Of a stretch of 63,077 nt of DNA, positions 1-63,077 are shown one piece after another (the first letter of the stretch is position 1; every line of letters begins with the position of its first letter). The translations under genes were made by a program, and so were the position numbers. The notes below the pieces were generated by a model. It ran no database searches, was not told where the DNA came from, and saw nothing but the letters and a program-made list of their open reading frames with translations. The stretch lies in the IMG/VR virus record IMGVR_UViG_3300044627_000701, positions 1 through 63,077 of that record; one strand, 5' to 3'. Source of the DNA: a virus.

Positions 1-127
1 GCAGGCGCATAAAGCGTCTCGATGTAGTTGGTCACCGTGGGGTTGGTGAGTGCTTGGTTTGTGATCGAACTAGCTACCGTAAGCGACGTCAGGTGCGTAA
101 CCGCATCCACCACGTTAGTGGCGTTGT
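1..127. repeat. Terminal overlap, left copy
   Basis: These 127 bases are identical to the last 127 bases of the window (62951-63077). An open reading frame on the minus strand continues through the join without a break. The simplest reading is a circular molecule of 62,950 bp whose ends were duplicated by the assembler; 127 is a common maximum k-mer size in short-read assembly. A genuine direct terminal repeat is possible but less likely, because the repeat lies inside a coding gene. Confidence 0.97.
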
Positions 128-491
128 TGTAGACCCACATGGTCTTGCCAGCCGGAACGGCGATACCGGTGCCGGAGGAGTTCTTGACCGTGATGGCGTC
201 CGCGCAGTCGTTCTGGATGATGTACGCCTTCTCGATGGCAGGCACGATAAGGTTACGGGCTCCGCCCGTTGTACCGGTGCAGCGCAAGCGCATGTTACGC
301 GCCGTCTGGGTAGCGTTGGTGTTGGTGAGCGTCAGCGTGACATCGCCGCTGGAGAAGGTGACATCCGCAGAGCCAGCAATAGCCTCCTCGATGGCGACAC
401 CAAGGTTGTCGTTCGTGACGTTACCCCACGTGGTGTTGTTCTCACCCGTGGCCATCAGCTGGATTTTGAGGTTGCTGTAAGTGCTCGGCAT
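1..491 (-). CDS. Tail-fibre-type virion protein, N-terminal part (gene spans the contig ends)
   Basis: On the minus strand an ATG at 491 opens a frame with no stop down to position 1. Through the circular join it continues into the frame that stops at 62665, giving one 258-aa protein. The visible start reads MPSTYSNLKIQLMATGE and is followed by Thr/Asn-rich beta-strand sequence with no membrane segment or catalytic motif. Proteins with this kind of start are common in phage tail modules. It sits between the VTGV-repeat protein (501-1328) and the 223-aa tail protein (61994-62665), all on one strand, so a tail or adhesin role is inferred. The open frame and the context are clear; the exact function is not. 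Confidence 0.85.
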   Translation of the reverse strand, partial: MPSTYSNLKIQLMATGENNTTWGNVTNDNLGVAIEEAIAGSADVTFSSGDVTLTLTNTNATQTARNMRLRCTGTTGGARNLIVPAIEKAYIIQNDCADAITVKNSSGTGIAVPAGKTMWVYNNATNVVDAVTHLTSLTVASSITNQALTNPTVTNYIETLYAP

Positions 492-500
492 TTTCGTCCC

Positions 501-1328
501 TTACGTCGGTATCTCTACCCAAACTACCGTATTACCATCGTTCACCAATGTCCACGTACTGGACTGCGCGTCGTCCACAGGCTGCCAATTCGGCGTCTGG
601 TTGTCGTTGATGACCCCCCAGATATTTACGTTCGTTATGCTACCGATGGCTTGTACACCCGTTGGGTATACACCAGTTGCACCCCGTACGGCAACGGTAC
701 CGACTTCGCCGGTAGCAGAGACACCAGTTACGAAGACGCGCTTGAAGACACCTACGGTGACGCTACTCACCTGAGCATTGGCGCTTACGCCGGTAATGGT
801 AACAGCTGTAGCTGCATTTATGGTCGGTGAGCCTAGCTGCCCCGCAGCTGCGAGCCCTGTAAGCGTAACGACTGCGCCGCTAGCGATAGCAACAGTACCA
901 AGGAGCGCGTCAGCAGCTACGCCAGTGACAGGGACATTTATAGGTGCAGTAGCCTGCACCGTACCAAGAAGCGCGTTTGCCTCGACCCCGGTGACGTTTA
1001 CGCTGAAAGTGGCGCGGGCGTCAGCGATACCGACTTGACCAAATCCGGCTACGCCGTCCTCGATGATAACCGCGTCACCGCTGGTACCGGTGGTGCCTTG
1101 GAAGACCGAACCTACGAGCCCGGTTACGGTTATGTTGTTGTTGGTCTGAAGCGCTATGCTGCCAAGCGCAGACTGCCCCTCGACGCCGGTTACGTCGACA
1201 GAGATAAAAACGCCTGCGGCAGCCGTACCCAGCAGAGCTTCGGCTTGGACGCCAGTAAGCTGGACTTCTACGCTAGCAGTACCAAGGGCCGCGAACGGTG
1301 CTGTGGCGAAGGGGGTAAAACCAAACAT
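501..1328 (-). CDS. VTGV-repeat tail/structural protein
   Basis: This 275-aa protein consists almost entirely of about ten degenerate repeats of roughly 22 residues with the pattern VTGVxAxAxLGTV, which look like alternating beta strands and turns. The C-terminus (about residues 230-275) departs from the repeat and contains NWQPVDDAQSSTWTLVND. There are no cysteines, no signal peptide and no catalytic motif. Such repeats are typical of fibrous virion proteins. The start has a strong ribosome-binding site (AAAGGAGGTAACGCT just before ATG 1328). It lies among tail-fibre genes on the same strand, so a shaft or decoration protein of the tail is inferred. Confidence 0.75.
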   Translation of the reverse strand: MFGFTPFATAPFAALGTASVEVQLTGVQAEALLGTAAAGVFISVDVTGVEGQSALGSIALQTNNNITVTGLVGSVFQGTTGTSGDAVIIEDGVAGFGQVGIADARATFSVNVTGVEANALLGTVQATAPINVPVTGVAADALLGTVAIASGAVVTLTGLAAAGQLGSPTINAATAVTITGVSANAQVSSVTVGVFKRVFVTGVSATGEVGTVAVRGATGVYPTGVQAIGSITNVNIWGVINDNQTPNWQPVDDAQSSTWTLVNDGNTVVWVEIPT

Positions 1329-1427
1329 ATAGCGTTACCTCCTTTCTAACTGCGACACAGGACTATATCACGTAGTGGGTGGTGTGGGCCAGACCCGGCT
1401 GATGAGTTGCTCGATCATGGGGTTTCC

Positions 1428-2570
1428 TTATGCTGCGCCGAAGGCTACGCCCCTGCCCTCTCCTGCCGGCAGCGTGGCTGGATTGGTGAACTTCGTGCCA
1501 AAACCGCTGCCACTCCAAGGATAGGCAGTGATGAAAGGCGTTGTGAAATACGCCACAGCGATGGCATCGCCTGCGGGGCTGAACGCTACACCGTAGCCAC
1601 CTCCAGTCGGCAGCGTCGCTGGATCAGCAAACTTCGTGCCAAAGCCTGAACCGCTCCAAGGGTAGGCGGTGATGAAGGGTGTTGTGTCGTGCGCCACGGC
1701 GATGGCATCGCCTGCGGGACTGAAGGCTACACCTCTACCGCCGTTCGGAGGCAGCGTAGCGGGATTGGCAAACTTAGCGCCAAAGCCAGACCCGCTCCAA
1801 GGGTAGGCAGTGACAAATGGTGAGGAAGCATGCGCTACGGCGATGGCATCGCCTGCTGGGCTGAAAGCTACGCCCCGACCGGTATTCGTAGGCAGTGTCG
1901 CGGGGTTGGCAAACTTTGTACCAAAGCCTGAACCGCTCCACGGGTATGCAGTGATACGAGGGGAGAAGCCGTGCGCTACTGCGATGGCGTTGCCTGCTGG
2001 GCTGAAAGCTACGCCTTCGCCATCGCCCGTGGGCAGCGTCGCTGGATCAGCAAACTTAGTCCCGAACCCGCTGCCGCTCCAAGGGTAGGCGGAGATACGG
2101 GGCGATGTGGTATGCGCTACAGCGATGGCATCGCCTGCTGGGCTGAACGCTACGCCTCTACCAGTGCTAGGGGGCAGCGTACCCGGGTTAGCAAACTTTG
2201 CGCCAAAGCCAGAGCCGCTCCACGGGTAGGCCGTGATGAAGGGTGTTATGCCGTGCGCTACAGCGATAGCATTGCCTGATGGGCTGAACGCCACGCCTAC
2301 ACCGTCGCCTGTAGGCAGAGTAGCTGGATTGGCAAACTTAGTGCCGAAGCCGCTGCCGCTCCACGGATAGGCCGAGATGAAAGGTGTCGTGCTGTGCGCC
2401 ACGGCGAGGTATTCAAGTCGCGCATTCCCCGCAATCGGCCACAGCCCCTGCTTCGTCCAGAAAGCCGCCTCGGCAAGCGTCCACACGCCCGGAGCCGCAC
2501 CGTTCTGGTATGGCCCAGCCGGCGTTACAGGGGTTTTGCGGATCAGGCCGCCGGGCCAACGGTTACTCAT
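1428..2570 (-). CDS. Tail protein with seven beta-propeller repeats (copy A)
   Basis: This 380-aa protein has an N-terminal module of about 50 residues (GVWTLAEAAFWTKQGLWP) of the type found at the base of many phage tail-fibre proteins. It is followed by exactly seven 47-residue repeats with the pattern AVAHxxxPF-ITAYPWSGSGFG-TKFANPATLP-xxGxGVAF-SPAGDAI. Seven WD40-like repeats would close a seven-bladed propeller. Variation is concentrated in the two to three residues after AVAH and the residues after LP, which would cluster in loops. Two paralogues lie just upstream in the transcript (3287-4360, 4406-5722). A receptor-binding or adhesin role is inferred; the fold assignment comes from the repeat pattern only. 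Confidence 0.78.
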   Translation of the reverse strand: MSNRWPGGLIRKTPVTPAGPYQNGAAPGVWTLAEAAFWTKQGLWPIAGNARLEYLAVAHSTTPFISAYPWSGSGFGTKFANPATLPTGDGVGVAFSPSGNAIAVAHGITPFITAYPWSGSGFGAKFANPGTLPPSTGRGVAFSPAGDAIAVAHTTSPRISAYPWSGSGFGTKFADPATLPTGDGEGVAFSPAGNAIAVAHGFSPRITAYPWSGSGFGTKFANPATLPTNTGRGVAFSPAGDAIAVAHASSPFVTAYPWSGSGFGAKFANPATLPPNGGRGVAFSPAGDAIAVAHDTTPFITAYPWSGSGFGTKFADPATLPTGGGYGVAFSPAGDAIAVAYFTTPFITAYPWSGSGFGTKFTNPATLPAGEGRGVAFGAA

Positions 2571-2576
2571 TAAAAA

Positions 2577-3017
2577 TTACCCCGCAGGTGGCCAGACGAT
2601 GTTAAACGGGTCGGTCTGTGTCTGCGGCAGGTCGCGCAGGGCTTGACGGTAAACGGCCCACTGAAGGTCGTCCGCTGGGGCATCAGCAAGTTGTGTCCAA
2701 TCACACGCGGCCAGCTTCGTATTACGCTCTGCGCGGACAGTAGCCCACTGTGCGTCTGTCTCTTCAGTCGTCAGGTCCACTAACTTCCAGCGCTCAAAAA
2801 ACATACCGTCCACGCTTTCCGGTAGGTCGCGTACCTGCTTCTTACCAACGGGAGCGATACTCGGCTCAGTCGGCTGCACCGGGAAGCAGTGATATTCAGC
2901 CGCGATGGCGTCGGTGATGTCTACGGGAAACTTCACGCCGGGGTTAGCCAGACGAAGATCAGTCAGGGTGTAGGGGTACACTGCCGAACCGCCGGGGGGA
3001 TTTAAATAGTAGAACAT
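2577..3017 (-). CDS. Tail-fibre assembly chaperone-like protein
   Basis: This 146-aa protein ends with the signature LAACDWTQLADAP followed by YRQALRDLP and IVWP, which is characteristic of the phage tail assembly chaperone family (Phage_tail_APC-type). Such proteins help tail-fibre proteins fold or attach and usually sit next to the fibre gene, as here between two propeller-repeat genes. Its start overlaps the stop of the 85-aa upstream gene (TAATG at 3017), suggesting translational coupling. No membrane segment or enzyme motif is seen. The family match rests on the C-terminal motif and the context. Confidence 0.75.
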   Translation of the reverse strand: MFYYLNPPGGSAVYPYTLTDLRLANPGVKFPVDITDAIAAEYHCFPVQPTEPSIAPVGKKQVRDLPESVDGMFFERWKLVDLTTEETDAQWATVRAERNTKLAACDWTQLADAPADDLQWAVYRQALRDLPQTQTDPFNIVWPPAG

Positions 3018-3274
3018 TAGTTAGTCTCCAGTTGCTTGGCCATCACGTCGCGCATGATGACTTCCTTCGCCTGCTCAATGATCGAGCTACCGAGTAGTTC
3101 GCGCAGGCGATTGGCGAACTCGGCCATAATCTCGCAGTCGGGGTGCTTCTCAGCAATCTCTTGCAGCGCCAACTGGTAGTTGTCGATGTTGATCTGGTGG
3201 TGCATAACCTCGCGCTGACGGTGCTCGTAGGCGTCAGTGAGGATCTTGGTGCGTTCTTCGTTGAGGTCGATCAT
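3017..3274 (-). CDS. Small helical hypothetical protein in the tail-fibre cluster
   Basis: This 85-aa protein is mostly charged and helical (MIDLNEERTKILTDAYEHRQ at the N-terminus), with no cysteine pair, membrane segment or catalytic motif. It starts after a GGAG ribosome-binding site that directly follows the stop codon of the propeller gene 3287-4360, and it overlaps the start of the chaperone-like gene by one base. The tight coupling suggests an accessory role in fibre assembly, but no family is recognised. Confidence 0.65.
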   Translation of the reverse strand: MIDLNEERTKILTDAYEHRQREVMHHQINIDNYQLALQEIAEKHPDCEIMAEFANRLRELLGSSIIEQAKEVIMRDVMAKQLETN

Positions 3275-3286
3275 GTGTTGTGCTCC

Positions 3287-4360
3287 TTATGAAATCAGCC
3301 CGAAGGCAACGCCGTAGCCAATGGTGCCAGCCGGCAGCGTCGCCGGGTCGGCAAACTTTGTACCAAAGCCGGAGCCAGACCACGGATAGGCGGTGACGAA
3401 GGGTGAAGCGTTGTGCGCCACGACGATAGCATCACCAGTAGGGCTGAACGTTACGCCGTTTCCAGTGCCTGTAGGCAACGTAGCCGGATCGGCGAACTTC
3501 GTCCCAAAGCCGGAACCTGACCACGGGTAGGCGGTGATGAACGGTGAACTGCCGTGTGCAACGGCGATAGCGTTACCAGAGGGTGAAAACGCCACGCCGA
3601 AACCCTCACCTGTTGGTAGCGTTGCGGGGTTAGTAAACTTCGTGCCGAAGCTAGTGCCACTCCACGGATAAGCGCTGATGAAGGGTGAGATCTCATGTGC
3701 TACAGCAATAGCGTCGCCGGATGGGCTAAAAGCTACGCTAAAGCCATTGTCTGCAGGCAATGTAGCTGGGTTGTTACGCTTCGTTCCGAATGTGGTGCCG
3801 CTCCATGCATAAACGGTGACAAAGGGAGATGTGCTGTGTGCCAAAGCGATGTTATCACCAGTAGGGCTGAACGTTACGCCGTTTCCAGTGCCTGTAGGCA
3901 ACGTAGCGGGATTGGCACGTTTACTGCCAAAGCCTGAGTCGCTCCAAGGGTAAAGTGAGATAAATGGCGTGGTACTGTGTGCTATGACGATAGCGTTGCC
4001 AGTAGGACTAAATGCTACGCCACGACCATCTCCGGTAGGAACCGTACCCGGATTAGCAAACTTCGTGCCAAAGCCAGAACGGGTCCACGGATACGCCGTT
4101 ACATAAGGCGTGTTACCGTGTGCTATGGCGATTGCGTTGCCGGATGGGCTGAATGCTATACTACGACCAATCCCAGCCGGCAGCGTCGCCGGGTCGGCAA
4201 ACTTTGTACCAAAGCCGGAGCCAGACCACGGATAGGCGGTGACGAAGGGTGAAGCGTTGTGCGCTACAGCAACGAAATACTGCGGCGACAACTGCCACAG
4301 GCCCGCCGACACAGCCTGAAGCTGCTGCACGAGCGACCAGACCCCGCTGTAATTCGGCAT
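3287..4360 (-). CDS. Tail protein with seven beta-propeller repeats (copy B)
   Basis: This 357-aa protein has a short N-terminus (GVWSLVQQLQAVSAGLWQLS) resembling the fibre-base module of copy A. It is followed by exactly seven 47-residue propeller repeats, ending directly after the last repeat. The variable tripeptides after AVAH/AIAH/ALAH are NAS, GNT, STT, STS, EIS, GSS and NAS. Repeats 1 and 7 are encoded by identical 92-bp DNA, which points to recent recombination within the gene. Its ATG overlaps the stop (TGATG) of an 11-codon frame at 4360-4395. A receptor-binding role is inferred. Confidence 0.76.
   Translation of the reverse strand: MPNYSGVWSLVQQLQAVSAGLWQLSPQYFVAVAHNASPFVTAYPWSGSGFGTKFADPATLPAGIGRSIAFSPSGNAIAIAHGNTPYVTAYPWTRSGFGTKFANPGTVPTGDGRGVAFSPTGNAIVIAHSTTPFISLYPWSDSGFGSKRANPATLPTGTGNGVTFSPTGDNIALAHSTSPFVTVYAWSGTTFGTKRNNPATLPADNGFSVAFSPSGDAIAVAHEISPFISAYPWSGTSFGTKFTNPATLPTGEGFGVAFSPSGNAIAVAHGSSPFITAYPWSGSGFGTKFADPATLPTGTGNGVTFSPTGDAIVVAHNASPFVTAYPWSGSGFGTKFADPATLPAGTIGYGVAFGLIS
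3327..3418. repeat. 92-bp direct repeat, copy 1 (within propeller gene B)
   Basis: This stretch encodes part of repeat 7 of the propeller protein. It is identical over 92 bp to 4173-4264, which encodes repeat 1 of the same gene. Other repeats of the gene differ at many synonymous positions, so this identity looks like recent gene conversion or unequal recombination. Confidence 0.9.
4173..4264. repeat. 92-bp direct repeat, copy 2 (within propeller gene B)
   Basis: Partner of 3327-3418, 846 bp away, which equals six 141-bp repeat units. It encodes part of repeat 1 of the propeller protein. Confidence 0.9.
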
Positions 4361-4405
4361 CAGAGGTTCCCCGTGTGGAAGGAGCGCGTGGTCATAGGGG
4401 TCTCC

Positions 4406-5722
4406 TTAGCCGGCACCGAAGGCGACGCCGTTGCCAAGGCCCGCAGGCAGCGTAGCAGGATTGGCGAATTTCGTTCCAAAGCCAGAGCCAGACCAAGGAT
4501 AGGCTGTTACACCGGGAGAGCCGTCTTGTGCTACAGCGATAGCATCCCCAGCATAACTGAACGCCACACGGATGCCAGTAGCCGTAGGCAGGGTAGCAGG
4601 ATCGGCGAACTTAGTACCAAAGCCTGAGCCAGACCAAGGATAGGCTGTTATATTTGGAGACCCCGAGTGCGCTACCGCGATGGCATCGCCAGCGGGGCTA
4701 AATGCTACGCCAAAGCCAAGGCCCGCAGGCAGCGTAGCAGGATTGGCGAATTTCGTTCCAAAGCCAGAGCCAGACCATGCATAGGCGGTGACGAAGGGCG
4801 ATATGTCGTGCGCTACAGCGATGGCATTACCAGACGGGCTAAACGCTACCGTATTACAATTACCAGTCGGCAGCGTAGCAGGATTGGTGAACTTCGTGCC
4901 GAAGCCAGAACCAGACCAAGGGTAGGCTGTGACGCGGGGCGATGTGTCGTGCGCTACAGCGATGGCATTACCAGACGGGCTAAAGGCTACGCCGTTACCA
5001 GTACCCGTAGGGGTCGTAGCAGGATTGGCGAATTTCGTGCCGAAGCCAGAGACAGACCATGGGTAGGCGGTGACGAAGGGCGTAACATAATGCGCCACGG
5101 CGATGGCGTCGCCAGACGGACTGAACGCTACGCCTCGGCACCCGTCCGTAGGCAGCGTGGCAGGATCGGCAAACTTCGTCCCGAAGCCAGAGACACTCCA
5201 AGGGTAAGCTGTGACGAATGGAGTAGATTCGTGTGCTACGGCAATGGCGTTGGCTGCGGGGGTGAACGCTACGTTGCGCCCGGCACTCGTAGGCAGCGTA
5301 GCAGGATTGGTGAACTTCGTGCCGAAGCCAGAACCAGACCAAGGGTAGGCTGTGACGAAGGGCGTGTTGGTGGACCCCACAGCAATATACTGCGGCAAAG
5401 CAGGCGTCGCGCTATTACTCGCCCCACTCGCAGGCGAAGGCCCGTAGCTGTTCAGCGCGGTGACGCGGAACGTGTAGGCGGTGCCGTTGGTCAGGCCGGA
5501 GACGGTAATCGGCGATGACGCGCCAGACGCGCCGACGTTCCCCGGAGTGCTCTGCACGGCGTAGCTGGTGATAGCCGATCCGCCGACGTTAGCCGGCGCA
5601 GTAAAGGCCACAGACGCGGACGCATTACCACCCGTCGCCGTGCCGATGGTTGGCGCGTTCGGAGCCTGCAGCGGGTTGAACCCGACGCCGAGAATGCCGC
5701 CCGGAAACTTGCTAAGGGGCAC
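4406..5722 (-). CDS. FN3 domain plus seven beta-propeller repeats tail protein (copy C)
   Basis: This 438-aa protein has three parts. First comes a short base (MPLSKFPGGILGVGFNPLQ). Residues about 22-108 form a fibronectin type III domain (VGGSAITSYAVQSTPG, then GLTNGTAYTFRVTALNSYGP). Seven propeller repeats follow, of the same family as copies A and B. FN3 domains are common in phage tail proteins and often bind surface carbohydrate or act as spacers. It is the first of the three propeller genes in transcription order. The variable tripeptides after AVGS/AVAH/AVAQ are TNT, EST, YVT, DTS, DIS, SGS and DGS. A host-surface binding role is inferred. Confidence 0.78.
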   Translation of the reverse strand: MPLSKFPGGILGVGFNPLQAPNAPTIGTATGGNASASVAFTAPANVGGSAITSYAVQSTPGNVGASGASSPITVSGLTNGTAYTFRVTALNSYGPSPASGASNSATPALPQYIAVGSTNTPFVTAYPWSGSGFGTKFTNPATLPTSAGRNVAFTPAANAIAVAHESTPFVTAYPWSVSGFGTKFADPATLPTDGCRGVAFSPSGDAIAVAHYVTPFVTAYPWSVSGFGTKFANPATTPTGTGNGVAFSPSGNAIAVAHDTSPRVTAYPWSGSGFGTKFTNPATLPTGNCNTVAFSPSGNAIAVAHDISPFVTAYAWSGSGFGTKFANPATLPAGLGFGVAFSPAGDAIAVAHSGSPNITAYPWSGSGFGTKFADPATLPTATGIRVAFSYAGDAIAVAQDGSPGVTAYPWSGSGFGTKFANPATLPAGLGNGVAFGAG

Positions 5723-5734
5723 TAACGCCTCCTG

Positions 5735-6109
5735 TTACGAAATGTCTTCCCACGAGCAAGTTACAACAAGATCGTTCGCCGTGCCAGCGATAGCGCCGAT
5801 GCTCTCGTTTTCCTTGAGGTAGATCGACGTGGTCTTATCGACGACGATCAGCGTGGCGTCAGCCGGCACTGAGATCGTTGACGCAATCGCGAAAGCCGTG
5901 CCACCCAGTGCAGCCGCGCTGTACTTGTTGATCGTGATGTCAGCGGCGTTGGTGCCATCGACGTTCGATACAAGAATCGCGTTGATTTTCAGCACCTTAC
6001 CACTTGATGCAGCGTTGCTGACGATCTGCGTCGCGGAGGTCGAGGTCAGCGATACGCTGCTGTTGTCGCCGAGAATGGATGTGACGTTGACAATATTCGG
6101 GTTGGCCAT
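5735..6109 (-). CDS. Small virion structural protein
   Basis: This 124-aa beta-rich protein has the sequence MANPNIVNVTSILGDNSS at its start and carries no cysteines or catalytic motif. The pattern (strand-rich, Thr/Ser/Ala, hydrophobic alternation, ending in TCSWEDIS) resembles small phage tail or baseplate-associated proteins. It lies between the tail-fibre genes and a GGTGA-type fibre protein, separated by only 11-12 bp on each side. A structural role is inferred from context. Confidence 0.62.
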   Translation of the reverse strand: MANPNIVNVTSILGDNSSVSLTSTSATQIVSNAASSGKVLKINAILVSNVDGTNAADITINKYSAAALGGTAFAIASTISVPADATLIVVDKTTSIYLKENESIGAIAGTANDLVVTCSWEDIS

Positions 6110-6120
6110 GACCTAGTTCC

Positions 6121-6675
6121 TCACAAGCCGAAAATGAGGGAAAAGGCGATTGCCTGCCCCTTAGTTGCGCCGCTGGCAGCCGGAGCCGCGCTCGTCCACG
6201 TTGTGCCGTTGCTGGTTAGAACGTTACCATTGGTACCGGGAGCGACTACCTGCACCGCCGATGTGCCGTTACCGAGCAGGACGTTGTTAGCCGTCAGCGT
6301 TGCAGCGCCGGTGCCGCCGTTGGCGACGGGAAGGATAGCCGTCCCGGCCTTGATAACTGCTCCGTCTTGGTACACCGACTCCTCTGCCGGGTATGTGACG
6401 AAGACGTCCTTGGTCCCCGCCGCAAAGTCTACCAAAGACCCACCGTTGCTCGACGACAACACCGTATCGCGCGATAGGGTCGTGCCGGAGGACGTATAGG
6501 TGCCAATGCCGACCTCCCACTGGGAGCCGCCAGCGATGGTGTAATAGGTCGTGTTTCCGTTGCCGACCGCAGTAAAAGACTGAAAGCCTGCCGGTGGAGA
6601 GTTGGCAAGCGTAATTGTACCCGTACCCGTAGAGGTCGTGGTGTCCTTTACGCGGTCAGCAAGGACGAGAGCCAT
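6121..6675 (-). CDS. Tail-fibre-like protein
   Basis: This 184-aa protein contains the phrase LPVANGGTGAATLTANN followed by VLLGNG and LTSNGTTWTSAA. This is a hallmark of tail-fibre and collar proteins of many tailed phages, where it links a virion-proximal part to the distal fibre. The N-terminal half (MALVLADRVKDTTTSTGTG) also resembles proximal fibre segments. Its start codon overlaps the stop of the 50-aa membrane protein gene (TAATG at 6675). A role in tail-fibre structure is well supported by motif and context, though the exact position in the fibre is unknown. Confidence 0.75.
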   Translation of the reverse strand: MALVLADRVKDTTTSTGTGTITLANSPPAGFQSFTAVGNGNTTYYTIAGGSQWEVGIGTYTSSGTTLSRDTVLSSSNGGSLVDFAAGTKDVFVTYPAEESVYQDGAVIKAGTAILPVANGGTGAATLTANNVLLGNGTSAVQVVAPGTNGNVLTSNGTTWTSAAPAASGATKGQAIAFSLIFGL

Positions 6676-6827
6676 TACTTAATACCGTTACGCACAAAAG
6701 CAGCCAGAAGGGCGGTGAACACCAGCTGTGAGGTATCAGCCAGCGAAGCGTCACCGGTCAGGAACTCAGCTACCGCTACGACGATAGCCACACCAGCGGT
6801 GATGTAGGTCTTATAACCAGCGAGCAT
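6675..6827 (-). CDS. Small membrane protein beside endolysin (holin candidate)
   Basis: This 50-aa frame starts at ATG 6827 behind a clear AAGGAGAAAAGAC ribosome-binding site and ends in a TAATG overlap with the fibre gene. The protein begins MLAGYKTYITAGVAIVVAVA and has a second hydrophobic stretch (LVFTALLAAFV), consistent with two short membrane segments. It lies immediately downstream of the GH19 endolysin gene. Small two-segment membrane proteins next to endolysins are often holins, so that is the leading guess; two other membrane proteins nearby (7447-7614, 7614-8096) compete for the role. Confidence 0.7.
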   Translation of the reverse strand: MLAGYKTYITAGVAIVVAVAEFLTGDASLADTSQLVFTALLAAFVRNGIK

Positions 6828-6838
6828 GTCTTTTCTCC

Positions 6839-7450
6839 TTAGAGCCAGTTAGCGAACTTCTTCGTCTTCACCATGCGGTCGTCGAGACCATGCGTGCCGC
6901 CGTTGATGCGCTTCGTCAGGGCAAGGATAGCGGCGTCGTTGATACCCTTATCACAGATCGACCATAGCTTATTTTTATCGAAAAACCAAAGCGCGCTTTC
7001 GAAGCACAGCTCACCCGCCACGAGGTTCGGGTTCTCCATCACGTCTGGGCGGTCGATGTAATCCGAGAACGCCTTATAGTTCAGCTTGCCCGTGAGTTGC
7101 AGCGCGCCGCGCCCACGGTACTTCCAGCCATCTCCCGACCACTCATCATCGTTACCCATGCGGCTGGCATAGACGCGGTTGGCGATCTTCTGTGGCTGGC
7201 GCTCGTACATCTTGGCCATAGCGTCGGTCGGGAAATACTTGCCGAAGATACCACGTAGGCCCTTCGCGCCGTAGTTCAGGTTCTCGCTGAACGCGGTGAA
7301 GTTGCCGCTCTCGTGTGCCGTCTGAGCAAAGAAGTGCGCAGCGCGGTTAGGCGACAGCTTGTAGTAAGCGGCGGCGGCCTTGAGCGTGCCGGGACCGAAC
7401 GCACCGTCAGCGGTGACGCCAATCTTTTTCTGAAGGTCTACGAGGCTCAT
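6839..7450 (-). CDS. GH19-family endolysin
   Basis: This 203-aa lysis enzyme belongs to glycoside hydrolase family 19 (chitinase/lysozyme type), expected to cut the glycan strands of host peptidoglycan at the end of infection. Residues 1-30 resemble a short peptidoglycan-binding-like helix region. The GH19 core includes AQTAHESGNF with the likely catalytic Glu47, then SENLNY (Glu56), WKYRGRGALQLTGKLNY, and NGG near the C-terminus. There is no signal peptide, so release should need a holin. Genes for three small membrane proteins surround it, forming a lysis cassette. Its start overlaps the stop of the 55-aa membrane protein gene. Confidence 0.93.
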   Translation of the reverse strand: MSLVDLQKKIGVTADGAFGPGTLKAAAAYYKLSPNRAAHFFAQTAHESGNFTAFSENLNYGAKGLRGIFGKYFPTDAMAKMYERQPQKIANRVYASRMGNDDEWSGDGWKYRGRGALQLTGKLNYKAFSDYIDRPDVMENPNLVAGELCFESALWFFDKNKLWSICDKGINDAAILALTKRINGGTHGLDDRMVKTKKFANWL

Positions 7451-7614
7451 TCGTCCTTCTTCTTATTCCAGAGTTCGAAGAGCGTCTTGATCTTCTCCTC
7501 CGCCACGCCAAGGCGCACGTCCATCTTGGCAAGGATGATCGTCAACGAGATGAACGCCAGCACGACCGGCCAGAGCTGACCAATCAGTTCAACTGTGGAG
7601 AGATTGCCGGTCAT
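7447..7614 (-). CDS. Small single-span membrane protein in the lysis cassette
   Basis: This 55-aa frame runs from ATG 7614, overlapping the stop of the upstream gene (TAATG), to a TGA at 7447 that overlaps the endolysin start. It has an N-terminal hydrophobic span (QLWPVVLAFISLTIILA) followed by a charged helical tail rich in Glu and Lys. The layout, one membrane anchor with a soluble charged helix, resembles small spanin-like or Rz-like accessory lysis proteins and some pinholins. The role in lysis is inferred from topology and position. Confidence 0.72.
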   Translation of the reverse strand: MTGNLSTVELIGQLWPVVLAFISLTIILAKMDVRLGVAEEKIKTLFELWNKKKDE

Positions 7615-8096
7615 TACGCCCCCGGATTACGCCAATCCGGGAAGTCGTCCTCATCCACCACGCCGTCGCCATTGGCATCGTAGCGCAGATCGTTGCGGTA
7701 CTTCTCCCACGGGGCCATGTCATCGTCATCGTCATCGTCTTCGACAACTGGGTCAGCAGGGCGGACCAACGGTACAGGATTAAACTCACCGACTTCTGGG
7801 TCCGGGTCAGGCTCGACCGGGGCGGGTTCCGCCGACTTGTCACGCGCATTGGCGTTGAGGCTCAGGCCACCCAGCAGGCCGACGAACGCACCGACGATGG
7901 TGTTGAACGCAGGGCCGATGATCTCAAAGACCTTATTGCTGTCCACGATGTGGTTCGGCGCGAACATGCCGGCGACCATAGCGATAACGACGACGAGGAT
8001 GACCGCCGCAAGCGTCACGACCGCCAAGCGGATCGTGAACTCAATAGTGTCCTCGATGCCGTCGCGGCTGCTCTCGAAGCGGTCCCAGAAGCTCAC
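7614..8096 (-). CDS. Two-span membrane protein with acidic tail and EF-hand-like loop
   Basis: The longest open frame extends to 8159, but that would overlap the upstream gene by 62 bp. A GTG at 8096, one base after the upstream stop, is a better start and gives 160 aa (VSFWDRFESSRDG). Two membrane segments are visible (about residues 20-45 and 57-79), then a Pro/acidic linker with seven consecutive Asp, then DANGDGVVDEDD (about 140-151). That stretch fits the 12-residue EF-hand calcium loop at positions 1, 3, 5, 7, 9 and 12. It lies in the lysis cassette. A holin-like protein whose soluble tail binds calcium is a hypothesis. Confidence 0.72.
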   Translation of the reverse strand: MSFWDRFESSRDGIEDTIEFTIRLAVVTLAAVILVVVIAMVAGMFAPNHIVDSNKVFEIIGPAFNTIVGAFVGLLGGLSLNANARDKSAEPAPVEPDPDPEVGEFNPVPLVRPADPVVEDDDDDDDMAPWEKYRNDLRYDANGDGVVDEDDFPDWRNPGA

Positions 8097-8097
8097 C

Positions 8098-8571
8098 TTA
8101 AGCGATCCGGATAATGGCCGTCGTGTTGGTCGCCGTCGGGAAGATGATAGTAAAGTCACCGTCCGTCGAGGTCTTGTCCGAGCCGAAGTCCAGAACCGCC
8201 ACAGCTGCGTTAGTCAGCGTGGTGTTGGCGTTCGAGTTTGCCGAAGGCGTGTTGTTGTAGATAAGCGCACCGCGAGCCGTGATGGTCGCGTTGGCGAAGG
8301 TCAGGTCCGAGAAGTCGGTGAAGCCGACACCGGTCGAAGCCGTGTTGTTAGACGTCACGACGCCAAGGTTCACCAGCGTACCGCCGCCAGCCGTGTAGTT
8401 GGTGCCCGATACTTCGTTCGACGCGCTATACGCCGTGGTGTTGGCGTCGATGCTGGCCGACGAGGTGTACAGCGCCAGCTTGAAGGTGTCGCCACCGGTA
8501 GCGCGAAAGTCATGAACCGCAAGGAGGATTTCCGCCTTGAAGCTAGTGCACATTGCTTGAGTAATTGCCAT
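8098..8571 (-). CDS. Virion structural protein
   Basis: This 157-aa protein begins MAITQAMCTSFKAEILLAVH and continues with GDTFKLALYTSSAS and a Thr/Asn-rich beta region. This pattern is frequent among small structural proteins of tailed phages, often near connector genes. There are no catalytic motifs or membrane spans. It lies between the lysis cassette and the connector cluster. Assignment as a minor virion protein is based on the recognisable N-terminal pattern and position. Confidence 0.68.
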   Translation of the reverse strand: MAITQAMCTSFKAEILLAVHDFRATGGDTFKLALYTSSASIDANTTAYSASNEVSGTNYTAGGGTLVNLGVVTSNNTASTGVGFTDFSDLTFANATITARGALIYNNTPSANSNANTTLTNAAVAVLDFGSDKTSTDGDFTIIFPTATNTTAIIRIA

Positions 8572-8583
8572 CTTAAGGTATCC

Positions 8584-8871
8584 TTATGCGTCGAGGATCG
8601 GGATTAGCTCTGGATGACCCGCCTGTTTAAATTTGTTCACCAGAGTCACGTTATGCGACCGCACCGCTTCGTGCATATAATGCACAAGCACAGCACGGAT
8701 GCTGTCTTTGAAGGCTTCAGCCTGATCCCGGATAGCCGGATGCGTGTTGCTACCTACGTAGATGATCTTGTCCAGCGCGCGTTCGGCAATCTCTTCGGGG
8801 GTGAAGCCACGCCCCTCCGTCGTCATAACCATGACGCTGCCGATATCACCGCCTGCGAGTGCGCTAAACAT
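8584..8871 (-). CDS. Conserved-type phage hypothetical protein
   Basis: This 95-aa, mostly helical protein contains MTTEGRGFTPEEIAERALDK and a His-rich middle (HYMHEAVRSH). It sits one base from the adaptor gene and is co-directional with the connector genes. Similar short proteins occur beside connector genes in other phages, but no biochemical role is known to me. No metal-binding cysteines or membrane spans are present. Confidence 0.65.
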   Translation of the reverse strand: MFSALAGGDIGSVMVMTTEGRGFTPEEIAERALDKIIYVGSNTHPAIRDQAEAFKDSIRAVLVHYMHEAVRSHNVTLVNKFKQAGHPELIPILDA

Positions 8872-8872
8872 A

Positions 8873-9553
8873 TTACCTCACCGGGTAGCGGACTTGGCCG
8901 CTGCGATACATGTCTTCACGGTTTTTACCTTCGCTCAGCTGCTTCAGCAGAGCAAGCGCTTCGTCGTAACGCTTCTGGTACCCAGCTAGCACGTCGGCCT
9001 CACCCTTCATGAAGGTATACGCCTCCAGCAGAGCGCCATAGAGCAGCACGCTTTCGAAGTTGTCTCCGAGCCACGAGGTACCCGCAGTCGTGATGGACGG
9101 CGGGTAGTAGAAATAGTGCAGCTCTACAGCGTAGTTAGCGTCGGGCGTGGGGCCAAGGATGTACGAGTTCTCGTCAAAGTAGGCGTAGTGGGTCGGCAGC
9201 CCCTGCGTGTTGGGGTTGGGGTAGGCTCCCCGGATGTAGTTCACATCCTTGTTCAGCAGGTACTCATAGTTCCCGTCCCCGTCGATGACGGCCATGGAGA
9301 AGTTGGCCAGCCAATCCGAGGGCACTGTGAGGTACTTGTTACCCAGTGTGCAGTTGCCGGTGACGTTCTTGCGCAGGTCCAGCAGCTGAACCGCGTTGAA
9401 GATACGTTCTTCGGCGTTGACAATGAACGTGTCGATCTGTTCGGTGGACGTCAGGGTAACCGTTCCCGAGCCCGTGGAGTCGGTCCACGAGGTGTTGGGG
9501 AAGTCGTTTTCAACGTATCCCTTGATCGTCTCGAACAGCTGAGCGTAGTTCAT
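8873..9553 (-). CDS. Head-tail adaptor/connector protein
   Basis: This 226-aa protein has the layout of head-tail adaptor proteins of podoviruses (SU10/phiEco32-type). It has an N-terminal helical part (MNYAQLFETIKGYVENDFP), a central beta region with YLTVPSDWLANFSMAVID and YFDENSYILGPTPD, and a C-terminal helix (GYQKRYDEALALLKQLSEG). In those phages the adaptor ring docks under the portal. A second protein with related features (10820-11566) lies upstream in the same transcript, so the two probably form successive rings. The start overlaps the stop of the 47-aa gene. Confidence 0.75.
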   Translation of the reverse strand: MNYAQLFETIKGYVENDFPNTSWTDSTGSGTVTLTSTEQIDTFIVNAEERIFNAVQLLDLRKNVTGNCTLGNKYLTVPSDWLANFSMAVIDGDGNYEYLLNKDVNYIRGAYPNPNTQGLPTHYAYFDENSYILGPTPDANYAVELHYFYYPPSITTAGTSWLGDNFESVLLYGALLEAYTFMKGEADVLAGYQKRYDEALALLKQLSEGKNREDMYRSGQVRYPVR

Positions 9554-9696
9554 CAGCCCATCTTCTTGCTGTGCCCGGTACCCTTGGTGGCCGCGCCTGT
9601 GCCGCGCGTCTTCTGGGTCTGAGTGTTGGCGATGTTGTTCGGATAGCCGCTATTGTTTGCGCCGATAGCGACCTTCTTCGGAGTGCCGTTAGACAT
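9553..9696 (-). CDS. 47-aa basic virion-region protein
   Basis: This short frame starts at ATG 9696 (MSNGTPKKVAIGANNSGYP) and ends in a TGATG overlap with the adaptor gene. It is rich in Lys, Gly, Thr and Asn and has no predicted helix or membrane span, so it is probably disordered. It belongs to a run of small basic proteins between the connector genes. Function unknown. Confidence 0.6.
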   Translation of the reverse strand: MSNGTPKKVAIGANNSGYPNNIANTQTQKTRGTGAATKGTGHSKKMG

Positions 9697-9701
9697 GTTT
9701 T

Positions 9702-9890
9702 TTACCCCCGCGAGGACTTTTTCTGGTTGGCGATCTTAGCAAGATTCCGACCAAGGGTCTTCATCTGCATGTTGGTCTTGCCGCCCTTGGCGAGCTTGGT
9801 CTTCGGCATACCTTTGTGCATGGCGGCCTCGTGCTTATGCACGGCCTTCTTAACCATCGCCTTGTCCTGCTTGATGTCGTCCTTGGCCAT
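9702..9890 (-). CDS. Lys-rich 62-aa protein with an AKGG motif
   Basis: This strongly basic 62-aa protein (MAKDDIKQDKAMVKKAVHKH) contains the phrase LAKGGKTN, one example of the (A)KGG motif shared by several virion-region proteins of this genome. Its charge suggests nucleic-acid or capsid-interior contact. It lies two bases from the zinc-ribbon protein gene. Function unknown. Confidence 0.62.
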   Translation of the reverse strand: MAKDDIKQDKAMVKKAVHKHEAAMHKGMPKTKLAKGGKTNMQMKTLGRNLAKIANQKKSSRG

Positions 9891-9891
9891 C

Positions 9892-10332
9892 TTAGTTCTC
9901 CGTCGTTACCGTCACAGTGCCTACCTGACCCTGCATCAATAGCGCATTTTGCAGGCCAGATAAACCCAAGGGGTTATTAAGTCCGACCGGGGCCCAGCCC
10001 CATTCGATGACGCGACTACCGCCCGATGGCGTGCCAGATGCCAGCACGTTGTCGTTAGGCACTTCGCCCTGCGTTTCTTCCCGCAAGCCTGTGAGACCGG
10101 CTTGGTAATATGTCGTATCCGGGCGTGGATTGCGCAGCGCTTGCGGGTCATCCACGGGGTACATGCCCAGTTGCAACTGAGGCTGATCCGGCTCCCAGCA
10201 CGTGGGGCACACCAAGATGTTGACGTTCTTCGTCTTGATAACGAGCTGCTTGAGCTCTTTGAGCTTGTAGCGAAACCCACAGCGGTCGCACTGTGAGATT
10301 GCCCTTTTGCCGGAGGCAAAGCGATTAGGCAC
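9892..10332 (-). CDS. Zinc-ribbon protein of the connector region
   Basis: This 146-aa protein starts with GTG at 10332. Its N-terminal half has two CxxC pairs (Cys15/Cys18 and Cys42/Cys45) that should bind one zinc ion as a zinc ribbon (AISQCDRCGFRYKLKEL, ILVCPTCWEP). The C-terminal half is Gly/Asn/Thr-rich. The ribosome-binding site AAGGAGGATATAA lies inside the last codons of the homing endonuclease gene. Similar proteins are encoded near connector genes in other phages, where a structural role is likely. Confidence 0.68.
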   Translation of the reverse strand: MPNRFASGKRAISQCDRCGFRYKLKELKQLVIKTKNVNILVCPTCWEPDQPQLQLGMYPVDDPQALRNPRPDTTYYQAGLTGLREETQGEVPNDNVLASGTPSGGSRVIEWGWAPVGLNNPLGLSGLQNALLMQGQVGTVTVTTEN

Positions 10333-10816
10333 TTATATCCTCCTTCACTGCCGAAGCCGTCTTCATCGACGCCCGGATGTCTCTGAGTTTTTGCCCTATC
10401 TCCATACGACGGTTATGAACCTCGTCAGGTAGGGGGTTATAGGGACCCGCATATTTCCTACCGTCTGCCGACGTAAGTGGGTACTGGAGCGCTAACTCTA
10501 CTTGCTCCTTCTTCACTACCACATAAGGGGCTATGGCTTCAAGGAACGCTATCGCATCTTTACTGCGTACGCGCCACACGTAGCATACAGAGTTGTTCAT
10601 GTGGTGCCGCCGACTCTTGGTTATCGGCGTTATATTACCGCCAAAATGCTCCTTGAACAGATTCAGGCACGGTGTAGACGTCTGAGTAACGGACGCGGTT
10701 AGCAAGTTACGTACTCTACGCCGAGTGTTTTTGTTCTTGGATATCTCAACAAAAACAGAGCCTTCGCCGTCGAAAAACCCCGCAGCCCATGCCAAGAACA
10801 ATGGGCCATGGGGCAT
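10325..10816 (-). CDS. LAGLIDADG-type homing endonuclease
   Basis: This 163-aa protein has the diagnostic helix LAWAAGFFDGEGSVF near residues 8-22, the LAGLIDADG motif with its catalytic acidic residue. Downstream is a typical saddle sequence (LFKEHFGGNITP, YVWRVRSKDAIAFLEAIAPY). One motif per chain implies action as a homodimer cutting a long asymmetric site. It is inserted as a free-standing gene between connector genes 10820-11566 and 9892-10332, overlapping the latter by 8 bp. Its sequence looks more AT-rich than its neighbours, in keeping with horizontal origin. Such genes spread by cutting alleles that lack them. Confidence 0.87.
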   Translation of the reverse strand: MPHGPLFLAWAAGFFDGEGSVFVEISKNKNTRRRVRNLLTASVTQTSTPCLNLFKEHFGGNITPITKSRRHHMNNSVCYVWRVRSKDAIAFLEAIAPYVVVKKEQVELALQYPLTSADGRKYAGPYNPLPDEVHNRRMEIGQKLRDIRASMKTASAVKEDISA

Positions 10817-10819
10817 AAC

Positions 10820-11566
10820 CTATCGGAAATACTGGCGTGGGGCGATACGTAGCGGGGCCTTCTCGCGGTCCTCGTCCGATGCTTCCAGCCACAGCTCGTC
10901 ATACATTGCCTTGAGGCCCATAGACCGCTCCAGCGCACCGGGCAGTTTCAGCGACAGGTGATACGCCAGACCGGCCACAAGGCACGGGATGAAGCGGAAG
11001 GGGATGTCCTGCGTCACGAGGCCGTTGGTGCCAGCATCTTGGATGCGCCGCAGCCGCCAGTAGACGAACGTGTAGTAGTTGCTCTGCTCCGGAGCCGGCC
11101 AGACATTGATCTGCGGATGGTCCACGCCTGTGGTGGTGTTTGTCCCTGCTGGGCGTCCACCCGGCGGATAGGTCGCGCCTGACTGGCGGTTGATCCACAC
11201 CTGAATAGGCCGACCCTGCGCGTTCTTGTTCGGGATGGTGGAGTAAGTATCCACAGAGATGCGGTTGATGTTGATGTCGGTCTGACCCTGCTGCCCCGAC
11301 TGCGTACGGATGACGTGCTCGATGAGGTCAATGGTATCCACAGGCAGCTCATAGGTGATCTGCCCCTGCACCATGGGGATGGAGCCCTGCTCAACTGTCC
11401 ACAGGTTTATACCCTTGTTCGCCCACTCGATGGTCAGGATATTCAGGCTGCGCCGCGCCGTGCGGAAGTCGTAACCGGTGCGCATCTCCACGCCACAACG
11501 CTCGAACGCCTCTTCGAAGAGCTCGTTAAGGTTGAGGTTAAACGTGGATGTGCCGCTAGTGGTCAT
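10820..11566 (-). CDS. Head-tail connector (second adaptor/tail accessory) protein
   Basis: This 248-aa protein begins with a helical region (LNLNELFEEAFERCGVEMRT, then RTARRSLNILTIEWANKGIN), followed by strands and QINVWPAPEQSNYYTFVYWR. It ends with a helix-rich part (AGLAYHLSLKLPGALERS). This layout is typical of tail accessory or gatekeeper proteins that join the portal to the tail in podoviruses (P22 gp4 or SU10 adaptor type). It is separated from the next connector genes by the homing endonuclease gene. Its start overlaps the upstream gene's end (ATGA-type). Confidence 0.7.
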   Translation of the reverse strand: MTTSGTSTFNLNLNELFEEAFERCGVEMRTGYDFRTARRSLNILTIEWANKGINLWTVEQGSIPMVQGQITYELPVDTIDLIEHVIRTQSGQQGQTDININRISVDTYSTIPNKNAQGRPIQVWINRQSGATYPPGGRPAGTNTTTGVDHPQINVWPAPEQSNYYTFVYWRLRRIQDAGTNGLVTQDIPFRFIPCLVAGLAYHLSLKLPGALERSMGLKAMYDELWLEASDEDREKAPLRIAPRQYFR

Positions 11567-11838
11567 TTCTGTCTCCGCGCTGCCTGTACGCGCTTAGGCG
11601 CACCGGGAGGCTGCCCCAACCGCTTCTTCTGAGCGATACGCGTCTTCTTCTCCGTAGGAGTCATCTCCGACGACGTCTTGGGGGTCTTATCAGAAATACG
11701 CTTACTAGGTCTACAGTAAGGTGTGCCGCGCTTCTCACCCGGCTGACGCCCGCAGGCTTTACCCGTACGGACGTCCTTCCAGTCTTCTTGGAACCAGCGC
11801 TTAAGCGAAGCGCCTTTCTCGGTCTTACGAACTGCCAC
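11563..11838 (-). CDS. Basic DUF5872-like phage protein
   Basis: A GTG at 11838 is the best start (91 aa); the longer frame to 11898 would intrude further into the upstream gene. The protein contains LKRWFQEDWKDVRTG, then KACGRQPGEKRGTPYCRPSK and a Lys-rich tail, matching my recollection of the DUF5872 pattern (W-x-D-V, C-G-R, Y-C-R-P). It is strongly basic with two conserved cysteines. Function is unknown; position and charge suggest a virion or DNA-associated role. Confidence 0.68.
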   Translation of the reverse strand: MAVRKTEKGASLKRWFQEDWKDVRTGKACGRQPGEKRGTPYCRPSKRISDKTPKTSSEMTPTEKKTRIAQKKRLGQPPGAPKRVQAARRQK

Positions 11839-12103
11839 CTTTGTTACCCCAGTTCTTGGCACCGACCTTGCGGCACTTAGAGATAGCACCCGAGGCATAG
11901 GCGGAAGGAAAGACTTTGTAGCGCGCCTTAACCTTGGAGTAGCACGCGTCCTTGGTGCTGCCGCCTTCGGCCATGCGCTTTGCCTTCACCTTGCCGCCCT
12001 TGGCGTACATGGTGACCTCGTCGGGGTTGTCCTTCCGACGAATAGTCTTCGCCTTTGGCATCTTAGATGCCGCTATGGCACCCATACCCCGACTCGGTCG
12101 CAT
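11825..12103 (-). CDS. Basic virion-region protein with an AKGG motif
   Basis: The preferred start is ATG 12103, one base after the upstream stop, giving 92 aa beginning MRPSRGMGAIAASKMPKAK. The protein contains RKDNPDEVTMYAKGGKVKAK and a C-terminal block CYSKVKARYKVFPSAYASG then KCRKVGAKNWGN. Comparable blocks are common in small phage proteins of unknown function. It is highly basic and carries the YAKGG motif shared with other virion-region proteins here. Confidence 0.65.
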   Translation of the reverse strand: MRPSRGMGAIAASKMPKAKTIRRKDNPDEVTMYAKGGKVKAKRMAEGGSTKDACYSKVKARYKVFPSAYASGAISKCRKVGAKNWGNKGGSS

Positions 12104-12104
12104 G

Positions 12105-12422
12105 TCAGCAGCTCTTCCCGCCCATGGCCATCTTCGGCATCTTGGTGTCGGTCTTGCCCTTCTTGACAACGCCGTCAGCGCGCTTCGACACGTTACCGCC
12201 AGCGGCCTTACATGCACCGCCAGAGGCCATCTTCGGCATCGCACGGCCCATCGTGTCAGCTGACTTCTTGGTCATCGCACGACCGGTCTTATCGGCCATC
12301 TTCTTGTCCTTCATAGCGAACTCCTTGCCGACCTTGGAAGGAACGCCCACCTTCTTGGCGAACTTGGGGTTAGCAGCGACTGCTGCCATGAAGCTCTTCT
12401 GCTTGGGGGTCTTGCTAGGCAT
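12105..12422 (-). CDS. Lys-rich protein with a KGG/SKRADG tail
   Basis: The upstream frame extends to 12506, but ATG 12422 has a clear GGAAAGGACTGAC ribosome-binding site and gives 105 aa starting MPSKTPKQKSFMAAVAANP. It contains GVPSKVGKEFAMKDKK and, near the end, AAGGNVSKRADGVVKKGKT, a variant of the tail shared with 12844-13329 and 13329-13742. It is highly basic and probably disordered. Proteins with this start pattern are frequent in phages; a virion-associated role is guessed. Confidence 0.62.
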   Translation of the reverse strand: MPSKTPKQKSFMAAVAANPKFAKKVGVPSKVGKEFAMKDKKMADKTGRAMTKKSADTMGRAMPKMASGGACKAAGGNVSKRADGVVKKGKTDTKMPKMAMGGKSC

Positions 12423-12423
12423 G

Positions 12424-12588
12424 TCAGTCCTTTCCGAGAAACTTTTGCACCGTATCTGTCTCATAGATACGAATGCTAGTCCAGATGATGGTGAAGATGG
12501 CGGCAACAGCCGGAAGCATATCCATTAAAGTTCCAACAACGGTGAACACCGAAGCCGCATCGAGCGCAGTTTTTGCGTCGTCGGTCAT
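12424..12588 (-). CDS. 54-aa single-span membrane protein
   Basis: This frame starts at ATG 12588 (MTDDAKTALDAASVFTVVG) and ends with a TGA at 12424, two bases before the next gene's ATG. A hydrophobic region (about residues 14-42, including LPAVAAIFTIIWTSI) predicts one or two membrane passes, followed by a charged tail (RIYETDTVQKFLGKD). It lies among small basic genes rather than in the lysis cassette. It could be a holin, an antiholin or a membrane protein used during DNA entry; the sequence does not decide. Confidence 0.65.
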   Translation of the reverse strand: MTDDAKTALDAASVFTVVGTLMDMLPAVAAIFTIIWTSIRIYETDTVQKFLGKD

Positions 12589-12589
12589 A

Positions 12590-12844
12590 TCAGCACTTCC
12601 ACGCCCGGAGGGACTTGTTGATGCGGCTGTTCGGGTCGTTGGCGGTCTTGGAGCTCGTCAGCTTCTTCTTCATCCCGGACATCCGGGCGCAGAAGGACTT
12701 CTTACGGGCACCACCTTCAGGCTGCGGGGCCTTGAGCCCCGGCTTCCCCGGATTGGCTTTGTTGTAGGACGCACGCCCTTTGGCGTTCAAGCCACCCTTG
12801 GGGTTCTTGCCTTCCTTGCGCGTCCAAGCCGGGGACTTAGCCAT
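12590..12844 (-). CDS. Small basic DUF6321-like phage protein
   Basis: This 84-aa protein contains PAWTRKEGKNPKGGLNAKGR, GLKAPQPEGG, KSFCARMSGMKKKL and NDPNSRINKSLRAWKC. These blocks fit, from memory, the DUF6321 pattern found in many phages. It is rich in Lys, Gly and Asn with two cysteines. Its start overlaps the stop of the upstream gene by one base. No function is known; head-gene context suggests a virion or DNA-binding protein. Confidence 0.7.
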   Translation of the reverse strand: MAKSPAWTRKEGKNPKGGLNAKGRASYNKANPGKPGLKAPQPEGGARKKSFCARMSGMKKKLTSSKTANDPNSRINKSLRAWKC

Positions 12845-13329
12845 CAGACCATCTTCCCCTTGGTCTTACCGCGCACCGCGCAGCCGTCACCACGCGAGCT
12901 AACGGAGCCGCCCTTGGCGTACTTCTTGACAGCCTTCAGGTCCTTGGCGTCCTCGCCAGACATGCGGTTGCCCGACTTCACGGACTCGCCGGGGGACGGC
13001 ATCGTACGCTTCTTGGGGGGCATGAGCTTCTTGGTTTCCTTACCAACCTGCTCAGAGACACGGTTGCCGCTCTTCAGCGACTCTTCGATGGACGGCATAC
13101 CGCCACTGGCCATCTTCTTGACCGTGCCGCCGCGCTTCATGCCACCAGCCGGCTTCATGCCGCTTTTGGCGGCAGCAGCCTTCTTTTCTGCTTCAGCTTC
13201 TTCCGCAGCACGGAGGCGACGAACTTCCTCTGGGTCTTTAATACCAAAAAGATGCGCGGCGGGTGAGTCGTAGATGGTCCCCCCAGCGAGAGGACCGAGC
13301 AACACTTTGAGAGGATCAAGTTTAGCCAT
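12844..13329 (-). CDS. Virion-region protein with a KGG-SKRADG-type tail
   Basis: This 161-aa protein has an N-terminal part with a short helix (EEVRRLRAAEEAEAEKKAAA). A disordered Lys/Gly/Met-rich remainder includes MKRGGTVKKMASGGMP and ends YAKGGSVSSRGDGCAVRGKT. Nearly the same tail ends the next protein (13329-13742). The two genes overlap by one base. The shared tail suggests a common binding partner or packaging function, but this is inference. Confidence 0.62.
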   Translation of the reverse strand: MAKLDPLKVLLGPLAGGTIYDSPAAHLFGIKDPEEVRRLRAAEEAEAEKKAAAAKSGMKPAGGMKRGGTVKKMASGGMPSIEESLKSGNRVSEQVGKETKKLMPPKKRTMPSPGESVKSGNRMSGEDAKDLKAVKKYAKGGSVSSRGDGCAVRGKTKGKMV

Positions 13330-13742
13330 CAGACGAACCTTCCTTTAGTCTTACCCTTGGTGGCGCAGCCGTCTGCGCGCTTAGAGGCCGTAGAACCGCC
13401 CTTGGCCATCTTTTTGACCTTGCCGCCCTTCTTGAATGGGATAGCTGCACCAGCGCCAATAGCGCCACGGCGGCCAACGCCAAGGGACACACGCTCGCCG
13501 CCTTCCCCACGGATGGTAGGGCCAAGATAACCAGCAGTGCGGGCAATCGGCATAGGAGCACGAGCCGGAGCCGAGCCCATTGCAGGACCAGCCATACCAC
13601 CGCCGCCACCCGGCATCGACGGGCCCATACCACCGCTGGACGAGCCACGATTCAGAGAAGCAAGGTTGAAGTTCTGAGGGCGCATACCCTCGACGACGAG
13701 TTCTTCGTCTACCCCACCACCATCAGCGTAACGCTTCTTCAT
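13329..13742 (-). CDS. Gly/Met-rich virion-region protein with a KGG-SKRADG tail
   Basis: This 137-aa protein starts MKKRYADGGGVDEELVVEG and has a Gly/Met/Pro-rich middle. It ends MAKGGSTASKRADGCATKGK followed by TKGRFV. The YADGGGV phrase recurs as YAEGGGV in the 782-aa internal protein (57403-59751). The protein is probably disordered. Its start overlaps the stop of the glycosyltransferase gene. Function unknown. Confidence 0.6.
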   Translation of the reverse strand: MKKRYADGGGVDEELVVEGMRPQNFNLASLNRGSSSGGMGPSMPGGGGGMAGPAMGSAPARAPMPIARTAGYLGPTIRGEGGERVSLGVGRRGAIGAGAAIPFKKGGKVKKMAKGGSTASKRADGCATKGKTKGRFV

Positions 13743-14473
13743 GCTACATCCTTCTGTGGAACAACCATCGGGTAGAGGACGTCGTCCCCATAGTTACCGG
13801 TGTACTCCTGCACACCCATGTGGCCGAGGCTGATGGTCGGATCGACCCACACTTCATAACCCAGCTCGCGGGCACGGTCGCAGAACAGGAAGTCCTCGCC
13901 CATGTAACCCTCGTCGGTGAGCTTGAAGTCGAACAGGGCCGGGACCGTCTTGCCGCAGCGTTTGTCGTAGTACTTCCACTCTGGGTGCGCGGCGATCATG
14001 TCCTCGATGACCTTGCGCTGAATCAGCATGAACGCTGTCGCTACGCGCGTAGCCCGAACAAGGCCCATACCGTTCATCGTCAGCTCGCCATTCTCATCAT
14101 AGTCGAGGTCTGCGATGTAGGTTTTCTGTACGTCCCGGACGCGGGGGACACCCGCCACGATGCCCTTCTTGGGGTCTTGAGCCCACGCCATCAGGCGCAG
14201 GATGTCTTCAGGCTCGAAGTTGATGTCCGAGTCGATAAACATAAGGTAGTCAGCGTCCGACTCCAGCAGGTCCTGCACCAGCAGGTTGCGCGCCCGAGAG
14301 ACCACCGAGCAGCCACAGACGCTGCCGATGTTGATGTCAATACCGTGCTTAGGAGCCAGCTGCGCGAAGCGAGCAAGCGAGACCGCAAGCTTCAGCGACA
14401 CCTTGAAGTCGTAGGCGGGGAGGCCAATGAAGACCCCTTTTCCCGCCATATCGAAGCCTTTGACTGCTTGCAT
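13739..14473 (-). CDS. GT-A fold glycosyltransferase-like protein (late copy)
   Basis: This 244-aa protein has GVFIGLPAYD near the N-terminus, SRARNLLVQDLLESDADYLM, and FIDSDINF with a DxD motif (Asp81-Ser-Asp83) that would bind a metal-nucleotide sugar. GYMGEDFLFCDRARELGYEV further on matches the acidic ED motif of GT-A enzymes. The likely reaction is transfer of a sugar from a nucleotide-sugar donor; the acceptor (capsid or tail protein, or modified DNA) is unknown. A paralogue lies in the early arm (36330-37112). Location in the head cluster favours a virion protein acceptor. Confidence 0.78.
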   Translation of the reverse strand: MQAVKGFDMAGKGVFIGLPAYDFKVSLKLAVSLARFAQLAPKHGIDINIGSVCGCSVVSRARNLLVQDLLESDADYLMFIDSDINFEPEDILRLMAWAQDPKKGIVAGVPRVRDVQKTYIADLDYDENGELTMNGMGLVRATRVATAFMLIQRKVIEDMIAAHPEWKYYDKRCGKTVPALFDFKLTDEGYMGEDFLFCDRARELGYEVWVDPTISLGHMGVQEYTGNYGDDVLYPMVVPQKDVA

Positions 14474-14476
14474 GGG

Positions 14477-14953
14477 TCACCCGTAGAAAACTGTAGTGGT
14501 TAGGTTAGCATCCAACCCTACATAAATCCCATTTTCAGCTAGAATGCCTTCGCCGGGAACAAGGATAGAGTATGCCACAGCATTATAGCTATCAGCTTCC
14601 AACAATACAGTTAAGTAGGCCGTTACGTTACCCGTACCCGATGCCGCCGTAGTAACCGTGAAGGTGGTGGCATTAGCAGTAAGGACGGTGTACGCGCCGT
14701 CCACAGCGGTACCGCTGGTGAAATCTAGGAATACCCTATCACCGGCAACGAGATTATTTGCTACCGTAACTGTTAGTGTGGTTGAGGTAATGCTGTACGT
14801 ACCCGCTTGCGGATCGTTGTCCATAAAAAGGACGTGCCTTGCTGCCGCAGTCGCGTTTGCAGAAATAATAGCCCCCTTCAAGCGGGTGCGGGAACCGTAC
14901 GCAACACCTGAAGTAGACCGGTGTTTGGATTTGACATCGTATTGCATACCCAT
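14477..14953 (-). CDS. Beta-rich virion structural protein
   Basis: This 158-aa protein starts MGMQYDVKSKHRSTSGVAYG and continues with alternating Thr/Val/Ala strands (TYSITSTTLTVTVANNLVAG). It has no catalytic motif or membrane span. Strand-rich proteins of this size near the capsid gene are often head decoration or fibre proteins. The gene lies 24 bp after another structural gene and three bases before the glycosyltransferase gene. Confidence 0.65.
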   Translation of the reverse strand: MGMQYDVKSKHRSTSGVAYGSRTRLKGAIISANATAAARHVLFMDNDPQAGTYSITSTTLTVTVANNLVAGDRVFLDFTSGTAVDGAYTVLTANATTFTVTTAASGTGNVTAYLTVLLEADSYNAVAYSILVPGEGILAENGIYVGLDANLTTTVFYG

Positions 14954-14977
14954 AGGGGTGGCCCTCCTATTGAGCTA

Positions 14978-15379
14978 TTACGACGCGGTGGTTACGGCGA
15001 TCCAAGTGGTGCCGCCATCCGAAACGAACAAGCGGGTCGAAGCCGAGCTACCATCGCTGCGCAGGTAGATTGAACCCTTGGCAGCAGCCACGGTCGGGGC
15101 ACCCGAGCCGATGTAGACGCCCATGCCAGCAGCCGTGTTGGTTGCGATGAACGCAGAAGCGCCGCCAGCGACAAGCGCGACGTTGCTGTCAGCCGTGACG
15201 TTGCCAGTTGCCGATACCGAAGCTGCCGTGACAGCGCCAGTTGCCGCCAGAGAAGTAACCGACATAGCGGGGCCAAGGGTGGAGGTGACGGTAACCGCAC
15301 CAGTCGAAGCGTTGATCGAGATGGTCTGGAAGCCGTTCTCAGAACGTACCGGACCGTTGAACGTGGTATTCGCCATCAT
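14978..15379 (-). CDS. Head-fibre/decoration-like protein
   Basis: This 133-aa protein starts MMANTTFNGPVRSENGFQT. It contains a repetitive Ala/Val/Thr segment (SLAATGAVTAASVSATGNVT) that could form a triple beta-helix or fibre, and a C-terminal KGSIYLRSDGSSAS block typical of phage fibre or head-fibre proteins. It is encoded just after the terminator that follows the major capsid gene, so its expression may depend on read-through. A surface-exposed head or tail fibre is inferred. Confidence 0.66.
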   Translation of the reverse strand: MMANTTFNGPVRSENGFQTISINASTGAVTVTSTLGPAMSVTSLAATGAVTAASVSATGNVTADSNVALVAGGASAFIATNTAAGMGVYIGSGAPTVAAAKGSIYLRSDGSSASTRLFVSDGGTTWIAVTTAS

Positions 15380-15492
15380 TTATCTCCGTGTAGTAGCACA
15401 TACCCATACCGTCGCTACTACGTCTGCTAGGACAGTCGGCACGGGTTAAATACCTAGTGGCGTACTTGTAGCACGACACAGAGACAAAGAAA

Positions 15493-15520
15493 AGACCCCC
15501 CGACTTTCGCCGGGGGGTCT
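15493..15520 (-). terminator. Rho-independent terminator after major capsid gene
   Basis: A 10-bp stem (AGACCCCCCG pairing with CGGGGGGTCT) with an 8-base loop is followed, in minus-strand transcription, by TTTCTTTGTC. It lies about 30-60 bp after the capsid stop codon and should reduce transcription of the genes beyond, giving the capsid gene higher dosage. Confidence 0.85.
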
Positions 15521-15522
15521 CG

Positions 15523-15546
15523 AAGTCCTAAACTTCCCTAGGACTT
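15523..15546 (-). other. Second hairpin between capsid stop and terminator
   Basis: AAGTCCTA and TAGGACTT form an 8-bp stem with an 8-base loop, placed between the capsid stop codon (15550) and the G/C-rich terminator. No T-run follows directly. It may stabilise the 3' end of the capsid mRNA or assist termination. Confidence 0.6.
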
Positions 15547-15549
15547 AGC

Positions 15550-16461
15550 TTAGGCTGCGCCTTCGCTGCCGTACATGCCGAGCGGGTCGCTCCAGCCGAA
15601 GCTGTAACGCTCGCGGCTCTTGTAGCGAACGTTGCCGGTGTCGAAGTCACCATCCATGTTCTGCGCCATCGGCGTACGAACAAAGTGCTTCAGGCCGTTC
15701 GGCACATCGGTCGTCAGGAACCATGCGTCCGGGTCGGTCAGGAAGTGGTTGACCGTGTACCCTTCAGGAATAGCACCGTTCGACTTGATGGCGTTGATGT
15801 CGTTGTCGGAGGTCGACACGCGGAGTTCGGTCTCCAGCAGTCGAGTCGCAACGAACATCAGGCTAGGCGGAACAACCAGCTTCTTCGGCTTAGCCGCGAT
15901 CAGCAGGCCACGCTCGTCGGTCCACGCAGCAATCTGGATGACCGCAGCCTCAAGCGAGGTTTCGTTGAGGTCAGCCGGGGTGCTGGGGATGTTCGAGTTG
16001 GTGCCGCCACCGACCAACGGGTGCGAAGCCGAGAACAGAGCCACGCCATCGCCACCGGGATAATCGGCGTCGAAGCCGTTATTCAGGACAGCCGCAGCCT
16101 TGGTCTGCTTGGTGTACGCCATGGCACGAGCAAGTGCCTTGGTGTAGCGGGCCGACAGCGAGTCGTACAGGTTGTCTTCGATGGCTTCTTCCGTGATGGA
16201 AAACCCGAGAGCAATCGTCTCGTGGTTGTAGCGAGCCGTCCAAGCTTCCTGTGCGTTGTCATAAGCGATGGCCGAACCTTCGTTCTTCACCGGCGCAGCC
16301 GAGAAGCCCGAGAGCTTGGTTTCTTCTTCGAACGAACGCTCAGAGCTTTCCGTTTCGAAGATTTGCTTATGCTCTTCGCCGTAGCGTGCGTATTCGAGGC
16401 CGAACAGGGCGTTCAGACCCGGCAGAAGCTCCTTGAGAAGCTGTGCGCGTGAAATTGCCAT
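15550..16461 (-). CDS. Major capsid protein
   Basis: This 303-aa protein has features of HK97-fold major capsid proteins of the Mu gpT-like kind. An N-terminal helical arm with charged residues (FEEETKLSGFSAAPVKNEGS) precedes the core with YDNAQEAWTARYNHETIALG, GFSITEEAIEDNLYDSL, LFSASHPLVGGG, PKKLVVPPSLMFVATRLLE and DAWFLTTDVPNGLKHF. It follows the portal, scaffold and decoration-like genes, and a strong terminator lies behind it. No protease domain or large prodomain is evident, consistent with a separate scaffold (17576-18502). Confidence 0.92.
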   Translation of the reverse strand: MAISRAQLLKELLPGLNALFGLEYARYGEEHKQIFETESSERSFEEETKLSGFSAAPVKNEGSAIAYDNAQEAWTARYNHETIALGFSITEEAIEDNLYDSLSARYTKALARAMAYTKQTKAAAVLNNGFDADYPGGDGVALFSASHPLVGGGTNSNIPSTPADLNETSLEAAVIQIAAWTDERGLLIAAKPKKLVVPPSLMFVATRLLETELRVSTSDNDINAIKSNGAIPEGYTVNHFLTDPDAWFLTTDVPNGLKHFVRTPMAQNMDGDFDTGNVRYKSRERYSFGWSDPLGMYGSEGAA

Positions 16462-16473
16462 TGTTCAGTCTCC

Positions 16474-17073
16474 TTACACGCCGGTTGGGTTGAGGTACTG
16501 GTGCATACCCTGATTCCACTTGACGATAACCTCGGAATACGAACCGGGGTTACCCGCCAGAGCGGTATCGGGGATGACGTCCACCACGCGCACGGGCCAC
16601 GTCGAGGTGGTTGCGGTGGTCGAGCTAACAGCCACGCGGCTGTTACCAGTGTTCGTCAGGCCCGAGTTCTGCACCAGAACAGCGTTGTTACCGACCGAAG
16701 TACGGTTCACAAAGCTCATGGTGGTGCCGCTCGAAACCACGGCGACCTTGAACAGCGCATCGGGATCGTCCAGCACGTAGGCCGTGATGCCGCTGATGTT
16801 CGTGGTACCGGGGTAGTACTGACGGAAGGTCAGACCAAACGTCGGATCGACGTAGGTGCAACCAAGGAACACACCTACCGGGGTAGCGGCGCTCGTACCG
16901 GTGTCCTTGTCGAGATTGCCGTCGCTGTTCAACTTGACGACGTCACCATAGAAGATGGCCGTGGACGAGTTGACAGCAATCGGAATCTGACGGGTGGACC
17001 CGGCAAACACCTGACCGCCGATAAGATTAATCGGGAGAAGCCCGTATGGGGCTTCAACAGCGGGATAAGCCAT
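16474..17073 (-). CDS. Capsid-associated (decoration-type) protein
   Basis: This 199-aa beta-rich protein starts MAYPAVEAPYGLLPINLIGG and contains STAIFYGDVVKLNSDGNL and PVGVFLGCTYVDPTFG. This pattern is common in phage proteins directly upstream of the major capsid gene, often head decoration or minor head proteins. It lies 12 bp from the capsid gene. No enzyme motif is present. Confidence 0.72.
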   Translation of the reverse strand: MAYPAVEAPYGLLPINLIGGQVFAGSTRQIPIAVNSSTAIFYGDVVKLNSDGNLDKDTGTSAATPVGVFLGCTYVDPTFGLTFRQYYPGTTNISGITAYVLDDPDALFKVAVVSSGTTMSFVNRTSVGNNAVLVQNSGLTNTGNSRVAVSSTTATTSTWPVRVVDVIPDTALAGNPGSYSEVIVKWNQGMHQYLNPTGV

Positions 17074-17085
17074 AATTAGCTCCTG

Positions 17086-17574
17086 TTATCTGCCTTTGCC
17101 AAATGATGTCGATGACTTCTTCTCACGGAAGAGAGGCATACGAGCATCGCTCTCGCGCATAAAGTTGTTGTCCACTGACTCCATCTGAGACTGATTTTTA
17201 CCAGAGAAGTAAGACTTACGCTGGTTCATCAGTTCCATCGGGGCTTTGCAAAGCAGCAACCCTGCGACTTCGACGTTGTCCTTGAAGCGGCTGTCCGGAT
17301 CGACCATCAGGCTAAACTTGGGTTGCTCGCTAATGCTAACAGGTTCCCAACCTTCGCGCAGCTTAGCCGAAATATTCCGGGGGTCCTTCTCACCGTTCGT
17401 GGAGACACGAATCCAGCGATAGGCGTAACCCGGCTGCTTGTCTGGCTCGGGCAGCGTTGATGCTGGGGCCCAAACTTCGACACGCTTTGTTTCTTCACGC
17501 GTCTGGCGAGGCGCACGCGCTTCACCAAGAGTTTCCATGACGTCGTCAAGGGAACGAGTATCACGAGTAGCCAT
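17086..17574 (-). CDS. Head-morphogenesis hypothetical protein
   Basis: This 162-aa protein contains PGYAYRWIRVSTNGEKDPRN, LREGWEPVSISEQP, and a C-terminal basic tail (REKKSSTSFGKGR). It lies between the scaffold and decoration-type genes with 1-12 bp gaps. The conserved aromatic/charged core and position suggest a minor head protein. No specific family is recognised beyond this context. Confidence 0.65.
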   Translation of the reverse strand: MATRDTRSLDDVMETLGEARAPRQTREETKRVEVWAPASTLPEPDKQPGYAYRWIRVSTNGEKDPRNISAKLREGWEPVSISEQPKFSLMVDPDSRFKDNVEVAGLLLCKAPMELMNQRKSYFSGKNQSQMESVDNNFMRESDARMPLFREKKSSTSFGKGR

Positions 17575-17575
17575 A

Positions 17576-18502
17576 TTAGTTCTCCGTCTTCATAAGTTCA
17601 CGAGCGTACTGCTCGGGAGTAAGACCCAACCTCTTGGCGATGGCCAGCTGGGACTGTTTCAGCACAATCTTTTTGGGGGACCGGCTGCGTGAAGCAGGAG
17701 CTACGACATTCGCGCTCTTGTTTTCGCGCGAAGAGGTTTTCGGAGCCTCTTCATCCCCGAAGTAATCGGGGAATCGACGGCGCATCGTTTTGTCGACGGC
17801 TGTCCAATATTCGTCGGAACCCACATACTGCGGGCCACGTTCATTAACGAGCTTCTGGTGAAGCCCGAGAGCCGATGCAGTCATCTCCGGATCGGTCCCG
17901 TACCACGTATTACGCTCTTGCCACGTAACCGTTTTCTGGTCGAGCCGGGGCTGTTGCACCTGCTGCGGTACAATGTCTACCTCAGTTTCCGGCTGCTGTA
18001 AAGTAGGTCGATACTGTTCGACCTGCTGAAGCCGCAAAGTAGCCCGCGAGAGCTTTTCTTGAGCGTCGACAACCTTGTCAGCGTCACCAGACTCGTACGC
18101 ATCGCGGTAAGCCCGACGGGCGGCGTCGATTTCATACTCGGCGGTCTGCTTATAGCTGCCGACAAGCGACTGTTCGCCTTCCGACAACGTCCTTTTCAGG
18201 CGACGGTTCTCTTCCAACAGGCGATGGGCGGCGTTAACGGCCTCCTGCTGCTCGCGCTGGACGCGCTCCTTCTCCCGGCGCTCGTCGTGCCAGACCTTTT
18301 TCATCTGCTTGAGGCGGGTTTTGACCTTGTCGGAGTATTCTTCGAGCTCGTCGTTCTCCAGCTCCTCGACAATCTCCTTTGGCATGGGCTCACGGCCCCT
18401 GTCAGCCTCCGGAGTATCGTCTACGACCTCCAACTGGGTATTTTCGGCGTCTTCAGCTTCGACTTCCCACTGGAAGTCGTCATCAGCGGGCTTGGTAGCC
18501 AT
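17576..18502 (-). CDS. Scaffolding-like protein
   Basis: This 308-aa protein starts at ATG 18502 behind AAAGGAGAGAAGTG (a GTG at 18505 is an alternative). The N-terminus is acidic, the middle is a long coiled coil (about residues 55-160, including KVWHDERREKERVQREQQEA and RLLEENRRLKRTLSEG), and the C-terminus is basic. This is the charge layout of capsid scaffolding proteins, whose basic C-terminus binds the capsid protein interior. Position one gene from the decoration and capsid genes supports this. It would guide shell assembly and then leave. Confidence 0.8.
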   Translation of the reverse strand: MATKPADDDFQWEVEAEDAENTQLEVVDDTPEADRGREPMPKEIVEELENDELEEYSDKVKTRLKQMKKVWHDERREKERVQREQQEAVNAAHRLLEENRRLKRTLSEGEQSLVGSYKQTAEYEIDAARRAYRDAYESGDADKVVDAQEKLSRATLRLQQVEQYRPTLQQPETEVDIVPQQVQQPRLDQKTVTWQERNTWYGTDPEMTASALGLHQKLVNERGPQYVGSDEYWTAVDKTMRRRFPDYFGDEEAPKTSSRENKSANVVAPASRSRSPKKIVLKQSQLAIAKRLGLTPEQYARELMKTEN

Positions 18503-18535
18503 CACTTCTCTCCTTTGTACGGGAAAACGCCCCCG

Positions 18536-18964
18536 TTAGGCGCGCGAGATGCCTCGCGGGTCGTCCACAACAGCTTCAACGCTGTCGTCATTGATGATGC
18601 GGAACTCTCGGTTGTGGATTTTCACCCGCGTACCCGAGTTCGGGCGCACCAAAACGAAGTCACCTTCCTTGCACCACGCCCCAGAAGGGAACCGCTTGGC
18701 GTCCTTGTAGGCGTCCGGGCCGATTTTCAGCACGAACAGCACGGTGGTCAGAAGTTCTTCGTAGTGGCGGGTGACATCTGCCTTGATGATACCCCCAGAG
18801 GTCTTCTCTTCGATGTCCGGAACAGCACACAGGATGCGATATCCCATCGGTTCTGGCAGCTGCTTGGGTTTGTCTTCGGCTGGCTGGTTGGCCGCCTCGA
18901 CATTGGTCATCTTTCGCAGGGTAGGTAGGTCGTCGAACAGAGTTTTGTCCTCTGTATCAGTCAT
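18536..18964 (-). CDS. GroES-like co-chaperonin
   Basis: This 142-aa protein has a Cpn10-like fold pattern. LPEPMGYRILCAVPDIEEKT leads into a mobile-loop-like segment SGGIIKADVT (about residues 56-65), then TTVLFVLKIGPDAY, PSGAWCKEGDFVLVRPNSG, and REFRIINDDSVEAVVDDP. About 35 N-terminal residues precede the domain. Phage co-chaperonins (T4 gp31, for example) replace host GroES so that GroEL can fold the large capsid protein. Its place between portal and scaffold genes fits a dedicated capsid-folding role. The loop keeps the GGII motif expected for GroEL contact. Confidence 0.85.
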   Translation of the reverse strand: MTDTEDKTLFDDLPTLRKMTNVEAANQPAEDKPKQLPEPMGYRILCAVPDIEEKTSGGIIKADVTRHYEELLTTVLFVLKIGPDAYKDAKRFPSGAWCKEGDFVLVRPNSGTRVKIHNREFRIINDDSVEAVVDDPRGISRA

Positions 18965-19151
18965 CGTCAGTCTCCATTTTGTGGGCAGTTTCAGCGATGA
19001 AGCTGTTAGCCATCATCAACCCACGGATTACGCCAGCGGCGTATTTGTATTCCCCGTGGTCTTTGGCGTGCCCACGCGCCAAATCGTCAGAGAGGATTTT
19101 GATCTCCTCGTTGTTCTTGTTCGCCAGATGGCGGAAGATGTCGCTCGTCAT
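18957..19151 (-). CDS. Small hypothetical protein next to portal
   Basis: This 64-aa helical protein (MTSDIFRHLANKNNEEIKIL) overlaps the start of the co-chaperonin gene and the end of the portal gene (ATGA-type overlaps). It has no cysteines or membrane span. The tight overlaps mean it is translated with the head genes. Function unknown. Confidence 0.62.
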   Translation of the reverse strand: MTSDIFRHLANKNNEEIKILSDDLARGHAKDHGEYKYAAGVIRGLMMANSFIAETAHKMETDDD

Positions 19152-21619
19152 TCAGCCTCCTCGCCGGGTTTGGCCGGCGTTTGCTCACTCATCATACTCT
19201 CGCGGGCGACTTGGACGCCCACACGCAGCCCTTCCAGCTGCTCGTCCGATGCCAACCGTGCTTTGTCTGTAGCGACCTTGGCACCGACGTTGAGACCAGC
19301 AATCTCCTTCTGTGCTGCAATGCGCTCGCGCTCGATGTCGAGCTTGTCTGCCTTCTCGGCGGCAGTGACAGCAAACTGCTGTTCTTTGAGCTTAAGCTCG
19401 CCCTGCTTAATCTGAAGCTCCTGCATCTGCATCTGGACGATGGGGTCCTGTGCCTGCTGCTGGGCCTGCTGTTGTGCAGCTTCCCCTTGGTTCTTCCGGA
19501 GCAGCTGTTGTGCAGCGGCGGCGGCCAGACGAGACACCTCCAGCTCGGTCTTCTCGTCCATCTCAGCATTGGGCGGCGGCAGCGGTACACCAGCCTGCAA
19601 CTCGACCTGACGACGATACTCAAACGCCAGATGCTCCTGCATGTGAGCCGTCATAGCCCCCATGATGGTCTGTGCGTTGGGGCTCTGCCCCACCATCTGC
19701 TGGATTTTCGGGTCTTGGATAGCCGCCATGTGGACGGCGAGGTGCGCTTCGTGGTCTTGGTACATAAACGCCTTCACCGGCTTCATGTTCAAGATGTCCA
19801 TGTTCTCGGACACTGGGTCACGCGGCTTCATCTCGTCGCTGTCTTGCAGTGGGACCAGCTTCTGAGCGTTCTTGATACCCAGCACTTCGAGCATCTGCCG
19901 GTGCAGATAGGGCATGTCGTAGATGCCCGGAGCCGACTGCGCCAACTGGATAACCGCCTGATACTGGACGATTTTCTGTGCCATGGTGGCGGCGTTGGGG
20001 TCCGACACAGGGATGACATACACCTTGTCATAGTCGGCCTGCTTGGCGCGCTTGGGGCCAACCTCTGGCTTATAGTTGTAGTCGTCCGAGGTGTAGTCAC
20101 GGATGATGGCCTTGAGGAGCTTGAACTCCTGCTTCATCGCGTAGTGGATGCGCGCCTGCACCGCCGACATGGTCTTCAAGGTGCGCTCAAGGATAGCCAG
20201 CGTCGTGCCGACCGGAGCCTGACCAGACATGTCGCTGATCTTCATATCAGCAGCGCCAGCGAAGCGGCGACCTTCTTCTACGATGGTACCCAGAAGGCTG
20301 TAGAGGACTTGGCTTGGCTCCTTGTACGGCAGCGGCATAATATTGTCGCGCATCGTACCACTGGCGACGTCGACGTCGCGCCATTCAGCCGGAGCGATGG
20401 GGGTGTCATCACCCTTAACCCGCAGACCTTTGGTCTTGAAGCCACCGGGCAGGTTGCTCAGCGTGCCTGCATCAACCAGCTGACGGATAAGACTCGTACC
20501 CGACTTGGCGAAGGCACCCACGAGGTGGATGAGACCGAAGGCATAGAAGCCAAACCCCGGCACGTATGAGTAGTGTACGAAGTGGTTGCGCTTCTGCTTC
20601 ATCTCGTCGTCTGGGTTCCAGTTGCGACGGATAGCAAGAATGGTCTGTGTGGCCTTCTCGATGGTGACCACGTAGGGGACAGCGATCTGGGCTTCGGACT
20701 CGTCCTCGGCATACTCGTCGTCCGGAAGCACAAGGTCGACGTGCATCTCCAGCAGTTTGTAGCGGTCGTCACTAGACGCGCGGAAGCCCATTTTCTCCGC
20801 GATGGCCTTCTCGACCTCATCGAAGCTGTCGACAGGGTCATCCATCTCGACTTCGCGGTAGAAGCCTTTTACCTGCAACTTCTTGAGTTCATTAGGCGTT
20901 TTACGCATCACGTGAGTGACGCGCTCTGCCGTCTCAAGGTTGGACGCGCCGTAAGGCACCACCACATCTTCGGCGGGGATATACATAGCCGTCTGGCGGC
21001 CAAGGCTCGGGTCGAAATAGACCTTCTTGAAGGCGTTGCCCGACAGGCCCAGACCCCACAGCATCCGCTCGTGCTCGGGCCGATACTCCGTCATGACGTC
21101 GGTGAGCTCGTAGTTCATATCCGCCTGCACACGCTGGGCGGCGTCACGCGTCTCGGGGGTCTCTTCACCGATGATCTGCGTCCGCACCGGGCCTTGGGCC
21201 GGGAACGTCTCCATCATGGTCTCGGCTTGGAACTTGACCAGAGCTTCAGACAGGAGCGGGTGGTACACACCGCAGGCACCGGGCCACGGCTCGGTGCGGT
21301 CCTCGACCTTCATACCCAACAGCTCAAGACCGTCTACATACGTCTGTATCCAGTCCTTGCGGCTGCTGATGTCCTCGTCAAACTCACCCAGCAGGTCACC
21401 TGCCAGCTCAGTCAGCTGACCCTCGTCCATGTCCTCGGCAAGGTTGTCGTCAAACCCCGGAGGCGCGTCGTCCTCTTCTCCCTCGTCGTCCTCGTCGAGC
21501 TCGATTTCAATCTCGATCTCAGGATCGTTCGGCTCCGCGTACTGCTCGTCGATGTCCAGCGTCGGCTGCATAGCAGTCAAGCCAGTAGGGGCGGGGTTAA
21601 GGGACTTGTCGATTGCCAT
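19148..21619 (-). CDS. Portal protein
   Basis: This 823-aa protein resembles the large portals of podoviruses (SU10/phiEco32 type). The N-terminus is acidic and probably disordered (residues about 20-60). The clip-wing core includes WPGACGVYHPLLSEALVKFQ, ALVKFQAETMMETFPAQG, YIPAEDVVVPYGASNLETAE, GFYAFGLIHLVGAFAKSGTS and GQAPVGTTLAILERTLK. The C-terminal third is Gln/Ala-rich and helical (barrel/crown). It sits two genes from the terminase and would form the dodecameric DNA gateway. Long C-terminal barrels are a podovirus feature. Confidence 0.92.
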   Translation of the reverse strand: MAIDKSLNPAPTGLTAMQPTLDIDEQYAEPNDPEIEIEIELDEDDEGEEDDAPPGFDDNLAEDMDEGQLTELAGDLLGEFDEDISSRKDWIQTYVDGLELLGMKVEDRTEPWPGACGVYHPLLSEALVKFQAETMMETFPAQGPVRTQIIGEETPETRDAAQRVQADMNYELTDVMTEYRPEHERMLWGLGLSGNAFKKVYFDPSLGRQTAMYIPAEDVVVPYGASNLETAERVTHVMRKTPNELKKLQVKGFYREVEMDDPVDSFDEVEKAIAEKMGFRASSDDRYKLLEMHVDLVLPDDEYAEDESEAQIAVPYVVTIEKATQTILAIRRNWNPDDEMKQKRNHFVHYSYVPGFGFYAFGLIHLVGAFAKSGTSLIRQLVDAGTLSNLPGGFKTKGLRVKGDDTPIAPAEWRDVDVASGTMRDNIMPLPYKEPSQVLYSLLGTIVEEGRRFAGAADMKISDMSGQAPVGTTLAILERTLKTMSAVQARIHYAMKQEFKLLKAIIRDYTSDDYNYKPEVGPKRAKQADYDKVYVIPVSDPNAATMAQKIVQYQAVIQLAQSAPGIYDMPYLHRQMLEVLGIKNAQKLVPLQDSDEMKPRDPVSENMDILNMKPVKAFMYQDHEAHLAVHMAAIQDPKIQQMVGQSPNAQTIMGAMTAHMQEHLAFEYRRQVELQAGVPLPPPNAEMDEKTELEVSRLAAAAAQQLLRKNQGEAAQQQAQQQAQDPIVQMQMQELQIKQGELKLKEQQFAVTAAEKADKLDIERERIAAQKEIAGLNVGAKVATDKARLASDEQLEGLRVGVQVARESMMSEQTPAKPGEEAE

Positions 21620-21621
21620 GG

Positions 21622-21894
21622 TTATGCCTTTTTACGGGTAGCACGCGCTACGGTAGCGGCTACGCCAATGACGGGTGCGACCCCCGTCGCTACGCTTGCC
21701 ACGGTAGTGGTAATTTCAGCCACGTCCTTGAGGACGCCCAGCAGACCTCCGCTCTTGATGGAGTTAGCCGCCGCAACGGCGTCAGCAAACGGCACACCTG
21801 CTTCACGGGCCTCGTTGAAGGCAATTTTCTGCTTGTCTTTCCACTTCGACCACTGGGTCTTGCCAATGGGAAACAGCGCCTTGACCTCGGTCAT
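21622..21894 (-). CDS. Small hypothetical between portal and terminase
   Basis: This 90-aa protein begins MTEVKALFPIGKTQWSKW and contains FNEAREAGVPFADAVAAANS. The C-terminal half is hydrophobic (VASVATGVAPVIGVAATVA) and could insert in a membrane or pack in the virion. It overlaps the terminase stop by one base. Possible roles are a packaging accessory or ejected virion protein; neither is shown by the sequence. Confidence 0.62.
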   Translation of the reverse strand: MTEVKALFPIGKTQWSKWKDKQKIAFNEAREAGVPFADAVAAANSIKSGGLLGVLKDVAEITTTVASVATGVAPVIGVAATVARATRKKA

Positions 21895-23417
21895 CAGTAA
21901 TACCCCTGTCTGCGTGAGCTTTTAAAATACAGCGGTTCGTCGTCTGCGTCTAGCGTAGTAGATATATAGCCCCCGCGCCGGAACCTGTGCATCGCCATGG
22001 AGACGGTGTCGACAAAGTCATCGTGGCTGCCGGCAGGAAACTCAGCCACCTCGTCAATAACCTCCTCCGCCCAGCGTGTTGCCGGAGCCCAGACGCGCCC
22101 AGAGGCAAATATGTCCGCCACAGCGTTCAGACGGCTGATCTTGTCGTTCCCACGGGTGGGGGTGAACTCCTGCACGGGTATCCCCATGGAGCGAAGCTCA
22201 TAGATAAGCGGAGCGCCCGACGCCTTCTTTTCGACGATGACGCTGTCCGGGTCCCACTCTTTATACTCGTCGATGGCCCACTGCTTGAGCGTGGGGAACT
22301 CCACGCGGTCCCTCGCCGCGTTCAACATGATAATGTTGGCCTGCTCTATGCCGTTGTCGTCCGGGTGGTAGAATACACCCCACGTGGTCTGCGCCGAGTA
22401 GTCCGCTCGCTGCGTCTTCTCAAAGGCCGTGTCCCAGCATTGCAGGATAAAGTCGCACTGGGGCGGGGTCTCACGCTCCCACGTCTGCCACCACTCGCGC
22501 TTGACGATAGCAGCGCTCTCCGAGATGGGGTTCTGCTGGTACTGCGCCATCCACTTGCTGTTAGGGACGTCGCGCTTGACCTTCAGGAGTTCATCAACCG
22601 ACCAAAACTCGGGCCACAGCGGGTTGTTGCTAGGCAAAATTGCTGGAAATTCAACGACTTCCCACTCACCAACAGACTCGTTCTGGGTTGCGTCTTTCAA
22701 TATCTGCCCGGTCAGGTCGCGCTTCGACCACCGGGTCATGACGATGACGATAGCACCGCCCGGTTGCAGACGCTGACGGGGACCGGAAGTATACCACTCG
22801 TAGGTCTTGTCGTAAATATCCGGGTTCACTTCCGCCAACGCAGCTTCCTGTTCTGAGTGCGGGTCGTCGATGATGAGCAGGTCGGCACCCTTACCGGTCA
22901 CCGCGCCGCCGATACCAATGGCGAAGTAGTCACCCATCTTGCTGGTGTTCCACCGACCTGCGGCCTTTGAGTCCGCCGAGAGGACAAGGTCAGGAAAAAT
23001 CTCGTGGTACGTCTCGGTGTCGACGAGGTTGCGCACCTTACGACCAAAGCCCACCGCCAGCTCAGCTGTGTGCGAGCACTGGATGACCTTCTTATGGGGG
23101 AACTTACCAAGGAACCATGCGGGCAGGAGGTAGGACGCAAACTCGGACTTGGTATGCCGGGGTGGCATATTAATAATGAGCCGCTTCAGCTCCCCGCGCG
23201 CCACGCGCTCGAACGCATCTGCCATCTTGGCGTGGTGACGACCCGCAATAAACGTCGGCCAGACCTCGTTGACGAACGACAGGAACTTTTCTCGGCATAG
23301 CTTGCGCTTCTTCAGGTCGGACAGCTTCTCAAGCTCAGCCAGCAACCGCTCCTGCTCGTGCAACGGCAGCAGGGGGAGAATCTTTGGTAGATCAGCCAAG
23401 CTGATGCTGGACGTCAT
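21894..23417 (-). CDS. terL: Terminase large subunit
   Basis: This 507-aa protein is the DNA-packaging motor ATPase and nuclease. The ATPase domain has a Walker A-type loop (NMPPRHTKSE, residues about 83-92), Walker B (LLIIDDPHSE, 180-189), and RWSKRDLTGQ in the coupling region. The RNase H-like nuclease domain follows with ILQCWDTAFEKTQRADYSAQ, in which the Asp of CWDTA is the likely first catalytic acid, then VIVEKKASGAPLIYELRSMG. It should drive DNA into the portal using ATP and cut at headful or specific ends. It overlaps terS by four bases. Confidence 0.95.
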   Translation of the reverse strand: MTSSISLADLPKILPLLPLHEQERLLAELEKLSDLKKRKLCREKFLSFVNEVWPTFIAGRHHAKMADAFERVARGELKRLIINMPPRHTKSEFASYLLPAWFLGKFPHKKVIQCSHTAELAVGFGRKVRNLVDTETYHEIFPDLVLSADSKAAGRWNTSKMGDYFAIGIGGAVTGKGADLLIIDDPHSEQEAALAEVNPDIYDKTYEWYTSGPRQRLQPGGAIVIVMTRWSKRDLTGQILKDATQNESVGEWEVVEFPAILPSNNPLWPEFWSVDELLKVKRDVPNSKWMAQYQQNPISESAAIVKREWWQTWERETPPQCDFILQCWDTAFEKTQRADYSAQTTWGVFYHPDDNGIEQANIIMLNAARDRVEFPTLKQWAIDEYKEWDPDSVIVEKKASGAPLIYELRSMGIPVQEFTPTRGNDKISRLNAVADIFASGRVWAPATRWAEEVIDEVAEFPAGSHDDFVDTVSMAMHRFRRGGYISTTLDADDEPLYFKSSRRQGYY

Positions 23418-24016
23418 TCAGCGTCCTCTTCAGGGGTCTCGTCTTCGTCTTGGGGGCCCTCGTAGAAGCCAAACTCGTCGTCCAGAGTTGCTCCCACAGG
23501 GGTAACGTCTATGACCTCGGCGTCCAGCAGGCGCTTGACCCGCTCCTTGATGGCGGTTTCGAGCGCCTCGGGGCTGTTATAGTTGATGTTGATCTCGCTT
23601 CGCTGGGTGAACAGACTCACGTCGCTGTGCTTGCCAAGCAGCTCAATGGCCTTAAGCTCGAACTTGGTCTCGCCACAGTTGGCTATTTCTAACAGCTTAT
23701 TAGTAAGCGCCGAGCGGACTTGTCCGACGTCGAGAGCCAAGTTCTGGCCGTACTGCTGAAGAAACGCCTTAGCACCCAATGCTGTTGCATAACTTGTTAG
23801 AGGAGCCACATGCTGGCCCTTCACCGCCCCTTCAAGCAACGCCTTCTCCCGCTCGTACGTCGCCGGGTCCACTTCCAGTGGGACACCCATCTCTTCCAAG
23901 AAGTCAGCCGTATTGGACGCCGCCATCAGCTCATCCATGAAGCTGGGGTTCTCAACATCTTCGGGGCTGTAGGGTAGCGGGACAGAGTCCGTCGGGTTCA
24001 GCTTAACTTTGGACAT
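23414..24016 (-). CDS. terS: Probable terminase small subunit
   Basis: This 200-aa protein is the first gene of the late arm and overlaps the large terminase start by four bases. It is acidic at both ends, with a helical middle (LTSYATALGAKAFLQQYGQN, LTNKLLEIANCGETKFELKA, IELLGKHSDVSLFTQ), the sort of helix-turn-helix bundle followed by an oligomerisation region seen in small terminases. Position directly before the large subunit is the main support. The start has no obvious GGAG site and only a short leader from the predicted promoter. Confidence 0.78.
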   Translation of the reverse strand: MSKVKLNPTDSVPLPYSPEDVENPSFMDELMAASNTADFLEEMGVPLEVDPATYEREKALLEGAVKGQHVAPLTSYATALGAKAFLQQYGQNLALDVGQVRSALTNKLLEIANCGETKFELKAIELLGKHSDVSLFTQRSEININYNSPEALETAIKERVKRLLDAEVIDVTPVGATLDDEFGFYEGPQDEDETPEEDAE

Positions 24017-24051
24017 AGGCGCAGCGTCCGGTTTGAGGGAAGCAGACCTTA

Positions 24052-24080
24052 TCTATAGGGGCGTAGGGGATACATGTAAA
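24052..24080 (-). promoter_or_regulatory. Sigma70-like promoter for the late arm
   Basis: On the minus strand TTTACA (24080-24075) and TATAGA (24057-24052) are separated by exactly 17 bp, a near-consensus spacing and sequence. The predicted start lies about 29 bp before the terS ATG at 24016. It would drive the whole minus-strand late transcript. Confidence 0.6.
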
Positions 24081-24138
24081 GTGTGGTCCGGCCCTCCAGC
24101 AACGGGCGAAGCTGCTGATTATCCGGGTTACCCCGCTA

Positions 24139-24349
24139 GGGGGAGGAGGCGGGCAGATAGCAGGAGGTGTGGGTCCCATCAAGGGGGGTCTTCCTAATAG
24201 AAGGGGGGTGGGGGTAAGTGTTTGAAAAATATATAGGGGGTGGGGGGTCTTGATTTGGTTTTGTAAGGGGGGTGTTTCTGGGGGAACGTGATTGGTTGTG
24301 CAAAATAGTATGTATATATAAGCGCTAGGATTTGCTGTGGTTAGGGGGG
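24139..24349 (+). other. G-tract cluster in the divergent control region
   Basis: Within about 210 bp there are nine runs of five or six guanines, all on the plus strand, including 24203-24214 (two runs separated by T) and 24236-24247. This could form G-quadruplexes on the plus strand. The sequence between the late promoter and the early genes has no open frame of note. A role in transcription insulation, replication or packaging initiation is possible. Confidence 0.55.
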
Positions 24350-24358
24350 TGGCCCCCC
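24344..24358 (+). other. GGGGGG-TGG-CCCCCC hairpin
   Basis: Six G and six C are separated by TGG, forming a very stable hairpin at the right edge of the G-tract cluster. No T-run follows, so it is not a classic terminator; it may block polymerase read-through between the divergent arms. Confidence 0.5.
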
Positions 24359-24424
24359 GGTAGGGGCAACGCAACGCCTTTTCGCACCCCCCGCCCTTGT
24401 TGCGGATTTCCGCCCGCTATCCCT

Positions 24425-24454
24425 TTGATGTTACAGGGGAAATCACTGTACACG
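24425..24454 (+). promoter_or_regulatory. Weak candidate early promoter overlapping palindrome 1
   Basis: TTGATG at 24425-24430 and TACACG at 24449-24454 are 18 bp apart. The -10 sequence equals that of the promoter at 26023-26051 and lies inside the palindrome 24447-24460, so binding of a factor there would block the promoter. The match is modest, and this is only a candidate. Confidence 0.28.
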
Positions 24455-24460
24455 TGTACA
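24447..24460. promoter_or_regulatory. Palindrome site 1 (TGTACACGTGTACA)
   Basis: This is a perfect 14-bp dyad about 105 bp upstream of the first early gene. It differs from the four other sites only in its outermost base pair (T/A rather than C/G). The core GTACACGTGTAC is shared by all five. Confidence 0.75.
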
Positions 24461-24564
24461 CTGATTGCCTTGCCCCTACCTTGACAGTCTCAAGGTACTC
24501 AGGCAGAGGGAGAGGGCAGGGGGCATTCCGCCCGCCCGCAACTGCCATAGAAAGGCAACACACC

Positions 24565-25380
24565 ATGATTAACGTTACTGAGATCAAAACCGCTTCCCTC
24601 ACCTCTGAGGAGGCCGCCGCCTCGCTGGCGGTTGCGGCTCAAGCCGCCATTCAGGGCGATGACCAAACAAAGGCAGGCAAGGCGAAGGGTGCGGCGGCTG
24701 AGGCTGTCATGATTGCCGGCTTTAGTGATGACAGCGTTGCATCGCGGGAATGGTCCTTCGACGTCACCACCGGCAAGGGTGACGTTCACGAGCACGTGGT
24801 GACAATCGGTTATACCGAATTCGGTACCGAAACCGCCGCATGGGTGCTCAATGGCCAAGGTCAAGTTAGCCGGGTGGCGCAAGGGGCATACAAGCGTGGC
24901 ATGTTCCGCGCCATGTTCGCCCTGCCTGATGCTGTGCCGGCTGTGTGGACGATGACAGGCCGTGCCGTTGCACTGGCAAACGCTATTCGCAACGAAGGCA
25001 TGACAGCCCGCATTGAGGCGGGTGCGCTTAAGCTAGAGGGTGGCAACAGTGACAGGGCCAAGGCAATGCGGGAGGCGACCTCGCTTTCCGCCCTTCGCAC
25101 GGCGGCCAAGGGTGCTGCCGGTTCCAATCGTGACGCACCCCAGAACGACAAGAGCAAGGGGGAAGCTGGCCCCCGCGCCGCCACCCGCGAGGGAGTGTTG
25201 CGGGCGGCCTTCGCCGCATTGAGCGAGGTCGATGCGGGTGACGGTGCCGCGCTCAATGGTGCAGAGGTTGCCTTGCTCAAGGGGCTGGCCAAGGTGGCCG
25301 CCAGCATCGCCAAGGCAGAGGCTGAGGCCGAAAAGGCCGAAAAGGCTGAGGCCGCCCGCAAGGCAGCTCGCAACACCTAA
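24565..25380 (+). CDS. First early gene, unknown 271-aa protein
   Basis: The frame extends upstream to 24397, but ATG 24565 is preferred (MINVTEIKTASLTSEEAAAS), because the upstream stretch contains palindrome 1 and control DNA. The middle part (WSFDVTTGKGDVHEHVVTIG, YKRGMFRAMFALPDAVPAVW) looks like a folded domain, and the last 40 residues form an Ala/Lys/Glu helix. No family is recognised. It is alone between palindrome 1 and a strong terminator, so it is a separate early transcript, a layout typical of abundant or host-takeover proteins. Function is not claimed. Confidence 0.8.
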   Translation: MINVTEIKTASLTSEEAAASLAVAAQAAIQGDDQTKAGKAKGAAAEAVMIAGFSDDSVASREWSFDVTTGKGDVHEHVVTIGYTEFGTETAAWVLNGQGQVSRVAQGAYKRGMFRAMFALPDAVPAVWTMTGRAVALANAIRNEGMTARIEAGALKLEGGNSDRAKAMREATSLSALRTAAKGAAGSNRDAPQNDKSKGEAGPRAATREGVLRAAFAALSEVDAGDGAALNGAEVALLKGLAKVAASIAKAEAEAEKAEKAEAARKAARNT

Positions 25381-25387
25381 CACCCTA

Positions 25388-25411
25388 GGGGGAGGCCGCA
25401 ACGCCTCCCCC
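25388..25411 (+). other. Stable hairpin after first early gene
   Basis: GGGGGAGGC and GCCTCCCCC pair over 9 bp with a six-base loop, seven bases after the stop codon. It precedes the true terminator and may protect the mRNA 3' end. Confidence 0.55.
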
Positions 25412-25422
25412 GCTTCCCCCTC

Positions 25423-25456
25423 GCCCGCTAGGCCATGCGCCTAGCGGGCTTTTTTT
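25423..25456 (+). terminator. Strong rho-independent terminator
   Basis: An 11-bp perfect stem (GCCCGCTAGGC with GCCTAGCGGGC), a five-base loop (CATGC) and seven T form a textbook terminator. It isolates the first early gene from the repeat-rich region that follows. Confidence 0.93.
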
Positions 25457-25487
25457 GTGCCTGCCATCAGCGCCACGGCGGCCAAAG

Positions 25488-25650
25488 ATGATAGTGGGCT
25501 GAGCGGTAGGACTAGCCTGCATCTGGATGGCGCATTGCTAGTGTAAGAAAACCATAGGGCTGAACGGTGGTGTAAGAAAATGATAGTGGGCTGAGCGGTA
25601 GGACTGAATCTGTATTGTAAGAAAATGATAGTGGGCTGAGCAGTAGGACT
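25488..25650 (+). repeat. Direct repeats with a common 26-bp unit
   Basis: Copies at 25488-25513 and 25580-25605 are identical, and 25625-25650 differs by one base. The last two are 45 bp apart and are preceded by TGTAAGAAA. A degenerate copy (CATAGGGCTGAACGGTGG) lies at about 25553-25570. The unit contains ATAGTGGGCTGAGC. Such spaced repeats resemble iterons. Confidence 0.88.
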
Positions 25651-25653
25651 TAG

Positions 25654-25667
25654 CGTACACGTGTACG
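25654..25667. promoter_or_regulatory. Palindrome site 2 (CGTACACGTGTACG)
   Basis: Perfect 14-bp dyad placed directly after the third direct repeat in the candidate origin region. Unlike sites 3-5 it is not followed closely by a start codon. Confidence 0.8.
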
Positions 25668-26022
25668 ATAATCTAATGTAAGAAAAAACATACCGTAAGA
25701 AACGTATTGTGAGGTTCTTACGCCGAAAAAGTTATGCAACCACAACGGGTTAAGTGGTATCGTAAGATTGAGAGGCCAATTTTCTAGTTTTTAAAAGATA
25801 CCCGGATTCGCGGGCTTCTCCGCTGATACCACATCCTCTCAATAGGTTTTTTCCTATTTTTCCCCCCCTATATAATAAATCTTAAAATCTCCTCTCAATC
25901 TTACAATACAGAGCTAACACCTTGGTTTTATAAGCCGATTCGCGTAAGAAAGTGCGTAAGACGGCACTTTTGGGTTTCTCTCAATCTTACACTGCATTGT
26001 AAGATTATTTTCTTACAATAGC

Positions 26023-26051
26023 TTGACTTTGTTCCCCTTACGTGCTACACG
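26023..26051 (+). promoter_or_regulatory. Early promoter before 26141 operon
   Basis: TTGACT, a 17-bp spacer ending TGC, and TACACG. The same architecture (TTGACA, 17 bp ending TGC, TACAAG) occurs at 27344-27372, and in both cases a palindrome core begins 57-58 bp after the first base of the -10 element. Confidence 0.6.
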
Positions 26052-26100
26052 TAAGAGGTCAGGGCAACTCCGCCCTGCGCGACGAGCAACGTCGAAAATC

Positions 26101-26118
26101 ACCGTACACGTGTACGGT
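26101..26118. promoter_or_regulatory. Palindrome site 3 (18-bp perfect dyad)
   Basis: ACCGTACACGTGTACGGT is a perfect dyad whose centre is about 31 bp upstream of ATG 26141. In mRNA it could fold into a hairpin just before the ribosome-binding site. Confidence 0.85.
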
Positions 26119-26140
26119 ATGGTAGAAAGGAAATCTTACA

Positions 26141-26389
26141 ATGACCAACTGGAAGTCCTTACAGGACAGCAACCCTGAGCCTAGCTTGCTAGACGCTATC
26201 GCCCATGCGGAGAAGAAACAATTAGAGGACAGGCGCAGCCTGCATAACTTCATCAATGCGTGGGCCAAGGCAAACGGGGTGCCTGTGGTGGACGTGCCTA
26301 TGTCCGACCTGCCTATGCTGTTCGAGATGCCTAGCCTGAAGGACGCCGCGACATACATCGCCACTTTCGGACAGGGAGAGGACAAGTGA
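26141..26389 (+). CDS. Small early hypothetical protein
   Basis: This 82-aa protein starts MTNWKSLQDSNPEPSLLDAI, is mixed helical with an acidic/basic middle, and has no cysteines or membrane span. It is the first gene after promoter 26023 and palindrome 3, with AAGGAAATCTTACA before the ATG. Its stop overlaps the next start (GTGA). It may be an early host-interaction protein; no family is recognised. Confidence 0.7.
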   Translation: MTNWKSLQDSNPEPSLLDAIAHAEKKQLEDRRSLHNFINAWAKANGVPVVDVPMSDLPMLFEMPSLKDAATYIATFGQGEDK

Positions 26390-26529
26390 GCCGGAAATAC
26401 TGGGTCAACTGCCGTGGCGAGATGTTCTACCCCATCTATGCGCCCAACAAGCGCGAGGCGCTGCGGTTCTTCAAGAAACACTTTGGCTGGGACCGCCTGC
26501 CTGTCGGCACCGAGTGCGGTCTGGTCTGA
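26386..26529 (+). CDS. 47-aa early hypothetical protein
   Basis: This frame starts with GTG at 26386, overlapping the previous stop (GTGA). It encodes MSRKYWVNCRGEMFYPIYAP and a C-terminal helix (KREALRFFKKHFGWDRLP). It is aromatic-rich with two cysteines. The coupling to the upstream gene supports its reality. Function unknown. Confidence 0.62.
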   Translation: MSRKYWVNCRGEMFYPIYAPNKREALRFFKKHFGWDRLPVGTECGLV

Positions 26530-26566
26530 CGTGGCTATGCGCCATCCAGATGCAGCCTACGTTTAC

Positions 26567-26580
26567 CGTACACGTGTACG
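26567..26580. promoter_or_regulatory. Palindrome site 4 (CGTACACGTGTACG)
   Basis: Perfect 14-bp dyad extended by partial matches. Its centre is about 29-30 bp before ATG 26603. No recognisable promoter precedes it at the spacing seen for sites 3 and 5. Confidence 0.82.
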
Positions 26581-26602
26581 CTAACTGAGAAGGGACAAGA
26601 CA

Positions 26603-26785
26603 ATGGGTAAAGTCATCAAGCCTGTGAACCTGACGCAACGTGTGTGGGACCGCATGTCAAGGCGCGAGAAGGAGTTCATCGTCGAGCACGAGCGTATGCA
26701 CGAGAAGTTCCGCCAACGTGCGGGCTGCGGGCATATGAGCGCAGAAGAGCTGTTTCAAGCTATTATGGAGCAAACCAATGCCTGA
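26603..26785 (+). CDS. Small basic early protein
   Basis: This 60-aa protein (MGKVIKPVNLTQRVWDRMSR) is Arg/Lys/Glu-rich and helical, with HERMHEKF in the middle. It follows palindrome 4 and an AGAAGGGACAAGACA leader. It overlaps the next gene by eight bases. Its size and charge allow nucleic-acid binding, but no domain is recognised. Confidence 0.68.
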   Translation: MGKVIKPVNLTQRVWDRMSRREKEFIVEHERMHEKFRQRAGCGHMSAEELFQAIMEQTNA

Positions 26786-26972
26786 GTGCATATCCTGCGG
26801 AGAGACATACTCCGAGCGCCGCGCCCTGCTGGGCTACAACACCTGCCTGTCGTGTGGCGACTTCGCTGCGCGCGCAGTGAAATGGTGCAGCGCACCACTA
26901 AACAAGAGCAACTACGTTGTTATCACCAACAAGGCAGAGCTGACGATGCTCAACCCGAAGAGGACAAGCTGA
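26778..26972 (+). CDS. Small zinc-finger protein
   Basis: This 64-aa protein has two CxxC pairs, Cys4/Cys7 (PECISCGET) and Cys23/Cys26 (NTCLSCGDF), with a spacing that fits one zinc ribbon. The C-terminal half is basic and Asn-rich. It starts inside the end of the preceding gene and ends in a TGATG overlap with the next. A nucleic-acid or protein-binding adaptor role is likely. Confidence 0.7.
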   Translation: MPECISCGETYSERRALLGYNTCLSCGDFAARAVKWCSAPLNKSNYVVITNKAELTMLNPKRTS

Positions 26973-27340
26973 TGGGCTACCGTAGCGATGTGACGTTCGC
27001 CTTCTATGCGAACCCCAACAAATTAGAGATGTTCCCAGCTATCAAGCTATGGGTAGAGGAGAACTGGCCGAGGGAGGCAGACCCCTTCATCGAAAGCCGT
27101 GAGGGCATCATCACCGTCAAGTATGATGACGTGAAGTGGTATGATGACTTCGACTACGTGAAGGACGTATGGGCTGCCATCGAGCGGTTCGAGGCAGCGT
27201 TCAATACCGAGGATTTCGAAACGCATTGCGCCTGCTGGGAGTATGCCCGTGTGGGCGAAGAGAGAACCGATCTCGACTCTGGTGGTTCCGCCTACCACCA
27301 CTACCGTGTAGGTATCAGTGTCAGCATCACCGTCGACTGA
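26972..27340 (+). CDS. Early acidic hypothetical protein
   Basis: ATG 26972 overlaps the preceding stop (TGATG) and gives 122 aa beginning MGYRSDVTFAFYANPNKLEM. It is rich in aromatic and acidic residues (VKYDDVKWYDDFDYVKDVW, then EDFETHCACWEYARVG). Similar compact acidic proteins (MGYRSDV start) occur in other phages and plasmids with no known function. It ends just before the second early promoter. A DNA-mimic or host-inhibitor role is only speculation based on charge. Confidence 0.75.
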   Translation: MGYRSDVTFAFYANPNKLEMFPAIKLWVEENWPREADPFIESREGIITVKYDDVKWYDDFDYVKDVWAAIERFEAAFNTEDFETHCACWEYARVGEERTDLDSGGSAYHHYRVGISVSITVD

Positions 27341-27343
27341 ACC

Positions 27344-27372
27344 TTGACATTGTCCACCTACTCTGCTACAAG
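27344..27372 (+). promoter_or_regulatory. Early promoter for the MoxR/VWA operon
   Basis: TTGACA, a 17-bp spacer ending TGC, and TACAAG. The -35 is consensus. It starts immediately after the stop of the preceding gene and lies 92 bp before ATG 27464, with palindrome 5 between. Confidence 0.72.
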
Positions 27373-27421
27373 AAGAGGGTGAGGCGGGAACCAACCCGCC
27401 CCGGCCAACTAAGCAACCAAA

Positions 27422-27441
27422 TACCGTACACGTGTACGGTA
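27422..27441. promoter_or_regulatory. Palindrome site 5 (20-bp perfect dyad)
   Basis: TACCGTACACGTGTACGGTA is the longest of the five dyads. Its centre is about 32 bp upstream of ATG 27464. Relative to the promoter it sits in the 5' leader at the same position as site 3. Confidence 0.88.
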
Positions 27442-27463
27442 AACACGAAAGAGCAAACACAAC

Positions 27464-28540
27464 ATGACTTCAATCAACTTTGGTTCGCGTGTCTCTCTCA
27501 AGGAGGCAGCGCAGCTGATCGCTGCGGTCGGCACAACAAACAACGTCATGCTGCGTGGCCCCAAGGGCATCGGCAAGTCGAGCATCCTACCCATGATGCG
27601 TGAGTATCTGGGTGACGAATACGAATACGCCTACTTCGACATGACGTCGAAGGCCGAGGGTGACGTGGCTATCCCGTTCCCTGACAAGGAGGCGGGCGTT
27701 ATGCAGTTCTTCACGAACGAGGCGCTCAAGCTGCACACCGGCAAGCCCGTGGTTATCATGTTGGACGAGCTGGCCAAGGCACCGCGCAGTATCCAGAACA
27801 TGGTGCTGCCCATGTTGGAGAACCCAAGGCGCGTTGCAGATAAGCGCCTGCCTGATGGCACTATGGTCATTATCACTAACAACCTATCGGAAGAGGGGCT
27901 GGGCGATACGTTCATGGCGCACACCCTGAACCGCATGACTGTGCTGGAGGTGCGTCAACCTTCTGTCGAGGAGTGGCTGGTGTGGGGTGCTGGCAGCGGC
28001 ATCCATCCTGTTGTGCTGGCGTGGGTGAACCAGACACCCACTGCACTGGCATCGTTCCGCGATGACGACTTCGACGCAAGCAACCCCTACGTCGATAACC
28101 CCAAGCGTGTGCAGGTAGGCCAAGTCGTGACTCCGCGTTCGCTGGAGAAGGCATCGCACATCGTGTGGCAGCGTGAGAAGTTCAGCGAGAACACCCTGCT
28201 GGCTGCGCTTATCGGCACCATCGGTGAGCCTGCGGCGCGGGACATGCAGCACTACATCGCCTTCCAAGACGAGCTGCCTAGCCGTGAGCTTATCCTCAAG
28301 GCACCTGATACCGCACCTATCCCTACGTCCGTAGGTGCAATCATCACCCTGCTCTTCAACCTTGAGCGCGCAGTGGAGGCCGACACCATGTCGGCCATCA
28401 TGAAGTATGTGTCTCGCATGGAGGCCGAGCATCAGGCTGTGTTCTGCACCAGCCTCGCACGTAGCAAGACCAAGCAGACCATCGCCTTCCGCAATGGCGA
28501 CTTCACCAAGTGGGCGGCTGAGAACGCAGATATTTTGTAA
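27464..28540 (+). CDS. MoxR-like AAA+ ATPase
   Basis: This 358-aa protein has Walker A (RGPKGIGKSS, about 31-40), Walker B (VVIMLDELAKA, about 96-106), a sensor-like NN (MVIITNNLSEEG) and an arginine-finger region around NRMTVLEVRQPS. The order and spacing fit MoxR/RavA-type AAA+ ATPases, which form hexameric rings and work with VWA-domain partners to remodel or insert metal into target proteins. A VWA partner is encoded 0.9 kb downstream (29476-30705) in the same operon, with one conserved-looking gene between. Promoter 27344 and palindrome 5 precede it. The substrate is unknown. Confidence 0.88.
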   Translation: MTSINFGSRVSLKEAAQLIAAVGTTNNVMLRGPKGIGKSSILPMMREYLGDEYEYAYFDMTSKAEGDVAIPFPDKEAGVMQFFTNEALKLHTGKPVVIMLDELAKAPRSIQNMVLPMLENPRRVADKRLPDGTMVIITNNLSEEGLGDTFMAHTLNRMTVLEVRQPSVEEWLVWGAGSGIHPVVLAWVNQTPTALASFRDDDFDASNPYVDNPKRVQVGQVVTPRSLEKASHIVWQREKFSENTLLAALIGTIGEPAARDMQHYIAFQDELPSRELILKAPDTAPIPTSVGAIITLLFNLERAVEADTMSAIMKYVSRMEAEHQAVFCTSLARSKTKQTIAFRNGDFTKWAAENADIL

Positions 28541-28593
28541 TCCGTCAAGCCCTAGCGCCGCGCGCTTAGGGATAACACACTAGGAGCAAACCA

Positions 28594-29454
28594 ATGAGCA
28601 TCGCATCATCCTCCATGCTTGTGGAGTTGAACATCAGCGTCTGGACCGGCAACAAGGTGGACAAGACGGTGACCCGACAAGTGACCGACGACAACAGCGC
28701 CACCACGGACGCAGGTCAGTTCCGTAAGAACCTCACGGCAGGCTCGTCTCTCCGCAAGGAGCTGGCCGACTATGCTGCGGCTTGTCGCCTACGACACAAC
28801 CAGTTGACGATGGCATGGTCTGACCGTGGCCCGCGCCTGCTGCCCACCTCCCTGTTCTTCGACTACAAGTCAGAGATGAACGGTCGGCAGACCTACTTCA
28901 CGGACAAGGCCGAGGCGTTCTTTCGTGACTACCCACGCCTGCTGGCCGACGCACCCAAGCATCTGGGTGCGCTGTATAATCCAGAGGACTACCCGTCCGT
29001 CGAGGAAGTGCGTAGCAAGTTCGGCTACCGTCTGGTGTTTACCCCGGTGCCTGAGTCGGGTGACTTTCGCTTAGACCTACCACAGCAGGAGATGGCGGAG
29101 ATGCGTCGCCAATACGATGACGCCTTCGATGTCCGGCTGGCCGAGGCCATGCGTGAGCCATGGGACAGGCTGCACACCACGATCAGTGCGATGACCGACA
29201 AGCTGGTCAAGGTCGAGGCTGCGCCGGATGGGACGGTGACCCGCTGGCACGATACGTTCATCGGCAACGCCGCCGAGCTGTGCAAGATGCTGACCCACTT
29301 GAACCTGACCAAGGACCCCAAGCTGGAGCAGGCGCGGCGCGACCTTGAGAAGGCCATCGCTGGTGTGGACATCGACGATGTGAAGGAAGACGCAGGTGTT
29401 CGCACCGACCTGAAGGACAAGCTGAATACCATGCTCAAGCAATATGAGTGGTGA
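28594..29454 (+). CDS. MoxR-VWA cassette middle protein (DUF3150-like?)
   Basis: This 286-aa helical protein starts MSIASSSMLVELNISVWTGN and contains DKTVTRQVTDDNSATTDAGQ, RLRHNQLTMAWSDRGPRLLP, and a C-terminal coiled region (LEQARRDLEKAIAGVDIDD). Its position between a MoxR ATPase and a VWA protein and the VWTGNK-type start recall DUF3150, but I cannot verify this. The constant company suggests it is a substrate adaptor or a third complex member. The ribosome-binding site is the early-type AGGAGCAAACCA. Confidence 0.68.
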   Translation: MSIASSSMLVELNISVWTGNKVDKTVTRQVTDDNSATTDAGQFRKNLTAGSSLRKELADYAAACRLRHNQLTMAWSDRGPRLLPTSLFFDYKSEMNGRQTYFTDKAEAFFRDYPRLLADAPKHLGALYNPEDYPSVEEVRSKFGYRLVFTPVPESGDFRLDLPQQEMAEMRRQYDDAFDVRLAEAMREPWDRLHTTISAMTDKLVKVEAAPDGTVTRWHDTFIGNAAELCKMLTHLNLTKDPKLEQARRDLEKAIAGVDIDDVKEDAGVRTDLKDKLNTMLKQYEW

Positions 29455-29475
29455 TAACAACGTAGGAGCAAGACC

Positions 29476-30705
29476 ATGCAACCAGAACGCAAACTGAAGA
29501 AGGCCAAGATCGACGTGATGCGGTCGCAGCTACCGGGCCTGCGCCTGTGGGCTGGACTCATGTCGGTGGGCAAGACGAGCCTGTGCGACAATACCTCATC
29601 GGCATATACCAATGGGCGCGATGAGGTGTACGGCACTGCCTTCGTCGAGAAGCTGTCCGTAGCGGAGCTGTCCTTCGTGTGTCTGCATGAGGCTGTCCAC
29701 AAGGGGCTTCGGCACCTGACTACATGGCGCAAGCTGTTTGAGGCTGACCCCCAGCTTGCCAACATCGCTTGTGACTACGTGGTTAACCGCATCATCGTGA
29801 AGGCCGACCCCGGCGAGAGCGTGTGCAAGTTCCCGCGCAACCCAGATGGCACCCGCATGGGGCTGTATGACGAGCGGTTCGACGGCATGAGCGCCAAGCA
29901 AATCTTCGACATACTGAAGAAGGAGCAGGAGCAGGAACCCGACGGCCAAGGTGAGGGCAAGCCCGGTGAGCAAGGCGCAGGCCAACCGAGCTTTGACGAG
30001 CATGGCTGGGATGATGCCAAGGAGATGGACAAGGCAGACCGTGACGCGCTGGACAAGGAGATTGACCATGCCCTGCGCCGTGGTGAGGCCGAGGCCAAGC
30101 GGTGTGGCGCTGGCAAGGGTGATATGCCTGCCGAGGTAGGTGAGTTGCTGCGTCCTGCCGTCGACTGGCGCGCTGCATTGCGGGAGTTCTTCAACAGCCA
30201 CTGTGCTGCCAAGGACGAGGCGTCATGGCGCAGGCTCAACCGTCGCTTCGTGGGTATGGATGTGTATCTGCCTTCGATGCACGGCGAGTCGCTTGGCCAT
30301 GCTGTCGTAGGTGCAGACTTGTCCGGCTCGATGTGGTCAGGCGACCCGTCACCCATCAGCCGCATCTTCACCGAGGTGGTTGAGATTGCCAACACTACCA
30401 AGCCCGACAAGCTGGACGTGCTGTATTGGGATACGCAAGTAGCCGGCCACGATAGCTTTACCCAAGGTGACTACGATAGCCTGCTGTCCAAGGTGCGACC
30501 CAAGGGCGGTGGTGGTACGAGCGCCGAGTGCGTCCCCGTCTACATGGCCGAGCATAAGATCAAGCCTGACTGCATCATCATGGTGACGGACGGCCACGTC
30601 TTCGGCGGCTGGGGCAGCAACTACTCCGCCCCTGTGCTGTGGGTAATCATCGACAACCCTACGGTCGAAGCCCCTACGGGCAAGACCTTGCACGTAACCC
30701 TGTGA
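29476..30705 (+). CDS. VWA-domain protein with HExxH metallopeptidase-like N-terminus (DUF2201-like)
   Basis: This 409-aa protein has an N-terminal domain with HEAVH (His71, Glu72, His75), a zinc-metallopeptidase motif. An acidic Gln/Glu linker (about 148-200) follows. The C-terminal VWA domain has a MIDAS-type DLSGSM (Asp281, Ser283, Ser285), GGGGTSAECVP and VTDGHVFGGW. This order matches DUF2201 (putative metallopeptidase plus VWA-like). VWA partners of MoxR ATPases recruit targets; here the target might also be cut. It is cytoplasmic (no signal peptide) and expressed early, so a host-protein or replication-complex target is plausible. Confidence 0.88.
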   Translation: MQPERKLKKAKIDVMRSQLPGLRLWAGLMSVGKTSLCDNTSSAYTNGRDEVYGTAFVEKLSVAELSFVCLHEAVHKGLRHLTTWRKLFEADPQLANIACDYVVNRIIVKADPGESVCKFPRNPDGTRMGLYDERFDGMSAKQIFDILKKEQEQEPDGQGEGKPGEQGAGQPSFDEHGWDDAKEMDKADRDALDKEIDHALRRGEAEAKRCGAGKGDMPAEVGELLRPAVDWRAALREFFNSHCAAKDEASWRRLNRRFVGMDVYLPSMHGESLGHAVVGADLSGSMWSGDPSPISRIFTEVVEIANTTKPDKLDVLYWDTQVAGHDSFTQGDYDSLLSKVRPKGGGGTSAECVPVYMAEHKIKPDCIIMVTDGHVFGGWGSNYSAPVLWVIIDNPTVEAPTGKTLHVTL

Positions 30706-30714
30706 GGAGAGAAC

Positions 30715-30918
30715 ATGACTGACGAACCCAAGGTGTTCACGCTGCTGCGTGAGTACGACGAGAGCAAGTCCAAGCTGCGCGCTCTTGAGGAGGAGCTTAA
30801 CCGAGAGTGCGCGGCCTATGGCCGAGACGTGCTTGGCCTGTGGGGCTTCAGCCCCAGCCACCTGCGCCAGCGCCTGTATGCGCTGGGCCTAACGAAGAAG
30901 GAGCAGACCAATGGGTAA
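30715..30918 (+). CDS. Small coiled-coil early protein
   Basis: This 67-aa protein (MTDEPKVFTLLREYDESKSK) is predicted helical with a coiled-coil middle (KLRALEEELNRECAAYGRD) and a basic C-terminus. It follows the VWA gene by nine bases and overlaps the next gene by eight. A role in the preceding cassette is possible. No family recognised. Confidence 0.65.
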   Translation: MTDEPKVFTLLREYDESKSKLRALEEELNRECAAYGRDVLGLWGFSPSHLRQRLYALGLTKKEQTNG

Positions 30919-31105
30919 GAAAGGTTACACCTACTTCAGCACCCTTGATTGGGCGGGGCTGAAGCGCTGGGTGAAGTACGGCACCGACACCGATACCGAC
31001 TGGCGAGACCTCGCTATGGTGCTGGTGGAGCGCGCCGACGAGGAGCGCGAGGACGCTTACGATACTGGACGTGGTGAGGGTTACCACCACTGGGATAGCA
31101 ACTGA
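30911..31105 (+). CDS. Small acidic early protein
   Basis: This 64-aa protein starts MGKKGYTYFSTLDWAGLKRW and is rich in Asp, Trp and Tyr, with an acidic helix (AMVLVERADEEREDAYDTG). It starts within the previous gene behind AAGGAGCAGACCA. No membrane segment or metal-binding motif. Function unknown. Confidence 0.65.
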   Translation: MGKKGYTYFSTLDWAGLKRWVKYGTDTDTDWRDLAMVLVERADEEREDAYDTGRGEGYHHWDSN

Positions 31106-31116
31106 GGAGCAAGCAC

Positions 31117-31968
31117 ATGTTTATCGACGACATCAAGAACGAGTACTTCTACCCGATGGGTGGCACCAGCGTGGTGCTGGAGTTCAACAAAAACTGGGTA
31201 AGCTATGGCAAGGAGGGCACCGCCGTTGTGCATCCTACCATGGCCCGGTTCATCGACGCCCTGCGGGTGAAGCGCCCGACGTGGCGGTTCAAGAGTACCG
31301 AGCGCGTCTACGATAACGAGAGACAAGAGCTGCGTAACTTCGACGTGTATGATGGCGACGAGCAGCTTGGCCGTGTGTGGACCGAGCGCCACTGGCGCAC
31401 GGGTGAGGACCGCTACTGCCTGAACAACCACCGTGTGGAAGCAAGCAGGCAGCGTGGTAGCGGCAGCTTCAGCACCAAGGTGGCCGTTGCCACTAAGAAG
31501 GTACTGGACTCGTTCGGCGTCAAGTCACTCGACGAGCTGGCCGTGGATGCAGCCAAGAAAATCACTGGTGTTCTTAACAATGTGTACAGCAACACTAGCT
31601 TCACATACTCATCCTCCAAGCAGAAGGCGATGAAAGCCCTAGCTACATACATCGAGGACAATTGGGATACACTCAAGTCGTACACCACTGGCTGCGATCA
31701 TATCGACCTGCGAGAACTGCGTGAGCAGCACGAGGCAGTTTCCAAGGCGTATCACTCACTGACGAACGACGGGGCCGCCACCTTGTTCATGCACGGTGAT
31801 CGGATGGTGATGCAACGCCATGACAAACCGTCTAGTGTTGTTACCTTCGATCAGCTGACTGAGAAGCAGCGCGCCAACTTGGGTATGCTGAAGCTCATGG
31901 AAGACAAGGCGTTCGTCGCTGGTGTTGGTATGCGCGTAGATAGCGAGACGTTTTTCTTGCTCGACTAA
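31117..31968 (+). CDS. Early hypothetical protein, 283 aa
   Basis: The N-terminal half is beta-rich and aromatic (MFIDDIKNEYFYPMGGTSVV, PTWRFKSTERVYDNERQELR). The middle contains a helical segment (STKVAVATKKVLDSFGVKSL), and the C-terminus is mixed (FMHGDRMVMQRHDKPSSVV). No catalytic motif, zinc site or membrane segment is apparent. It is in the same operon as the MoxR/VWA genes. A promoter begins at its stop codon. Confidence 0.72.
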   Translation: MFIDDIKNEYFYPMGGTSVVLEFNKNWVSYGKEGTAVVHPTMARFIDALRVKRPTWRFKSTERVYDNERQELRNFDVYDGDEQLGRVWTERHWRTGEDRYCLNNHRVEASRQRGSGSFSTKVAVATKKVLDSFGVKSLDELAVDAAKKITGVLNNVYSNTSFTYSSSKQKAMKALATYIEDNWDTLKSYTTGCDHIDLRELREQHEAVSKAYHSLTNDGAATLFMHGDRMVMQRHDKPSSVVTFDQLTEKQRANLGMLKLMEDKAFVAGVGMRVDSETFFLLD

Positions 31969-31969
31969 C

Positions 31970-31997
31970 TTGACACTGTCTCTGGGTTTGGTATCGT
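31970..31997 (+). promoter_or_regulatory. Candidate promoter for replication genes
   Basis: TTGACA with a 16-bp spacer and TATCGT. The -35 is consensus, the -10 weaker, and the TGC extension of the other early promoters is absent. It lies directly after a stop codon and about 50 bp before ATG 32019. Confidence 0.45.
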
Positions 31998-32018
31998 CAT
32001 CTCCCCAAGGAGCAAACG

Positions 32019-32312
32019 ATGGCACTTACCCCTGAAGGCAAGGTCAAAGCCAAGGTAGTCAAAATCCTCCGTGAGGAGGGTGTCTATTACTTCTTCCCTG
32101 CTACACACGGATATGGACGGAGCGGTGTTCCCGACATCATCTGCTGCGTAGCGGGGAGGTTTCTGGCTATCGAGTGCAAGGCAGGCACCAACAAGCCGAC
32201 AGCTCTTCAGGTGCATGAGATTGAGCAGATACGTAGCGCAGGCGGCGTAGCCGTAGTCGTGAACGAGGCTAACTGGGACAGCACCCGCGAGATAATCAGG
32301 AGTTTACGATGA
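32019..32312 (+). CDS. VRR-NUC nuclease
   Basis: This 97-aa protein is a compact VRR-NUC domain (PD-(D/E)XK fold). GVPDIICCVAGRFLAIECKA holds the likely catalytic Asp39, Glu52 and Lys54, and an N-terminal helix with LTPEGKVKAKVVKIL precedes it. Single-domain VRR-NUC proteins in phages are thought to cut branched DNA structures and act in recombination or replication. It begins the replication operon after promoter 31970 and an early-type AAGGAGCAAACG site. Its stop overlaps the next start. Confidence 0.88.
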   Translation: MALTPEGKVKAKVVKILREEGVYYFFPATHGYGRSGVPDIICCVAGRFLAIECKAGTNKPTALQVHEIEQIRSAGGVAVVVNEANWDSTREIIRSLR

Positions 32313-32434
32313 TAGTAAGGGGCTTGGTTGCGGGTGTCGTGCTGGCTGCGCTGATTATGGCCGGCTGGTTCGTGACGCTGCAAGCCATCGAACGGGAGGT
32401 CGAGAACCGATATGCAACCAGCACGATACCCTAG
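32309..32434 (+). CDS. 41-aa single-span membrane protein
   Basis: ATG 32309 overlaps the preceding stop (ATGATAG). The protein is MIVRGLVAGVVLAALIMAGW plus a short charged tail (FVTLQAIEREVENRYATSTIP), with one clear membrane segment (about residues 5-24). Its stop lies inside the next gene. A small early membrane protein may act on the host envelope, but nothing specific can be said. Confidence 0.6.
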   Translation: MIVRGLVAGVVLAALIMAGWFVTLQAIEREVENRYATSTIP

Positions 32435-32687
32435 CGAAAACGAACCCTACTTCTACGTATACTTCACTAAGCAAGAAGGCCGGTGGACCATCGTCGCCGT
32501 GCATCCGGAGGGGGAACAAAGGCCAGCCGTGTACACATCGCGCAGCATAATTGCAGCCGTGGACGAGCTAGGCGCATTTCAGAAGGTGAATACATGGCTA
32601 CAAAAATCAAACGCCGCGCTAGCGGAGCAAGATGTGTCGTTATCCACAACCGTAGGTTCTACTGGCGCTACCCTAACGGGGCAATGA
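32412..32687 (+). CDS. Early hypothetical protein, 91 aa
   Basis: ATG 32412 gives MQPARYPSENEPYFYVYFTK, then QEGRWTIVAVHPEGEQRPAV. It overlaps the previous gene by 23 bp and the next by 94 bp, so its 3' half reads against another frame (32594-32770). The N-terminal half looks like a real beta-sheet protein; the last 30 residues (Ser/Thr-rich) are less convincing. Function unknown. Confidence 0.5.
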   Translation: MQPARYPSENEPYFYVYFTKQEGRWTIVAVHPEGEQRPAVYTSRSIIAAVDELGAFQKVNTWLQKSNAALAEQDVSLSTTVGSTGATLTGQ

Positions 32688-32770
32688 GACCAGTGGTGCT
32701 GTCCGAGCGCGCCAAGGCGCACCTGTGGCAGGCCAAAGCAACAGTAGCGAGGGAGCAGGCCGATGCATGA
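32594..32770 (+). CDS. Small basic early protein
   Basis: ATG 32594 (MATKIKRRASGARCVVIHNR) has AGAAGGTGAATAC before it and gives 58 aa. It is strongly basic with an aromatic patch (RRFYWRYPNGAMRPVVL) and a C-terminal helix. It could bind nucleic acid. It overlaps the next gene by eight bases. The long overlap with 32412-32687 leaves some doubt about which frame is main. Confidence 0.6.
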   Translation: MATKIKRRASGARCVVIHNRRFYWRYPNGAMRPVVLSERAKAHLWQAKATVAREQADA

Positions 32771-32864
32771 CCCGATACTTTTCTGGACGGTGGTCGCACT
32801 TATTGTAGTGCCTAGCTACATACTGATTAAGCGGGCTATCGACCGCGATGGGGATAAGCCATGA
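32763..32864 (+). CDS. 33-aa membrane protein before DNA polymerase
   Basis: ATG 32763 encodes MHDPILFWTVVALIVVPSYI followed by LIKRAIDRDGDKP, one membrane segment with a basic tail. Its TGA overlaps the polymerase ATG (ATGA at 32861). The coupling suggests it is translated. It could anchor the replication complex or be a small toxin-like protein; there is no direct evidence. Confidence 0.55.
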   Translation: MHDPILFWTVVALIVVPSYILIKRAIDRDGDKP

Positions 32865-34675
32865 CCATCCTGACCGTAGACTTCGAGACCTACTACAGCC
32901 AGCAGTTCAGCCTGTCGAAGATCACAACGGAGGAGTATGTCCGTGACTCGCGGTTTGAGGCTATCGGCGTATCCGTAAAGGTGGACGACGAGCCGGCGCA
33001 GTGGTTCTCCGGCACTGCCAAGCAGACCAAGGCTTGGCTGGATAGGTTTGACTGGGCCAACAGCATCGCCATCGCGCACAACGCGATGTTCGACATGGCC
33101 ATCATGAACTGGCGGTTCGACATCCGACCCAAGCGCATAGTGGATACCCTGTCCATGCTGCGGGCTATCGACGGACCTGATGCGGGTAACAGCCTAGCCA
33201 AAGCTGCCGAGCGGTACGGGCTGGGCGTCAAGGGCACCGAGGTCGTCAATGCGCTGGGCAAGCGCCGGCTGGACTTCACGCCGGAGGAGTTAGCGGCCTA
33301 CGGGGATTACTGTATCAACGACACCGAGATGACGTACAAGCTGGCGATGAAGTTGCTGGAGGGGTTCCCCAAGGAGGAGCTTCAGCTAATCGACCTGACT
33401 ATGCGCATGTTTACCGAGCCGGTTCTGTATCTCGAAAAGGCCGATTTGGAGTTACACTTATCCGAGGTGAAGGCGCATAAGGAAGCGCTCATGGCCAAGA
33501 TGAACTACGACAAGGCCGAGCTGATGAGTAACCCCAAGCTGGCCGAGCTTCTGGAGTTCCATGGCGTTGTTCCCCCTAGGAAGATCAGCCCGACGACGGG
33601 CAAGGAGACCTTTGCCTTTGCCAAGAACGACGAGGCGTTCAAGGAACTGCTGGAGCATGAGAACGAGCAGGTGCAGGCCATTGTGGCTGCGCGGCTAGGG
33701 GTAAAGTCTACACTGGAGGAGACCCGGACCGAGCGGTTCATCGGTATCTCAGAGCGTGGTCTGCTGCCTGTTCCCCTGCGCTATTACGCAGCCCACACCG
33801 GGCGGTTCGGTGGCGACGATAAGGTCAACCTCCAGAACCTGCCGCGCAAGTCGCCGCTGAAGAAGGCCATCAAGGCACCTCCCGGCTACGTGGTTATCGA
33901 CTGCGACTCCAGCCAGATCGAAGCGCGCACCTTGGCGTGGCTGGCTGGGCAGTGGGACTTGGTTGAGGCGTTCGACAAGGGTGAGGATGTCTACAAGATC
34001 ATGGCGTCATCCATCTACGGTGTGCCTATCGAAGAGGTCACCGACTCGCAGCGGTTTGTGGGTAAGACTACCATCCTAGGTGCAGGCTACGGCATGGGCC
34101 CGGCTAAGTTCCAAGCGCAGTTGAAGACCTTCGGTGTCACCATGGAGCTGGACGAGTGCAAGCGCATCATCGCGGTGTACCGGGAGACTTACCCCTACAT
34201 CCCCAAACTGTGGCGGGACACGGGTGACGCGCTGGAGTCCTTGGTAGTCAATAACCTTACGTCGATTGGTGAGGGCATGAAGCTGGCTGTTGCTGGGGGT
34301 ATCGTACTCCCCAACCTGTTGCGCCTCCGCTACCCCAACCTGCGGCTTATCCTGAACGACAAGGGCAAGCAGGAGATGGTGTACGACACCAAGAAGGGCC
34401 GAGCGGTTATCCCTACGCGGATATACGGCGGCAAGTGCGTCGAGAATATCTGCCAAGCCTTGGCCCGCATCATCATCGCTAACCAGATGCTGATGATCGC
34501 CCGGAGGTACAAGGTAGCCATGACCGTCCACGATAGCGTGGTGGTGGTAGCACCGCAGGAGGAAGCTAACGAGGCGCGTGCGTTCGTTGAGCAGTGTATG
34601 CGTATCCGCCCGAAGTGGGCAGCGGCGTTGCCGTTAAACTGTGAGAGCAAGATGGGAGCAAGCTATGGCGGGTGA
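32861..34675 (+). CDS. Family A DNA polymerase with 3'-5' exonuclease
   Basis: This 604-aa replicative polymerase has an N-terminal DEDD exonuclease: VDFETYY (Asp7, Glu9), AHNAMFDM, and an AYGDYCINDTEMTYKL Exo III site. The polymerase domain has motif A (VIDCDSSQIEART, catalytic Asp349), motif B (RFVGKTTILGAGYGMG, Lys402, Leu406, Tyr410) and motif C (MTVHDSVVVV, Asp558). Leu406 aligns with Phe762 of E. coli Pol I, and motif C has HDS instead of the usual HDE. It lacks the 5'-3' nuclease domain, as is normal for phages. Confidence 0.95.
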   Translation: MTILTVDFETYYSQQFSLSKITTEEYVRDSRFEAIGVSVKVDDEPAQWFSGTAKQTKAWLDRFDWANSIAIAHNAMFDMAIMNWRFDIRPKRIVDTLSMLRAIDGPDAGNSLAKAAERYGLGVKGTEVVNALGKRRLDFTPEELAAYGDYCINDTEMTYKLAMKLLEGFPKEELQLIDLTMRMFTEPVLYLEKADLELHLSEVKAHKEALMAKMNYDKAELMSNPKLAELLEFHGVVPPRKISPTTGKETFAFAKNDEAFKELLEHENEQVQAIVAARLGVKSTLEETRTERFIGISERGLLPVPLRYYAAHTGRFGGDDKVNLQNLPRKSPLKKAIKAPPGYVVIDCDSSQIEARTLAWLAGQWDLVEAFDKGEDVYKIMASSIYGVPIEEVTDSQRFVGKTTILGAGYGMGPAKFQAQLKTFGVTMELDECKRIIAVYRETYPYIPKLWRDTGDALESLVVNNLTSIGEGMKLAVAGGIVLPNLLRLRYPNLRLILNDKGKQEMVYDTKKGRAVIPTRIYGGKCVENICQALARIIIANQMLMIARRYKVAMTVHDSVVVVAPQEEANEARAFVEQCMRIRPKWAAALPLNCESKMGASYGG

Positions 34676-35123
34676 GATTGAAGACTTGGAAAACACGCTG
34701 GGGTACGACCCCCTACCTGCGCGGCCCGGACGCCCGAATAAGCGCGGACGCCGGAAGAAGCTTGTGTGTAAGCAAGGCCACCCATTTGTAGAGGGTAACA
34801 TTAGCTATAGGGCGAACGGTACGCGGTTTTGCACGACCTGCCAGAAGGCTTCTAGGCGGGCGTGGCTTCTTAAAAACCCGGACTACAACGCGAAGCACTA
34901 CGCAGCGAAAAACGGGCGCGTTATTAGTGATGAGATTAAACTCAGGTTCCGCTGGGACGGCCAAGATGGGCGAGTCGTAGGTATGGACGTACTCAAGCTG
35001 AAGGAGACAGACTGGGTTATCGCAGCCGACTTCCTGAAAGACGTAATCCGTTTAACCCAGAATTGCTACGATGACGTCCTGAAGGCGAAGCATGTCGACA
35101 AAGGAGCAGATCATGGCGGGTAG
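34665..35123 (+). CDS. Zinc-finger protein of the HNH-like/CxxxH-CxxC type
   Basis: ATG 34665 (MAGEIEDLENTLGYDPLPAR) has the early-type GGGAGCAAGCT site, giving 152 aa. KLVCKQGHPFVEGNISYR and NGTRFCTTCQKASRRAW provide Cys35, His39, Cys56 and Cys59 for one zinc ion. A basic Arg/Lys segment (residues 22-33) precedes it. This pattern occurs in small phage HNH-like or DNA-binding proteins; HNH catalytic residues are not complete, so a DNA-binding role is safer. It overlaps polymerase by 11 bp. Confidence 0.75.
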   Translation: MAGEIEDLENTLGYDPLPARPGRPNKRGRRKKLVCKQGHPFVEGNISYRANGTRFCTTCQKASRRAWLLKNPDYNAKHYAAKNGRVISDEIKLRFRWDGQDGRVVGMDVLKLKETDWVIAADFLKDVIRLTQNCYDDVLKAKHVDKGADHGG

Positions 35124-35535
35124 GCCGAAATACGAAAGCGCGGCTGATCGTGGCAACCAACACTACGTCCTGAGTAAGCTGGGGCGGGCGTTCGGGTTGG
35201 AGGCAGAGGTGCCCACCGAGGAGTATGCGTTCTATGATGGCATGTTCTCGTTTAGTGACCGCAAGTGTGTGGTCGAGGTGAAAACCAGAAAAAACGAGCG
35301 CAGCCGATACCCTACCTACATGCTTAGCAAAAATAAGTACGACGCACTGTGTGACGTAACCAGTCACAGCATGGATGCGCTTCTGGCTGTGCAGTGGACC
35401 GACCAGCTTGGCGTTATTCAACTGCCCACTGAACACACCGTAAGCACAGGTGGGCGCTACGACCGGGGCGACCCGATGGACGTTGAGCAGGTAGTTCTAA
35501 TCCCCACCATTAACTTCAAACGCGTACCAGAATAG
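35113..35535 (+). CDS. PD-(D/E)XK nuclease-like protein
   Basis: ATG 35113 (MAGRPKYESAADRGNQHYVL), behind AAGGAGCAGATC, gives 140 aa. EYAFYDGMFSFSDRKCVVEVK contains a D-x(n)-ExK set (Asp42, Glu55, Lys57) with a preceding helix, as in endonuclease-like PD-(D/E)XK folds. The C-terminal part includes LLAVQWTDQLGVIQLP. It may resolve DNA branches or modify host DNA. Its location beside polymerase and methyltransferase supports a replication/recombination role. Confidence 0.68.
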   Translation: MAGRPKYESAADRGNQHYVLSKLGRAFGLEAEVPTEEYAFYDGMFSFSDRKCVVEVKTRKNERSRYPTYMLSKNKYDALCDVTSHSMDALLAVQWTDQLGVIQLPTEHTVSTGGRYDRGDPMDVEQVVLIPTINFKRVPE

Positions 35536-35545
35536 GAGCAAGCAA

Positions 35546-36151
35546 ATGACCGAATACACATTCACGCAAGACTGGTTCAGCCACAACATCCCTGTGTGGG
35601 AGCAGCTGGTTACGTTGTTACCGGGTACGCCGGGGCAGCGTAACTTCCTTGAAATCGGTTCGTTCGAGGGCCGCAGCGCCGTCTGGATGGCCGAGAACAT
35701 GATGACCGAGGGTGATAACCTTCGTTGTATCGACACATGGGAAGGCAGCGAGGAGCACAGCGCTGAGACCGTGCAGGGTATTGAAGATCGGTTCCGGCAT
35801 AATCTGGTTGTCGCGGCAAAGAAGTTCCCGCGCCGCCGTATCTTCCAGCACAAGTCCGCATCCGTGCAGGAGCTTGCTCACTGGTTGGTGGAAGCTCCCG
35901 AAGACCACCCGACTTTTGACTTCATCTACATCGACGGCAGCCATACTGCCAAGGATGTGCTGACCGACGCTTGCATGGCGTGGCCGCTGCTGAAGCAGGG
36001 TGGCTTGATGGTGTTTGACGACTACCTGTGGGGTGATAGCCGCGACATTCTCCATCGCCCTAAGATGGCTACGGACTTCTTTGTGAACACCTTTGCGGAA
36101 TCACTCGACATCGTTCACATCGGCCACCAGTTTGCGGTGCGTAAGAAGTGA
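35546..36151 (+). CDS. Class I SAM-dependent methyltransferase
   Basis: This 201-aa protein has motif I (FLEIGSFEGRSAVWMAENM, residues 34-52), an acidic ribose-binding site (RCIDTWEG), FDFIYIDGSHTAKDVLTDA, and GGLMVFDDYLWGDS. The layout matches Methyltransf_24-type enzymes, which often act on sugars or small molecules rather than DNA. A glycosyltransferase gene follows 0.2 kb later, so the two may add and methylate a sugar on one acceptor. The substrate is not shown. Confidence 0.82.
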   Translation: MTEYTFTQDWFSHNIPVWEQLVTLLPGTPGQRNFLEIGSFEGRSAVWMAENMMTEGDNLRCIDTWEGSEEHSAETVQGIEDRFRHNLVVAAKKFPRRRIFQHKSASVQELAHWLVEAPEDHPTFDFIYIDGSHTAKDVLTDACMAWPLLKQGGLMVFDDYLWGDSRDILHRPKMATDFFVNTFAESLDIVHIGHQFAVRKK

Positions 36152-36333
36152 CGGGTAACATTGTCAGTCGCCCCCGCAAGCCTGCTGGCTGGTGGACGCC
36201 TGAAAAGCGTCAGGTGGCTTGGGATATGTACGTAGAGGGTAAGCCCTTTGAGGAGATCGCTGAGCACTTTGGCGTGACCCTCGCCGCCGCTGCGCGGCAG
36301 GTGTACCAGCACAAGAAGGAGCAAACGAAGTGA
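36148..36333 (+). CDS. Small helix-turn-helix protein
   Basis: The start is GTG 36148, overlapping the methyltransferase stop. The 61-aa protein has WWTPEKRQVAWDMYVEGKPF followed by EEIAEHFGVTLAAAARQVYQ, a Myb/GcrA-like or sigma-like HTH at about residues 20-52. A basic end (HKKEQTK) follows. It could be an early transcription factor, possibly the one that binds the palindrome sites, though this is not shown. Confidence 0.75.
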   Translation: MTGNIVSRPRKPAGWWTPEKRQVAWDMYVEGKPFEEIAEHFGVTLAAAARQVYQHKKEQTK

Positions 36334-37112
36334 GTGACGAATACAAGGTGACGCCGGTCGAGACCAAGCGCCCGAGCCTGATGATCGCTACTCCCATGTA
36401 CGGCGGCATGTGCACGGGTGCGTATGTGCAAGGTCTGCTGTTCACGGTCGCCAAGATGCGTGAGCTGGGGGTGCATGTGGCGTGGTGCCAGATCACCAAC
36501 GAGAGCCTTATCACCCGCGCCCGTAACGAACTGGCGCGTGTCTTCCTTGAGAGCGGCCACGACTACCTGATGTTCATCGACGCTGACATTGGCTTCGACG
36601 CTAACGCTGTGGCTATGCTGCTAGCGGGAGACAGGGACATCGCGTGCGGCATCTACCCCAAGAAGGAAGTGAACTGGGATAGCGTCAAGAAGGCGGCGCG
36701 TGAGGGTAAGAACGACCTGCACGACCACGCTGGTGCGTTCGTCTTCAACATGGTTGGCAGCGGGGATGTCGAGACCGATCCAGAGGGCTTCATCGAGGTC
36801 CGCCATGGCGGTACCGGCTTCATGCTTATCAAGCGCGGTGTGTTTGAACACCTTGCGCCGCATGTACCTACCTATCGGGTGTCGTCGTTCTTTGACCCGG
36901 AGAAGGGGGAGTATGCCAAGCCTTTGACCCATGAATTTTTCGCAACGAGTATCGACGACAGTGGGGCGTTGCTGTCCGAAGATTATCACTTTTGCGAACT
37001 GTGGCGGAAACACGGGGGTAAAATCCATGCCCACCCCTTCATCCGTCTTACCCACACCGGCACGTATACATACGACGGTGACATACTGAAAAGCGGCGGG
37101 AACCTAAAGTAA
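36330..37112 (+). CDS. GT-A fold glycosyltransferase-like protein (early copy)
   Basis: This 260-aa protein starts with GTG (AAGGAGCAAACGAAGTG). It contains PSLMIATPMYGGMCTGAYVQ, SLITRARNELARVFLESG, FIDADIGF with a DxD motif (Asp84-Ala-Asp86), GTGFMLIKRGVFEHL and LLSEDYHFCELWRKHGGKI, the late acidic motif. It is a paralogue of the late-arm protein 13739-14473. It would transfer a sugar from a nucleotide donor. Being early it might act on DNA, host targets or nucleotides, and it neighbours a methyltransferase. Confidence 0.8.
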   Translation: MSDEYKVTPVETKRPSLMIATPMYGGMCTGAYVQGLLFTVAKMRELGVHVAWCQITNESLITRARNELARVFLESGHDYLMFIDADIGFDANAVAMLLAGDRDIACGIYPKKEVNWDSVKKAAREGKNDLHDHAGAFVFNMVGSGDVETDPEGFIEVRHGGTGFMLIKRGVFEHLAPHVPTYRVSSFFDPEKGEYAKPLTHEFFATSIDDSGALLSEDYHFCELWRKHGGKIHAHPFIRLTHTGTYTYDGDILKSGGNLK

Positions 37113-37122
37113 GGAGCAGACC

Positions 37123-37848
37123 ATGACTAAACGAGCTACACAAGACTACGACTACGACCAGATCAGAGCTTTTTTGGAAGCCCACCCCGGAGACGAGCTT
37201 AAGGTGGTTGGTTATAAGCTGGGCATACCCACCAAGGCAGTCTGGCGTGTTTTCCAGTTGGATGCGCGCAAGGAAGACCCAGACTACGCTCCGCGTACCA
37301 AGACGAGCCTGATACTGAAGTATATGCAGGCGCACCCCCGGTGTGGTAACCTCCGCATTGCCGAAGTCATAGGCGCTAGTCGGGCGCTTGTGAACGACAC
37401 GCGCAGGCTGTGGAAAGACCTAATCGAAGACCCGATCACTGCTCCGCACTACGCGCCGGTCAAGCCGGCCAAGCGGTGTATTGAGTCTGCTCCCATGTAC
37501 CGGGTATTACAGTCGGAGCTGGAGTCTAACCCCATCTACCGGGCCCAGCAGCCGAAGTCCGAGCCCGTCGCCTGCGAGGGCAACACCATCGAGCAAGTGC
37601 TGGTCGAGCGTGGCAAGGACTACGGCGACTATGCTAGCAAGGCGCAGTTCATTCAGGGTGTGAAGTATCTTATGCGGAGCAGCCCCAGCTGGGAAGCCAT
37701 GGATGCTGATATGCGTGAGAGTATGGAGATGATCGCCCACAAGATGGGGCGTGTCGTGTACGGCGACCCGACGCACAAGGATAACTTCCTTGATATCGCT
37801 GGTTACGCCAAGCTGGTCGCAGACCGGCTTCAAGACAACGCAAACTGA
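37123..37848 (+). CDS. HTH-containing protein with a DUF6378-like C-terminus
   Basis: This 241-aa protein has two N-terminal HTH-like helices (DQIRAFLEAHPGDELKVVGY; AEVIGASRALVNDTRRLWKD). After a linker comes a C-terminal domain ERGKDYGDYASKAQFIQGVK, MEMIAHKMGRVVYGDPTHKD and NFLDIAGYAKLVADRL, which fits DUF6378, a MazG-like all-helical phage family. It may hydrolyse or bind nucleotides while its N-terminus contacts DNA. Its start has AAGGAGCAGACC. Confidence 0.72.
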   Translation: MTKRATQDYDYDQIRAFLEAHPGDELKVVGYKLGIPTKAVWRVFQLDARKEDPDYAPRTKTSLILKYMQAHPRCGNLRIAEVIGASRALVNDTRRLWKDLIEDPITAPHYAPVKPAKRCIESAPMYRVLQSELESNPIYRAQQPKSEPVACEGNTIEQVLVERGKDYGDYASKAQFIQGVKYLMRSSPSWEAMDADMRESMEMIAHKMGRVVYGDPTHKDNFLDIAGYAKLVADRLQDNAN

Positions 37849-37858
37849 GGAGGAAGCT

Positions 37859-38161
37859 ATGTCATGGTACAACCCATGGGGCGAAGCCCGCGAACTACGA
37901 GTGAAGCTGGCCGAGGCTGAGCAGACTTATGTTAGGCTGACTAAGCAGATCAAAGAGCTTGAGACCGTCAATAAAGAGCTTAAGTTCATCAGTAAAGAAA
38001 ACGAGCGTGAGCTTGACCTGCTTGAGTTCGATTTGGGAGAACTTAAAGAGGCATATGCAAAGCTTCATGAACGGACCGTTGGCTTAGAGAAAGCATTGGC
38101 TGAAGCCAGTAAGAATGATATACGTGACGGCAACGGTCGTTTTAGGAAAGCTAAGAAGTAA
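37859..38161 (+). CDS. Coiled-coil protein
   Basis: ATG 37859 (MSWYNPWGEARELRVKLAEA) gives 100 aa. Residues about 10-90 form a long coiled coil (KELKFISKENERELDLLEFD, LGELKEAYAKLHERTVGLEK). It ends with a basic tail (GNGRFRKAKK). Its stop and the next start overlap by one base. It probably binds a neighbouring replication protein. Function unknown. Confidence 0.7.
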   Translation: MSWYNPWGEARELRVKLAEAEQTYVRLTKQIKELETVNKELKFISKENERELDLLEFDLGELKEAYAKLHERTVGLEKALAEASKNDIRDGNGRFRKAKK

Positions 38162-38826
38162 TGACAGCGTGGTCCTATAGCAGCATCAAAACCTTCGACC
38201 AATGTCCGAAGAAGTACTTCCACCTGAAGGTGGTCAAGGACGTCAAGGACGAGGCGGGGGAAGCTGCTGACTATGGGACCGCCGTCCACGAAGCGGCTGA
38301 GTTATTCATCACGCAGGGGGCACCCATCCCCGAGAAGTTCGCCTTCATGCGCCCCATCGTGGAACCACTGGCGAAGAAGCAAGGCACCAAGTACGCCGAA
38401 ATCAAGATTGGCGTGTCCAAGGCGCTGGAGCCGCGAGGCTTTTTTGACAAGGACGTCTGGTATCGGGGTATCGCTGACTTGCTCATCGTGAACGGTAGCA
38501 AGGCGTGGCTGGTGGACTACAAGACAGGCAAGAACGCCAAGTACGCGGACATCAAACAGCTGGACCTGCTGGCGGGAGCCATCTTCGTCCACTTCCCCAA
38601 GGTAGAGACCATCAACTCTGCTCTCCTGTACGTTGTCAGTCAGGAGATGCCGAGGAAGATTCACCACAGGCAGCACCTGCCCACCTACATGGGTGTGTTC
38701 GATGACCAGCTGGACCGGCTGGAGGCGGCTAAGGAGAACGGCGTGTGGAACGCTAACCCCAGCGGGCTGTGTGGTTGGTGCCCGGTCGAGACGTGCGAAC
38801 ACTGGCGACCACGGAGGCGTGGATGA
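38161..38826 (+). CDS. RecB/Cas4-like nuclease with putative Fe-S cluster
   Basis: This 221-aa protein is a PD-(D/E)XK nuclease of the RecB/Cas4 superfamily. It has SYSSIKTFDQCPKKYF (Cys15), ADYGTAVHEAAELF (His43), WYRGIADLLIV (Asp106), WLVDYKTGK (Asp119, Lys121), and QLDLLAGAIF. Cysteines 204, 207 and 212 (GLCGWCPVETCEHW) with Cys15 form a likely 4Fe-4S site like that of Cas4 and AddB. Such phage enzymes degrade or resect DNA ends during recombination. It lies directly upstream of small genes and the SNF2 helicase, with which it may cooperate. Confidence 0.88.
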   Translation: MTAWSYSSIKTFDQCPKKYFHLKVVKDVKDEAGEAADYGTAVHEAAELFITQGAPIPEKFAFMRPIVEPLAKKQGTKYAEIKIGVSKALEPRGFFDKDVWYRGIADLLIVNGSKAWLVDYKTGKNAKYADIKQLDLLAGAIFVHFPKVETINSALLYVVSQEMPRKIHHRQHLPTYMGVFDDQLDRLEAAKENGVWNANPSGLCGWCPVETCEHWRPRRRG

Positions 38827-39026
38827 AACTGCTGAGCCTGAAGGCAAGCCTTGATGGCTACCACCAGAGTAGGGCTAACAAGCACGGCTACCTGTACTAC
38901 CTTACCCGAGTAATCGGGCCGAGCCAAGCGTGGCCGGATGTGGTAGAAGCCAAGTCGATTTCCACGGGGCGCACCGTCACACTGTCGGCCCCGTTCTTCG
39001 AGACGAAGGAGGTAGAGGGTGGCTAG
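38823..39026 (+). CDS. Small early hypothetical protein
   Basis: ATG 38823 overlaps the nuclease stop (ATGA). The 67-aa protein reads MKLLSLKASLDGYHQSRANK, YLYYLTRVIGPSQAWPDVVE and a beta C-terminus. It is basic/aromatic and has no cysteine. Its end overlaps the next gene by eight bases. Function unknown. Confidence 0.62.
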   Translation: MKLLSLKASLDGYHQSRANKHGYLYYLTRVIGPSQAWPDVVEAKSISTGRTVTLSAPFFETKEVEGG

Positions 39027-39303
39027 GGATTACAAGTCGGAGTACGAAAAGTACCAAGGCACCCCGGAGCAGAAGAAGAACCGGGCCAAGCGCAACGCTG
39101 CCCGAGCCAAGCTCATGAAGACCGGCAAGGTCAAGAAGGGCGATGGCATGGACGTGGCCCACGTCCGCGCGTTTGATAAGGGCGGCACCAACGGTGATGG
39201 TCTGCGGGCCGAGCCGAAGTCTAAGAACCGCTCGTTCAAGCGGGACAGCAAAGGCAACCTCGTGTCGGAGGTTAGCGCACGAGAGCGTAAGCGCTCGAAG
39301 TAA
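39019..39303 (+). CDS. HNH-like basic protein
   Basis: This 94-aa protein starts with GTG. It contains a Lys/Arg-rich N-terminus (QKKNRAKRNAARAKLMKTG) and the segment DGMDVAHVRAFDKGGTNGDG followed by SKNRSFKRDSKG, similar to the D-x-H...GG-x-N...NRS pattern of small HNH-like phage proteins. One His and one Asn of the HNH motif are visible. Nicking or DNA binding is plausible. It precedes the SNF2 helicase. Confidence 0.7.
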   Translation: MARDYKSEYEKYQGTPEQKKNRAKRNAARAKLMKTGKVKKGDGMDVAHVRAFDKGGTNGDGLRAEPKSKNRSFKRDSKGNLVSEVSARERKRSK

Positions 39304-39321
39304 CAAGCTAGGAGCAAACTA

Positions 39322-40863
39322 GTGCAGATTATCGAAGACAAGGCGCTGCTCGTCAGCGTTGACGACCCGTCTGTTATTACATCTGTAGTAACAAAGAGCG
39401 CTAACACCAGTGAGGGTGTGTTGGTGAACTGGGGGCACAAGGAAGCGGAAGCCTTGGTGAAGCTGGGGCTGGATGCCCCGTCGCCCATCCTGCGCGACTA
39501 TAAGTGGACCGGGCGCTACACCCCCTTCGACCACCAGAAGGTTACGTCTTCGTTCCTGTCGCTGCGCGAGCGGGCGTTCTGTTTCAACGAGCAAGGTACG
39601 GGTAAGACCGCCAGCGTCATCTGGGCTGCCGACTACCTGATGAAGAAGGGGCTTGTGAAGCGCGCCCTTGTGCTGTGCCCGCTGTCCATCATGAAGTCGG
39701 CATGGCAGCAAGACGTCTTTAAGTTTGCCATGCACCGGTCGTGTAGCGTGGCACACGGTAGCGCCAAGCAGCGTGAGAAGGTTATCCAAGCCGGGGCAGA
39801 CATTGTCGTCATCAACTTTGATGGCGTGGCGACCGCGCTAGATGCAATCATGGCTGGGGGGTTCGACCTCATCGTCGTGGACGAGGCGTCGGCCTACAAG
39901 AACGCCCAGACCAACCGCTGGAAAATCCTGAACAGGATCGTGAAAAATACTAGTCCCCGCATCTGGATGCTTACGGGTACGCCGGCAGCACAATCACCAC
40001 TGGATGCCTACGGTCTGGCGCGGCTCTTGGAGACACCCAAGTGCCCGAAATATTTTGGGCCTTTCCGCGACAGCGTGATGATGTCGGTCAGCAAGTTCAA
40101 GTGGGCACCTAAGCCCCACGCGAACAAGGTCGTGCATGAGATGCTTCAGCCGGCGATACGGTTCGAGAAGAAGGACTGCCTTGACCTGCCAGACGTTGTC
40201 CACGTCGAGCGGGAGGTGGAGATGACCCCCCAGCAGAAGAAGTACTACAACCAGCTCAAGAGCCAGCTGCTCATCGAGGCAGCGGGTGAAGAGGTCAGCG
40301 CCGTCAACGCCGCCGGACGGGTGAACAAGCTACTCCAGATCAGCGGAGGCGCGGTCTACACGGACGATGGGCAGGTGCTGGAGTTCGACGTCTCCAACCG
40401 TATCACGGCGGTGCTGGAGATTATCAACGAGACGTCCAACAAGGTGCTGGTCTTTGTACCCTTCACCCACACCATCGACATACTGGTAGCCAGACTGGAG
40501 AAGGAAGGCATCAGCTGCGCTCTCATTAGTGGTAAGGTGCCGGTCAATCGCCGCAGCGATATCGTTACCAAGTTCCAGAACGACCCCGACCCAAAGGTGC
40601 TGGTTATCCAGCCGCAGGCCGCCAGTCACGGCCTTACCCTTACGGCAGCAGACACAATCATCTGGTACGCGCCTGTAACATCGGTGGAGACCTACCTCCA
40701 AGCCAACGCCCGCATCAACCGTCCCGGCCAGAAGAACGCCATGACGATCATGCACATCCGGGGCAGCGAGGTGGAGTCCCGCCTGTACAAGATGCTTCAG
40801 GGTAACATCGAAAACCACGAACGGTTGATCGACCTGTACAGAAATATACTTGACACGGTCTAA
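39322..40863 (+). CDS. SNF2-type superfamily 2 helicase/ATPase
   Basis: This 513-aa protein starts with GTG behind AGGAGCAAACTA. It has Q-like HQKV, Walker A (NEQGTGKTAS, about 89-98), motif Ia (LVLCPLSIMKSAWQ), Walker B DEAS (FDLIVVDEASAYKN, 181-194), motif III (WMLTGTPA), and helicase C motifs V-VI (QAASHGLTLTAADT, QANARINRPGQK). It is a DNA translocase of the SNF2 group, expected to remodel protein-DNA complexes or act in replication-coupled recombination. The next promoter starts inside its last codons. Confidence 0.92.
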   Translation: MQIIEDKALLVSVDDPSVITSVVTKSANTSEGVLVNWGHKEAEALVKLGLDAPSPILRDYKWTGRYTPFDHQKVTSSFLSLRERAFCFNEQGTGKTASVIWAADYLMKKGLVKRALVLCPLSIMKSAWQQDVFKFAMHRSCSVAHGSAKQREKVIQAGADIVVINFDGVATALDAIMAGGFDLIVVDEASAYKNAQTNRWKILNRIVKNTSPRIWMLTGTPAAQSPLDAYGLARLLETPKCPKYFGPFRDSVMMSVSKFKWAPKPHANKVVHEMLQPAIRFEKKDCLDLPDVVHVEREVEMTPQQKKYYNQLKSQLLIEAAGEEVSAVNAAGRVNKLLQISGGAVYTDDGQVLEFDVSNRITAVLEIINETSNKVLVFVPFTHTIDILVARLEKEGISCALISGKVPVNRRSDIVTKFQNDPDPKVLVIQPQAASHGLTLTAADTIIWYAPVTSVETYLQANARINRPGQKNAMTIMHIRGSEVESRLYKMLQGNIENHERLIDLYRNILDTV

Positions 40864-40878
40864 GACCGCTGCTACACA
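40850..40878 (+). promoter_or_regulatory. Promoter for SSB/primase genes
   Basis: TTGACA, a 17-bp spacer ending TGC, and TACACA: the same TTGACA-N17(TGC)-TACAnn layout as the promoters at 26023 and 27344. It overlaps the last codons of the helicase gene and lies 30 bp before ATG 40908. Confidence 0.65.
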
Positions 40879-40907
40879 AACAACCCCGGCAACCGAAGGA
40901 GCAAACC

Positions 40908-41318
40908 ATGTCGGACTCAGTAAGTATCGAAGAGATGGTGGAGGCGTACCGAAAGGTGCGTGATGCCATCGCCAAGCGTAAAGAAGATTTTGAGTTGAAG
41001 ATGGAGGAGATGGAGAAAAGCCTTGCGGTTATCTCCGCCGCTATCTTGGAGTTCTGTAACGCGCACAATCTGGATAGCGTTAAGACCCCGATGGGGACTG
41101 TGTCGCGTCGCGTTCAGACCCGCTACTGGACCAACGACTGGGAGTCCATGTACAACTTCGTAGTCGAGAATAACGTCCCGTTTATCCTCGAAAAGCGTAT
41201 CCATAACGGGAACATGCAGCAGGTGCTGGACGAGAACCCAGACCTGATGCCGGCGGGCCTTCAGCTCGACCGCAAGTTTGTAATCCAAGTCCGCAAACCC
41301 ACCAAAAAGGGCGAATAA
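40908..41318 (+). CDS. Conserved-type helical phage protein (Gp157/Gam-like pattern)
   Basis: This 136-aa protein has an N-terminal coiled coil (IAKRKEDFELKMEEMEKSLA), then SVKTPMGTVSRRVQTRYWTN, DWESMYNFVVENNVPFILEK and a C-terminal PAGLQLDRKFVIQVRK. This resembles small phage proteins with a T-P-x-G-T and D-W-x-x-F/Y pattern, near ssDNA-binding proteins. A nuclease-inhibitor or ssDNA-related role is possible. It follows promoter 40850 and an AAGGAGCAAACC site. Confidence 0.7.
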   Translation: MSDSVSIEEMVEAYRKVRDAIAKRKEDFELKMEEMEKSLAVISAAILEFCNAHNLDSVKTPMGTVSRRVQTRYWTNDWESMYNFVVENNVPFILEKRIHNGNMQQVLDENPDLMPAGLQLDRKFVIQVRKPTKKGE

Positions 41319-41320
41319 CC

Positions 41321-42265
41321 ATGAGCAACCTGACTATTTTCCAAGACCCGTCCAACCTGCCCACCGTCCGCCGCCAGTCTAAGCTGCTGGACAAGATGGG
41401 TAGCAACGGCGGTAGCCTGCGCCGCATCGCGCTGAACACCAACGGCACCTTCAAGCGTATCGTGGGTGGTGAGCAGATTGGCAAGGCAGTCCCGCACCAG
41501 TTGGACGTCATCGTCGTTGACCTGCTGGCTGAGCCGTCGCGCCAGTTCTACGCCTCCAAGTATGACCCCAGCGCGCAGGCCACGCTGCCTGACTGCTGGT
41601 CGAACGATGGCAAGACCCCGGATGCCAAGGCCGCTGGTAAGCCTGCTTCCTCCTGCGCCGCCTGCCCTAAGAACGTCGAAGGCTCTGGCGAAAATGGTAA
41701 GGGCCGCGCCTGCCGCTTCCTGCGCCGCATCGCTGTGCTGGTGGTTGGTGACCCGTCTGGCGAAGTCTACCAGATGCAAATCCCGGCTGCTTCGCTCTTT
41801 GGTAAGGGCACCGACAACGTCCACCCGTTCGAGAGCTACAAGAAGTTCCTGATGGCCAACGGCGAAGCTGTGGATACTGTCGTCACCCGTGTGATGTACG
41901 ACCTCGACGCGGACACCATGAAGCTGAAGTTCACCCCCGTGCGTCTGCTGACCGAGGTGGAAGCTGGCTTTGTGGACGCTGCACAGGAAGACCCGGAGAC
42001 CAAGCGTTACGTGGGTCTGTCCGTGGCGGAAACCGGTGGTGCCACTAAGGCTATCGCTGCTCCTGCCGAACCGAAGACGGTTGAAGCCAAGGCTATCTCC
42101 GCTGCACCTGCGGGTAACCCCTTCGGTGACGAAGAGGAAGAGGAGGAAGCTCCGGTGAAGCGCGCTGCGCCTAAGCGTAACGTGGCCGACACTGCTACCG
42201 CCAAGCCCGAGCTGAAGCAGGCCATGGCTTCGTGGCTGGATGATGGTGAGGACGAGGGAGAATAA
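41321..42265 (+). CDS. ssDNA-binding-like protein
   Basis: This 314-aa protein has SLRRIALNTNGTFKRIVGGE, SRQFYASKYDP and a Cys cluster (Cys92 in DCWSNDG; Cys112/Cys115 in SSCAACPKN; Cys131 in RACRFLRR) that could bind zinc. The C-terminal region is acidic (DEEEEEEAPVK and DDGEDEGE), like the tail of ssDNA-binding proteins that recruit partners. A family with these traits occurs beside replication genes of other phages. It likely coats ssDNA during replication. Confidence 0.72.
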   Translation: MSNLTIFQDPSNLPTVRRQSKLLDKMGSNGGSLRRIALNTNGTFKRIVGGEQIGKAVPHQLDVIVVDLLAEPSRQFYASKYDPSAQATLPDCWSNDGKTPDAKAAGKPASSCAACPKNVEGSGENGKGRACRFLRRIAVLVVGDPSGEVYQMQIPAASLFGKGTDNVHPFESYKKFLMANGEAVDTVVTRVMYDLDADTMKLKFTPVRLLTEVEAGFVDAAQEDPETKRYVGLSVAETGGATKAIAAPAEPKTVEAKAISAAPAGNPFGDEEEEEEAPVKRAAPKRNVADTATAKPELKQAMASWLDDGEDEGE

Positions 42266-42268
42266 GCC

Positions 42269-42496
42269 ATGCGCGGCTACAGTATCGAAGTAGCCGAGGC
42301 TATCTGGAAAGGGGATAGGTCCCGTCTAGGAGTGCGCTTGGGCAAAGCTTGCATTGAGCGCCGTGTCCCGGTGACGAAAGTCGCCGGGGCCCTAGGGGTG
42401 ACTCGCCAAACGATCTATAACTGGTTCGTAGGCGCGTACGACCCTGCCGAGTCCCATCGGGAAGCGGTAGAGAAGTTTTTAGCCAGTCTCGACTAA
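42269..42496 (+). CDS. Small HTH DNA-binding protein
   Basis: This 75-aa protein contains a Cro/CI-like HTH (PVTKVAGALGVTRQTIYNWF, about residues 34-53) and a C-terminal helix. It follows the ssDNA-binding-like gene by three bases. Candidate phage regulator; it could bind the palindrome sites or the hexamer cluster. Other HTH candidates exist (36148-36333, 37123-37848). Confidence 0.78.
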   Translation: MRGYSIEVAEAIWKGDRSRLGVRLGKACIERRVPVTKVAGALGVTRQTIYNWFVGAYDPAESHREAVEKFLASLD

Positions 42497-42552
42497 CACA
42501 CGCAAAGAGAGCAGAACTGGCGGGTTTTCCCCGCAGCGGTGAGTGACGCCCT

Positions 42553-45351
42553 ATGGACTTCGACCTTCTACAGCACGTCCAGCCCGCGTCTGGCCATATC
42601 GCCATTGTCGGTATCAAGGACGGGTATGTACGGCAGACGCTCGTACCGACCCGAGAAGAGGCGGACGCAGCAATCGAGACTTATTTACGGGGAGGTAGGG
42701 ATGTATATTTCGGTGTAGCAAAGTACGTAGAGCCAACCAGCAGGACTCAGGAAAACGTACAGGCTCTCAAGGCTTTCTGGCTGGACATCGACTGCGGTCC
42801 GAACAAGGACTACGACGACCAAGGGCAGGGGCTTCAAGCGTTACGGGACTTCTGCACGACCGTAGGTCTGCCCCGTCCTACCTTGGTGGACTCCGGTCAT
42901 GGCTGGCACGTCTACTGGGCGCTGAACCAAGAAGTTAGCCGTGCACAGTGGGAGCCAGTGGCTTCACGGCTGCGCGAGGTCTGCCGCACCCAAGGGTTGC
43001 GCGTGGATGAGAAGGTCTTTGAGGCGGCGCGCATCCTGCGCATACCGGGCACGTTCAACTTGAAGCGCGGCGGGCAGGCTCCTGTCACCGTGGCGCATGT
43101 CGGGGACCTTATCGACTTCGACGACTTTTGTGGGTTGCTTGGTGTAGCACCACCGGCAGCGCCCAAGTCTATCTTCGACCCGAACTTCAAGGCCCCGCCC
43201 CAGCAGCAGGCTATGCTGGACGGGGTAGGCTACAGCTTCAAGCGTATCATGAAGCGGACCGCCAGCGGTGATGGCTGCGCCCAGCTGGCTCACGCCTACA
43301 CCAATAGGGAGACGGTGGACTATAACGAGTGGTTCTACGCCCTGTCAGTGGCGGCGTTGTGCGAGGATGCCTCCACGGCGGTTCACCTGATGTCGGACGG
43401 TCACCCCGGCTACGACCCGGAAGAGGTGGACAGGAAGGTAGCCACCATCCGGAAGGCGACTAGCTGCACCCGGTACAAGGCCACAAGCCCGGACCGCTGC
43501 GAAGGGTGCAAGCACTTCGGCAAAATCTTCGGTCCGCGCGACCTAGGTAAAATCCCCAAAGTGGCCGCCAACAATATCAAGGTGGAGGAGATACTAGGGG
43601 AGGTCCGGACGTTCGAGATACCTGAGTACCCCACACCCTATTACCGGGGCGAAGGCGGCGGTGTCTGGGTACTGCCGCAAAAGAACGAAGCCGGAGAGCA
43701 ACCGGACCCAGTCTGTATCTACCCCTTTGACCTGTATGTGGTGAAGCGCATCACGGACCGCGTCGACGGGGGATACAAAGACCACGTGCTTATTCGCCTG
43801 CACCTACCCAACGACGGGATACGGGAGTTCACGCTCCCCATGATGAAGGTCTCGGTCTTTGATGAGTTCCGCAAGATAATGGCGGACGGGGGTGCTTACC
43901 TGCGGGGGAAGAAAGCCAACATACTACACGACTACATCATGTCATCGGCGGATATGCGCCTAAAGAAGGATAAGGCAGAAATCATGAGACAGCAATTTGG
44001 ATGGGTAGAGAACAACAGCCGGTTCGTCATTGGCGACCAAGAGATTACCGCGACGGGGCACGTCTACTCGCCGCCGTCAAAGGTCACGCAGAAGCTGGCC
44101 AAGTTCATTGGTCCGGTGGGTACGCTGGATAAGTGGAAAGAAGCAGCGGCGATGTTTAACGTGCCGGGTATGGAGCCTCATGCGTTCGCAGCGCTGAGTG
44201 CCTTCGGCGCTCCGCTTCTGAAGTTCCTTAACCAGACTGGTGCGGTCATCAACTTGTACAACCCACGCTCTGGTACGGGTAAGTCGACCGTGCTTAACTT
44301 GGTCAACAGCGTCTATGGGCACCCTAAGAACCTGCGGCTGGCGCAGAAGGACACGCTTAACGGGCGACTGCTCTGGGTGGGTATCCTTAACAACCTGCCT
44401 GCGACCATGGACGAGCTGACCAACATGTCGCCGGAGGAATACTCCGAGCTGCTCTACGGCCTGTCTAACGGTAAGGGCAAAGAGCGCATGGTGTCGGGCA
44501 CCAACGAGCTGCGCGAGAACAACACCACATGGCAGACCATCACCGTGTCCACGGCCAACGCATCGTTTGCGGAAAAGCTGTCCGTGTTGAAGCGCGCTCC
44601 AGAAGGTGAGTTGATGCGCCTCATCGAGTACCCCATCGGCCTCGTCGAGTCTGTCGGCACCGAGTACGGCAAGCAGATGTTCGACATGGTGTTGATGGAG
44701 AACTACGGCCACGCTGGTCCTATCTTCCTACGGCACATCATCTCCAAGCTGCCAGAGGTACTGGCGAAACTGGAGAGCACACAGGCCAAGATCGACCGGG
44801 AACTGAAGCTGCTCCCCCGTGAGCGCTTCTGGTCTGCCACCATCGCTGCCAACCTTGTCGGGGCTATCTACGCCAAAGAGTGTGGTCTGATTACGTGGGA
44901 CCTGAAACGCATCTATCTGTGGGTCTGCCAGCGGCTTGAGATTATGCGTGGAGAGACCGAAGCCCCACTGGATGACGTCGAGCAGGTTCTGGGCGACTAC
45001 TTGTATCGCAGCATACAGAACATCTTGGTCATCGACGACGGCGATGCGCGCAGCAAGGCCAAGCCGCTGCCGAAGCGCGAACCCAAGGGTGAGCTGCTGG
45101 TGCGTATCGAGCCAAACACCAAGATGATGTACGTCTCGGTCAAGCAGTTTAAGGAATATTGTGTGCGGTTCCAGATCAGCTACGCGGAGACGACGCGCAA
45201 GCTGAAGGAGAAGGGCCGCCTCCTGAAGAGCGACACCTACCGTCTGACCAAGGGCACCAATGTTACGGTGGACCCCGTTCACTGCCTGTACCTGAAGGTG
45301 GATGAGGATATGCTCGACTTGGAGGTATACACCAAGACCGATGAAGATTGA
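42553..45351 (+). CDS. Primase-helicase (RepB-like primase plus DUF927 ATPase)
   Basis: This 932-aa protein has an N-terminal primase-like domain (AFWLDIDCGPNKDY, about 74-87; HGWHVYWALN, about 116-125; RILRIPGTFNLKRG). A Cys motif (SCTRYKATSPDRCEGCKHFG) and a linker follow. The C-terminal superfamily 3/DUF927-like ATPase has LYNPRSGTGKSTVLNLVNSV (Walker A about 573-580), NNLPATMDELTN and YGLSNGKGKERM. It would prime and unwind at forks. No separate DnaB or T7 gp4-type helicase is seen, so this is likely the main one. Its stop lies inside the following small gene. Confidence 0.88.
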   Translation: MDFDLLQHVQPASGHIAIVGIKDGYVRQTLVPTREEADAAIETYLRGGRDVYFGVAKYVEPTSRTQENVQALKAFWLDIDCGPNKDYDDQGQGLQALRDFCTTVGLPRPTLVDSGHGWHVYWALNQEVSRAQWEPVASRLREVCRTQGLRVDEKVFEAARILRIPGTFNLKRGGQAPVTVAHVGDLIDFDDFCGLLGVAPPAAPKSIFDPNFKAPPQQQAMLDGVGYSFKRIMKRTASGDGCAQLAHAYTNRETVDYNEWFYALSVAALCEDASTAVHLMSDGHPGYDPEEVDRKVATIRKATSCTRYKATSPDRCEGCKHFGKIFGPRDLGKIPKVAANNIKVEEILGEVRTFEIPEYPTPYYRGEGGGVWVLPQKNEAGEQPDPVCIYPFDLYVVKRITDRVDGGYKDHVLIRLHLPNDGIREFTLPMMKVSVFDEFRKIMADGGAYLRGKKANILHDYIMSSADMRLKKDKAEIMRQQFGWVENNSRFVIGDQEITATGHVYSPPSKVTQKLAKFIGPVGTLDKWKEAAAMFNVPGMEPHAFAALSAFGAPLLKFLNQTGAVINLYNPRSGTGKSTVLNLVNSVYGHPKNLRLAQKDTLNGRLLWVGILNNLPATMDELTNMSPEEYSELLYGLSNGKGKERMVSGTNELRENNTTWQTITVSTANASFAEKLSVLKRAPEGELMRLIEYPIGLVESVGTEYGKQMFDMVLMENYGHAGPIFLRHIISKLPEVLAKLESTQAKIDRELKLLPRERFWSATIAANLVGAIYAKECGLITWDLKRIYLWVCQRLEIMRGETEAPLDDVEQVLGDYLYRSIQNILVIDDGDARSKAKPLPKREPKGELLVRIEPNTKMMYVSVKQFKEYCVRFQISYAETTRKLKEKGRLLKSDTYRLTKGTNVTVDPVHCLYLKVDEDMLDLEVYTKTDED

Positions 45352-45535
45352 GGGTGTCTTCTACGACATAGACTGGGTGACCTTCCCGAAGGGGCACTCA
45401 GTCTTCATTCCCTGCTTGGATACCCAAGCCGGTAAGGAGGACGTCTACCAAGAGGCCCAACGTCTGGAGGTGGCCGTATTCGTTCGAGGAGAGACGCATA
45501 ACAGCATAAAGGGGTTGCGTCTCTGGAGGCTCTAA
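45341..45535 (+). CDS. Last early gene, 64-aa hypothetical
   Basis: ATG 45341 (MKIEGVFYDIDWVTFPKGHS) overlaps the primase-helicase stop by 11 bp. It is a compact mixed alpha/beta sequence with one Cys (FIPCLDTQAGKEDVYQEAQR), ending NSIKGLRLWRL. It is the last gene before the convergent terminator. No family recognised. Confidence 0.68.
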   Translation: MKIEGVFYDIDWVTFPKGHSVFIPCLDTQAGKEDVYQEAQRLEVAVFVRGETHNSIKGLRLWRL

Positions 45536-45581
45536 GATAATAGTGGAGCTGGAAGTTTGCTCCTTCCGTGTTGCACCCCCT

Positions 45582-45629
45582 CCCGCCGGCTGTAGGTCTC
45601 CCCCATGACCTCGCCGGCGGGATTTTTTT
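45582..45629 (+). terminator. Terminator between the converging arms
   Basis: A 9-bp stem (CCCGCCGGC with GCCGGCGGG) with an inner five-pair stem (AGGTC with GACCT) is followed by A and seven T on the plus strand. It ends early transcription just before the stop of the giant late gene. The minus strand lacks a T-run after the hairpin, so termination of the late arm is less certain. Confidence 0.9.
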
Positions 45630-48600
45630 ATTGGTCCTTCAGCATCTCGTTGGCGCGCTGTTCCGCCAACGGCTGGCGCACGGGAATTTTCGGGTTGAAG
45701 CCCAGCCCGTAAGCGCGCTCCCCGGCTACCTTGCTCTTGCTCTGGAACGACTTGTCCTTGTCTTCCTCGGTGATAGTGTTCGAGGGGAAGTTCATGTTGT
45801 AGATGGTGATGTCCCGCTCGACGCGCTTCCAGTTTTTCAGGTTCTCGTCCGTGGGCTTCTTGTTGAACTCCAGCACCGCACGATACCGCTGGTCAAGCAG
45901 CTCAGTCGCCTGCTTGCCTACCTCTTCTTCGATTTCTCCAGCCTTGATGTCGAGCTGCATAGCCCGCGATGTGCCGGCCTCGGTGAAGCCCGCCGACTGT
46001 AAAGCCAACGTGTAAACGTCGTAGAAGCTAGGGTCCTTAAGGACGACGTCGCGGTTCTTACCTACGACCAGACCTTCTTCCTCCAGACGCGCGGCCTTGA
46101 ATATATTCTTCAGGGCGGCGGGCATTACCGCTTCAACGGCCTTATCAAGGTTACCCGCGTTGGCTTCTTTCCAAAACCGGAAAAAGGCAGCGGGGACCGC
46201 CGCCGAAGGGCCAAGTACCGTGCGGCCCAAGGTCTCAAGGAACATAACTTCCGGGTCATCAGACTTAGACGGCGTGGAGTGCCACAAGTCGTTCAACGAC
46301 ACCGAACTGGAGATATCCACCCCACCAAGGGCGGGCAGACCCATGTCAGCCATAGCCGCCAGCTTCGCTGCGGCTTCGGGGCTAAGGCCAAGTGCGTTTG
46401 CAAGCGTACCGCCCGGACCAAACGTCTCCGGAATCCACACCGACCGGATGAAGTAATCCATGTCCTTCTTGGACAGCTCTCGGCCCTTCTCGTCCGCAAA
46501 TTTCAGCATCTCCCGCTGGATGGTTTTCTCGGAGACGTAGCCGCCTTCGATCTCCTTCTCTTCTTCATCGTCATCGTCGCCAAAGGTTTCCTTGACGAAC
46601 TCGTAGATGCCGTATGCGCCCAAGGCCAGCATGTAGAACTGAGAAGCGCGCAGGCCGCCGAGGAGCGTTGTCATCGCGGCAACACCAAAGAACATCCGCG
46701 CAGCCGCCAGCTTGCCTCCCTTGTTCCTCTGGAGCGGTATCATACCCACAAAGCTACGGAGCAGTAGCGACGTCATCGACTGGCTATACGAGCGCATCTG
46801 GAGCGGCAGACGGCCCGCGCGCGACTTTGCGTAACGTGACTTGTTCCAGTTCGAGAAGTCAAACATGGCCTTGCTGGTCAGCTTCTCGGCCAGCTCACGT
46901 GCTTCCTTACCGGCATCCTTGGGTGTCTTGCCCTGCTTGATGGCGCGCTCGTAGGCCATGTCGAACGCCGACATAACCATGATTTCGCGTCCAATACGCT
47001 CAAAGGTATGGAAAGACGCGCCAAGGAGTTGGCCGGTGTTAGCCACGGCAAGCTGCGCTGCACTGGCGGTGTCGCCACGGCGCAGAGACTGCATGAAGCT
47101 GAACTTATCCGAAGGCTTATTACTACGCTCGTATATGTTCGCGCTTGCCGTAAAGGTGCTCTGTGTAACGTCGCGCTCTTCAAAGAAGCGCCACGCCTTC
47201 ATCAGTTCGCCGTACCGAGTAGGGTCGGTCTTACGTAGCTCTCGGATGTACGGGCTGTTCTCCAGTGTGAACTTCGGTGTCTGGAGTTTGAGGTTGCCGT
47301 CCTTATCCTTGAACGGGTTACCCATACGACTCCCGGTGAGGAAGGTACCCATGTAACGCGCCATCGTAGCCGTAGTGGCAGCCTCACCAAACTCAGCAGA
47401 AAGCGTAGGCAAACCAACGATGGGTAGCTGGAGCAAGTTTACCACCGCAGACTTCGGCGCAGAGAGCAGCAGGTAGAAGGTCGCCTTGGAGCCCAAGCTC
47501 AACCACCAGTCGATGGTTTTTTGTGGGTCCGGAGACAGAATCCCTTTCACGCGCAGCGCCATTTCCCGCGTGATGGTGTCCAACTTGGCCTTGCTTGGAC
47601 GCCCTTCGGTCTCCTTGAGCCCGGCTGTGATAAGGTTGTCGAACTTGTAGTTAAACGCCAGCCGCCCCAGCTGGTTAGCCGAAGCGATGGAGGTCGACGC
47701 ATAGGTGCGCAGCAGGTCGGTGCTGAAGCCGGTCTTGAAGCTACGGTGGATAAACCGCCGCCGCATGTCGGACTCCGGAAGAGCAGTCAGGTACAGCTGA
47801 AGGACACTCTCCTCCAGTACGTCCACGTCTGCCGCCTTACCGTCAGCGATAAGGTCCAAAATATTTTTCAGCGCCGCACTGGCGTCGTTCTTGGTGAGCT
47901 CCTTGCGCAAGGTGTCACGGCCAAAACCGGAGCTGACGTCACGGGTATCTTTGTCTTCGCGCAGCTGCGCCATGAAGGCTTCTTGGGCGGTGAGCGACTC
48001 GAACATATGGAACTCGCCGGTCTTACCCTTACCGACCGTTACCCAGTACTCCCCGAAGCGTTTCAGGGGGAAGTAGATGGTACGCTTCTTGGCTTCAGCG
48101 AACATCTTCTCCACCGCGCTCTTAAGCTTGATCCGATCCTCAGACTTGAGATCGGCGGCGTTAATACGCGCCATAAGCAGCCGGTAGTGCTCGTCGAAAG
48201 TTTTGCGGTACTCATCGCGCAGCATACGGAACATCTGCTTACCTGCGCCGCCGCCAAACTCGGGGCGCGACAGATCGTTCCAGCCGTAGACGGTTTCTTC
48301 GGTCTGCTCGTCAACACCGCCCGTGTACGCACGGCGGATTTCCCCCTGACGGGTGCTGATGTTGTTTTGTATCGCAGTCCGTTTCTTAGGGTCCGTTTCG
48401 CTGGCAAGTTCCGCTTTGAGTTCCGCCAGCTTGTTGTCGAGCTTGAAGTACTCGGTGGCGTTGGGTGCCAGCGACGGGTCTACATCGACCATGTTTGCGT
48501 AGATAACGACATCAGTCAGCGCCTTCCCGCCCAGCTCCGTACGGGACAGGAAGTCCGCCAGTTTCTCAGACGTTTGACTGGCGTTCAAGACCATACGGTT

Positions 48601-51600
48601 GACGTAGGGTATGTACTCATTACGCATGAGGTCGTCGATACGCTGCACGTTCTTCAGGCCAAGGGCGTTGGCGAGACGCACCACATCCTCAGTCATCTGC
48701 GGCCCAAGCAGTTTCTGGAGCGCCGAGGGGCCGCTAACGCTGTTGAACAGGCTGGTAAGGATGTTACCATCTTCGCTGGGGTTGCGCGCGATGAGCATGA
48801 GCTTGCCCATCAGGCTCGTCGTTTCCTCCGCACTACGGCTACGCAGAATACGCTTCTGCATACCGGTGATCTTCATCCGACGGATGCCAGCGGCTTCCTC
48901 CAGCCTCTTGGTCTGCGCCTTGGTCAGCTTGGCAGCTGCTACCTTGTTGACGGTGGCGTTGTTTACGGGTTGCGCGCTACCCTTAGCGCCTGTTCCGCGC
49001 TTGCTCCCGCCTCCAGTGCCGCCACGACGTTCATAAGCTGGACCGAGTAGGGATTCCCCGGTGCCTCCTTCTCCGCGAGGTCCGCGTACGTCCCCAGCTC
49101 CGCTATCGCCTGCTCCCTCGGGTGCTTGCTCCGGGCTGCCATCCGTAAAACGGTTTCCGCGATATTCAACGCTGATGTCTGGGTTTTTACCATTGAAAAG
49201 CTCCACGCCCAACTTGATGATATCTGCGTAATCCCTTGCGATGGCTTCCGCAAACGTTGCCTTGAATGTGTAGAAGTCGAAATTTGTGTCTGACTCCATG
49301 TTCAGCAAGATGTCCTGCATCTCGGCAGGGAAGTCAGCATTATGATTGCGCACCCTGTGGTGCGCAAGCTCGTGGACCATGGTACCAAAGATGCCGTAGC
49401 CCGCGCGCAGCCCATCCGCATACTTAGGGACTAGCGGGTTGATAAAGCTACCGGAGAACGGCAACCGGATTGAGACCCCGCGATACTCCGGGTCGAAGGA
49501 GACACCAATGGCTTCGTCGCGGAGACCCCTGTAACCCATGACACGAGCGACCTCGTTACGCAGGGTGAGGAAGGTTGCGCCGTTGTACAGCATAAACTCA
49601 TCAAAACGCACGCCCAACTGGCGGCGCATGTAGTCTGGGATCGACAGTTTTTCACCAGTAGCGTTAATGACTACGTCGGCGTTGTCGTGAACCATGACCG
49701 AGTTGGTGTCGATAAGGTCCGGATCAATTTTTAGCTCGCTAGCGCTAGGAATACCCGCCTTCAGTTCGTCCGGAGTCAGCTCAGGCATCGGCTGGCCGTT
49801 AACCAACAGCGCACCGTTCTCATCGACAGTGATCTGATCGCCTACGGTAACCCGTGTAAAGGACGTGTCCTGCACCGGGATACTTGGAGTCAGGTCAATT
49901 ACGGGGCCAAGGTTACCCCGTGCATCAAAATACTGAACGTTACCAAAGCTCGTGGCTTCACCCGCCCTGCTCTTGTAGGCGTAGATGGCGTCGATATACT
50001 TCTTGATCTTACCAAAGTCCCTCTTGGCGTCATCGGTAAAGTTCTGGCGATTAAAGTTGAACGGATATCCCGGCTCATCCGGTTTTACCGAAGGCACGAT
50101 ATCCACGTAGAACCGGTACGGAACCGGATCACTAAACATGTTGGACGGGTCTTTGTTGACATCAGTGGAGAACTGCCACAACCCGTTTGACAGGATGTGC
50201 ATGTTCCGACCGTACTGCTGCCCGGTCTGTTCGCGGGTGACATAGACCTTAGCCACACCCCACGGAAACTTTACCCCGACAAACTGGGTATAGTCTTGGG
50301 CTGGGAAATTGGCACCAACATCAACTGTTCTGGGACCGCGAACGGTACTTCCATCAAAAGTTACCTTGATATTTGCAAACAGCGGGCTGAGTCCTAGCGA
50401 AGCAATTTCATCTAGGTAGCGCGGGAGCTCTTTAATTTTGTAGTCACCGGACTCTTTAGGGATGGTTAGCTGGATAATAGTGCCGTGCCCGTCCGGAAAC
50501 GCCAACTGATCTACAGGTTCGAGCTCCCGGATTTCAATATTCGGGGCCTGATTAGGGTCGTCCAGCGCAGCAAAAAGCTGCTCACCCGTCACATCCATCT
50601 CAGCGATGCGTCCATCACGCGCCGTGGAGACACGGATGTTCTTGTTGGCATAGAGGAACAGCATCTTGGCGATACCGAAGCCGCCAGCGTTCTTGTCGCC
50701 TTCCTTGGCGGTACCAGCAATTTCAAGGAATTTGCCGCCCAGAAGCTCGGGCGTCATACCAATCCCGTTATCCTTGACCGTTAGGGTGCGGCCATCTTTC
50801 GAGATGGTGATACTAATCTCGCCCTGCGTAATCTGACCGCCGTTGATCGCTGTACGGGTGGCGTCGAACGAGTTCTGCAAGACTTCCTTGATGCAGACCT
50901 GACCCATATTGGTGGGGTCGCCGTAGAGCTGCGGACCCAACATCTTAGCCATGCGGGTGGCATTAATTCCCGGCTTGGCGCGGATCGTCTCATACTCAGG
51001 GGTGTACGGTGTAACCTGACCGACCATGTCCTCCTTTGGCATGGCGTCAACTTCCGCCTGCGCCATGTTAAGGACTTTTTCAGCTACGGTCTTACCCGGC
51101 TTGCGTTTGATAACCGCCTTGACCTGCTTGGCCTTCTTAGCCGGAGAAACAGGAGCGACCTTAGCAGGCGCGGCCTGTGCGGCAGCAACGCTATCCTGCG
51201 CCCACTGGATACCAGCTTTGTATGCGTCGAGAGCTTCCTGCCCTAACCCTTCGAGAATTTGCTGGTCAGGGATAGGCTCAACACCATTGGCAACGTCACG
51301 CGCGCCTTCAGTGAACATACCAAATCGGTCGGTATTGGGCTCGTACCCACGAGACTGGGCTTCGGGCACTGAGAAATATGTAAGGTGCTCCGCAATCTGC
51401 TGCGGGGTGTATTCCGGTTCGGGTGTAGGCGCAGCCACAGATGTAGGCTCAGGCGCAGCCACAGACGTAGGCTCAGGCGCAGCAGCGGTAGCGGTAGCGG
51501 TAGCGGTAGCGCGTTCGGGGATAGCAAAGCCCCGGTTCCGTAGCAGGGTATCAACCACTGCGGCGGCGTCTACATCTTGCCCCTTGGCCAGTTGATTAGC

Positions 51601-53883
51601 TACCTGATTGGTAGCCTGCTTCTTGACGGCGTCTAGGTCTGCGCTGCCAAACCCAGTTGGGATTTTGACACCTTTGATAGCGTCGTCAGCGAAGAGACTT
51701 ACAAGGGGGCGAACTGTATTTTTACGCTCAGCCAGCTTCATCTCACCCCGTGCCGGGGCTAGGATGTCTTCTTCGGCTTCAACGGTTTGGGTCGGGGTAG
51801 GTGTAGGTGTAGGCGCAGCCGCTTGCGAGGCAAGCGGGACCTTGTACTGAGCCACCTGCTCTTGGACGATGGTCTCGGGGTTGACTGCTTCCCCGCGCAG
51901 CACGGCGTTGAGGATGCGCGTATTGGAGGAGTTATACGCCTTCTTCGTGTCACCTTCGGGAAGCTTGGAGGTATCCAGCCCGGTAACCCGCGTGAAAATA
52001 TCGGCAACCACCGGCGCAATAACCCGCATCTTCTCGGTGGTCTTATCCTTGGGTAGCACGTATGCCGGCTCCAAGGCAGGGTAGCGTTCTCCAGTTACTC
52101 CCAGTTCAGCAGCAAGCTGCTGTGACCCAGTGAGGGTGGGTGCGGTCTCAATGGTGCGCTTCTGACCGTTGATGTCGATGGTTGTCTTCGATGGAACTTG
52201 TTCACCACGTGCCTTTACGCCACGGTCAAGCACAGAGACGATAGCATCGTATGGGGCAACTTCGGGGCTTTGCAGGACGATGCGCGCGGCCTGCTTTTTC
52301 TGCTCGGCGTTGAGCTTCTCGACCCCATAAACTTCAAAGTCCAAGGCGTTGTCGTCAAACGCCTTCTCGATGGTTGGTATAGTAGCTGTGACCTGCTTAC
52401 CGGTAATAGGCGTCAGTGTACCGTCTGCACCTGCTTCTGCTCCAGTAGGGCCACCAACAGGCTCTCCAACGCTAGCCACTCCGACGGGTTTAGCTTGTGG
52501 AACGGTTTGGGCAGCTTGTCCGGTGGGCGTGGGAGCGCCAGCAACTGGAACGCTTGGCCCAGCTGCTCCAGCGACAGCCACGTTAGGTCCACTTGCTCCT
52601 CCATCCAGTCCTGCTCCCGTTTCCGCCTGCGTTTGCGCCGCTTCGACATTTGCCTTCGCCTGCTCCAGAATAACGTCTGCGCGTGCAACCACTGCCGTGG
52701 TAGCTTCATCTTGGCTAATGTTCGGGTTCGCCGCCATGGTAGCAGCGACCTGCTGCGCAGCAAGCTTTCGGAACTCAGCTTGAACTTCCGGAGCGACCGG
52801 AGGTGCTTCTTGGCCGGGAGCGGCGGCTTGTGCCCTACCACTAAACGCGCCAGCAGGAGCACCAAAAGCTCCACCCAAGATAGCACCCTGTGCTGTGGCG
52901 GCACCGACACCCTTGAACGGGTCCGCAGTTACATCTGCTTGAGACACCGCAAGGTTTTGCGCAAGCTGCCCGCCGCCTTCTTCGATACCTTCTTGGGTAG
53001 CCTCACCCGCGAACGACTTTAGAGACCGCTTGATGATGCCATCAGTTACTGCATCGCCAAACACAGTTTTTTCAATGGCTCTCGGCAACAGACCTGCGGA
53101 AACTGCCGATAGCGCGGTAGCCGCCGCCGTAGCTTTCCTAGCCGCGCTCAGCGCGAGCTCTTGCCGCGCATCTTCCGGGGATGTCCCTGCTTCAAGCAGC
53201 GACTGGTAATCTGGAGACTGAGTAAGGATTTCCTCTGGGAGCGCTGTAACTCGGCTGTACGTGTCTTCGCCAACACTGGCTCCCTGCTCAGCAGCTGCTG
53301 CCCCAATACCACCTACGACAGCGGCTTTCCTACCCTTTGCTTTTGCAACTTCTTCCGCAGCTTTACGGCCTGCAAGTTTGCTTACGCCCTTACCAGCAAG
53401 CGCACCGACACCGAGGCCACCCACCATGCTGGGCAGCGAGGACAATGCACCCGACATGAGGAGGCGCGGGTCGGTCGCGTACTCCTTAATTGTCTGACCT
53501 GCTTCTCCCAAAAACCCTTCTTGCGCAGCAATACGTTCTTGCGCCAGTCGCTCGCGTTCGCGCAGCCCTTCGCTTTTGATGTCTTCACCAATATCAGTGA
53601 GACCCTGCGCAGCGCGCGAAGCCATCGTGTCGAAGTCGCCCGTGGTTAACCCGTACACGTTTGCGGGGAACTTAGCCAGCTGGCCAAGGCCGCTCACCAG
53701 AGCTCCGGGTACATCTCGGAATATGTTGGTGTCATCAACGGACGGAGTTTTCGCCGTAGGCGCTGCGGCAGCAGGAGTAGCCGATGGGTAGATACCACCC
53801 ATCACACGTACAACGGTTGCGTCGTCCGTGCCGTCCGGGAACGTAACCGACTTACCGTCGGGGCCATAAACTTCAAAAGGCAT
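45628..53883 (-). CDS. Giant polyvalent virion protein with GHKL ATPase and HExxH motifs
   Basis: This 2751-aa protein is at the end of the late transcript. Residues 1-470 are Ala-rich helices with a hydrophobic stretch (MVGGLGVGALAGKGVSKLAG). Pro/Thr-rich linkers follow (repeats of AAPEPTSV around 800). At about 980-1250 lies a GHKL domain: N-box E1000-V-L-Q-N1004-S-F-D1007-A, G1 box D1038-N-G-I-G-M, and G2 box G1067-G-F-G. A zinc-protease motif HELAHH sits at H1504-H1509. Helical regions and a membrane-like segment (FYMLALGAYGIYEFV, about 2440) come later. Such giants are often ejected into the host; enzymatic action there is inferred. Confidence 0.92.
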   Translation of the reverse strand: MPFEVYGPDGKSVTFPDGTDDATVVRVMGGIYPSATPAAAAPTAKTPSVDDTNIFRDVPGALVSGLGQLAKFPANVYGLTTGDFDTMASRAAQGLTDIGEDIKSEGLRERERLAQERIAAQEGFLGEAGQTIKEYATDPRLLMSGALSSLPSMVGGLGVGALAGKGVSKLAGRKAAEEVAKAKGRKAAVVGGIGAAAAEQGASVGEDTYSRVTALPEEILTQSPDYQSLLEAGTSPEDARQELALSAARKATAAATALSAVSAGLLPRAIEKTVFGDAVTDGIIKRSLKSFAGEATQEGIEEGGGQLAQNLAVSQADVTADPFKGVGAATAQGAILGGAFGAPAGAFSGRAQAAAPGQEAPPVAPEVQAEFRKLAAQQVAATMAANPNISQDEATTAVVARADVILEQAKANVEAAQTQAETGAGLDGGASGPNVAVAGAAGPSVPVAGAPTPTGQAAQTVPQAKPVGVASVGEPVGGPTGAEAGADGTLTPITGKQVTATIPTIEKAFDDNALDFEVYGVEKLNAEQKKQAARIVLQSPEVAPYDAIVSVLDRGVKARGEQVPSKTTIDINGQKRTIETAPTLTGSQQLAAELGVTGERYPALEPAYVLPKDKTTEKMRVIAPVVADIFTRVTGLDTSKLPEGDTKKAYNSSNTRILNAVLRGEAVNPETIVQEQVAQYKVPLASQAAAPTPTPTPTQTVEAEEDILAPARGEMKLAERKNTVRPLVSLFADDAIKGVKIPTGFGSADLDAVKKQATNQVANQLAKGQDVDAAAVVDTLLRNRGFAIPERATATATATAAAPEPTSVAAPEPTSVAAPTPEPEYTPQQIAEHLTYFSVPEAQSRGYEPNTDRFGMFTEGARDVANGVEPIPDQQILEGLGQEALDAYKAGIQWAQDSVAAAQAAPAKVAPVSPAKKAKQVKAVIKRKPGKTVAEKVLNMAQAEVDAMPKEDMVGQVTPYTPEYETIRAKPGINATRMAKMLGPQLYGDPTNMGQVCIKEVLQNSFDATRTAINGGQITQGEISITISKDGRTLTVKDNGIGMTPELLGGKFLEIAGTAKEGDKNAGGFGIAKMLFLYANKNIRVSTARDGRIAEMDVTGEQLFAALDDPNQAPNIEIRELEPVDQLAFPDGHGTIIQLTIPKESGDYKIKELPRYLDEIASLGLSPLFANIKVTFDGSTVRGPRTVDVGANFPAQDYTQFVGVKFPWGVAKVYVTREQTGQQYGRNMHILSNGLWQFSTDVNKDPSNMFSDPVPYRFYVDIVPSVKPDEPGYPFNFNRQNFTDDAKRDFGKIKKYIDAIYAYKSRAGEATSFGNVQYFDARGNLGPVIDLTPSIPVQDTSFTRVTVGDQITVDENGALLVNGQPMPELTPDELKAGIPSASELKIDPDLIDTNSVMVHDNADVVINATGEKLSIPDYMRRQLGVRFDEFMLYNGATFLTLRNEVARVMGYRGLRDEAIGVSFDPEYRGVSIRLPFSGSFINPLVPKYADGLRAGYGIFGTMVHELAHHRVRNHNADFPAEMQDILLNMESDTNFDFYTFKATFAEAIARDYADIIKLGVELFNGKNPDISVEYRGNRFTDGSPEQAPEGAGDSGAGDVRGPRGEGGTGESLLGPAYERRGGTGGGSKRGTGAKGSAQPVNNATVNKVAAAKLTKAQTKRLEEAAGIRRMKITGMQKRILRSRSAEETTSLMGKLMLIARNPSEDGNILTSLFNSVSGPSALQKLLGPQMTEDVVRLANALGLKNVQRIDDLMRNEYIPYVNRMVLNASQTSEKLADFLSRTELGGKALTDVVIYANMVDVDPSLAPNATEYFKLDNKLAELKAELASETDPKKRTAIQNNISTRQGEIRRAYTGGVDEQTEETVYGWNDLSRPEFGGGAGKQMFRMLRDEYRKTFDEHYRLLMARINAADLKSEDRIKLKSAVEKMFAEAKKRTIYFPLKRFGEYWVTVGKGKTGEFHMFESLTAQEAFMAQLREDKDTRDVSSGFGRDTLRKELTKNDASAALKNILDLIADGKAADVDVLEESVLQLYLTALPESDMRRRFIHRSFKTGFSTDLLRTYASTSIASANQLGRLAFNYKFDNLITAGLKETEGRPSKAKLDTITREMALRVKGILSPDPQKTIDWWLSLGSKATFYLLLSAPKSAVVNLLQLPIVGLPTLSAEFGEAATTATMARYMGTFLTGSRMGNPFKDKDGNLKLQTPKFTLENSPYIRELRKTDPTRYGELMKAWRFFEERDVTQSTFTASANIYERSNKPSDKFSFMQSLRRGDTASAAQLAVANTGQLLGASFHTFERIGREIMVMSAFDMAYERAIKQGKTPKDAGKEARELAEKLTSKAMFDFSNWNKSRYAKSRAGRLPLQMRSYSQSMTSLLLRSFVGMIPLQRNKGGKLAAARMFFGVAAMTTLLGGLRASQFYMLALGAYGIYEFVKETFGDDDDEEEKEIEGGYVSEKTIQREMLKFADEKGRELSKKDMDYFIRSVWIPETFGPGGTLANALGLSPEAAAKLAAMADMGLPALGGVDISSSVSLNDLWHSTPSKSDDPEVMFLETLGRTVLGPSAAVPAAFFRFWKEANAGNLDKAVEAVMPAALKNIFKAARLEEEGLVVGKNRDVVLKDPSFYDVYTLALQSAGFTEAGTSRAMQLDIKAGEIEEEVGKQATELLDQRYRAVLEFNKKPTDENLKNWKRVERDITIYNMNFPSNTITEEDKDKSFQSKSKVAGERAYGLGFNPKIPVRQPLAEQRANEMLKDQ

Positions 53884-55253
53884 TAGCCCCCCGGAACGAA
53901 GACGCGCTTGCCGTTTTGTACAACGATCTTACCACCGGGTACAGAGCCAACTTCAGCCCCCGGACTCGGTGGCGTACCTCCACTGACAAGGGCAACCTGC
54001 GAAGCTACAAACGCACGTTCGGCTTCGCTGATTGCGTCGGCTGCCAGCGCAGCCTCGGCCTTATTCCCAGAAGCTTGCGCTTTCCTAAACGCATTATGCG
54101 CCAAGCCGACCGGGTTATCCAGTGTCGAACGCAGCGCCGGCAGTGCAGCCACCGCCTTAGCCTTAACGTCCTTTACAAGATTAGCCTCTTGCTTGGTAAA
54201 GTAATCCAGTTGCGCGTTTTTGTTGATAACAGCCACATCTTTCTGGCCTTTATTAGCCAGCAGCTGGGCCGCTATCCGTACTTCATTATCCGCCTCGTTC
54301 ATTTCCTTCGTAAGCTTACGCTGCGCTTCGGTATCCATGAAGCCGCCGTATGCCTTCTGCAAATCGCCTGCGAGCCTGAACGCGTCGGTAGCCTGCTTGT
54401 TCGTCATGTCTTCCCGAGCAGCCAGCGTCTTGATTGCGTCTCGCTGTTCGGCGCGGCGTGCCTTGGCGCTTTCCTGAAGACCGGGGAGAGCTTTACCGAC
54501 ACCCGCACCAAATGCCTGTAGCAAGCTACCCGGAGTGCCCGCCATGGTGGCACCCAGCTGCGCAAGCGCAAAATATTTATCCTCGTCGCGGCGCTTTTTC
54601 TGGGCTTCGGGGCTCATCTCAGCTTCGTAGAAGGAAGTCAGCTTATCGCCATACTTACTCTGCTGTGGAGCGTACTTTTCGATAAGACCCATATTCCCTT
54701 CAAACGTAGGGGCAAACCCGTAGCGACCCCTCGATCCAACGGCTTCCAGTTCTTCGTCTTCGGGAGCTTCTTGCATGTAGCCCACCGGCCCTGCATCAGC
54801 AAAAGCCACGATGCCGCCGCCGGCATACTCGCCGTCCATGGGCTCATCGAACATGTTTTCCGGAACGGGGAGCGCAGCCAAGCCGCCATCAGCCATGCCC
54901 ATCGGAGGAGCACCGGGCGGCATACCACCCATCGGAGGAGCAGGCGGAGCGCCCATCGGCGGCCCACCGGGCGGCATACCACCCATCGGTGGAGCAGGAG
55001 GAGCACCCATCGGGGGGCCACCCATTGGCGGAGCAGGCGGAGCTGGGGGGGCAAATACCTGCTGCGCTACGGACGGCTGCTGAGCGCCTTCCTGCATCTG
55101 CGCGCTGCGCATACGGTCAATGAACATACCCGCAAGGGTACCGGCAGTGGGGTCGACGACGCCCATCTGCATCGCTTGCGCGATCTTCTGTTTGTTACCG
55201 CCATATTCCTTGGCGATATCTTCCGGGGCTTGGAGGGTAAACGGTTTGGGCAT
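53883..55253 (-). CDS. Pro/Gly/Met-rich internal virion protein
   Basis: This 456-aa protein has an N-terminal helical part (EDIAKEYGGNKQKIAQAMQM). It continues with repeats of APPAPPMGG/MPPGGPPMGA (about 65-120), YAGGGIVAFADAG, and a helical C-terminal half (AKARRAEQRDAIKTLAARED). The repeats are encoded by similar DNA at 54896-55052. There is no signal peptide. Location directly before the giant protein gene suggests a protein packaged with it, perhaps in the virion interior. Function unknown. Confidence 0.72.
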   Translation of the reverse strand: MPKPFTLQAPEDIAKEYGGNKQKIAQAMQMGVVDPTAGTLAGMFIDRMRSAQMQEGAQQPSVAQQVFAPPAPPAPPMGGPPMGAPPAPPMGGMPPGGPPMGAPPAPPMGGMPPGAPPMGMADGGLAALPVPENMFDEPMDGEYAGGGIVAFADAGPVGYMQEAPEDEELEAVGSRGRYGFAPTFEGNMGLIEKYAPQQSKYGDKLTSFYEAEMSPEAQKKRRDEDKYFALAQLGATMAGTPGSLLQAFGAGVGKALPGLQESAKARRAEQRDAIKTLAAREDMTNKQATDAFRLAGDLQKAYGGFMDTEAQRKLTKEMNEADNEVRIAAQLLANKGQKDVAVINKNAQLDYFTKQEANLVKDVKAKAVAALPALRSTLDNPVGLAHNAFRKAQASGNKAEAALAADAISEAERAFVASQVALVSGGTPPSPGAEVGSVPGGKIVVQNGKRVFVPGG

Positions 55254-55263
55254 CTAATCCTCC

Positions 55264-56979
55264 TTACGGACCACCAAATGTTCTGGAAAGAGCCGCCGCA
55301 CCCAGACCCCCACCGAGAACCTGCTGCGCCATACCCGGCTGCGGACCGTAGGTAATATTTGTCGTGTTCAGACCCACAGGCAAGCCGCGCAGCAGGTTGC
55401 TCATGTAACCCAGCTGCTCGATGGGATAGTCGCGCTGGCGCAGGAAGTCAGCATAATACTGATCCAACCGCTGCTGCTCCATTGACCGTGTCTGGCCGGC
55501 TGCCGCCGCCTGTGCCTGAAGCCGCTGGAGGTCCGTCTGCTGCTGATACTGACCAAGGTTACCAAGGGTCTGGGCCATCTGACCCGCCTGACCGAACCCT
55601 GCAAGCCGGTTCTGTGCACCAAACTGACGTGACTGCTCGCCAAGGCGCTGTGCTTCAAGAGCCGACGACTGGTTAGCCCGCATGGCTTCGAGACCTGATC
55701 CCACGCCCAGCTGCTGAGTAGCCAGTGCCGCTTGGAGGTTTTGCTGACTGGTCCCTGCCTGCGCCTGCTGGTTAGCCAGTGCAGCACGAAGTGCTTGGTC
55801 GGCGTTCATCCCAGTCATCTGGTTCTGCGCCGCGAGATTCTGCACGTTGGCTTGGCTGGCAGCGTCGAGGTTAGCCAGTGCCGCCTGCAAGCCCGTTTGA
55901 GTACCAAGCTGCTGAACACCCAAAGCCGCTTGCAGGTTTGCCTGCCCGCGAGTGAGGTCAGCCTGCTGGTTAGCCAGCGCAGCACGCATCGCCTGTTCAG
56001 CGTTAAGCCCCTGCGTCTGAAGCTGCGCCGCCATATTCTGGACACGTGACTGCTGGTCAGCCGACAGGTTAGCCAGTGCCGCTTCGAGACCGGTCTTGGT
56101 GCCAAGCTCCTGAACACCTAGAGCCGCTTGCAGGTTAGCCTGCTGCGCCGCCATCTGTGCTGCACGGTCGCGCTCGAACTGACCCTGTGAACTCTCGTAT
56201 GCCGCCTGAAGACCACGGGCCTCGATGTCACCCATCTGCTGGCCAAGAGCGCGCTCACGTTCCGTGGCAGCCAAGAGCTGACGAGCACCACCATAGGTAC
56301 CCTGCCGAGCGGCTCCAAGGTCTTGGGCAAGCTGCGCCTTGCGCGCATCGTTAGCCGCTTCGCGCTTCTGAACATCCAGCACGTTGCGGATGTACGGCGA
56401 CATATACTCTGAGGCTTGCGCCTGACCGAAGCGCTCCGGCCCCGCCATCTGGAAACGCTCAAGATTTGCTTGGAACTGCGTCTGGGCAGCGTTCATCTGC
56501 GGCGCGTTATACTGCTGGGCTATAACGTCACGCGCGCGGTCCATCTCAAAGCGTTCCAGCTCCGGGTTGAACTGCGTCTGCGCCGCTTGCATCTGGGCAG
56601 CGTTATACTCCCCCGGCGCAATCATACCGGGTTCTTGCGCCCGATACTGCTGGAGAGTGGGCATCCCAATCTGCTGCGCGGAGAACTGCGTGGGGTTATA
56701 GTCAGCTGCGCGTAGCGACCCCTGCCCAGCAGCGGCGGCAAGACCTGAAGCATCAGCAAACTGCCTAGGGGCAGTCATGGCAAGGGTGTTGGCCTGAATC
56801 TGCTGCTCAGCCGGCGTCATCTCAGCGATGCGCTGGAACTGGTAGTTTTGGTACGGACTGTTTGCCCACGCCTGCGTACGCTGCATGACGTTTTCGAAGT
56901 ACGGACGAGCGTACTCCGGTATAGTGTTCGTCGTTGTGTTGACAGTCTGGTTGGTGGGCGGCGTTGACGACTTACCCAT
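55264..56979 (-). CDS. Gln/Ala-rich helical internal virion protein
   Basis: This 571-aa protein is mostly helical with a repeating motif (QANLQAALGVQELGTKTGLE, AALANLSADQQSRVQNMAAQ) about 55-60 residues long, repeated three or four times. An N-terminal part begins TIPEYARPYFENVMQRTQAW. The heptad-like pattern predicts a long rod. In podoviruses such proteins often belong to the ejected core. It lies between a GNAT-like protein and the Pro-rich protein. It might serve as a short tape-measure equivalent. Confidence 0.72.
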   Translation of the reverse strand: MGKSSTPPTNQTVNTTTNTIPEYARPYFENVMQRTQAWANSPYQNYQFQRIAEMTPAEQQIQANTLAMTAPRQFADASGLAAAAGQGSLRAADYNPTQFSAQQIGMPTLQQYRAQEPGMIAPGEYNAAQMQAAQTQFNPELERFEMDRARDVIAQQYNAPQMNAAQTQFQANLERFQMAGPERFGQAQASEYMSPYIRNVLDVQKREAANDARKAQLAQDLGAARQGTYGGARQLLAATERERALGQQMGDIEARGLQAAYESSQGQFERDRAAQMAAQQANLQAALGVQELGTKTGLEAALANLSADQQSRVQNMAAQLQTQGLNAEQAMRAALANQQADLTRGQANLQAALGVQQLGTQTGLQAALANLDAASQANVQNLAAQNQMTGMNADQALRAALANQQAQAGTSQQNLQAALATQQLGVGSGLEAMRANQSSALEAQRLGEQSRQFGAQNRLAGFGQAGQMAQTLGNLGQYQQQTDLQRLQAQAAAAGQTRSMEQQRLDQYYADFLRQRDYPIEQLGYMSNLLRGLPVGLNTTNITYGPQPGMAQQVLGGGLGAAALSRTFGGP

Positions 56980-57406
56980 GGTTTACTCCTGCCGGTAGCT
57001 GGAACGTCTGCCACAAGGCTTCGTATCCATCGTCTTTAAATACACGGGCCCAACCAAGGCGGGCGGTGGCTTCCAGACCCTCACAGTCGTTGTCAGCGGC
57101 GAACCGCTGCAAGATATCCAGCATCGGGGCTTTCCACGTGCTGAACTCGTCTCCGGTGACGATAGGGCACCCAAGGAACCGCTTCCTTGGGTACTGGAGG
57201 ATGTGGGAAATAACCGCGCCATTGATGTCGCCGTCTTCAAACGCAATCCACAGCTGATGCGTACCGGCCAGCAGCTCGTCCAAGGTATCTTCAGGTTCGT
57301 AGCGCCCATAGGTGTACGCAAGCGCGTCAGCAACGTAGCCAACCACAGCCGGCCACACGTTTAGAACGTGTTCCGTCGGCACTAAGCTGACATGAACTTC
57401 ACTCAC
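56972..57406 (-). CDS. GNAT-like virion-region protein
   Basis: This 144-aa protein (MSEVHVSLVPTEHVLNVWPA) has a layout like small acetyltransferase-fold proteins: YTYGRYEPEDTLDELLAGTH, LWIAFEDGDINGAVISHILQ, and a C-terminal ARLGWARVFKDDGYEALWQT. No clear acetyl-CoA P-loop (R/Q-x-x-G-x-G/A) is visible, so it could be a structural relative. Similar proteins are common beside internal virion protein genes. It overlaps both neighbours. Confidence 0.68.
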   Translation of the reverse strand: MSEVHVSLVPTEHVLNVWPAVVGYVADALAYTYGRYEPEDTLDELLAGTHQLWIAFEDGDINGAVISHILQYPRKRFLGCPIVTGDEFSTWKAPMLDILQRFAADNDCEGLEATARLGWARVFKDDGYEALWQTFQLPAGVNHG

Positions 57407-59751
57407 GCTAGGGCTCCAAGACCTTTAGCGACCTTGGTGTCTTGTCCACGCTTGGCCTTCTTACGAGCTTTATGCGCCTTTTCCATCAAACCGTAAAGCT
57501 TCTGGGTGCCTCTGCTGTGGCTGCCATTGCCGAGGCGGCTTACTGCTTGCGGGGAGAAAATCACCTCGTCCCGCGCCACGCGGGCTTCTTGGCGACCACC
57601 GATACGAGCAGGCACAGAATCGCTAACGCCGTCACCACCGCCGCGCACAGGGCGGCCACCCATAGCAATAAGACGCTCAATACCAGCGTTGCTGCTACCA
57701 TTACCCATCTCTGAAACCGTGCGCGCATCGACGACAAAAGCCCCGTTATCCATGTTCACTTCGCCGCCCTTGGCGTTGTAGTTGACTTCGTTCTGCATGT
57801 AGTAGCCACCGCCGCCACCGCCGCCGCCGTTGCCATTAAGCAGCTGGTTGAAGAACTCCGGCGAACCAATATTAAACGGGTTTATCGCGCCGGGAGCCAT
57901 GGGCAGCGGGTTTACAAAACCAAAGTCTATTTCGCCAGCACCGCCGGCAGGAGCAGCGCCACCAGTAGTCGCATTAGCCGCAGCCCTTGCGCGAGCCGCA
58001 GCGCGGATGCGCTCCGAAGGAGAGCCGCCTTCATAACCAGACGATGCCGTGATTGCACCGGGGCTAGTACCGTAGCGCGACGAGAGCTGCCCAAGTGCCG
58101 AGAACAAGTCCGCACCCATGGTGCTGGGCTGCGCAGCTGCTGTCGTGAAGTTTGCCGCGTTGGAGAACGTCGGGGTGTACGCGTCCTTAAGAGCTTCCAG
58201 ACCCGCGCCACTCTGGGTTGCGCCGGGAGAAAGAACGCGGTCGCTCAGCGTAGCGCCCGTACCAGTACCAGCGGTGACACCGCCCATGGTCGGGTTGATG
58301 TTGCCGATTGGACCCACGGTAGTAGACGTAATGTCGCCACCGGGCGCAGTCGTGGTAACGCCGCCACCGCCGCCGGGAGGAGGACCGCCACCGCCACCGC
58401 CGCCGGGAGGAGGACCGCCACCGCCACCGCCGCCGGGAGGAGGACCGCCACCGCCACCGCCGCCAGTAGAAGGGGGAGGGGAAGGAGGAGCGCTGGCGTT
58501 GCGCTGCCGCTGCGCGATGTCTTGGATTTGCTGATACAAACCCCGAAACTCTTTGTCTTCAGCCGAACCCGCAAACTTAGTGGGATCAGCTTGGTACATA
58601 CCCATTAGCTCGCCGTACCGCCGTGCAACGGCGGCGTCAGCGTCTCGTTGGTCAACTCCACCACCTTCAGCATAGCGGCGTTGGCCAGTGCTAGTCAGGA
58701 CACCCAGCGGGTTCACTTCGTCAAAGAACTGGATTTCACCGCCGGGGCCAGATTCACGGGGGTCAAAACGCCGGGTCGGGAAGCCGTAAGGACCTTCGTA
58801 CTTAAACTCGTATTCCTCTGGCTTGCGCATCGGTGGCTGCGAAGCTTCACTAAGCCCGCTGAGAACGCCATAACCCGCGAGATAAGGAGCGGCCTTGGCC
58901 GCCGTGCCGCCCAAACCAGCGGAAGCCGCCCGACCGAAGTTTTGACCAAAGCCAGCGAGACCAGTTTTTGCTGCGGCTGCGCCGGTGCCAAAACCCGAAA
59001 CCCCAAGGCCACCGGCAGGTGCCAACGAAGTGCCCAAAGTGCCAAGGCCGGTAGACATCGCTGGAGCGCCCGCAGAGGCCAGATTAGCCGCCGCACCGGA
59101 AATGCCCGGAGTACCCGTTAGACCCGCGCCGATGTTTGCAGCAGTGCCAGTCGCGCCGGGAAGGGCAGTACTCGCAGCAGCCTTAGCCGCAGCAGCCTTA
59201 GCCGCAGCAGCTGCACCGCCAGCAGCCGTAGGAGCGATAGCCCCACCAAGAGACGCGCCACCAAACGCTTGGAGGCCAGCCATGAGGCCCTTGTTGATGT
59301 CGCCAGTAAGCAGGGTCTGGCCGCCGCCTACGATACCCGCAGCTGCAAGAGGACCGATACCGGGGATAAACGTAAGGCCCAAGCCCAACAGGGTCGGGAG
59401 AAGTTTCTTCAGGAAGTTGGCTTCCGGTAGGCCAGTATCAGGATTGATGGTGAGTGAGCCGCCCATGGCCATGGCAAGACTTTGGAGACCGCCGACCTCA
59501 TCGGGGGTCATGTGGACCAGCATAGAGTCGCCATTGCGACCGTAGCTCTGCATCTGCTGTGCAGTCTGCTGCGGTGCGCTCTGGAGCTCAGAAGCCATCG
59601 GGTTATTAAACACAGACAGCCCCGACTGCATAGGCATGGAAGACGTAGTGCCGGGGATCGGCGTACCGAGGCGCGGCGCAGCAGCCATGTTTGAACCGCC
59701 CGCCGGAGTGTACGGGGCAGTGGTCTGCGGGGGGACTGTGAGTTCTTGCAT
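57403..59751 (-). CDS. Gly/Ala-rich 782-aa internal virion protein
   Basis: This large protein has a hydrophobic segment (LLPTLLGLGLTFIPGIGPLA, about 115-135) that could insert into a membrane, then Ala-rich stretches. A tract of PPPGGGGGGG repeats is encoded by a 30-bp tandem repeat. The C-terminal part has NAKGGEVNMDNGAFVVDART, and RYAEGGGVDQRDADAA lies at about 365. The basic tail ends KARKKAKRGQDTKVAKG. No enzyme motif. It is probably a component ejected with DNA. Confidence 0.72.
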   Translation of the reverse strand: MQELTVPPQTTAPYTPAGGSNMAAAPRLGTPIPGTTSSMPMQSGLSVFNNPMASELQSAPQQTAQQMQSYGRNGDSMLVHMTPDEVGGLQSLAMAMGGSLTINPDTGLPEANFLKKLLPTLLGLGLTFIPGIGPLAAAGIVGGGQTLLTGDINKGLMAGLQAFGGASLGGAIAPTAAGGAAAAAKAAAAKAAASTALPGATGTAANIGAGLTGTPGISGAAANLASAGAPAMSTGLGTLGTSLAPAGGLGVSGFGTGAAAAKTGLAGFGQNFGRAASAGLGGTAAKAAPYLAGYGVLSGLSEASQPPMRKPEEYEFKYEGPYGFPTRRFDPRESGPGGEIQFFDEVNPLGVLTSTGQRRYAEGGGVDQRDADAAVARRYGELMGMYQADPTKFAGSAEDKEFRGLYQQIQDIAQRQRNASAPPSPPPSTGGGGGGGPPPGGGGGGGPPPGGGGGGGPPPGGGGGVTTTAPGGDITSTTVGPIGNINPTMGGVTAGTGTGATLSDRVLSPGATQSGAGLEALKDAYTPTFSNAANFTTAAAQPSTMGADLFSALGQLSSRYGTSPGAITASSGYEGGSPSERIRAAARARAAANATTGGAAPAGGAGEIDFGFVNPLPMAPGAINPFNIGSPEFFNQLLNGNGGGGGGGGYYMQNEVNYNAKGGEVNMDNGAFVVDARTVSEMGNGSSNAGIERLIAMGGRPVRGGGDGVSDSVPARIGGRQEARVARDEVIFSPQAVSRLGNGSHSRGTQKLYGLMEKAHKARKKAKRGQDTKVAKGLGALA
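58361..58464. repeat. 30-bp in-frame tandem repeat
   Basis: Units at 58381-58410 and 58411-58440 are identical, with partial units on both sides. Each encodes Pro3-Gly7 in the internal virion protein. Copy-number change would keep the frame, so length variation among relatives is expected. Confidence 0.92.
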
Positions 59752-59791
59752 ATCGACGCCCTTAGCCTGTCACTACGCTTATATCTCTAAC

Positions 59792-60094
59792 CTAAACGGA
59801 AGTCACGGTCTGCCATGCAGACCCGCTATAAACGCATAATTTGCCCAACGTCGTATCGAACACGACCCACCCAGCCGCTGGGGAGAGCGCGTTTTTCTCG
59901 GTCGTGGTGACCTGCCTAGTAGCAGCGATACCATTAAAGGTGTCCGCCGTATACTTCTGGGCGTAGTTGGGTGTGTTGCTATCCAGCTGTGAGAAGTAGA
60001 CTTCGATGACGCGAATCACCTGCCGCAGGTACTGCGGGTCGTACTGCGCCGGGGGGTTGGGTAGAGGTGCCGCTCTGAACCTATCGAGTGCCAT
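59792..60094 (-). CDS. Small tail-region structural protein
   Basis: The preferred start is ATG 60094 (MALDRFRAAPLPNPPAQYDP), which overlaps the nozzle gene stop by 14 bp; a longer frame to 60142 is less likely. The 100-aa protein has QYLRQVIRVIEVYFSQLDSN and a C-terminal WVVFDTTLGKLCVYSGSAWQ, a short beta segment typical of phage fibre-base proteins. A minor tail component is inferred. Confidence 0.66.
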   Translation of the reverse strand: MALDRFRAAPLPNPPAQYDPQYLRQVIRVIEVYFSQLDSNTPNYAQKYTADTFNGIAATRQVTTTEKNALSPAAGWVVFDTTLGKLCVYSGSAWQTVTSV

Positions 60095-61988
60095 CGGGCC
60101 GTCCATCAAGGCGAGGAGCGCCAAGCTGCCACTGAACCCCAAGCTGGTCTGACGTGACTTTCAACGCCATCTGGCGGGCACGTGCCCGGACGAAGACTTG
60201 GTCAGTGTAGACACCTACGGAGGTGTTGATGACGCGCTGTGAGTCAGCAGGGTCTACCCGTACTGCGCTACCGGGGAAGTTGCGCGGGCGCAGTTGCAGA
60301 GTGACTTCGGGGGTCGTAGCCGTGGAGCCTTCGAACCCGATATCAGGCAGGATACGTCGGGTCAGCATGAAACGGTCGCCATCGTCGAGGTCGAAGTCAC
60401 TCGACTGGATGTAGCTGGTCATAGCCACAGTGTCGTCGTTCACACCGTTCTCGTGCTCGTAGAGGAAGCCCGTGCTGCCGCCCCCGGCTGTGTTGGCTGC
60501 CTGCGGATAGAACCTGACCGCCGTGTCGAGCCACGCCGTGCGCTCTAGAGTGCCGTAGTACCAGATGCGTTCGAGGTGGTTATAGACCACATAGGCGTTG
60601 TTGTAGTCGGAGTCGGCGGTTGGGTAAAACCACCACACCTCGTTCCACTGCTCGTTGGTACCGCAGATAACCTGCTCAGCTTGGTTGAGGTTGAAGTTGT
60701 TGAAGACGTGGTTGCGTAGCGAGCATGGCAGCGTCTCGACGCGACCGGTGTAGGCATAGAACTTGTCTTGCCCCATCCAGTAGGTGACGTTGGCCGCCGA
60801 CGCCATGGCGCGGGACGACATGATGGAGATGTTATCTGCGTACTCCTGAACACCGAAGACGTCCGTCGTGCCGAGGAACTGGAGCGTATAGAGGTGCGAG
60901 TCGGTCCATACGAGGATTTCCTGCCGGGTCGGCAGAGCGCGCACGATCCTAGAACCACGGGAGAGCCGCAGAAAACCGGCGGAGTTAGTAACTGCGGGGG
61001 TCCAGTCACCCGGTGTATCTTGGTCAGCCCAACGGATAAGCAGGGGGTCAAAGTCCGCTTCGCTCGTGCTGCCGAACGGCACAGCGCCAAAGGCCAGCAG
61101 GTGCTTATCCTGCTGCGACACCAACAGCTGCATAATCTTAACGGGGACCGACGCTGCCGTATATCCTTCCGCAGTAGCGTAAGCCGACAGACTAATAGCC
61201 CGAGTAGCCAGTGCGGTCTGCGGATCAACGGTCGCACCGCGCGCCCACCAGTAACCTTCACCGTTGCGGATGTTCATGACAAGGTCGTTGTCGAAGTTAT
61301 CGAACCACCAGTCGCGCTGCGCCTGCACAATCGGCTGGTCAGCACCCAGACCCCACGCATTACGCCCCCACGTGCCGACGCCCCAACCGTAGCCGAAAGT
61401 AGCAATAGCGTTGCCCGGTGTAATCTGCATCTGCACGACGATAGCCGTGCCGCCCCCACCAGTCACGGTAGACGTAGCCGCCGTAGCCACCTCAATGGTG
61501 AACGAGAAGTTGCTTAGGGAAGACACAATCCTATGGTCCGCATTCAGTTCGGAAGCTGGGATACCGCCGACTGCGCCGGATACGCCGGAGATTTGAACGT
61601 ACGCGCCCTCGACGGCGTTGGTAGCGGTTACCGTTGTGATCGTGACCGTGCGCGACCCGTTGGTCGTGTAGACGCAGTTGTCCGAGTTTGTGGTACTGAT
61701 CGTAGCCCGAACCGGCGTGATGTCGAAGAAATAGCCGGATACCTCGATATAGACCTTCTCGTTGGTGCCAAGAGCAAGCAGGTCGTCCGAGAACGTAGTG
61801 ACCCAGTTCCACATCTGCCGGCAGGTGCCGATGAACGTACGAGGGGTAGCCTTGACCCAGCCACCAAGCTTCTCCGGGTAGCCAGAACGGAACCGGATTT
61901 TGTCGCACTCGTACCAGCCGCCCTCGTTGGAGTAGTCGGTCTGGTCGCGGTTCACACCGGGCTTAAACTGGAGCTTGATGAAGGGCAT
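60081..61988 (-). CDS. Tail nozzle/stabilisation-type protein
   Basis: This 635-aa beta-rich protein begins MPFIKLQFKPGVNRDQTDYS and contains GGWYECDKIRFRSGYPEKLG, GTWGRNAWGLGADQPIV, QRDWWFDNFDNDLVMNIRNG, SGFLRLSRGSRIVRALPTRQ and VWWFYPTADSDYNNAYVVYN. This pattern is typical of nozzle or DNA-stabilisation proteins of podoviruses (P22 gp10-like), which close the distal end of the tail tube. It lies beside tail fibre genes. No enzyme activity is expected. Confidence 0.78.
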   Translation of the reverse strand: MPFIKLQFKPGVNRDQTDYSNEGGWYECDKIRFRSGYPEKLGGWVKATPRTFIGTCRQMWNWVTTFSDDLLALGTNEKVYIEVSGYFFDITPVRATISTTNSDNCVYTTNGSRTVTITTVTATNAVEGAYVQISGVSGAVGGIPASELNADHRIVSSLSNFSFTIEVATAATSTVTGGGGTAIVVQMQITPGNAIATFGYGWGVGTWGRNAWGLGADQPIVQAQRDWWFDNFDNDLVMNIRNGEGYWWARGATVDPQTALATRAISLSAYATAEGYTAASVPVKIMQLLVSQQDKHLLAFGAVPFGSTSEADFDPLLIRWADQDTPGDWTPAVTNSAGFLRLSRGSRIVRALPTRQEILVWTDSHLYTLQFLGTTDVFGVQEYADNISIMSSRAMASAANVTYWMGQDKFYAYTGRVETLPCSLRNHVFNNFNLNQAEQVICGTNEQWNEVWWFYPTADSDYNNAYVVYNHLERIWYYGTLERTAWLDTAVRFYPQAANTAGGGSTGFLYEHENGVNDDTVAMTSYIQSSDFDLDDGDRFMLTRRILPDIGFEGSTATTPEVTLQLRPRNFPGSAVRVDPADSQRVINTSVGVYTDQVFVRARARQMALKVTSDQLGVQWQLGAPRLDGRPDGTR

Positions 61989-61993
61989 ATGGT

Positions 61994-62665
61994 TTACCCT
62001 ATGTAAGTGATCGTGAGTGAGCCACCCGAGGGGATGACGAAAGAGTAGGACACACCGGGGGTGACGGCTACACCGGTAAAGGTTGTTGTCACAGGAGCAA
62101 CAGCGGTGCGAAGTGGCACACTGCCCCCAAGCGTACCGCCGGGGAAAGTTTTACCTACTGCGGTAGTAGCAGGCCCGTTGGAACCAAACGAGTAGGTATC
62201 TACTTCTAATACCCACGCGGCAGAGGCAGTGGGATATGTAATATTACCGCTGGTTAAAGCACCTCCAGTTGCGTACACGTTGTTATAAGTACCGTTAATC
62301 CATATATTTTCTGAGGTAAGGTTGTTCGACCATGTGTCTCCAAGACCCACAGTTACAAGTAGTTTAGGCAACAAAACTAACCGAACACCGCTACCCCCAG
62401 CAACAGTGGCGGCGGCTCCTGTCATGGTAGAGTATAGGTAGCTCCACTGCGCAAATGGAGGCTCAGGAAAAGTAGAAGCTGCCGAACCTACTGACGAAAA
62501 CGTTACACCAGCCCTAACAGGAGTATCGGGAGTAGCTGCCCCACCAAAACCACTCATGGTGCGCAGTACGCTTACACCCGCAGGTGCCACCCACGTCGTA
62601 TTAGACGTGAACGTCTCGGTAATTAGCTTGCCCCCACTGGCGCTTTTAGACGCGGCAGAGAACAT
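61994..62665 (-). CDS. Tail/fibre beta-rich protein
   Basis: This 223-aa protein begins MFSAASKSASGGKLITETFT and is Thr/Gly/Ser-rich with a WVAPAGVSVLRTMSGFGGAA segment typical of tail-fibre knob-like proteins. It ends SFVIPSGGSLTITYIG. It overlaps by one base the 258-aa gene that crosses the contig ends. A tail spike or knob role is inferred. Confidence 0.65.
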   Translation of the reverse strand: MFSAASKSASGGKLITETFTSNTTWVAPAGVSVLRTMSGFGGAATPDTPVRAGVTFSSVGSAASTFPEPPFAQWSYLYSTMTGAAATVAGGSGVRLVLLPKLLVTVGLGDTWSNNLTSENIWINGTYNNVYATGGALTSGNITYPTASAAWVLEVDTYSFGSNGPATTAVGKTFPGGTLGGSVPLRTAVAPVTTTFTGVAVTPGVSYSFVIPSGGSLTITYIG

Positions 62666-63077
62666 CAGAAGTTCTGCCCGAAGGTAGACCCGTAGGTGTT
62701 GGTTCCGTCTTGGAAGAAGGAGAAGATGTCAATCTTACCGTTGACGCTTGTAGCAATCGGGGCGACTCCAGCGTTCCACTTCAACGTGGAGCCGCCGGCC
62801 CATGTCAGGGTGTGAGCGCCGCCGTACTGCACTATGATGACGAACGACTTACCTGCGACCGAGGCAGGCAGCGTGATGGTGGTGTTGGCGTTGGTTGTGA
62901 ACCGCTGCACCGTGCCGTCAGATAGCGCAACCGTGAAGGAGGAACCAGCTGCAGGCGCATAAAGCGTCTCGATGTAGTTGGTCACCGTGGGGTTGGTGAG
63001 TGCTTGGTTTGTGATCGAACTAGCTACCGTAAGCGACGTCAGGTGCGTAACCGCATCCACCACGTTAGTGGCGTTGT
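62665..63077 (-). CDS. Tail-fibre-type protein, C-terminal part (continues at position 1-491)
   Basis: The frame ending at 62665 is open to the end of the window, and in circular coordinates its true start is ATG 491. Any start chosen inside this segment (such as the GTG at 63063) is an artefact of the break. The C-terminal part contains VQRFTTNANTTITLPASVAG, KSFVIIVQYGGAHTLTWAGG, and DIFSFFQDGTNTYGSTFG. The pattern is common in phage tail proteins. See the entry at 1-491 for the N-terminal part. Confidence 0.85.
   Translation of the reverse strand, partial: NATNVVDAVTHLTSLTVASSITNQALTNPTVTNYIETLYAPAAGSSFTVALSDGTVQRFTTNANTTITLPASVAGKSFVIIVQYGGAHTLTWAGGSTLKWNAGVAPIATSVNGKIDIFSFFQDGTNTYGSTFGQNF
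62951..63077. repeat. Terminal overlap, right copy
   Basis: Identical to 1-127. It marks the point where the circular genome was opened. Confidence 0.97.

Follow-up and report, generated by a model that had tools for sequence, protein, structure and literature searches.

Palindromes replaced in place among relatives: candidate operators of a putative phage-encoded early-gene regulator

What purpose could be served by five copies of one perfect palindrome packed into 3 kb of a viral early region? The 12-base palindrome GTACACGTGTAC occurs five times in this part of IMG/VR record IMGVR_UViG_3300044627_000701, of which positions 1 to 63,077 were analysed as one window of 63,077 nucleotides, with exact cores starting at 24448, 25655, 26104, 26568 and 27426. 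A first-order model predicts 0.0033 copies in the window, against 5 observed, and in 300 simulated windows each 12-bp palindrome was present at most twice. The confinement of all five copies to this stretch, claimed in the initial annotation, was borne out by a window-wide motif scan, which found no other exact copy and none with up to one mismatch. A lone copy with two mismatches lies at 53653. The start coordinates given previously are those of longer perfect dyads of 14, 14, 18, 14 and 20 bp, and these are the intervals listed in Table 1.

Table 1. Candidate operators, promoter-like sequences and adjacent early genes in the window
Feature	Position	Strand	Description
Operator site 1 (candidate)	24447..24460		TGTACACGTGTACA, 14 bp; centre at about -62.5 of the putative regulator gene's promoter
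Operator site 2 (candidate)	25654..25667		CGTACACGTGTACG, 14 bp; within iteron-like non-coding region
Operator site 3 (candidate)	26101..26118		ACCGTACACGTGTACGGT, 18 bp; centre at +51.5; start codon 31.5 bp on
Operator site 4 (candidate)	26567..26580		CGTACACGTGTACG, 14 bp; start codon 29.5 bp on
Operator site 5 (candidate)	27422..27441		TACCGTACACGTGTACGGTA, 20 bp; centre at +52.5; start codon 32.5 bp on
Promoter-like TTGACA-N17-CAGAGG, weak -10	24481..24509	+	Serves putative regulator gene
Promoter TTGACT-N17-TACACG	26023..26051	+	Upstream of site 3; conserved across operator types
Promoter TTGACA-N17-TACAAG	27344..27372	+	Upstream of site 5; conserved across operator types
Putative regulator, 271 aa	24565..25380	+	First early gene, behind site 1; co-varies with operator type
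Small early gene, 82 aa, function unassigned	26141..26389	+	Behind site 3
Small early gene, 60 aa, function unassigned	26603..26785	+	Behind site 4
MoxR-like AAA ATPase gene	27464..28540	+	Behind site 5

Promoters are consensus matches here, with inferred start points, and each window promoter has one operator position alone (site 1, -62.5; site 3, +51.5; site 5, +52.5). The last two positions put the start of the palindrome core at distances of 58 and 59 bp from the first -10 base, so that the fixed spacing noticed earlier for sites 3 and 5 stands, whereas its length of 57-58 bp needs correction. The centres of sites 3, 4 and 5 had been placed 29-33 bp before a start codon, which agrees with our measurements of 31.5, 29.5 and 32.5 bp. 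The location of site 1 upstream of the TTGACA-N17-CAGAGG pair had been overlooked; L062 and L063 contain a TTGAC-containing stretch similar to this promoter. Site 4 lies in a 73-bp gap inside a transcription unit, where no promoter of its own was found, and site 2 has no clear promoter before it and no gene after it. The proposed early regulon with its fixed geometry has good support.

A search for near-match phage DNA to the window found none, and a palindrome scan detected no comparable family in the cultured TerL relatives DSL-LC04, 023Pt_psg01, HTVC027P, HTVC023P and Pag-Yong1. The relative G007, which has the same motif as the window, keeps all five sites; the partial relative G008 has two sites with this motif; and L185 carries operator A at site 1. 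G009 and G010 are close relatives with early genes mostly 80-100% identical, and they contain no copy of the window palindrome, even at one mismatch. At the equivalent positions they contain other palindromes (CGAACCGGTTCG and GCCGTAGCGCTACGGC), in 5 and 7 copies, and the promoters, leaders and start codons around the replaced palindromes are conserved. Only three window-type operator alleles (A, B and C) are known. The initial annotation had made its case depend on conservation in close relatives: the site positions are indeed kept, but the palindrome sequence is swapped wholesale. Judged by comparison with these relatives, the palindromes are a family of predicted DNA operators.

The gene that tracks the operator-type split best is 24565-25380, whose protein is 95% identical in G007 and 88% in L185, compared with 29-32% in G009 and G010. 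Between the latter two phages the protein is 69% identical, with a nearly invariant C-terminal end and the greatest divergence at residues ~1-60 and 121-160. This identity counts against a pairing of protein and palindrome, since the operators of G009 and G010 look unrelated, and it also counts against the pairing that the large virion protein encoded at 45628-53883 likewise differs between A and B/C phages, although B and C have it in common at 83%. Sequence-profile searches against Pfam and PHROG gave no convincing match and no recognisable DNA-binding domain for the 24565-25380 protein, and its AlphaFold model, built with five sequences, reached a pLDDT of 46, too poor for use. The HTH proteins at 36148-36333, 37123-37848 and 42269-42496, suggested at first as binders, do not follow operator type. 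G007 shares the window's motif and G010 does not, yet in each of them the proteins corresponding to 36148-36333 and 42269-42496 show 92-93% identity to those of the window, and the 42269 protein does not differ in sequence between the two phages. G008 has the window's motif but lacks the HTH part of 37123-37848, which is almost unchanged between G009 and G010 despite their different motifs. As a candidate binder, the unannotated 24565-25380 protein is the better one. What the sequences themselves establish is where the sites lie, that they are replaced in place, how they are spaced from the promoters, and that gene type is associated with operator type.

We put at about two in three (0.66) the probability that the palindromes are operators of a phage-encoded early-gene regulator, most likely the 24565-25380 product, which would probably be autoregulated, because its gene lies directly behind site 1, and would probably repress. 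A phage-encoded, probably dimeric DNA-binding protein would bind the five palindromes, sitting ~62 bp upstream of its own gene's promoter at site 1, in an iteron-rich non-coding stretch at site 2, inside the transcription unit at site 4, and, at sites 3 and 5, ~52 bp past sigma70-type promoters. Once accumulated, the protein would most likely lower early transcription, through DNA loops joining sites, through a roadblock to elongating RNA polymerase, or both. We infer that the 24565-25380 protein may bind the palindrome, that, by analogy, its effect is probably repression and not activation, and that it could loop DNA. The pairing of protein and operator would be swappable, close relatives having a different allele and a different palindrome at all the same sites. 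More tentatively, phages without detected lysogeny genes might possess an immunity-like early repression, its specificity diversified by allele swapping and its regulator having an undescribed DNA-binding fold. Allele swapping, if true, would spare co-infecting relatives mutual shutdown, amounting to superinfection exclusion without lysogeny.

At the corresponding locus, related uncultured phages have a gene family that looks unrelated, and a distinct operator, CTAACA-N-TGTTAG, goes with it. Sites of this type were present in 80 of the 80 loci holding a second-family gene, compared with 4 sites in 752 kb across 75 related loci without it; seven of nine long relatives had 17-26 copies, and the reversed pattern gave 0. 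In L131, L151, L240 and L244, an altered loop or helix in the regulator goes with altered operator spacing. Where the regulator's own promoter was clear, most operators fell between -56 and -79 or between +45 and +63 relative to it, and around 338 sites the promoter pairs peaked at distances of 50-80 bp on the upstream side and 50-70 bp on the downstream side. Profile comparison detected no similarity between the window regulator and the second-lineage regulator, and PHROG and Pfam gave the latter no convincing match either. The AlphaFold model of the second family (pLDDT 77) has four N-terminal helices, the fourth being the conserved HSNPSxxWxxVRKY stretch, and two C-terminal helices. Foldseek found nothing significant for this model (best E 1.3) and VIA-align only middling Z scores (5.6 at most), so that we leave the fold unassigned and do not claim novelty. 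Relatives of the second-family regulator were found neither in 72,556 plasmids nor in a bacterial-genome scan with a single protein, tblastn searches of 50,697 phage records for the two regulator families found none, and literature searches with the motif strings returned two matches, both unrelated.

The initial annotation had allowed for control at either the operator or the leader-hairpin level, and of these DNA recognition is favoured, because site 1 precedes its promoter, site 2 lacks a clear promoter or gene, and one-arm substitutions in type B copies are unmatched in the other arm. RNA hairpins in leaders would suit sites 3 and 5, which stand in leaders, a short distance ahead of the ribosome-binding site, but besides the above points the even-centred palindromes offer no natural loop, and we consider this explanation very improbable. 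The second lineage is neutral between a DNA dyad and an RNA stem: in 81 sites a single mismatch disrupts a pair, usually the outermost one, and three out of ten sites with two mismatches are compensated. The sites could instead be operators of a lysogeny (superinfection-immunity) repressor that keeps the early region of a temperate or carrier-state phage silent, and their dispersal over the early region and the specificity groups among close relatives do resemble cluster A immunity (PMC6550527, PMC9283540). This is unlikely, however, given that the tyrosine integrase, serine resolvase and ParA families (PF00589, PF00239 and PF13614) were unmatched in 13 records including the window, scanned with positive controls, although records may be incomplete, and that the plasmid and bacterial-genome scans yielded no relative of the second regulator. 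Activation, or dual regulation, of early or middle promoters by the DNA-binding protein proposed here is likewise doubtful. A class-I activator would sit where site 1 does, at about -62 relative to a promoter whose -10 element is poor, but activation fits badly with the sites that lie within genes or between +45 and +63, and the distance of site 1 differs by 4-5 bp between alleles.

ParB-like proteins would bring another function. The parS site is TGTTTCACGTGAAACA, with the core CACGTG, which is also the core of the window palindrome, and the relative L113 has three TGTTCCACGTGGAACA-type sites, so a ParB-like protein might partition or condense phage DNA on parS-like palindromes serving as a centromere. 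A tie to promoters and start codons would be unexpected for a centromere, though; the centres of the other alleles are ACCGGT, AGCGCT or CTAACA-type, and ParB_N was unmatched in 14 records and ParA (AAA_31) in 13, which leaves this function highly improbable. Similarly, there is little chance that an RNA polymerase encoded by the phage or carried in the virion uses the sites as promoters, comparable to the early hairpin promoters of N4. On the one hand, the palindromes are ~30 bp before start codons, the N4 vRNAP family is matched in its N-terminal part by the large (2751-aa) protein, and MoxR relatives are found in N4-like phages. On the other hand, the match spans only profile positions 182-491, outside the polymerase core (a very divergent core being possible), and phmmer retrieved no polymerase from the full set of solved structures. 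Moreover, sites 3 and 5 are downstream of sigma70-like promoters, no directional element was seen by eye beside the palindrome, and the large protein is 83% common to G009 and G010 while the motif is not.

An early-gene regulator acting on these operators would amount to a regulator-operator system that is apparently undescribed and common to a large set of uncultured phages, and the operator sequence together with the cognate gene would give a working handle on early-gene control in the lineage. It would also offer a natural series of orthogonal protein-operator pairs, and it raises the question of why operator specificity is diversified, as in temperate phages, in phages where no lysogeny genes were detected.

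In the proposed system, as with the cluster A (L5) repressor, a single phage protein would serve numerous sites scattered over the promoters and short intergenic gaps of the early region, and binding-site specificity differs among related phages. In L5, a monomer with an N-terminal HTH binds directional 13-mers that are asymmetric (PMC6550527, PMC9283540), whereas the sites here are perfect or near-perfect palindromes rather than orientation-dependent 13-bp sequences, the regulators match no known family, and integration and partition genes were not found. MrpR, the master repressor of SPbeta, has a tyrosine-recombinase fold and controls prophage lysogeny through SPBRE repeats (PMC10516654). 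Neither that fold nor a lysogeny gene was detected here, but in both cases a repeated intergenic element found in silico is bound, putatively in ours, by a phage regulator of unexpected fold. In the gal system, GalR dimers repress by DNA looping between operators near -60 and +53, ~113 bp apart; GalR is a LacI-family host protein and requires HU (PMC4693257), unlike the phage proteins here, which have no LacI-family match. An operator pair near -60 and +53 exists at the own promoters of many second-lineage loci, and the window promoters have one position each. The placement of sites near -65 and +50 of sigma70-like promoters is alike, and window sites 1, 3 and 5 fit it.

The palindrome GTACACGTGTAC occurs in five exact copies in the 63,077-base window, and a whole-window scan confirmed that they are confined to the early region, as the initial annotation had reported; its dyad lengths (14, 14, 18, 14 and 20 bp) and site-to-start-codon distances were likewise reproduced on recomputation. 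A first-order model predicts 0.003 copies in the window, and across 300 simulated windows 12-bp palindromes reached a maximum of two copies each. Promoters of the form TTGACt/a-N17-TACACG/TACAAG precede sites 3 and 5, whose centres are ~52 bp downstream (+51.5 and +52.5) of the inferred start points, and site 1 lies ~62 bp upstream (-62.5) of the start point belonging to the TTGACA-N17-CAGAGG pair that precedes the first early gene. The leaders behind these three promoters open with a GC-rich hairpin, a possible 5' stabiliser or antitermination element, which at sites 3 and 5 is nearly invariant across phages of differing operators.

Features of the window and of two related loci
Feature	Position (strand)	Observation
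Exact GTACACGTGTAC copies, sites 1-5	24448-27437	no exact copy outside
Further GTACACGTGTAC match	53653	the only one at <=2 mismatches
Putative regulator	24565-25380 (+)	271 aa
Leader hairpins	24515-24545, 26063-26080, 27383-27400	e.g. GGCGGG-aaccaa-CCCGCC
AT-rich non-coding region	25480-26145	both strands carry numerous TGTAAGAAA / TCTTACA repeats; relatives have the stretch too; resembles an iteron-type replication origin
TCTTACAATG copy	26141	overlaps the start codon at this position
MoxR-like ATPase and DUF2201 (metallopeptidase-like plus VWA-like) genes	27464-30705	behind site 5; N4-like phages also have MoxR relatives
HTH protein	37123-37848	HTH region swapped or missing among relatives, C-terminal DUF6378-like part retained
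Virion protein, 2751 aa	45628-53883 (-)	N4-vRNAP N-terminal-like part, GHKL ATPase domain and DarB-like part; ~1900-aa versions in G009 and G010
parS-like TGTTCCACGTGGAACA-type sites	L113:1857-2114	three, besides the separate 26-bp palindrome family
Second-family regulator gene	L132:16-537 and 1583-2110	twice in one contig

The phage collection contained no near relatives of the window. Exact scanning of viral contigs for the motif located the identical contig L053, the 59-kb relative G007 (L033), which has all five sites, and the partial relative G008 (L042), which has two; more distant phages keep the core with different flanks, as CTACGTACACGTGTACGTAG in L005 and L031 and as ATTCCGTACACGTGTACGGAAT in G006 and at one site of G001. 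A scan with the MoxR protein located two further relatives, G009 (L062, 62 kb) and G010 (L063, 32 kb), from which the window motif is absent even allowing one mismatch. Their DNA, read directly, contains five GTTAYCCRAACCGGTTCGGATAAC-like and seven TTTGCCGTAGCRCTACGGCAAA sites, respectively, in places equivalent to those of the window: ahead of the first gene, within the iteron-like stretch and ~30 bp in front of the start codons shared with the window. The initial annotation had named a lack of conservation in close relatives as refuting its reading; G007 and G008 keep the motif, and in G009 and G010 the places of the sites are kept with their sequence replaced. The aligned leaders retain the promoter, the GC hairpin, the ribosome-binding site and the start codon around a replaced palindrome; between the window and G010, most early proteins share 93-100% identity. 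Because all sites changed in a coordinated way, the comparison points to a trans-acting factor with altered specificity that reads them.

When every window gene was compared with the relatives, the first early gene, directly behind site 1, stood out: its product is 95% identical in G007 and 29-33% identical in G009 and G010. L185 carries the same allele as the window (88%) together with the same operator at site 1, and in L186 both allele and operator are of the G009 type. Since the protein has no Pfam or PHROG match and its structure prediction was too poor for use, it is a candidate regulator by association, not by fold. Comparison across operator types excluded or disfavoured the three HTH proteins that had initially been proposed as binders. 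In the 2751-aa virion protein, too, phages with the window operator differ from those with the replaced ones (G009 and G010), but the latter two are 83% identical in it.

Many related phages have a gene of 150-320 aa at the corresponding place, each with its own palindromes: ACCTAACAATTGTTAGGT in L131 (seven copies), a 26-bp perfect palindrome in L113 (three), and AAACTTATAGTCGACTATAAGTTT-type and TATAAACACGTGTTTACA-type palindromes in L118 (two) and L137 (four); simulated control sequence never gave more than two copies. These loci were found by a terminase-based scan. One family of these genes, the second regulator family, has the signature H-[SN]-NP-x3-W-x2-[VI]-[RK]; it is present in 110 loci, and 80 of them were retained for analysis. 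CTAACA-TGTTAG half-sites occur in all 80, with one-base spacing in nearly all; the spacing is two in L240 and L244, likewise two in the terminase-scan loci L131 and L151, and mostly zero in L220. Among the regulators with spacing two, those of L131 and L244 share a loop insertion, that of L151 has a long insertion and that of L240 a W-to-M change; the L220 regulator has no obvious insertion. CTAACA sites are absent from L102 and L137, members with a diverged helix, the latter having its own palindrome instead, and from L105 and L125, members known as partial genes only. The 75 related loci without the gene contain 4 CTAACA-type sites in 752 kb. Seven of nine long relatives carry 17-26 copies, one carries 10 and G018, which is of the even-spaced type, has none. 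With the reversed pattern as a control, no copies were found in any of the nine. Association of this gene with its putative operator is strong at the sequence level. No similarity is detectable between the two regulator families, and their parallel is positional and geometric, not demonstrated homology.

For 338 sites in a non-redundant set of second-lineage loci, promoter pairs peak with the -10 element 50-80 bp upstream of the site centre, with a second peak 50-70 bp downstream. At the regulators' own promoters, where clear, most sites lie between -56 and -79 or between +45 and +63, and many site-to-site spacings are 110-145 bp. In the gal operon, which GalR represses by looping, the operators are at -60.5 and +53.5, 113 bp apart (PMC4693257). 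Window sites 1, 3 and 5 fit this layout near -60/+53, which the second-lineage sites resemble, with no window promoter having both positions. Further sites are found within genes or short gaps, where a roadblock or the nucleation of looping is the likelier role.

Most likely, the early product of the gene that follows site 1 would bind all five palindromes and damp both its own transcription unit and other early ones, and close relatives would swap protein and operator together as one module; binding, sign of regulation and looping are all putative. Relatives of either regulator family were absent from 50,697 phage records, and those of the second family also from 72,556 plasmids and one bacterial-genome scan. 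In searches whose positive controls were detected, 13 records yielded no match to tyrosine integrase, resolvase or ParA, and 14 yielded none to ParB_N; as these records may be incomplete, the phages may still have a lysogenic or carrier state. The known systems whose working is most alike are the L5 stoperators (PMC6550527, PMC9283540) and MrpR/SPBRE of SPbeta (PMC10516654); the window system falls outside the L5 family in the symmetry of its sites, the family of its putative repressor and the lack of detected lysogeny genes.

Follow-up and report, generated by a model that had tools for sequence, protein, structure and literature searches.

A probable PICI/SaPI-like replication origin in an uncultured tailed phage and its relatives

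The region from 25485 to 26140 of virus record IMGVR_UViG_3300044627_000701, which was analysed as a whole (63,077 bases, referred to as the window), is probably a phage replication origin resembling those of the PICI/SaPI type, and its most likely initiator is a primase-DUF927 helicase encoded on the same record (Table 1). A candidate replication origin had been put forward for this place in a first-pass annotation and is still the best reading of the region; position and layout of the repeat array are retained in relatives and resemble PICI/SaPI origins. The observations on which we build are the repeats, present in excess, a layout that relatives keep while its letters differ, and an initiator candidate recognised by homology and predicted fold. 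From these and by analogy we infer the origin role, the binding of the initiator to the array and an order of events. In this order, the predicted C-terminal winged helix of the initiator would bind the iterons (TTGTAAGA) and initiator hexamers would form to either side of an AT-rich core. The core would then melt and the initiator helicase would load onto the separated strands, where priming would fall to the fused primase domain and extension to the family A polymerase that the phage encodes. Among the papers listed by literature searches, none describes an origin in these phages.

The array occupies a stretch that the first-pass annotation had described as free of genes. It is bounded on the left by a plus-strand gene whose end is at 25380 and on the right by the first early gene, which starts at 26141, and no open reading frame of at least 80 aa is present on either strand at 25402-26058. 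The hexamer GTAAGA/TCTTAC occurs 38 times in the window, 15 of these within about 600 bp (25543-26139; ten on the plus and five on the minus strand). The earlier count of fifteen in 25457-26140 is reproduced, whereas 1000 dinucleotide shuffles gave 0.42 on average and never more than 4. In no 684-bp segment (step 171 bases) does any canonical 6-mer reach a higher density, the next being ACCGCC with 14 copies at 57799; these ACCGCC hexamers are dense over 57799-58995, with up to 14 per 684 bp, where a gene extends from 57403 to 59751. The GTAAGA sites fall into a left set of seven and a right set of eight, with the AT-richest part of the window between them, and a search for a second cluster of TTGTAAGA elsewhere in the window found none. 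The AT-rich stretch mentioned earlier is equally evident, the five AT-richest 50-bp segments of the record all lying inside the core and the sixth starting at 25984. The direct repeats seen previously belong to a 35-nt family of three copies, spaced by 92 and 45 and 83-97% identical to the reference copy, and inverted repeats are present as well, for example with 37-nt arms at 25757-25793 and 25873-25909 that are 76% complementary. With regard to this inverted repeat, the window's 13-mer GTAAGATTGAGAG is replaced by GTAAGATTGTAAG at the matching places in the relative L008.

Table 1. Positions of the features discussed in the text (window coordinates).
Feature	Position	Strand	Remark
Large and putative small terminase genes	21894-24016		about 1.5 kb from array
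Variant palindrome TGTACACGTGTACA	24447-24460		upstream of gene at 24565
Fast-evolving 271-aa protein, candidate palindrome reader	24565-25380	+	left of array
Terminator-like hairpin	25423-25449	+	closes gene on left
Three direct repeats with ATGATAGT	25479-25513, 25571-25605, 25616-25650	+	left of and among left iterons
Left iteron set	25543-25767	6 + / 1 -	7 exact GTAAGA
Palindrome CGTACACGTGTACG	25654-25667		in left iteron set
Long imperfect inverted repeat	25757-25909		spans core
AT-rich, pyrimidine-rich core, candidate unwinding element	25839-25919		between both sets
Right iteron set	25899-26139	4 + / 4 -	8 exact GTAAGA
Promoter-like TTGACT-N17-TACACG	26023-26051	+	sigma70-like; right of array core, before early genes
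Palindrome CGTACACGTGTACG	26103-26116		before first early gene
First early gene, 82 aa, function-unassigned	26141-26389	+	right of array
Palindrome CGTACACGTGTACG	26567-26580		before gene at 26603
Palindrome CGTACACGTGTACG	27425-27438		before MoxR-like ATPase gene
MoxR-like ATPase gene	start 27464		
Family A polymerase gene	32861-34675		
75-aa HTH protein	42269-42496	+	directly upstream of initiator gene; rival repeat reader
Candidate initiator, 932 aa	42553-45351	+	primase-like N terminus, DUF927 helicase, C-terminal winged-helix-like domain
Predicted winged-helix-like domain of initiator	45100-45297		about residues 850-915

No DnaA box (consensus TTWTNCACA) lies in the array, and the two in the window (24297 and 32640) equal the number expected by chance. 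An Rfam scan of 24000-27600 gave two chance-level matches, both far below gathering scores. The genes of the window point leftward below 24.0 kb, rightward from 24.6 to 45.4 kb and leftward again beyond. Cumulative GC skew, recommended earlier as a check, has its minimum at 23936 and its maximum at 45559, both near these changes of gene direction, and lends no support to a bidirectional origin; it was discarded as origin evidence because its extremes lie close to the gene-direction switches and because minus-strand genes show a third-position skew opposite in sign to that expected of forks leaving this site in both directions.

Unlike a PICI, a satellite that lacks a full set of virion genes, the window encodes portal, terminase, major head and virion proteins, and no integrase was detected among the 30 proteins scanned of 76 predicted ORFs. 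That the array is a centromere-like partition site of a phage-plasmid is extremely improbable: some partition loci also have iterated sites around a promoter, but no ParA/ParM-like or plasmid gene appeared among the same 30 proteins when scanned against PHROGs. Two further observations concern the gene content. A 2751-aa protein (45628-53883) is matched over part of its length by a DarB-like antirestriction family and by a virion RNA polymerase family. N4-type hairpin promoters, which serve a virion RNA polymerase, were considered because the protein matches phrog_2206 (virion RNA polymerase), with residues 101-419 only, corresponding to profile positions 182-491 of 3406. Members of the phrog_1574 family, with weak glycosyltransferase matches, are encoded twice in different genome arms (13739-14449 and 36330-37112).

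Relatives were collected by a scan with the MoxR-like protein, which gave four close loci, by a polymerase scan (80 loci) and by a MoxR alignment scan (80 further loci, part of them in records already found); their records are metagenomic and may be incomplete. Identity of the array core to the window reaches 95% in L009 (401 bp) and 80% in L008 (679 columns). In distant relatives the array sits in the same place, with the terminase-side gene on one side and the early genes on the other, and the layout of repeats, AT-rich core, repeats, sigma70-like promoter and early genes is kept. Absence of the repeats from relatives had been named beforehand as an argument against an origin; they are present, with their letters changed. 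The repeats read TGTAAG (L012, L034, L038 and L044), TGTTAC, TGTTAT or TGTTAG (the last in L104), TATTAG in L106, and AATGTTATA, AATGTTACA and ATGTTAGTAA in L101, L107 and L112, respectively. A motif search with masked palindromes covered 65 regions. Of these, 21 had been positioned manually, and for the other 44 the longest ORF-free stretch upstream of MoxR was taken automatically; the latter came from 50 loci chosen for their upstream sequence, two of which had too little of it and four no such stretch. Forty-four of the 65 regions scored above the 99th percentile of 296 dinucleotide-shuffled controls, although these 44 arrays are not independent cases since near-duplicates are among them (L175/L176/L179; L209/L214), and the window reached 124.5 against a maximum of 80 among its own 40 shuffles. 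Part of the 21 regions below the threshold is explained by automatic placement having missed the array. At least two TGAYAGT/MGTTCTC elements occur in 23 of the 44 arrays (0.07 in shuffles). Outward polarity of the sites was rejected as a general feature: to the eye, the two sets seemed clearly opposed in orientation in several relatives, yet significance was reached in only 16 of 44 arrays, with p 0.72 for the window. In one relative (L095 3750-3934, the end of contig G013) the contig stops in the middle of the expected origin region in gene-like sequence, possibly through mis-assembly at the repeats.

The promoter-like motif at the right of the array was too weak for a stricter promoter scan, which missed it. 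Relatives keep it, often with TATAAT as its second hexamer, and it was found in 40 of the 44 arrays (shuffles: mean 7.3, maximum 15). An inverted site pair lies directly upstream of its first hexamer, and two more GTAAGA hexamers lie in and past it (26051 and 26134). With the array ending at a motif so widely kept, with a site pair placed in this manner and with an HTH protein that matches repressor families, the array might be no origin but a set of operators, its many sites upstream of the early promoter being bound by a regulator of the phage such as, perhaps, the HTH protein. We regard this as improbable, since the sites reach about 500 bp upstream and flank a conserved AT-rich core, neither of which a promoter needs, and the layout matches published origins.

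Two cultured and hence laboratory-testable relatives, Pseudomonas phage KPP25 (Kochitakasuvirus; 35% polymerase identity to the window) and Rhizobium phage RHph_TM3_14A (38%), likewise have a gene-free AT-rich repeat stretch ahead of their early genes; no origin annotation was found in the examined regions of either. In RHph_TM3_14A this stretch lies at 19.4-20.1 kb with ATTATG-like repeats. Its gene EVB41_076 (MN988472.1, 42239-45322) is annotated as 'putative integrase', yet matches DUF927 and the profile of the initiator (Rep). Unlike the window, KPP25 has repeats reading TGTTACGA in two places, about 26.4-26.8 kb and about 58.3 kb, which are 76% identical over 170 columns; these two related arrays are possibly two origins. 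KPP25 has no match to the Rep profile, and an 801-aa protein carries DUF5906 instead of DUF927. Both of its arrays (NC_024123.1, locus L092, about 11395-11826 and 43258-43543) have an AT-rich core, one near each end of the structural module. The early region of RHph_TM3_14A (locus L091) contains TTACCT-N4-AGGTAA palindromes, six copies in the 16 kb examined, similar to the operator sets of uncultured relatives. The same two phages bear on the notion that the array is a packaging (pac/cos) site for the small terminase to bind, which the nearness of the terminase genes in the window and also in some relatives would favour. Such a site is very improbable: RHph_TM3_14A has its large terminase gene and the neighbour upstream of it at 10.7-12.7 kb, well apart from the repeat stretch, and in KPP25 the terminase is at 20-22.5 kb, away from both arrays.

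An origin of the proposed kind calls for an initiator, and the first-pass annotation saw no classical initiator gene. This view has to be revised, as the 932-aa protein is related in structure to the Rep of SaPIbov1 and the Cch of SCCmec. Its N terminus (residues 21-181) matches the primase-like family phrog_2478, and the protein scores 102.5 bits against Pfam DUF927 (cut-off 22.6). A profile of residues 338-932 built from 25 sequences matched only two PDB entries at E up to 1, namely 5dgk (SCCmec Cch; 1.1e-16) and 8tch, by its title the replication initiator helicase of SaPIBov1 (3.1e-13). The AlphaFold2 model (mean pLDDT 80.4, pTM 0.62) has a predicted C-terminal unit of strand-helix-helix-strand-strand (model residues 513-578). 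Foldseek with this model placed 5dgk and 8tch on top (E about 1e-17 to 1e-19), and structure comparison gave Z 28.1 for 5dgk (481 residues) and 26.9 for 8tch (458 residues), with the third entry at 11.7. The alignments to both include the C-terminal domain, that to 8tch ending at model residue 588; the match is best read domain by domain, since an rmsd of about 14 A suggests differing domain placement. The protein is not a member of the NCBIfam equivalog SCCmet_Cch1, with 34.8 bits against the more than 700 required. In L025 (8705-11604) the Rep gene appears to be split into two pieces in different frames, as an intron, a frameshift or an assembly error might produce.

The region could also be an origin whose repeats are read by the 75-aa HTH protein, which would then recruit the helicase, roughly in the manner of the separate origin-binding protein of lambda. 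This protein belongs with the repressor families phrog_2328/phrog_35, Pfam HTH_23 falling just under the cut-off, and its gene precedes rep in 41 of 41 genomes from which Rep was retrieved. Repeat class and protein distances were compared by Mantel tests in 27 genomes classed by repeat type, with G048 and G050 dropped for unclear arrays and G046 reclassed by eye. Every part of Rep correlates with repeat class. In partial tests given helicase distance, the lowest value belonged to the C-terminal winged helix (r 0.09, p 0.08), an intermediate one to the recognition region of the HTH protein (r 0.18, p 0.004) and the highest (r 0.42) to the primase part of Rep, which is not expected to read iterons; shared descent therefore dominates, and the tests single out no reader. 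At single positions, residue 47 in the recognition helix of the HTH protein is Q in 8/8 TGTAAG and 4/5 TGTTAT genomes and M in 10/11 GTTAC genomes, and Rep residue 883 is E or Q in 11/11 GTTAC genomes and K, Q, T or Y in 8/8 TGTAAG genomes. The way both residues follow the repeat class is suggestive. Beyond the higher score of the primase part, a loose profile search found no HTH homologue in the examined parts of KPP25 and RHph_TM3_14A, both of which have array-like stretches, and SaPI Rep itself is described as the origin binder in PMC7581432. On balance, reading by the HTH protein is unlikely, and the initiator is preferred as the protein that would bind the iterons.

The two palindromes listed in the first-pass annotation, with the sequence CGTACACGTGTACG, are indeed present at 25654 and 26103, but this sequence is not specific to the origin: it recurs exactly at 26567 and 27425, and with two mismatches at 24447. 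Three of the four exact copies sit 36-39 bases ahead of the start codons at 26141, 26603 and 27464, and in relatives such positions are taken by different palindromes (CTAACANTGTTAG in many of them, TTTGCCGTAGCRCTACGGCAAA in L009, CCTGATACGTATCAGG in L103 and CGTGGCACGTGCCACG in L112). By sequence, the palindromes are a separate operator-like system before early genes, covarying with the gene for the 271-aa protein. This protein has no match in PHROGs, Pfam or NCBIfam, and its structure model (mean pLDDT 45.6) was set aside. It is only about 29% identical between the window and L008 or L009, or 30-33% in a separate alignment, in contrast to 92% (L008) and 88% (L009) for MoxR and 91% (L008) for the large terminase. 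With palindrome classes assigned by eye and G004, G013, G022 and G026 left out for want of a clear class, homology of the 271-aa protein (E < 1e-5) was found for 30 of the 34 pairs that share a palindrome class, against 29 of the 174 that do not, 24 of these 29 being among CTAAC...GTTAG variants and five among the window, L135, G001 and G002. A search with the window protein found a 95% identical copy in L135, which carries the window's palindrome at four places and a fifth, shorter match where the variant sits. These patterns point to palindrome and 271-aa gene as a putative regulator-operator pair that would be exchanged, or change, as a unit. The HTH protein was rejected as palindrome reader: the window and G002 have completely different palindromes, yet the recognition helix of the protein does not differ between them. 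L102 and L106 have two copies of the palindrome-linked regulator gene per genome.

A wider proposal is put forward tentatively. A large group of uncultured tailed phages might use a SaPI/PICI-type replicator as the principal origin of their genomes. Two recognition systems would then diversify independently of each other in the same place, namely iterons whose letters change with layout and initiator staying, and palindromic operators changing together with an autoregulated 271-aa protein beside the origin. Where no integrase is seen, the latter could act as an immunity-like switch over early genes and replication, sorting related phages into incompatibility groups. If the group does use such a replicator for its own genome, satellites and autonomous phages would be linked in the descent of their replication modules. 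Since the layout is shared by many relatives whose repeat letters differ, they form a natural data set on how the specificities of an initiator and its origin change together.

Among known systems, the origin of SaPIbov1 is reportedly treated by Ubeda 2007 and Ubeda 2012. The lambda and lambdoid ori with its O protein iterons shares iterons, an AT-rich segment and a nearby transcription unit with the window; unlike lambda, the window has no O homologue among its scanned proteins, and its array lies outside the initiator gene. SCCmec Cch is the best structural match to the initiator (Z 28.1), but in contrast to Cch and Cch2 a primase-like domain is fused to the helicase here and the element is of another type. 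According to PMC7581432, Cch contains DUF927 and is related to SaPIBovI Rep, SaPI Rep recognises iterons with its C-terminal domain, and Cch2 needs iterons near its own gene and binds them via its C-terminal domain. PICI origins are positioned directly 3' of the rep gene, whereas the array of the window (25.5-26.1 kb) lies 16.4 kb before the initiator gene (42.6-45.4 kb), beside an early promoter and in a phage that is self-sufficient, encoding capsid, portal and terminase itself; because of this distance the claim is that the region works like a PICI origin, not that it is one. What the window has in common with PICI/SaPI origins is two sets of short iterons around an AT-rich region, together with, as in the Rep systems of the SaPIbov1 type, a helicase initiator of the DUF927 fold to which a primase is sometimes fused.
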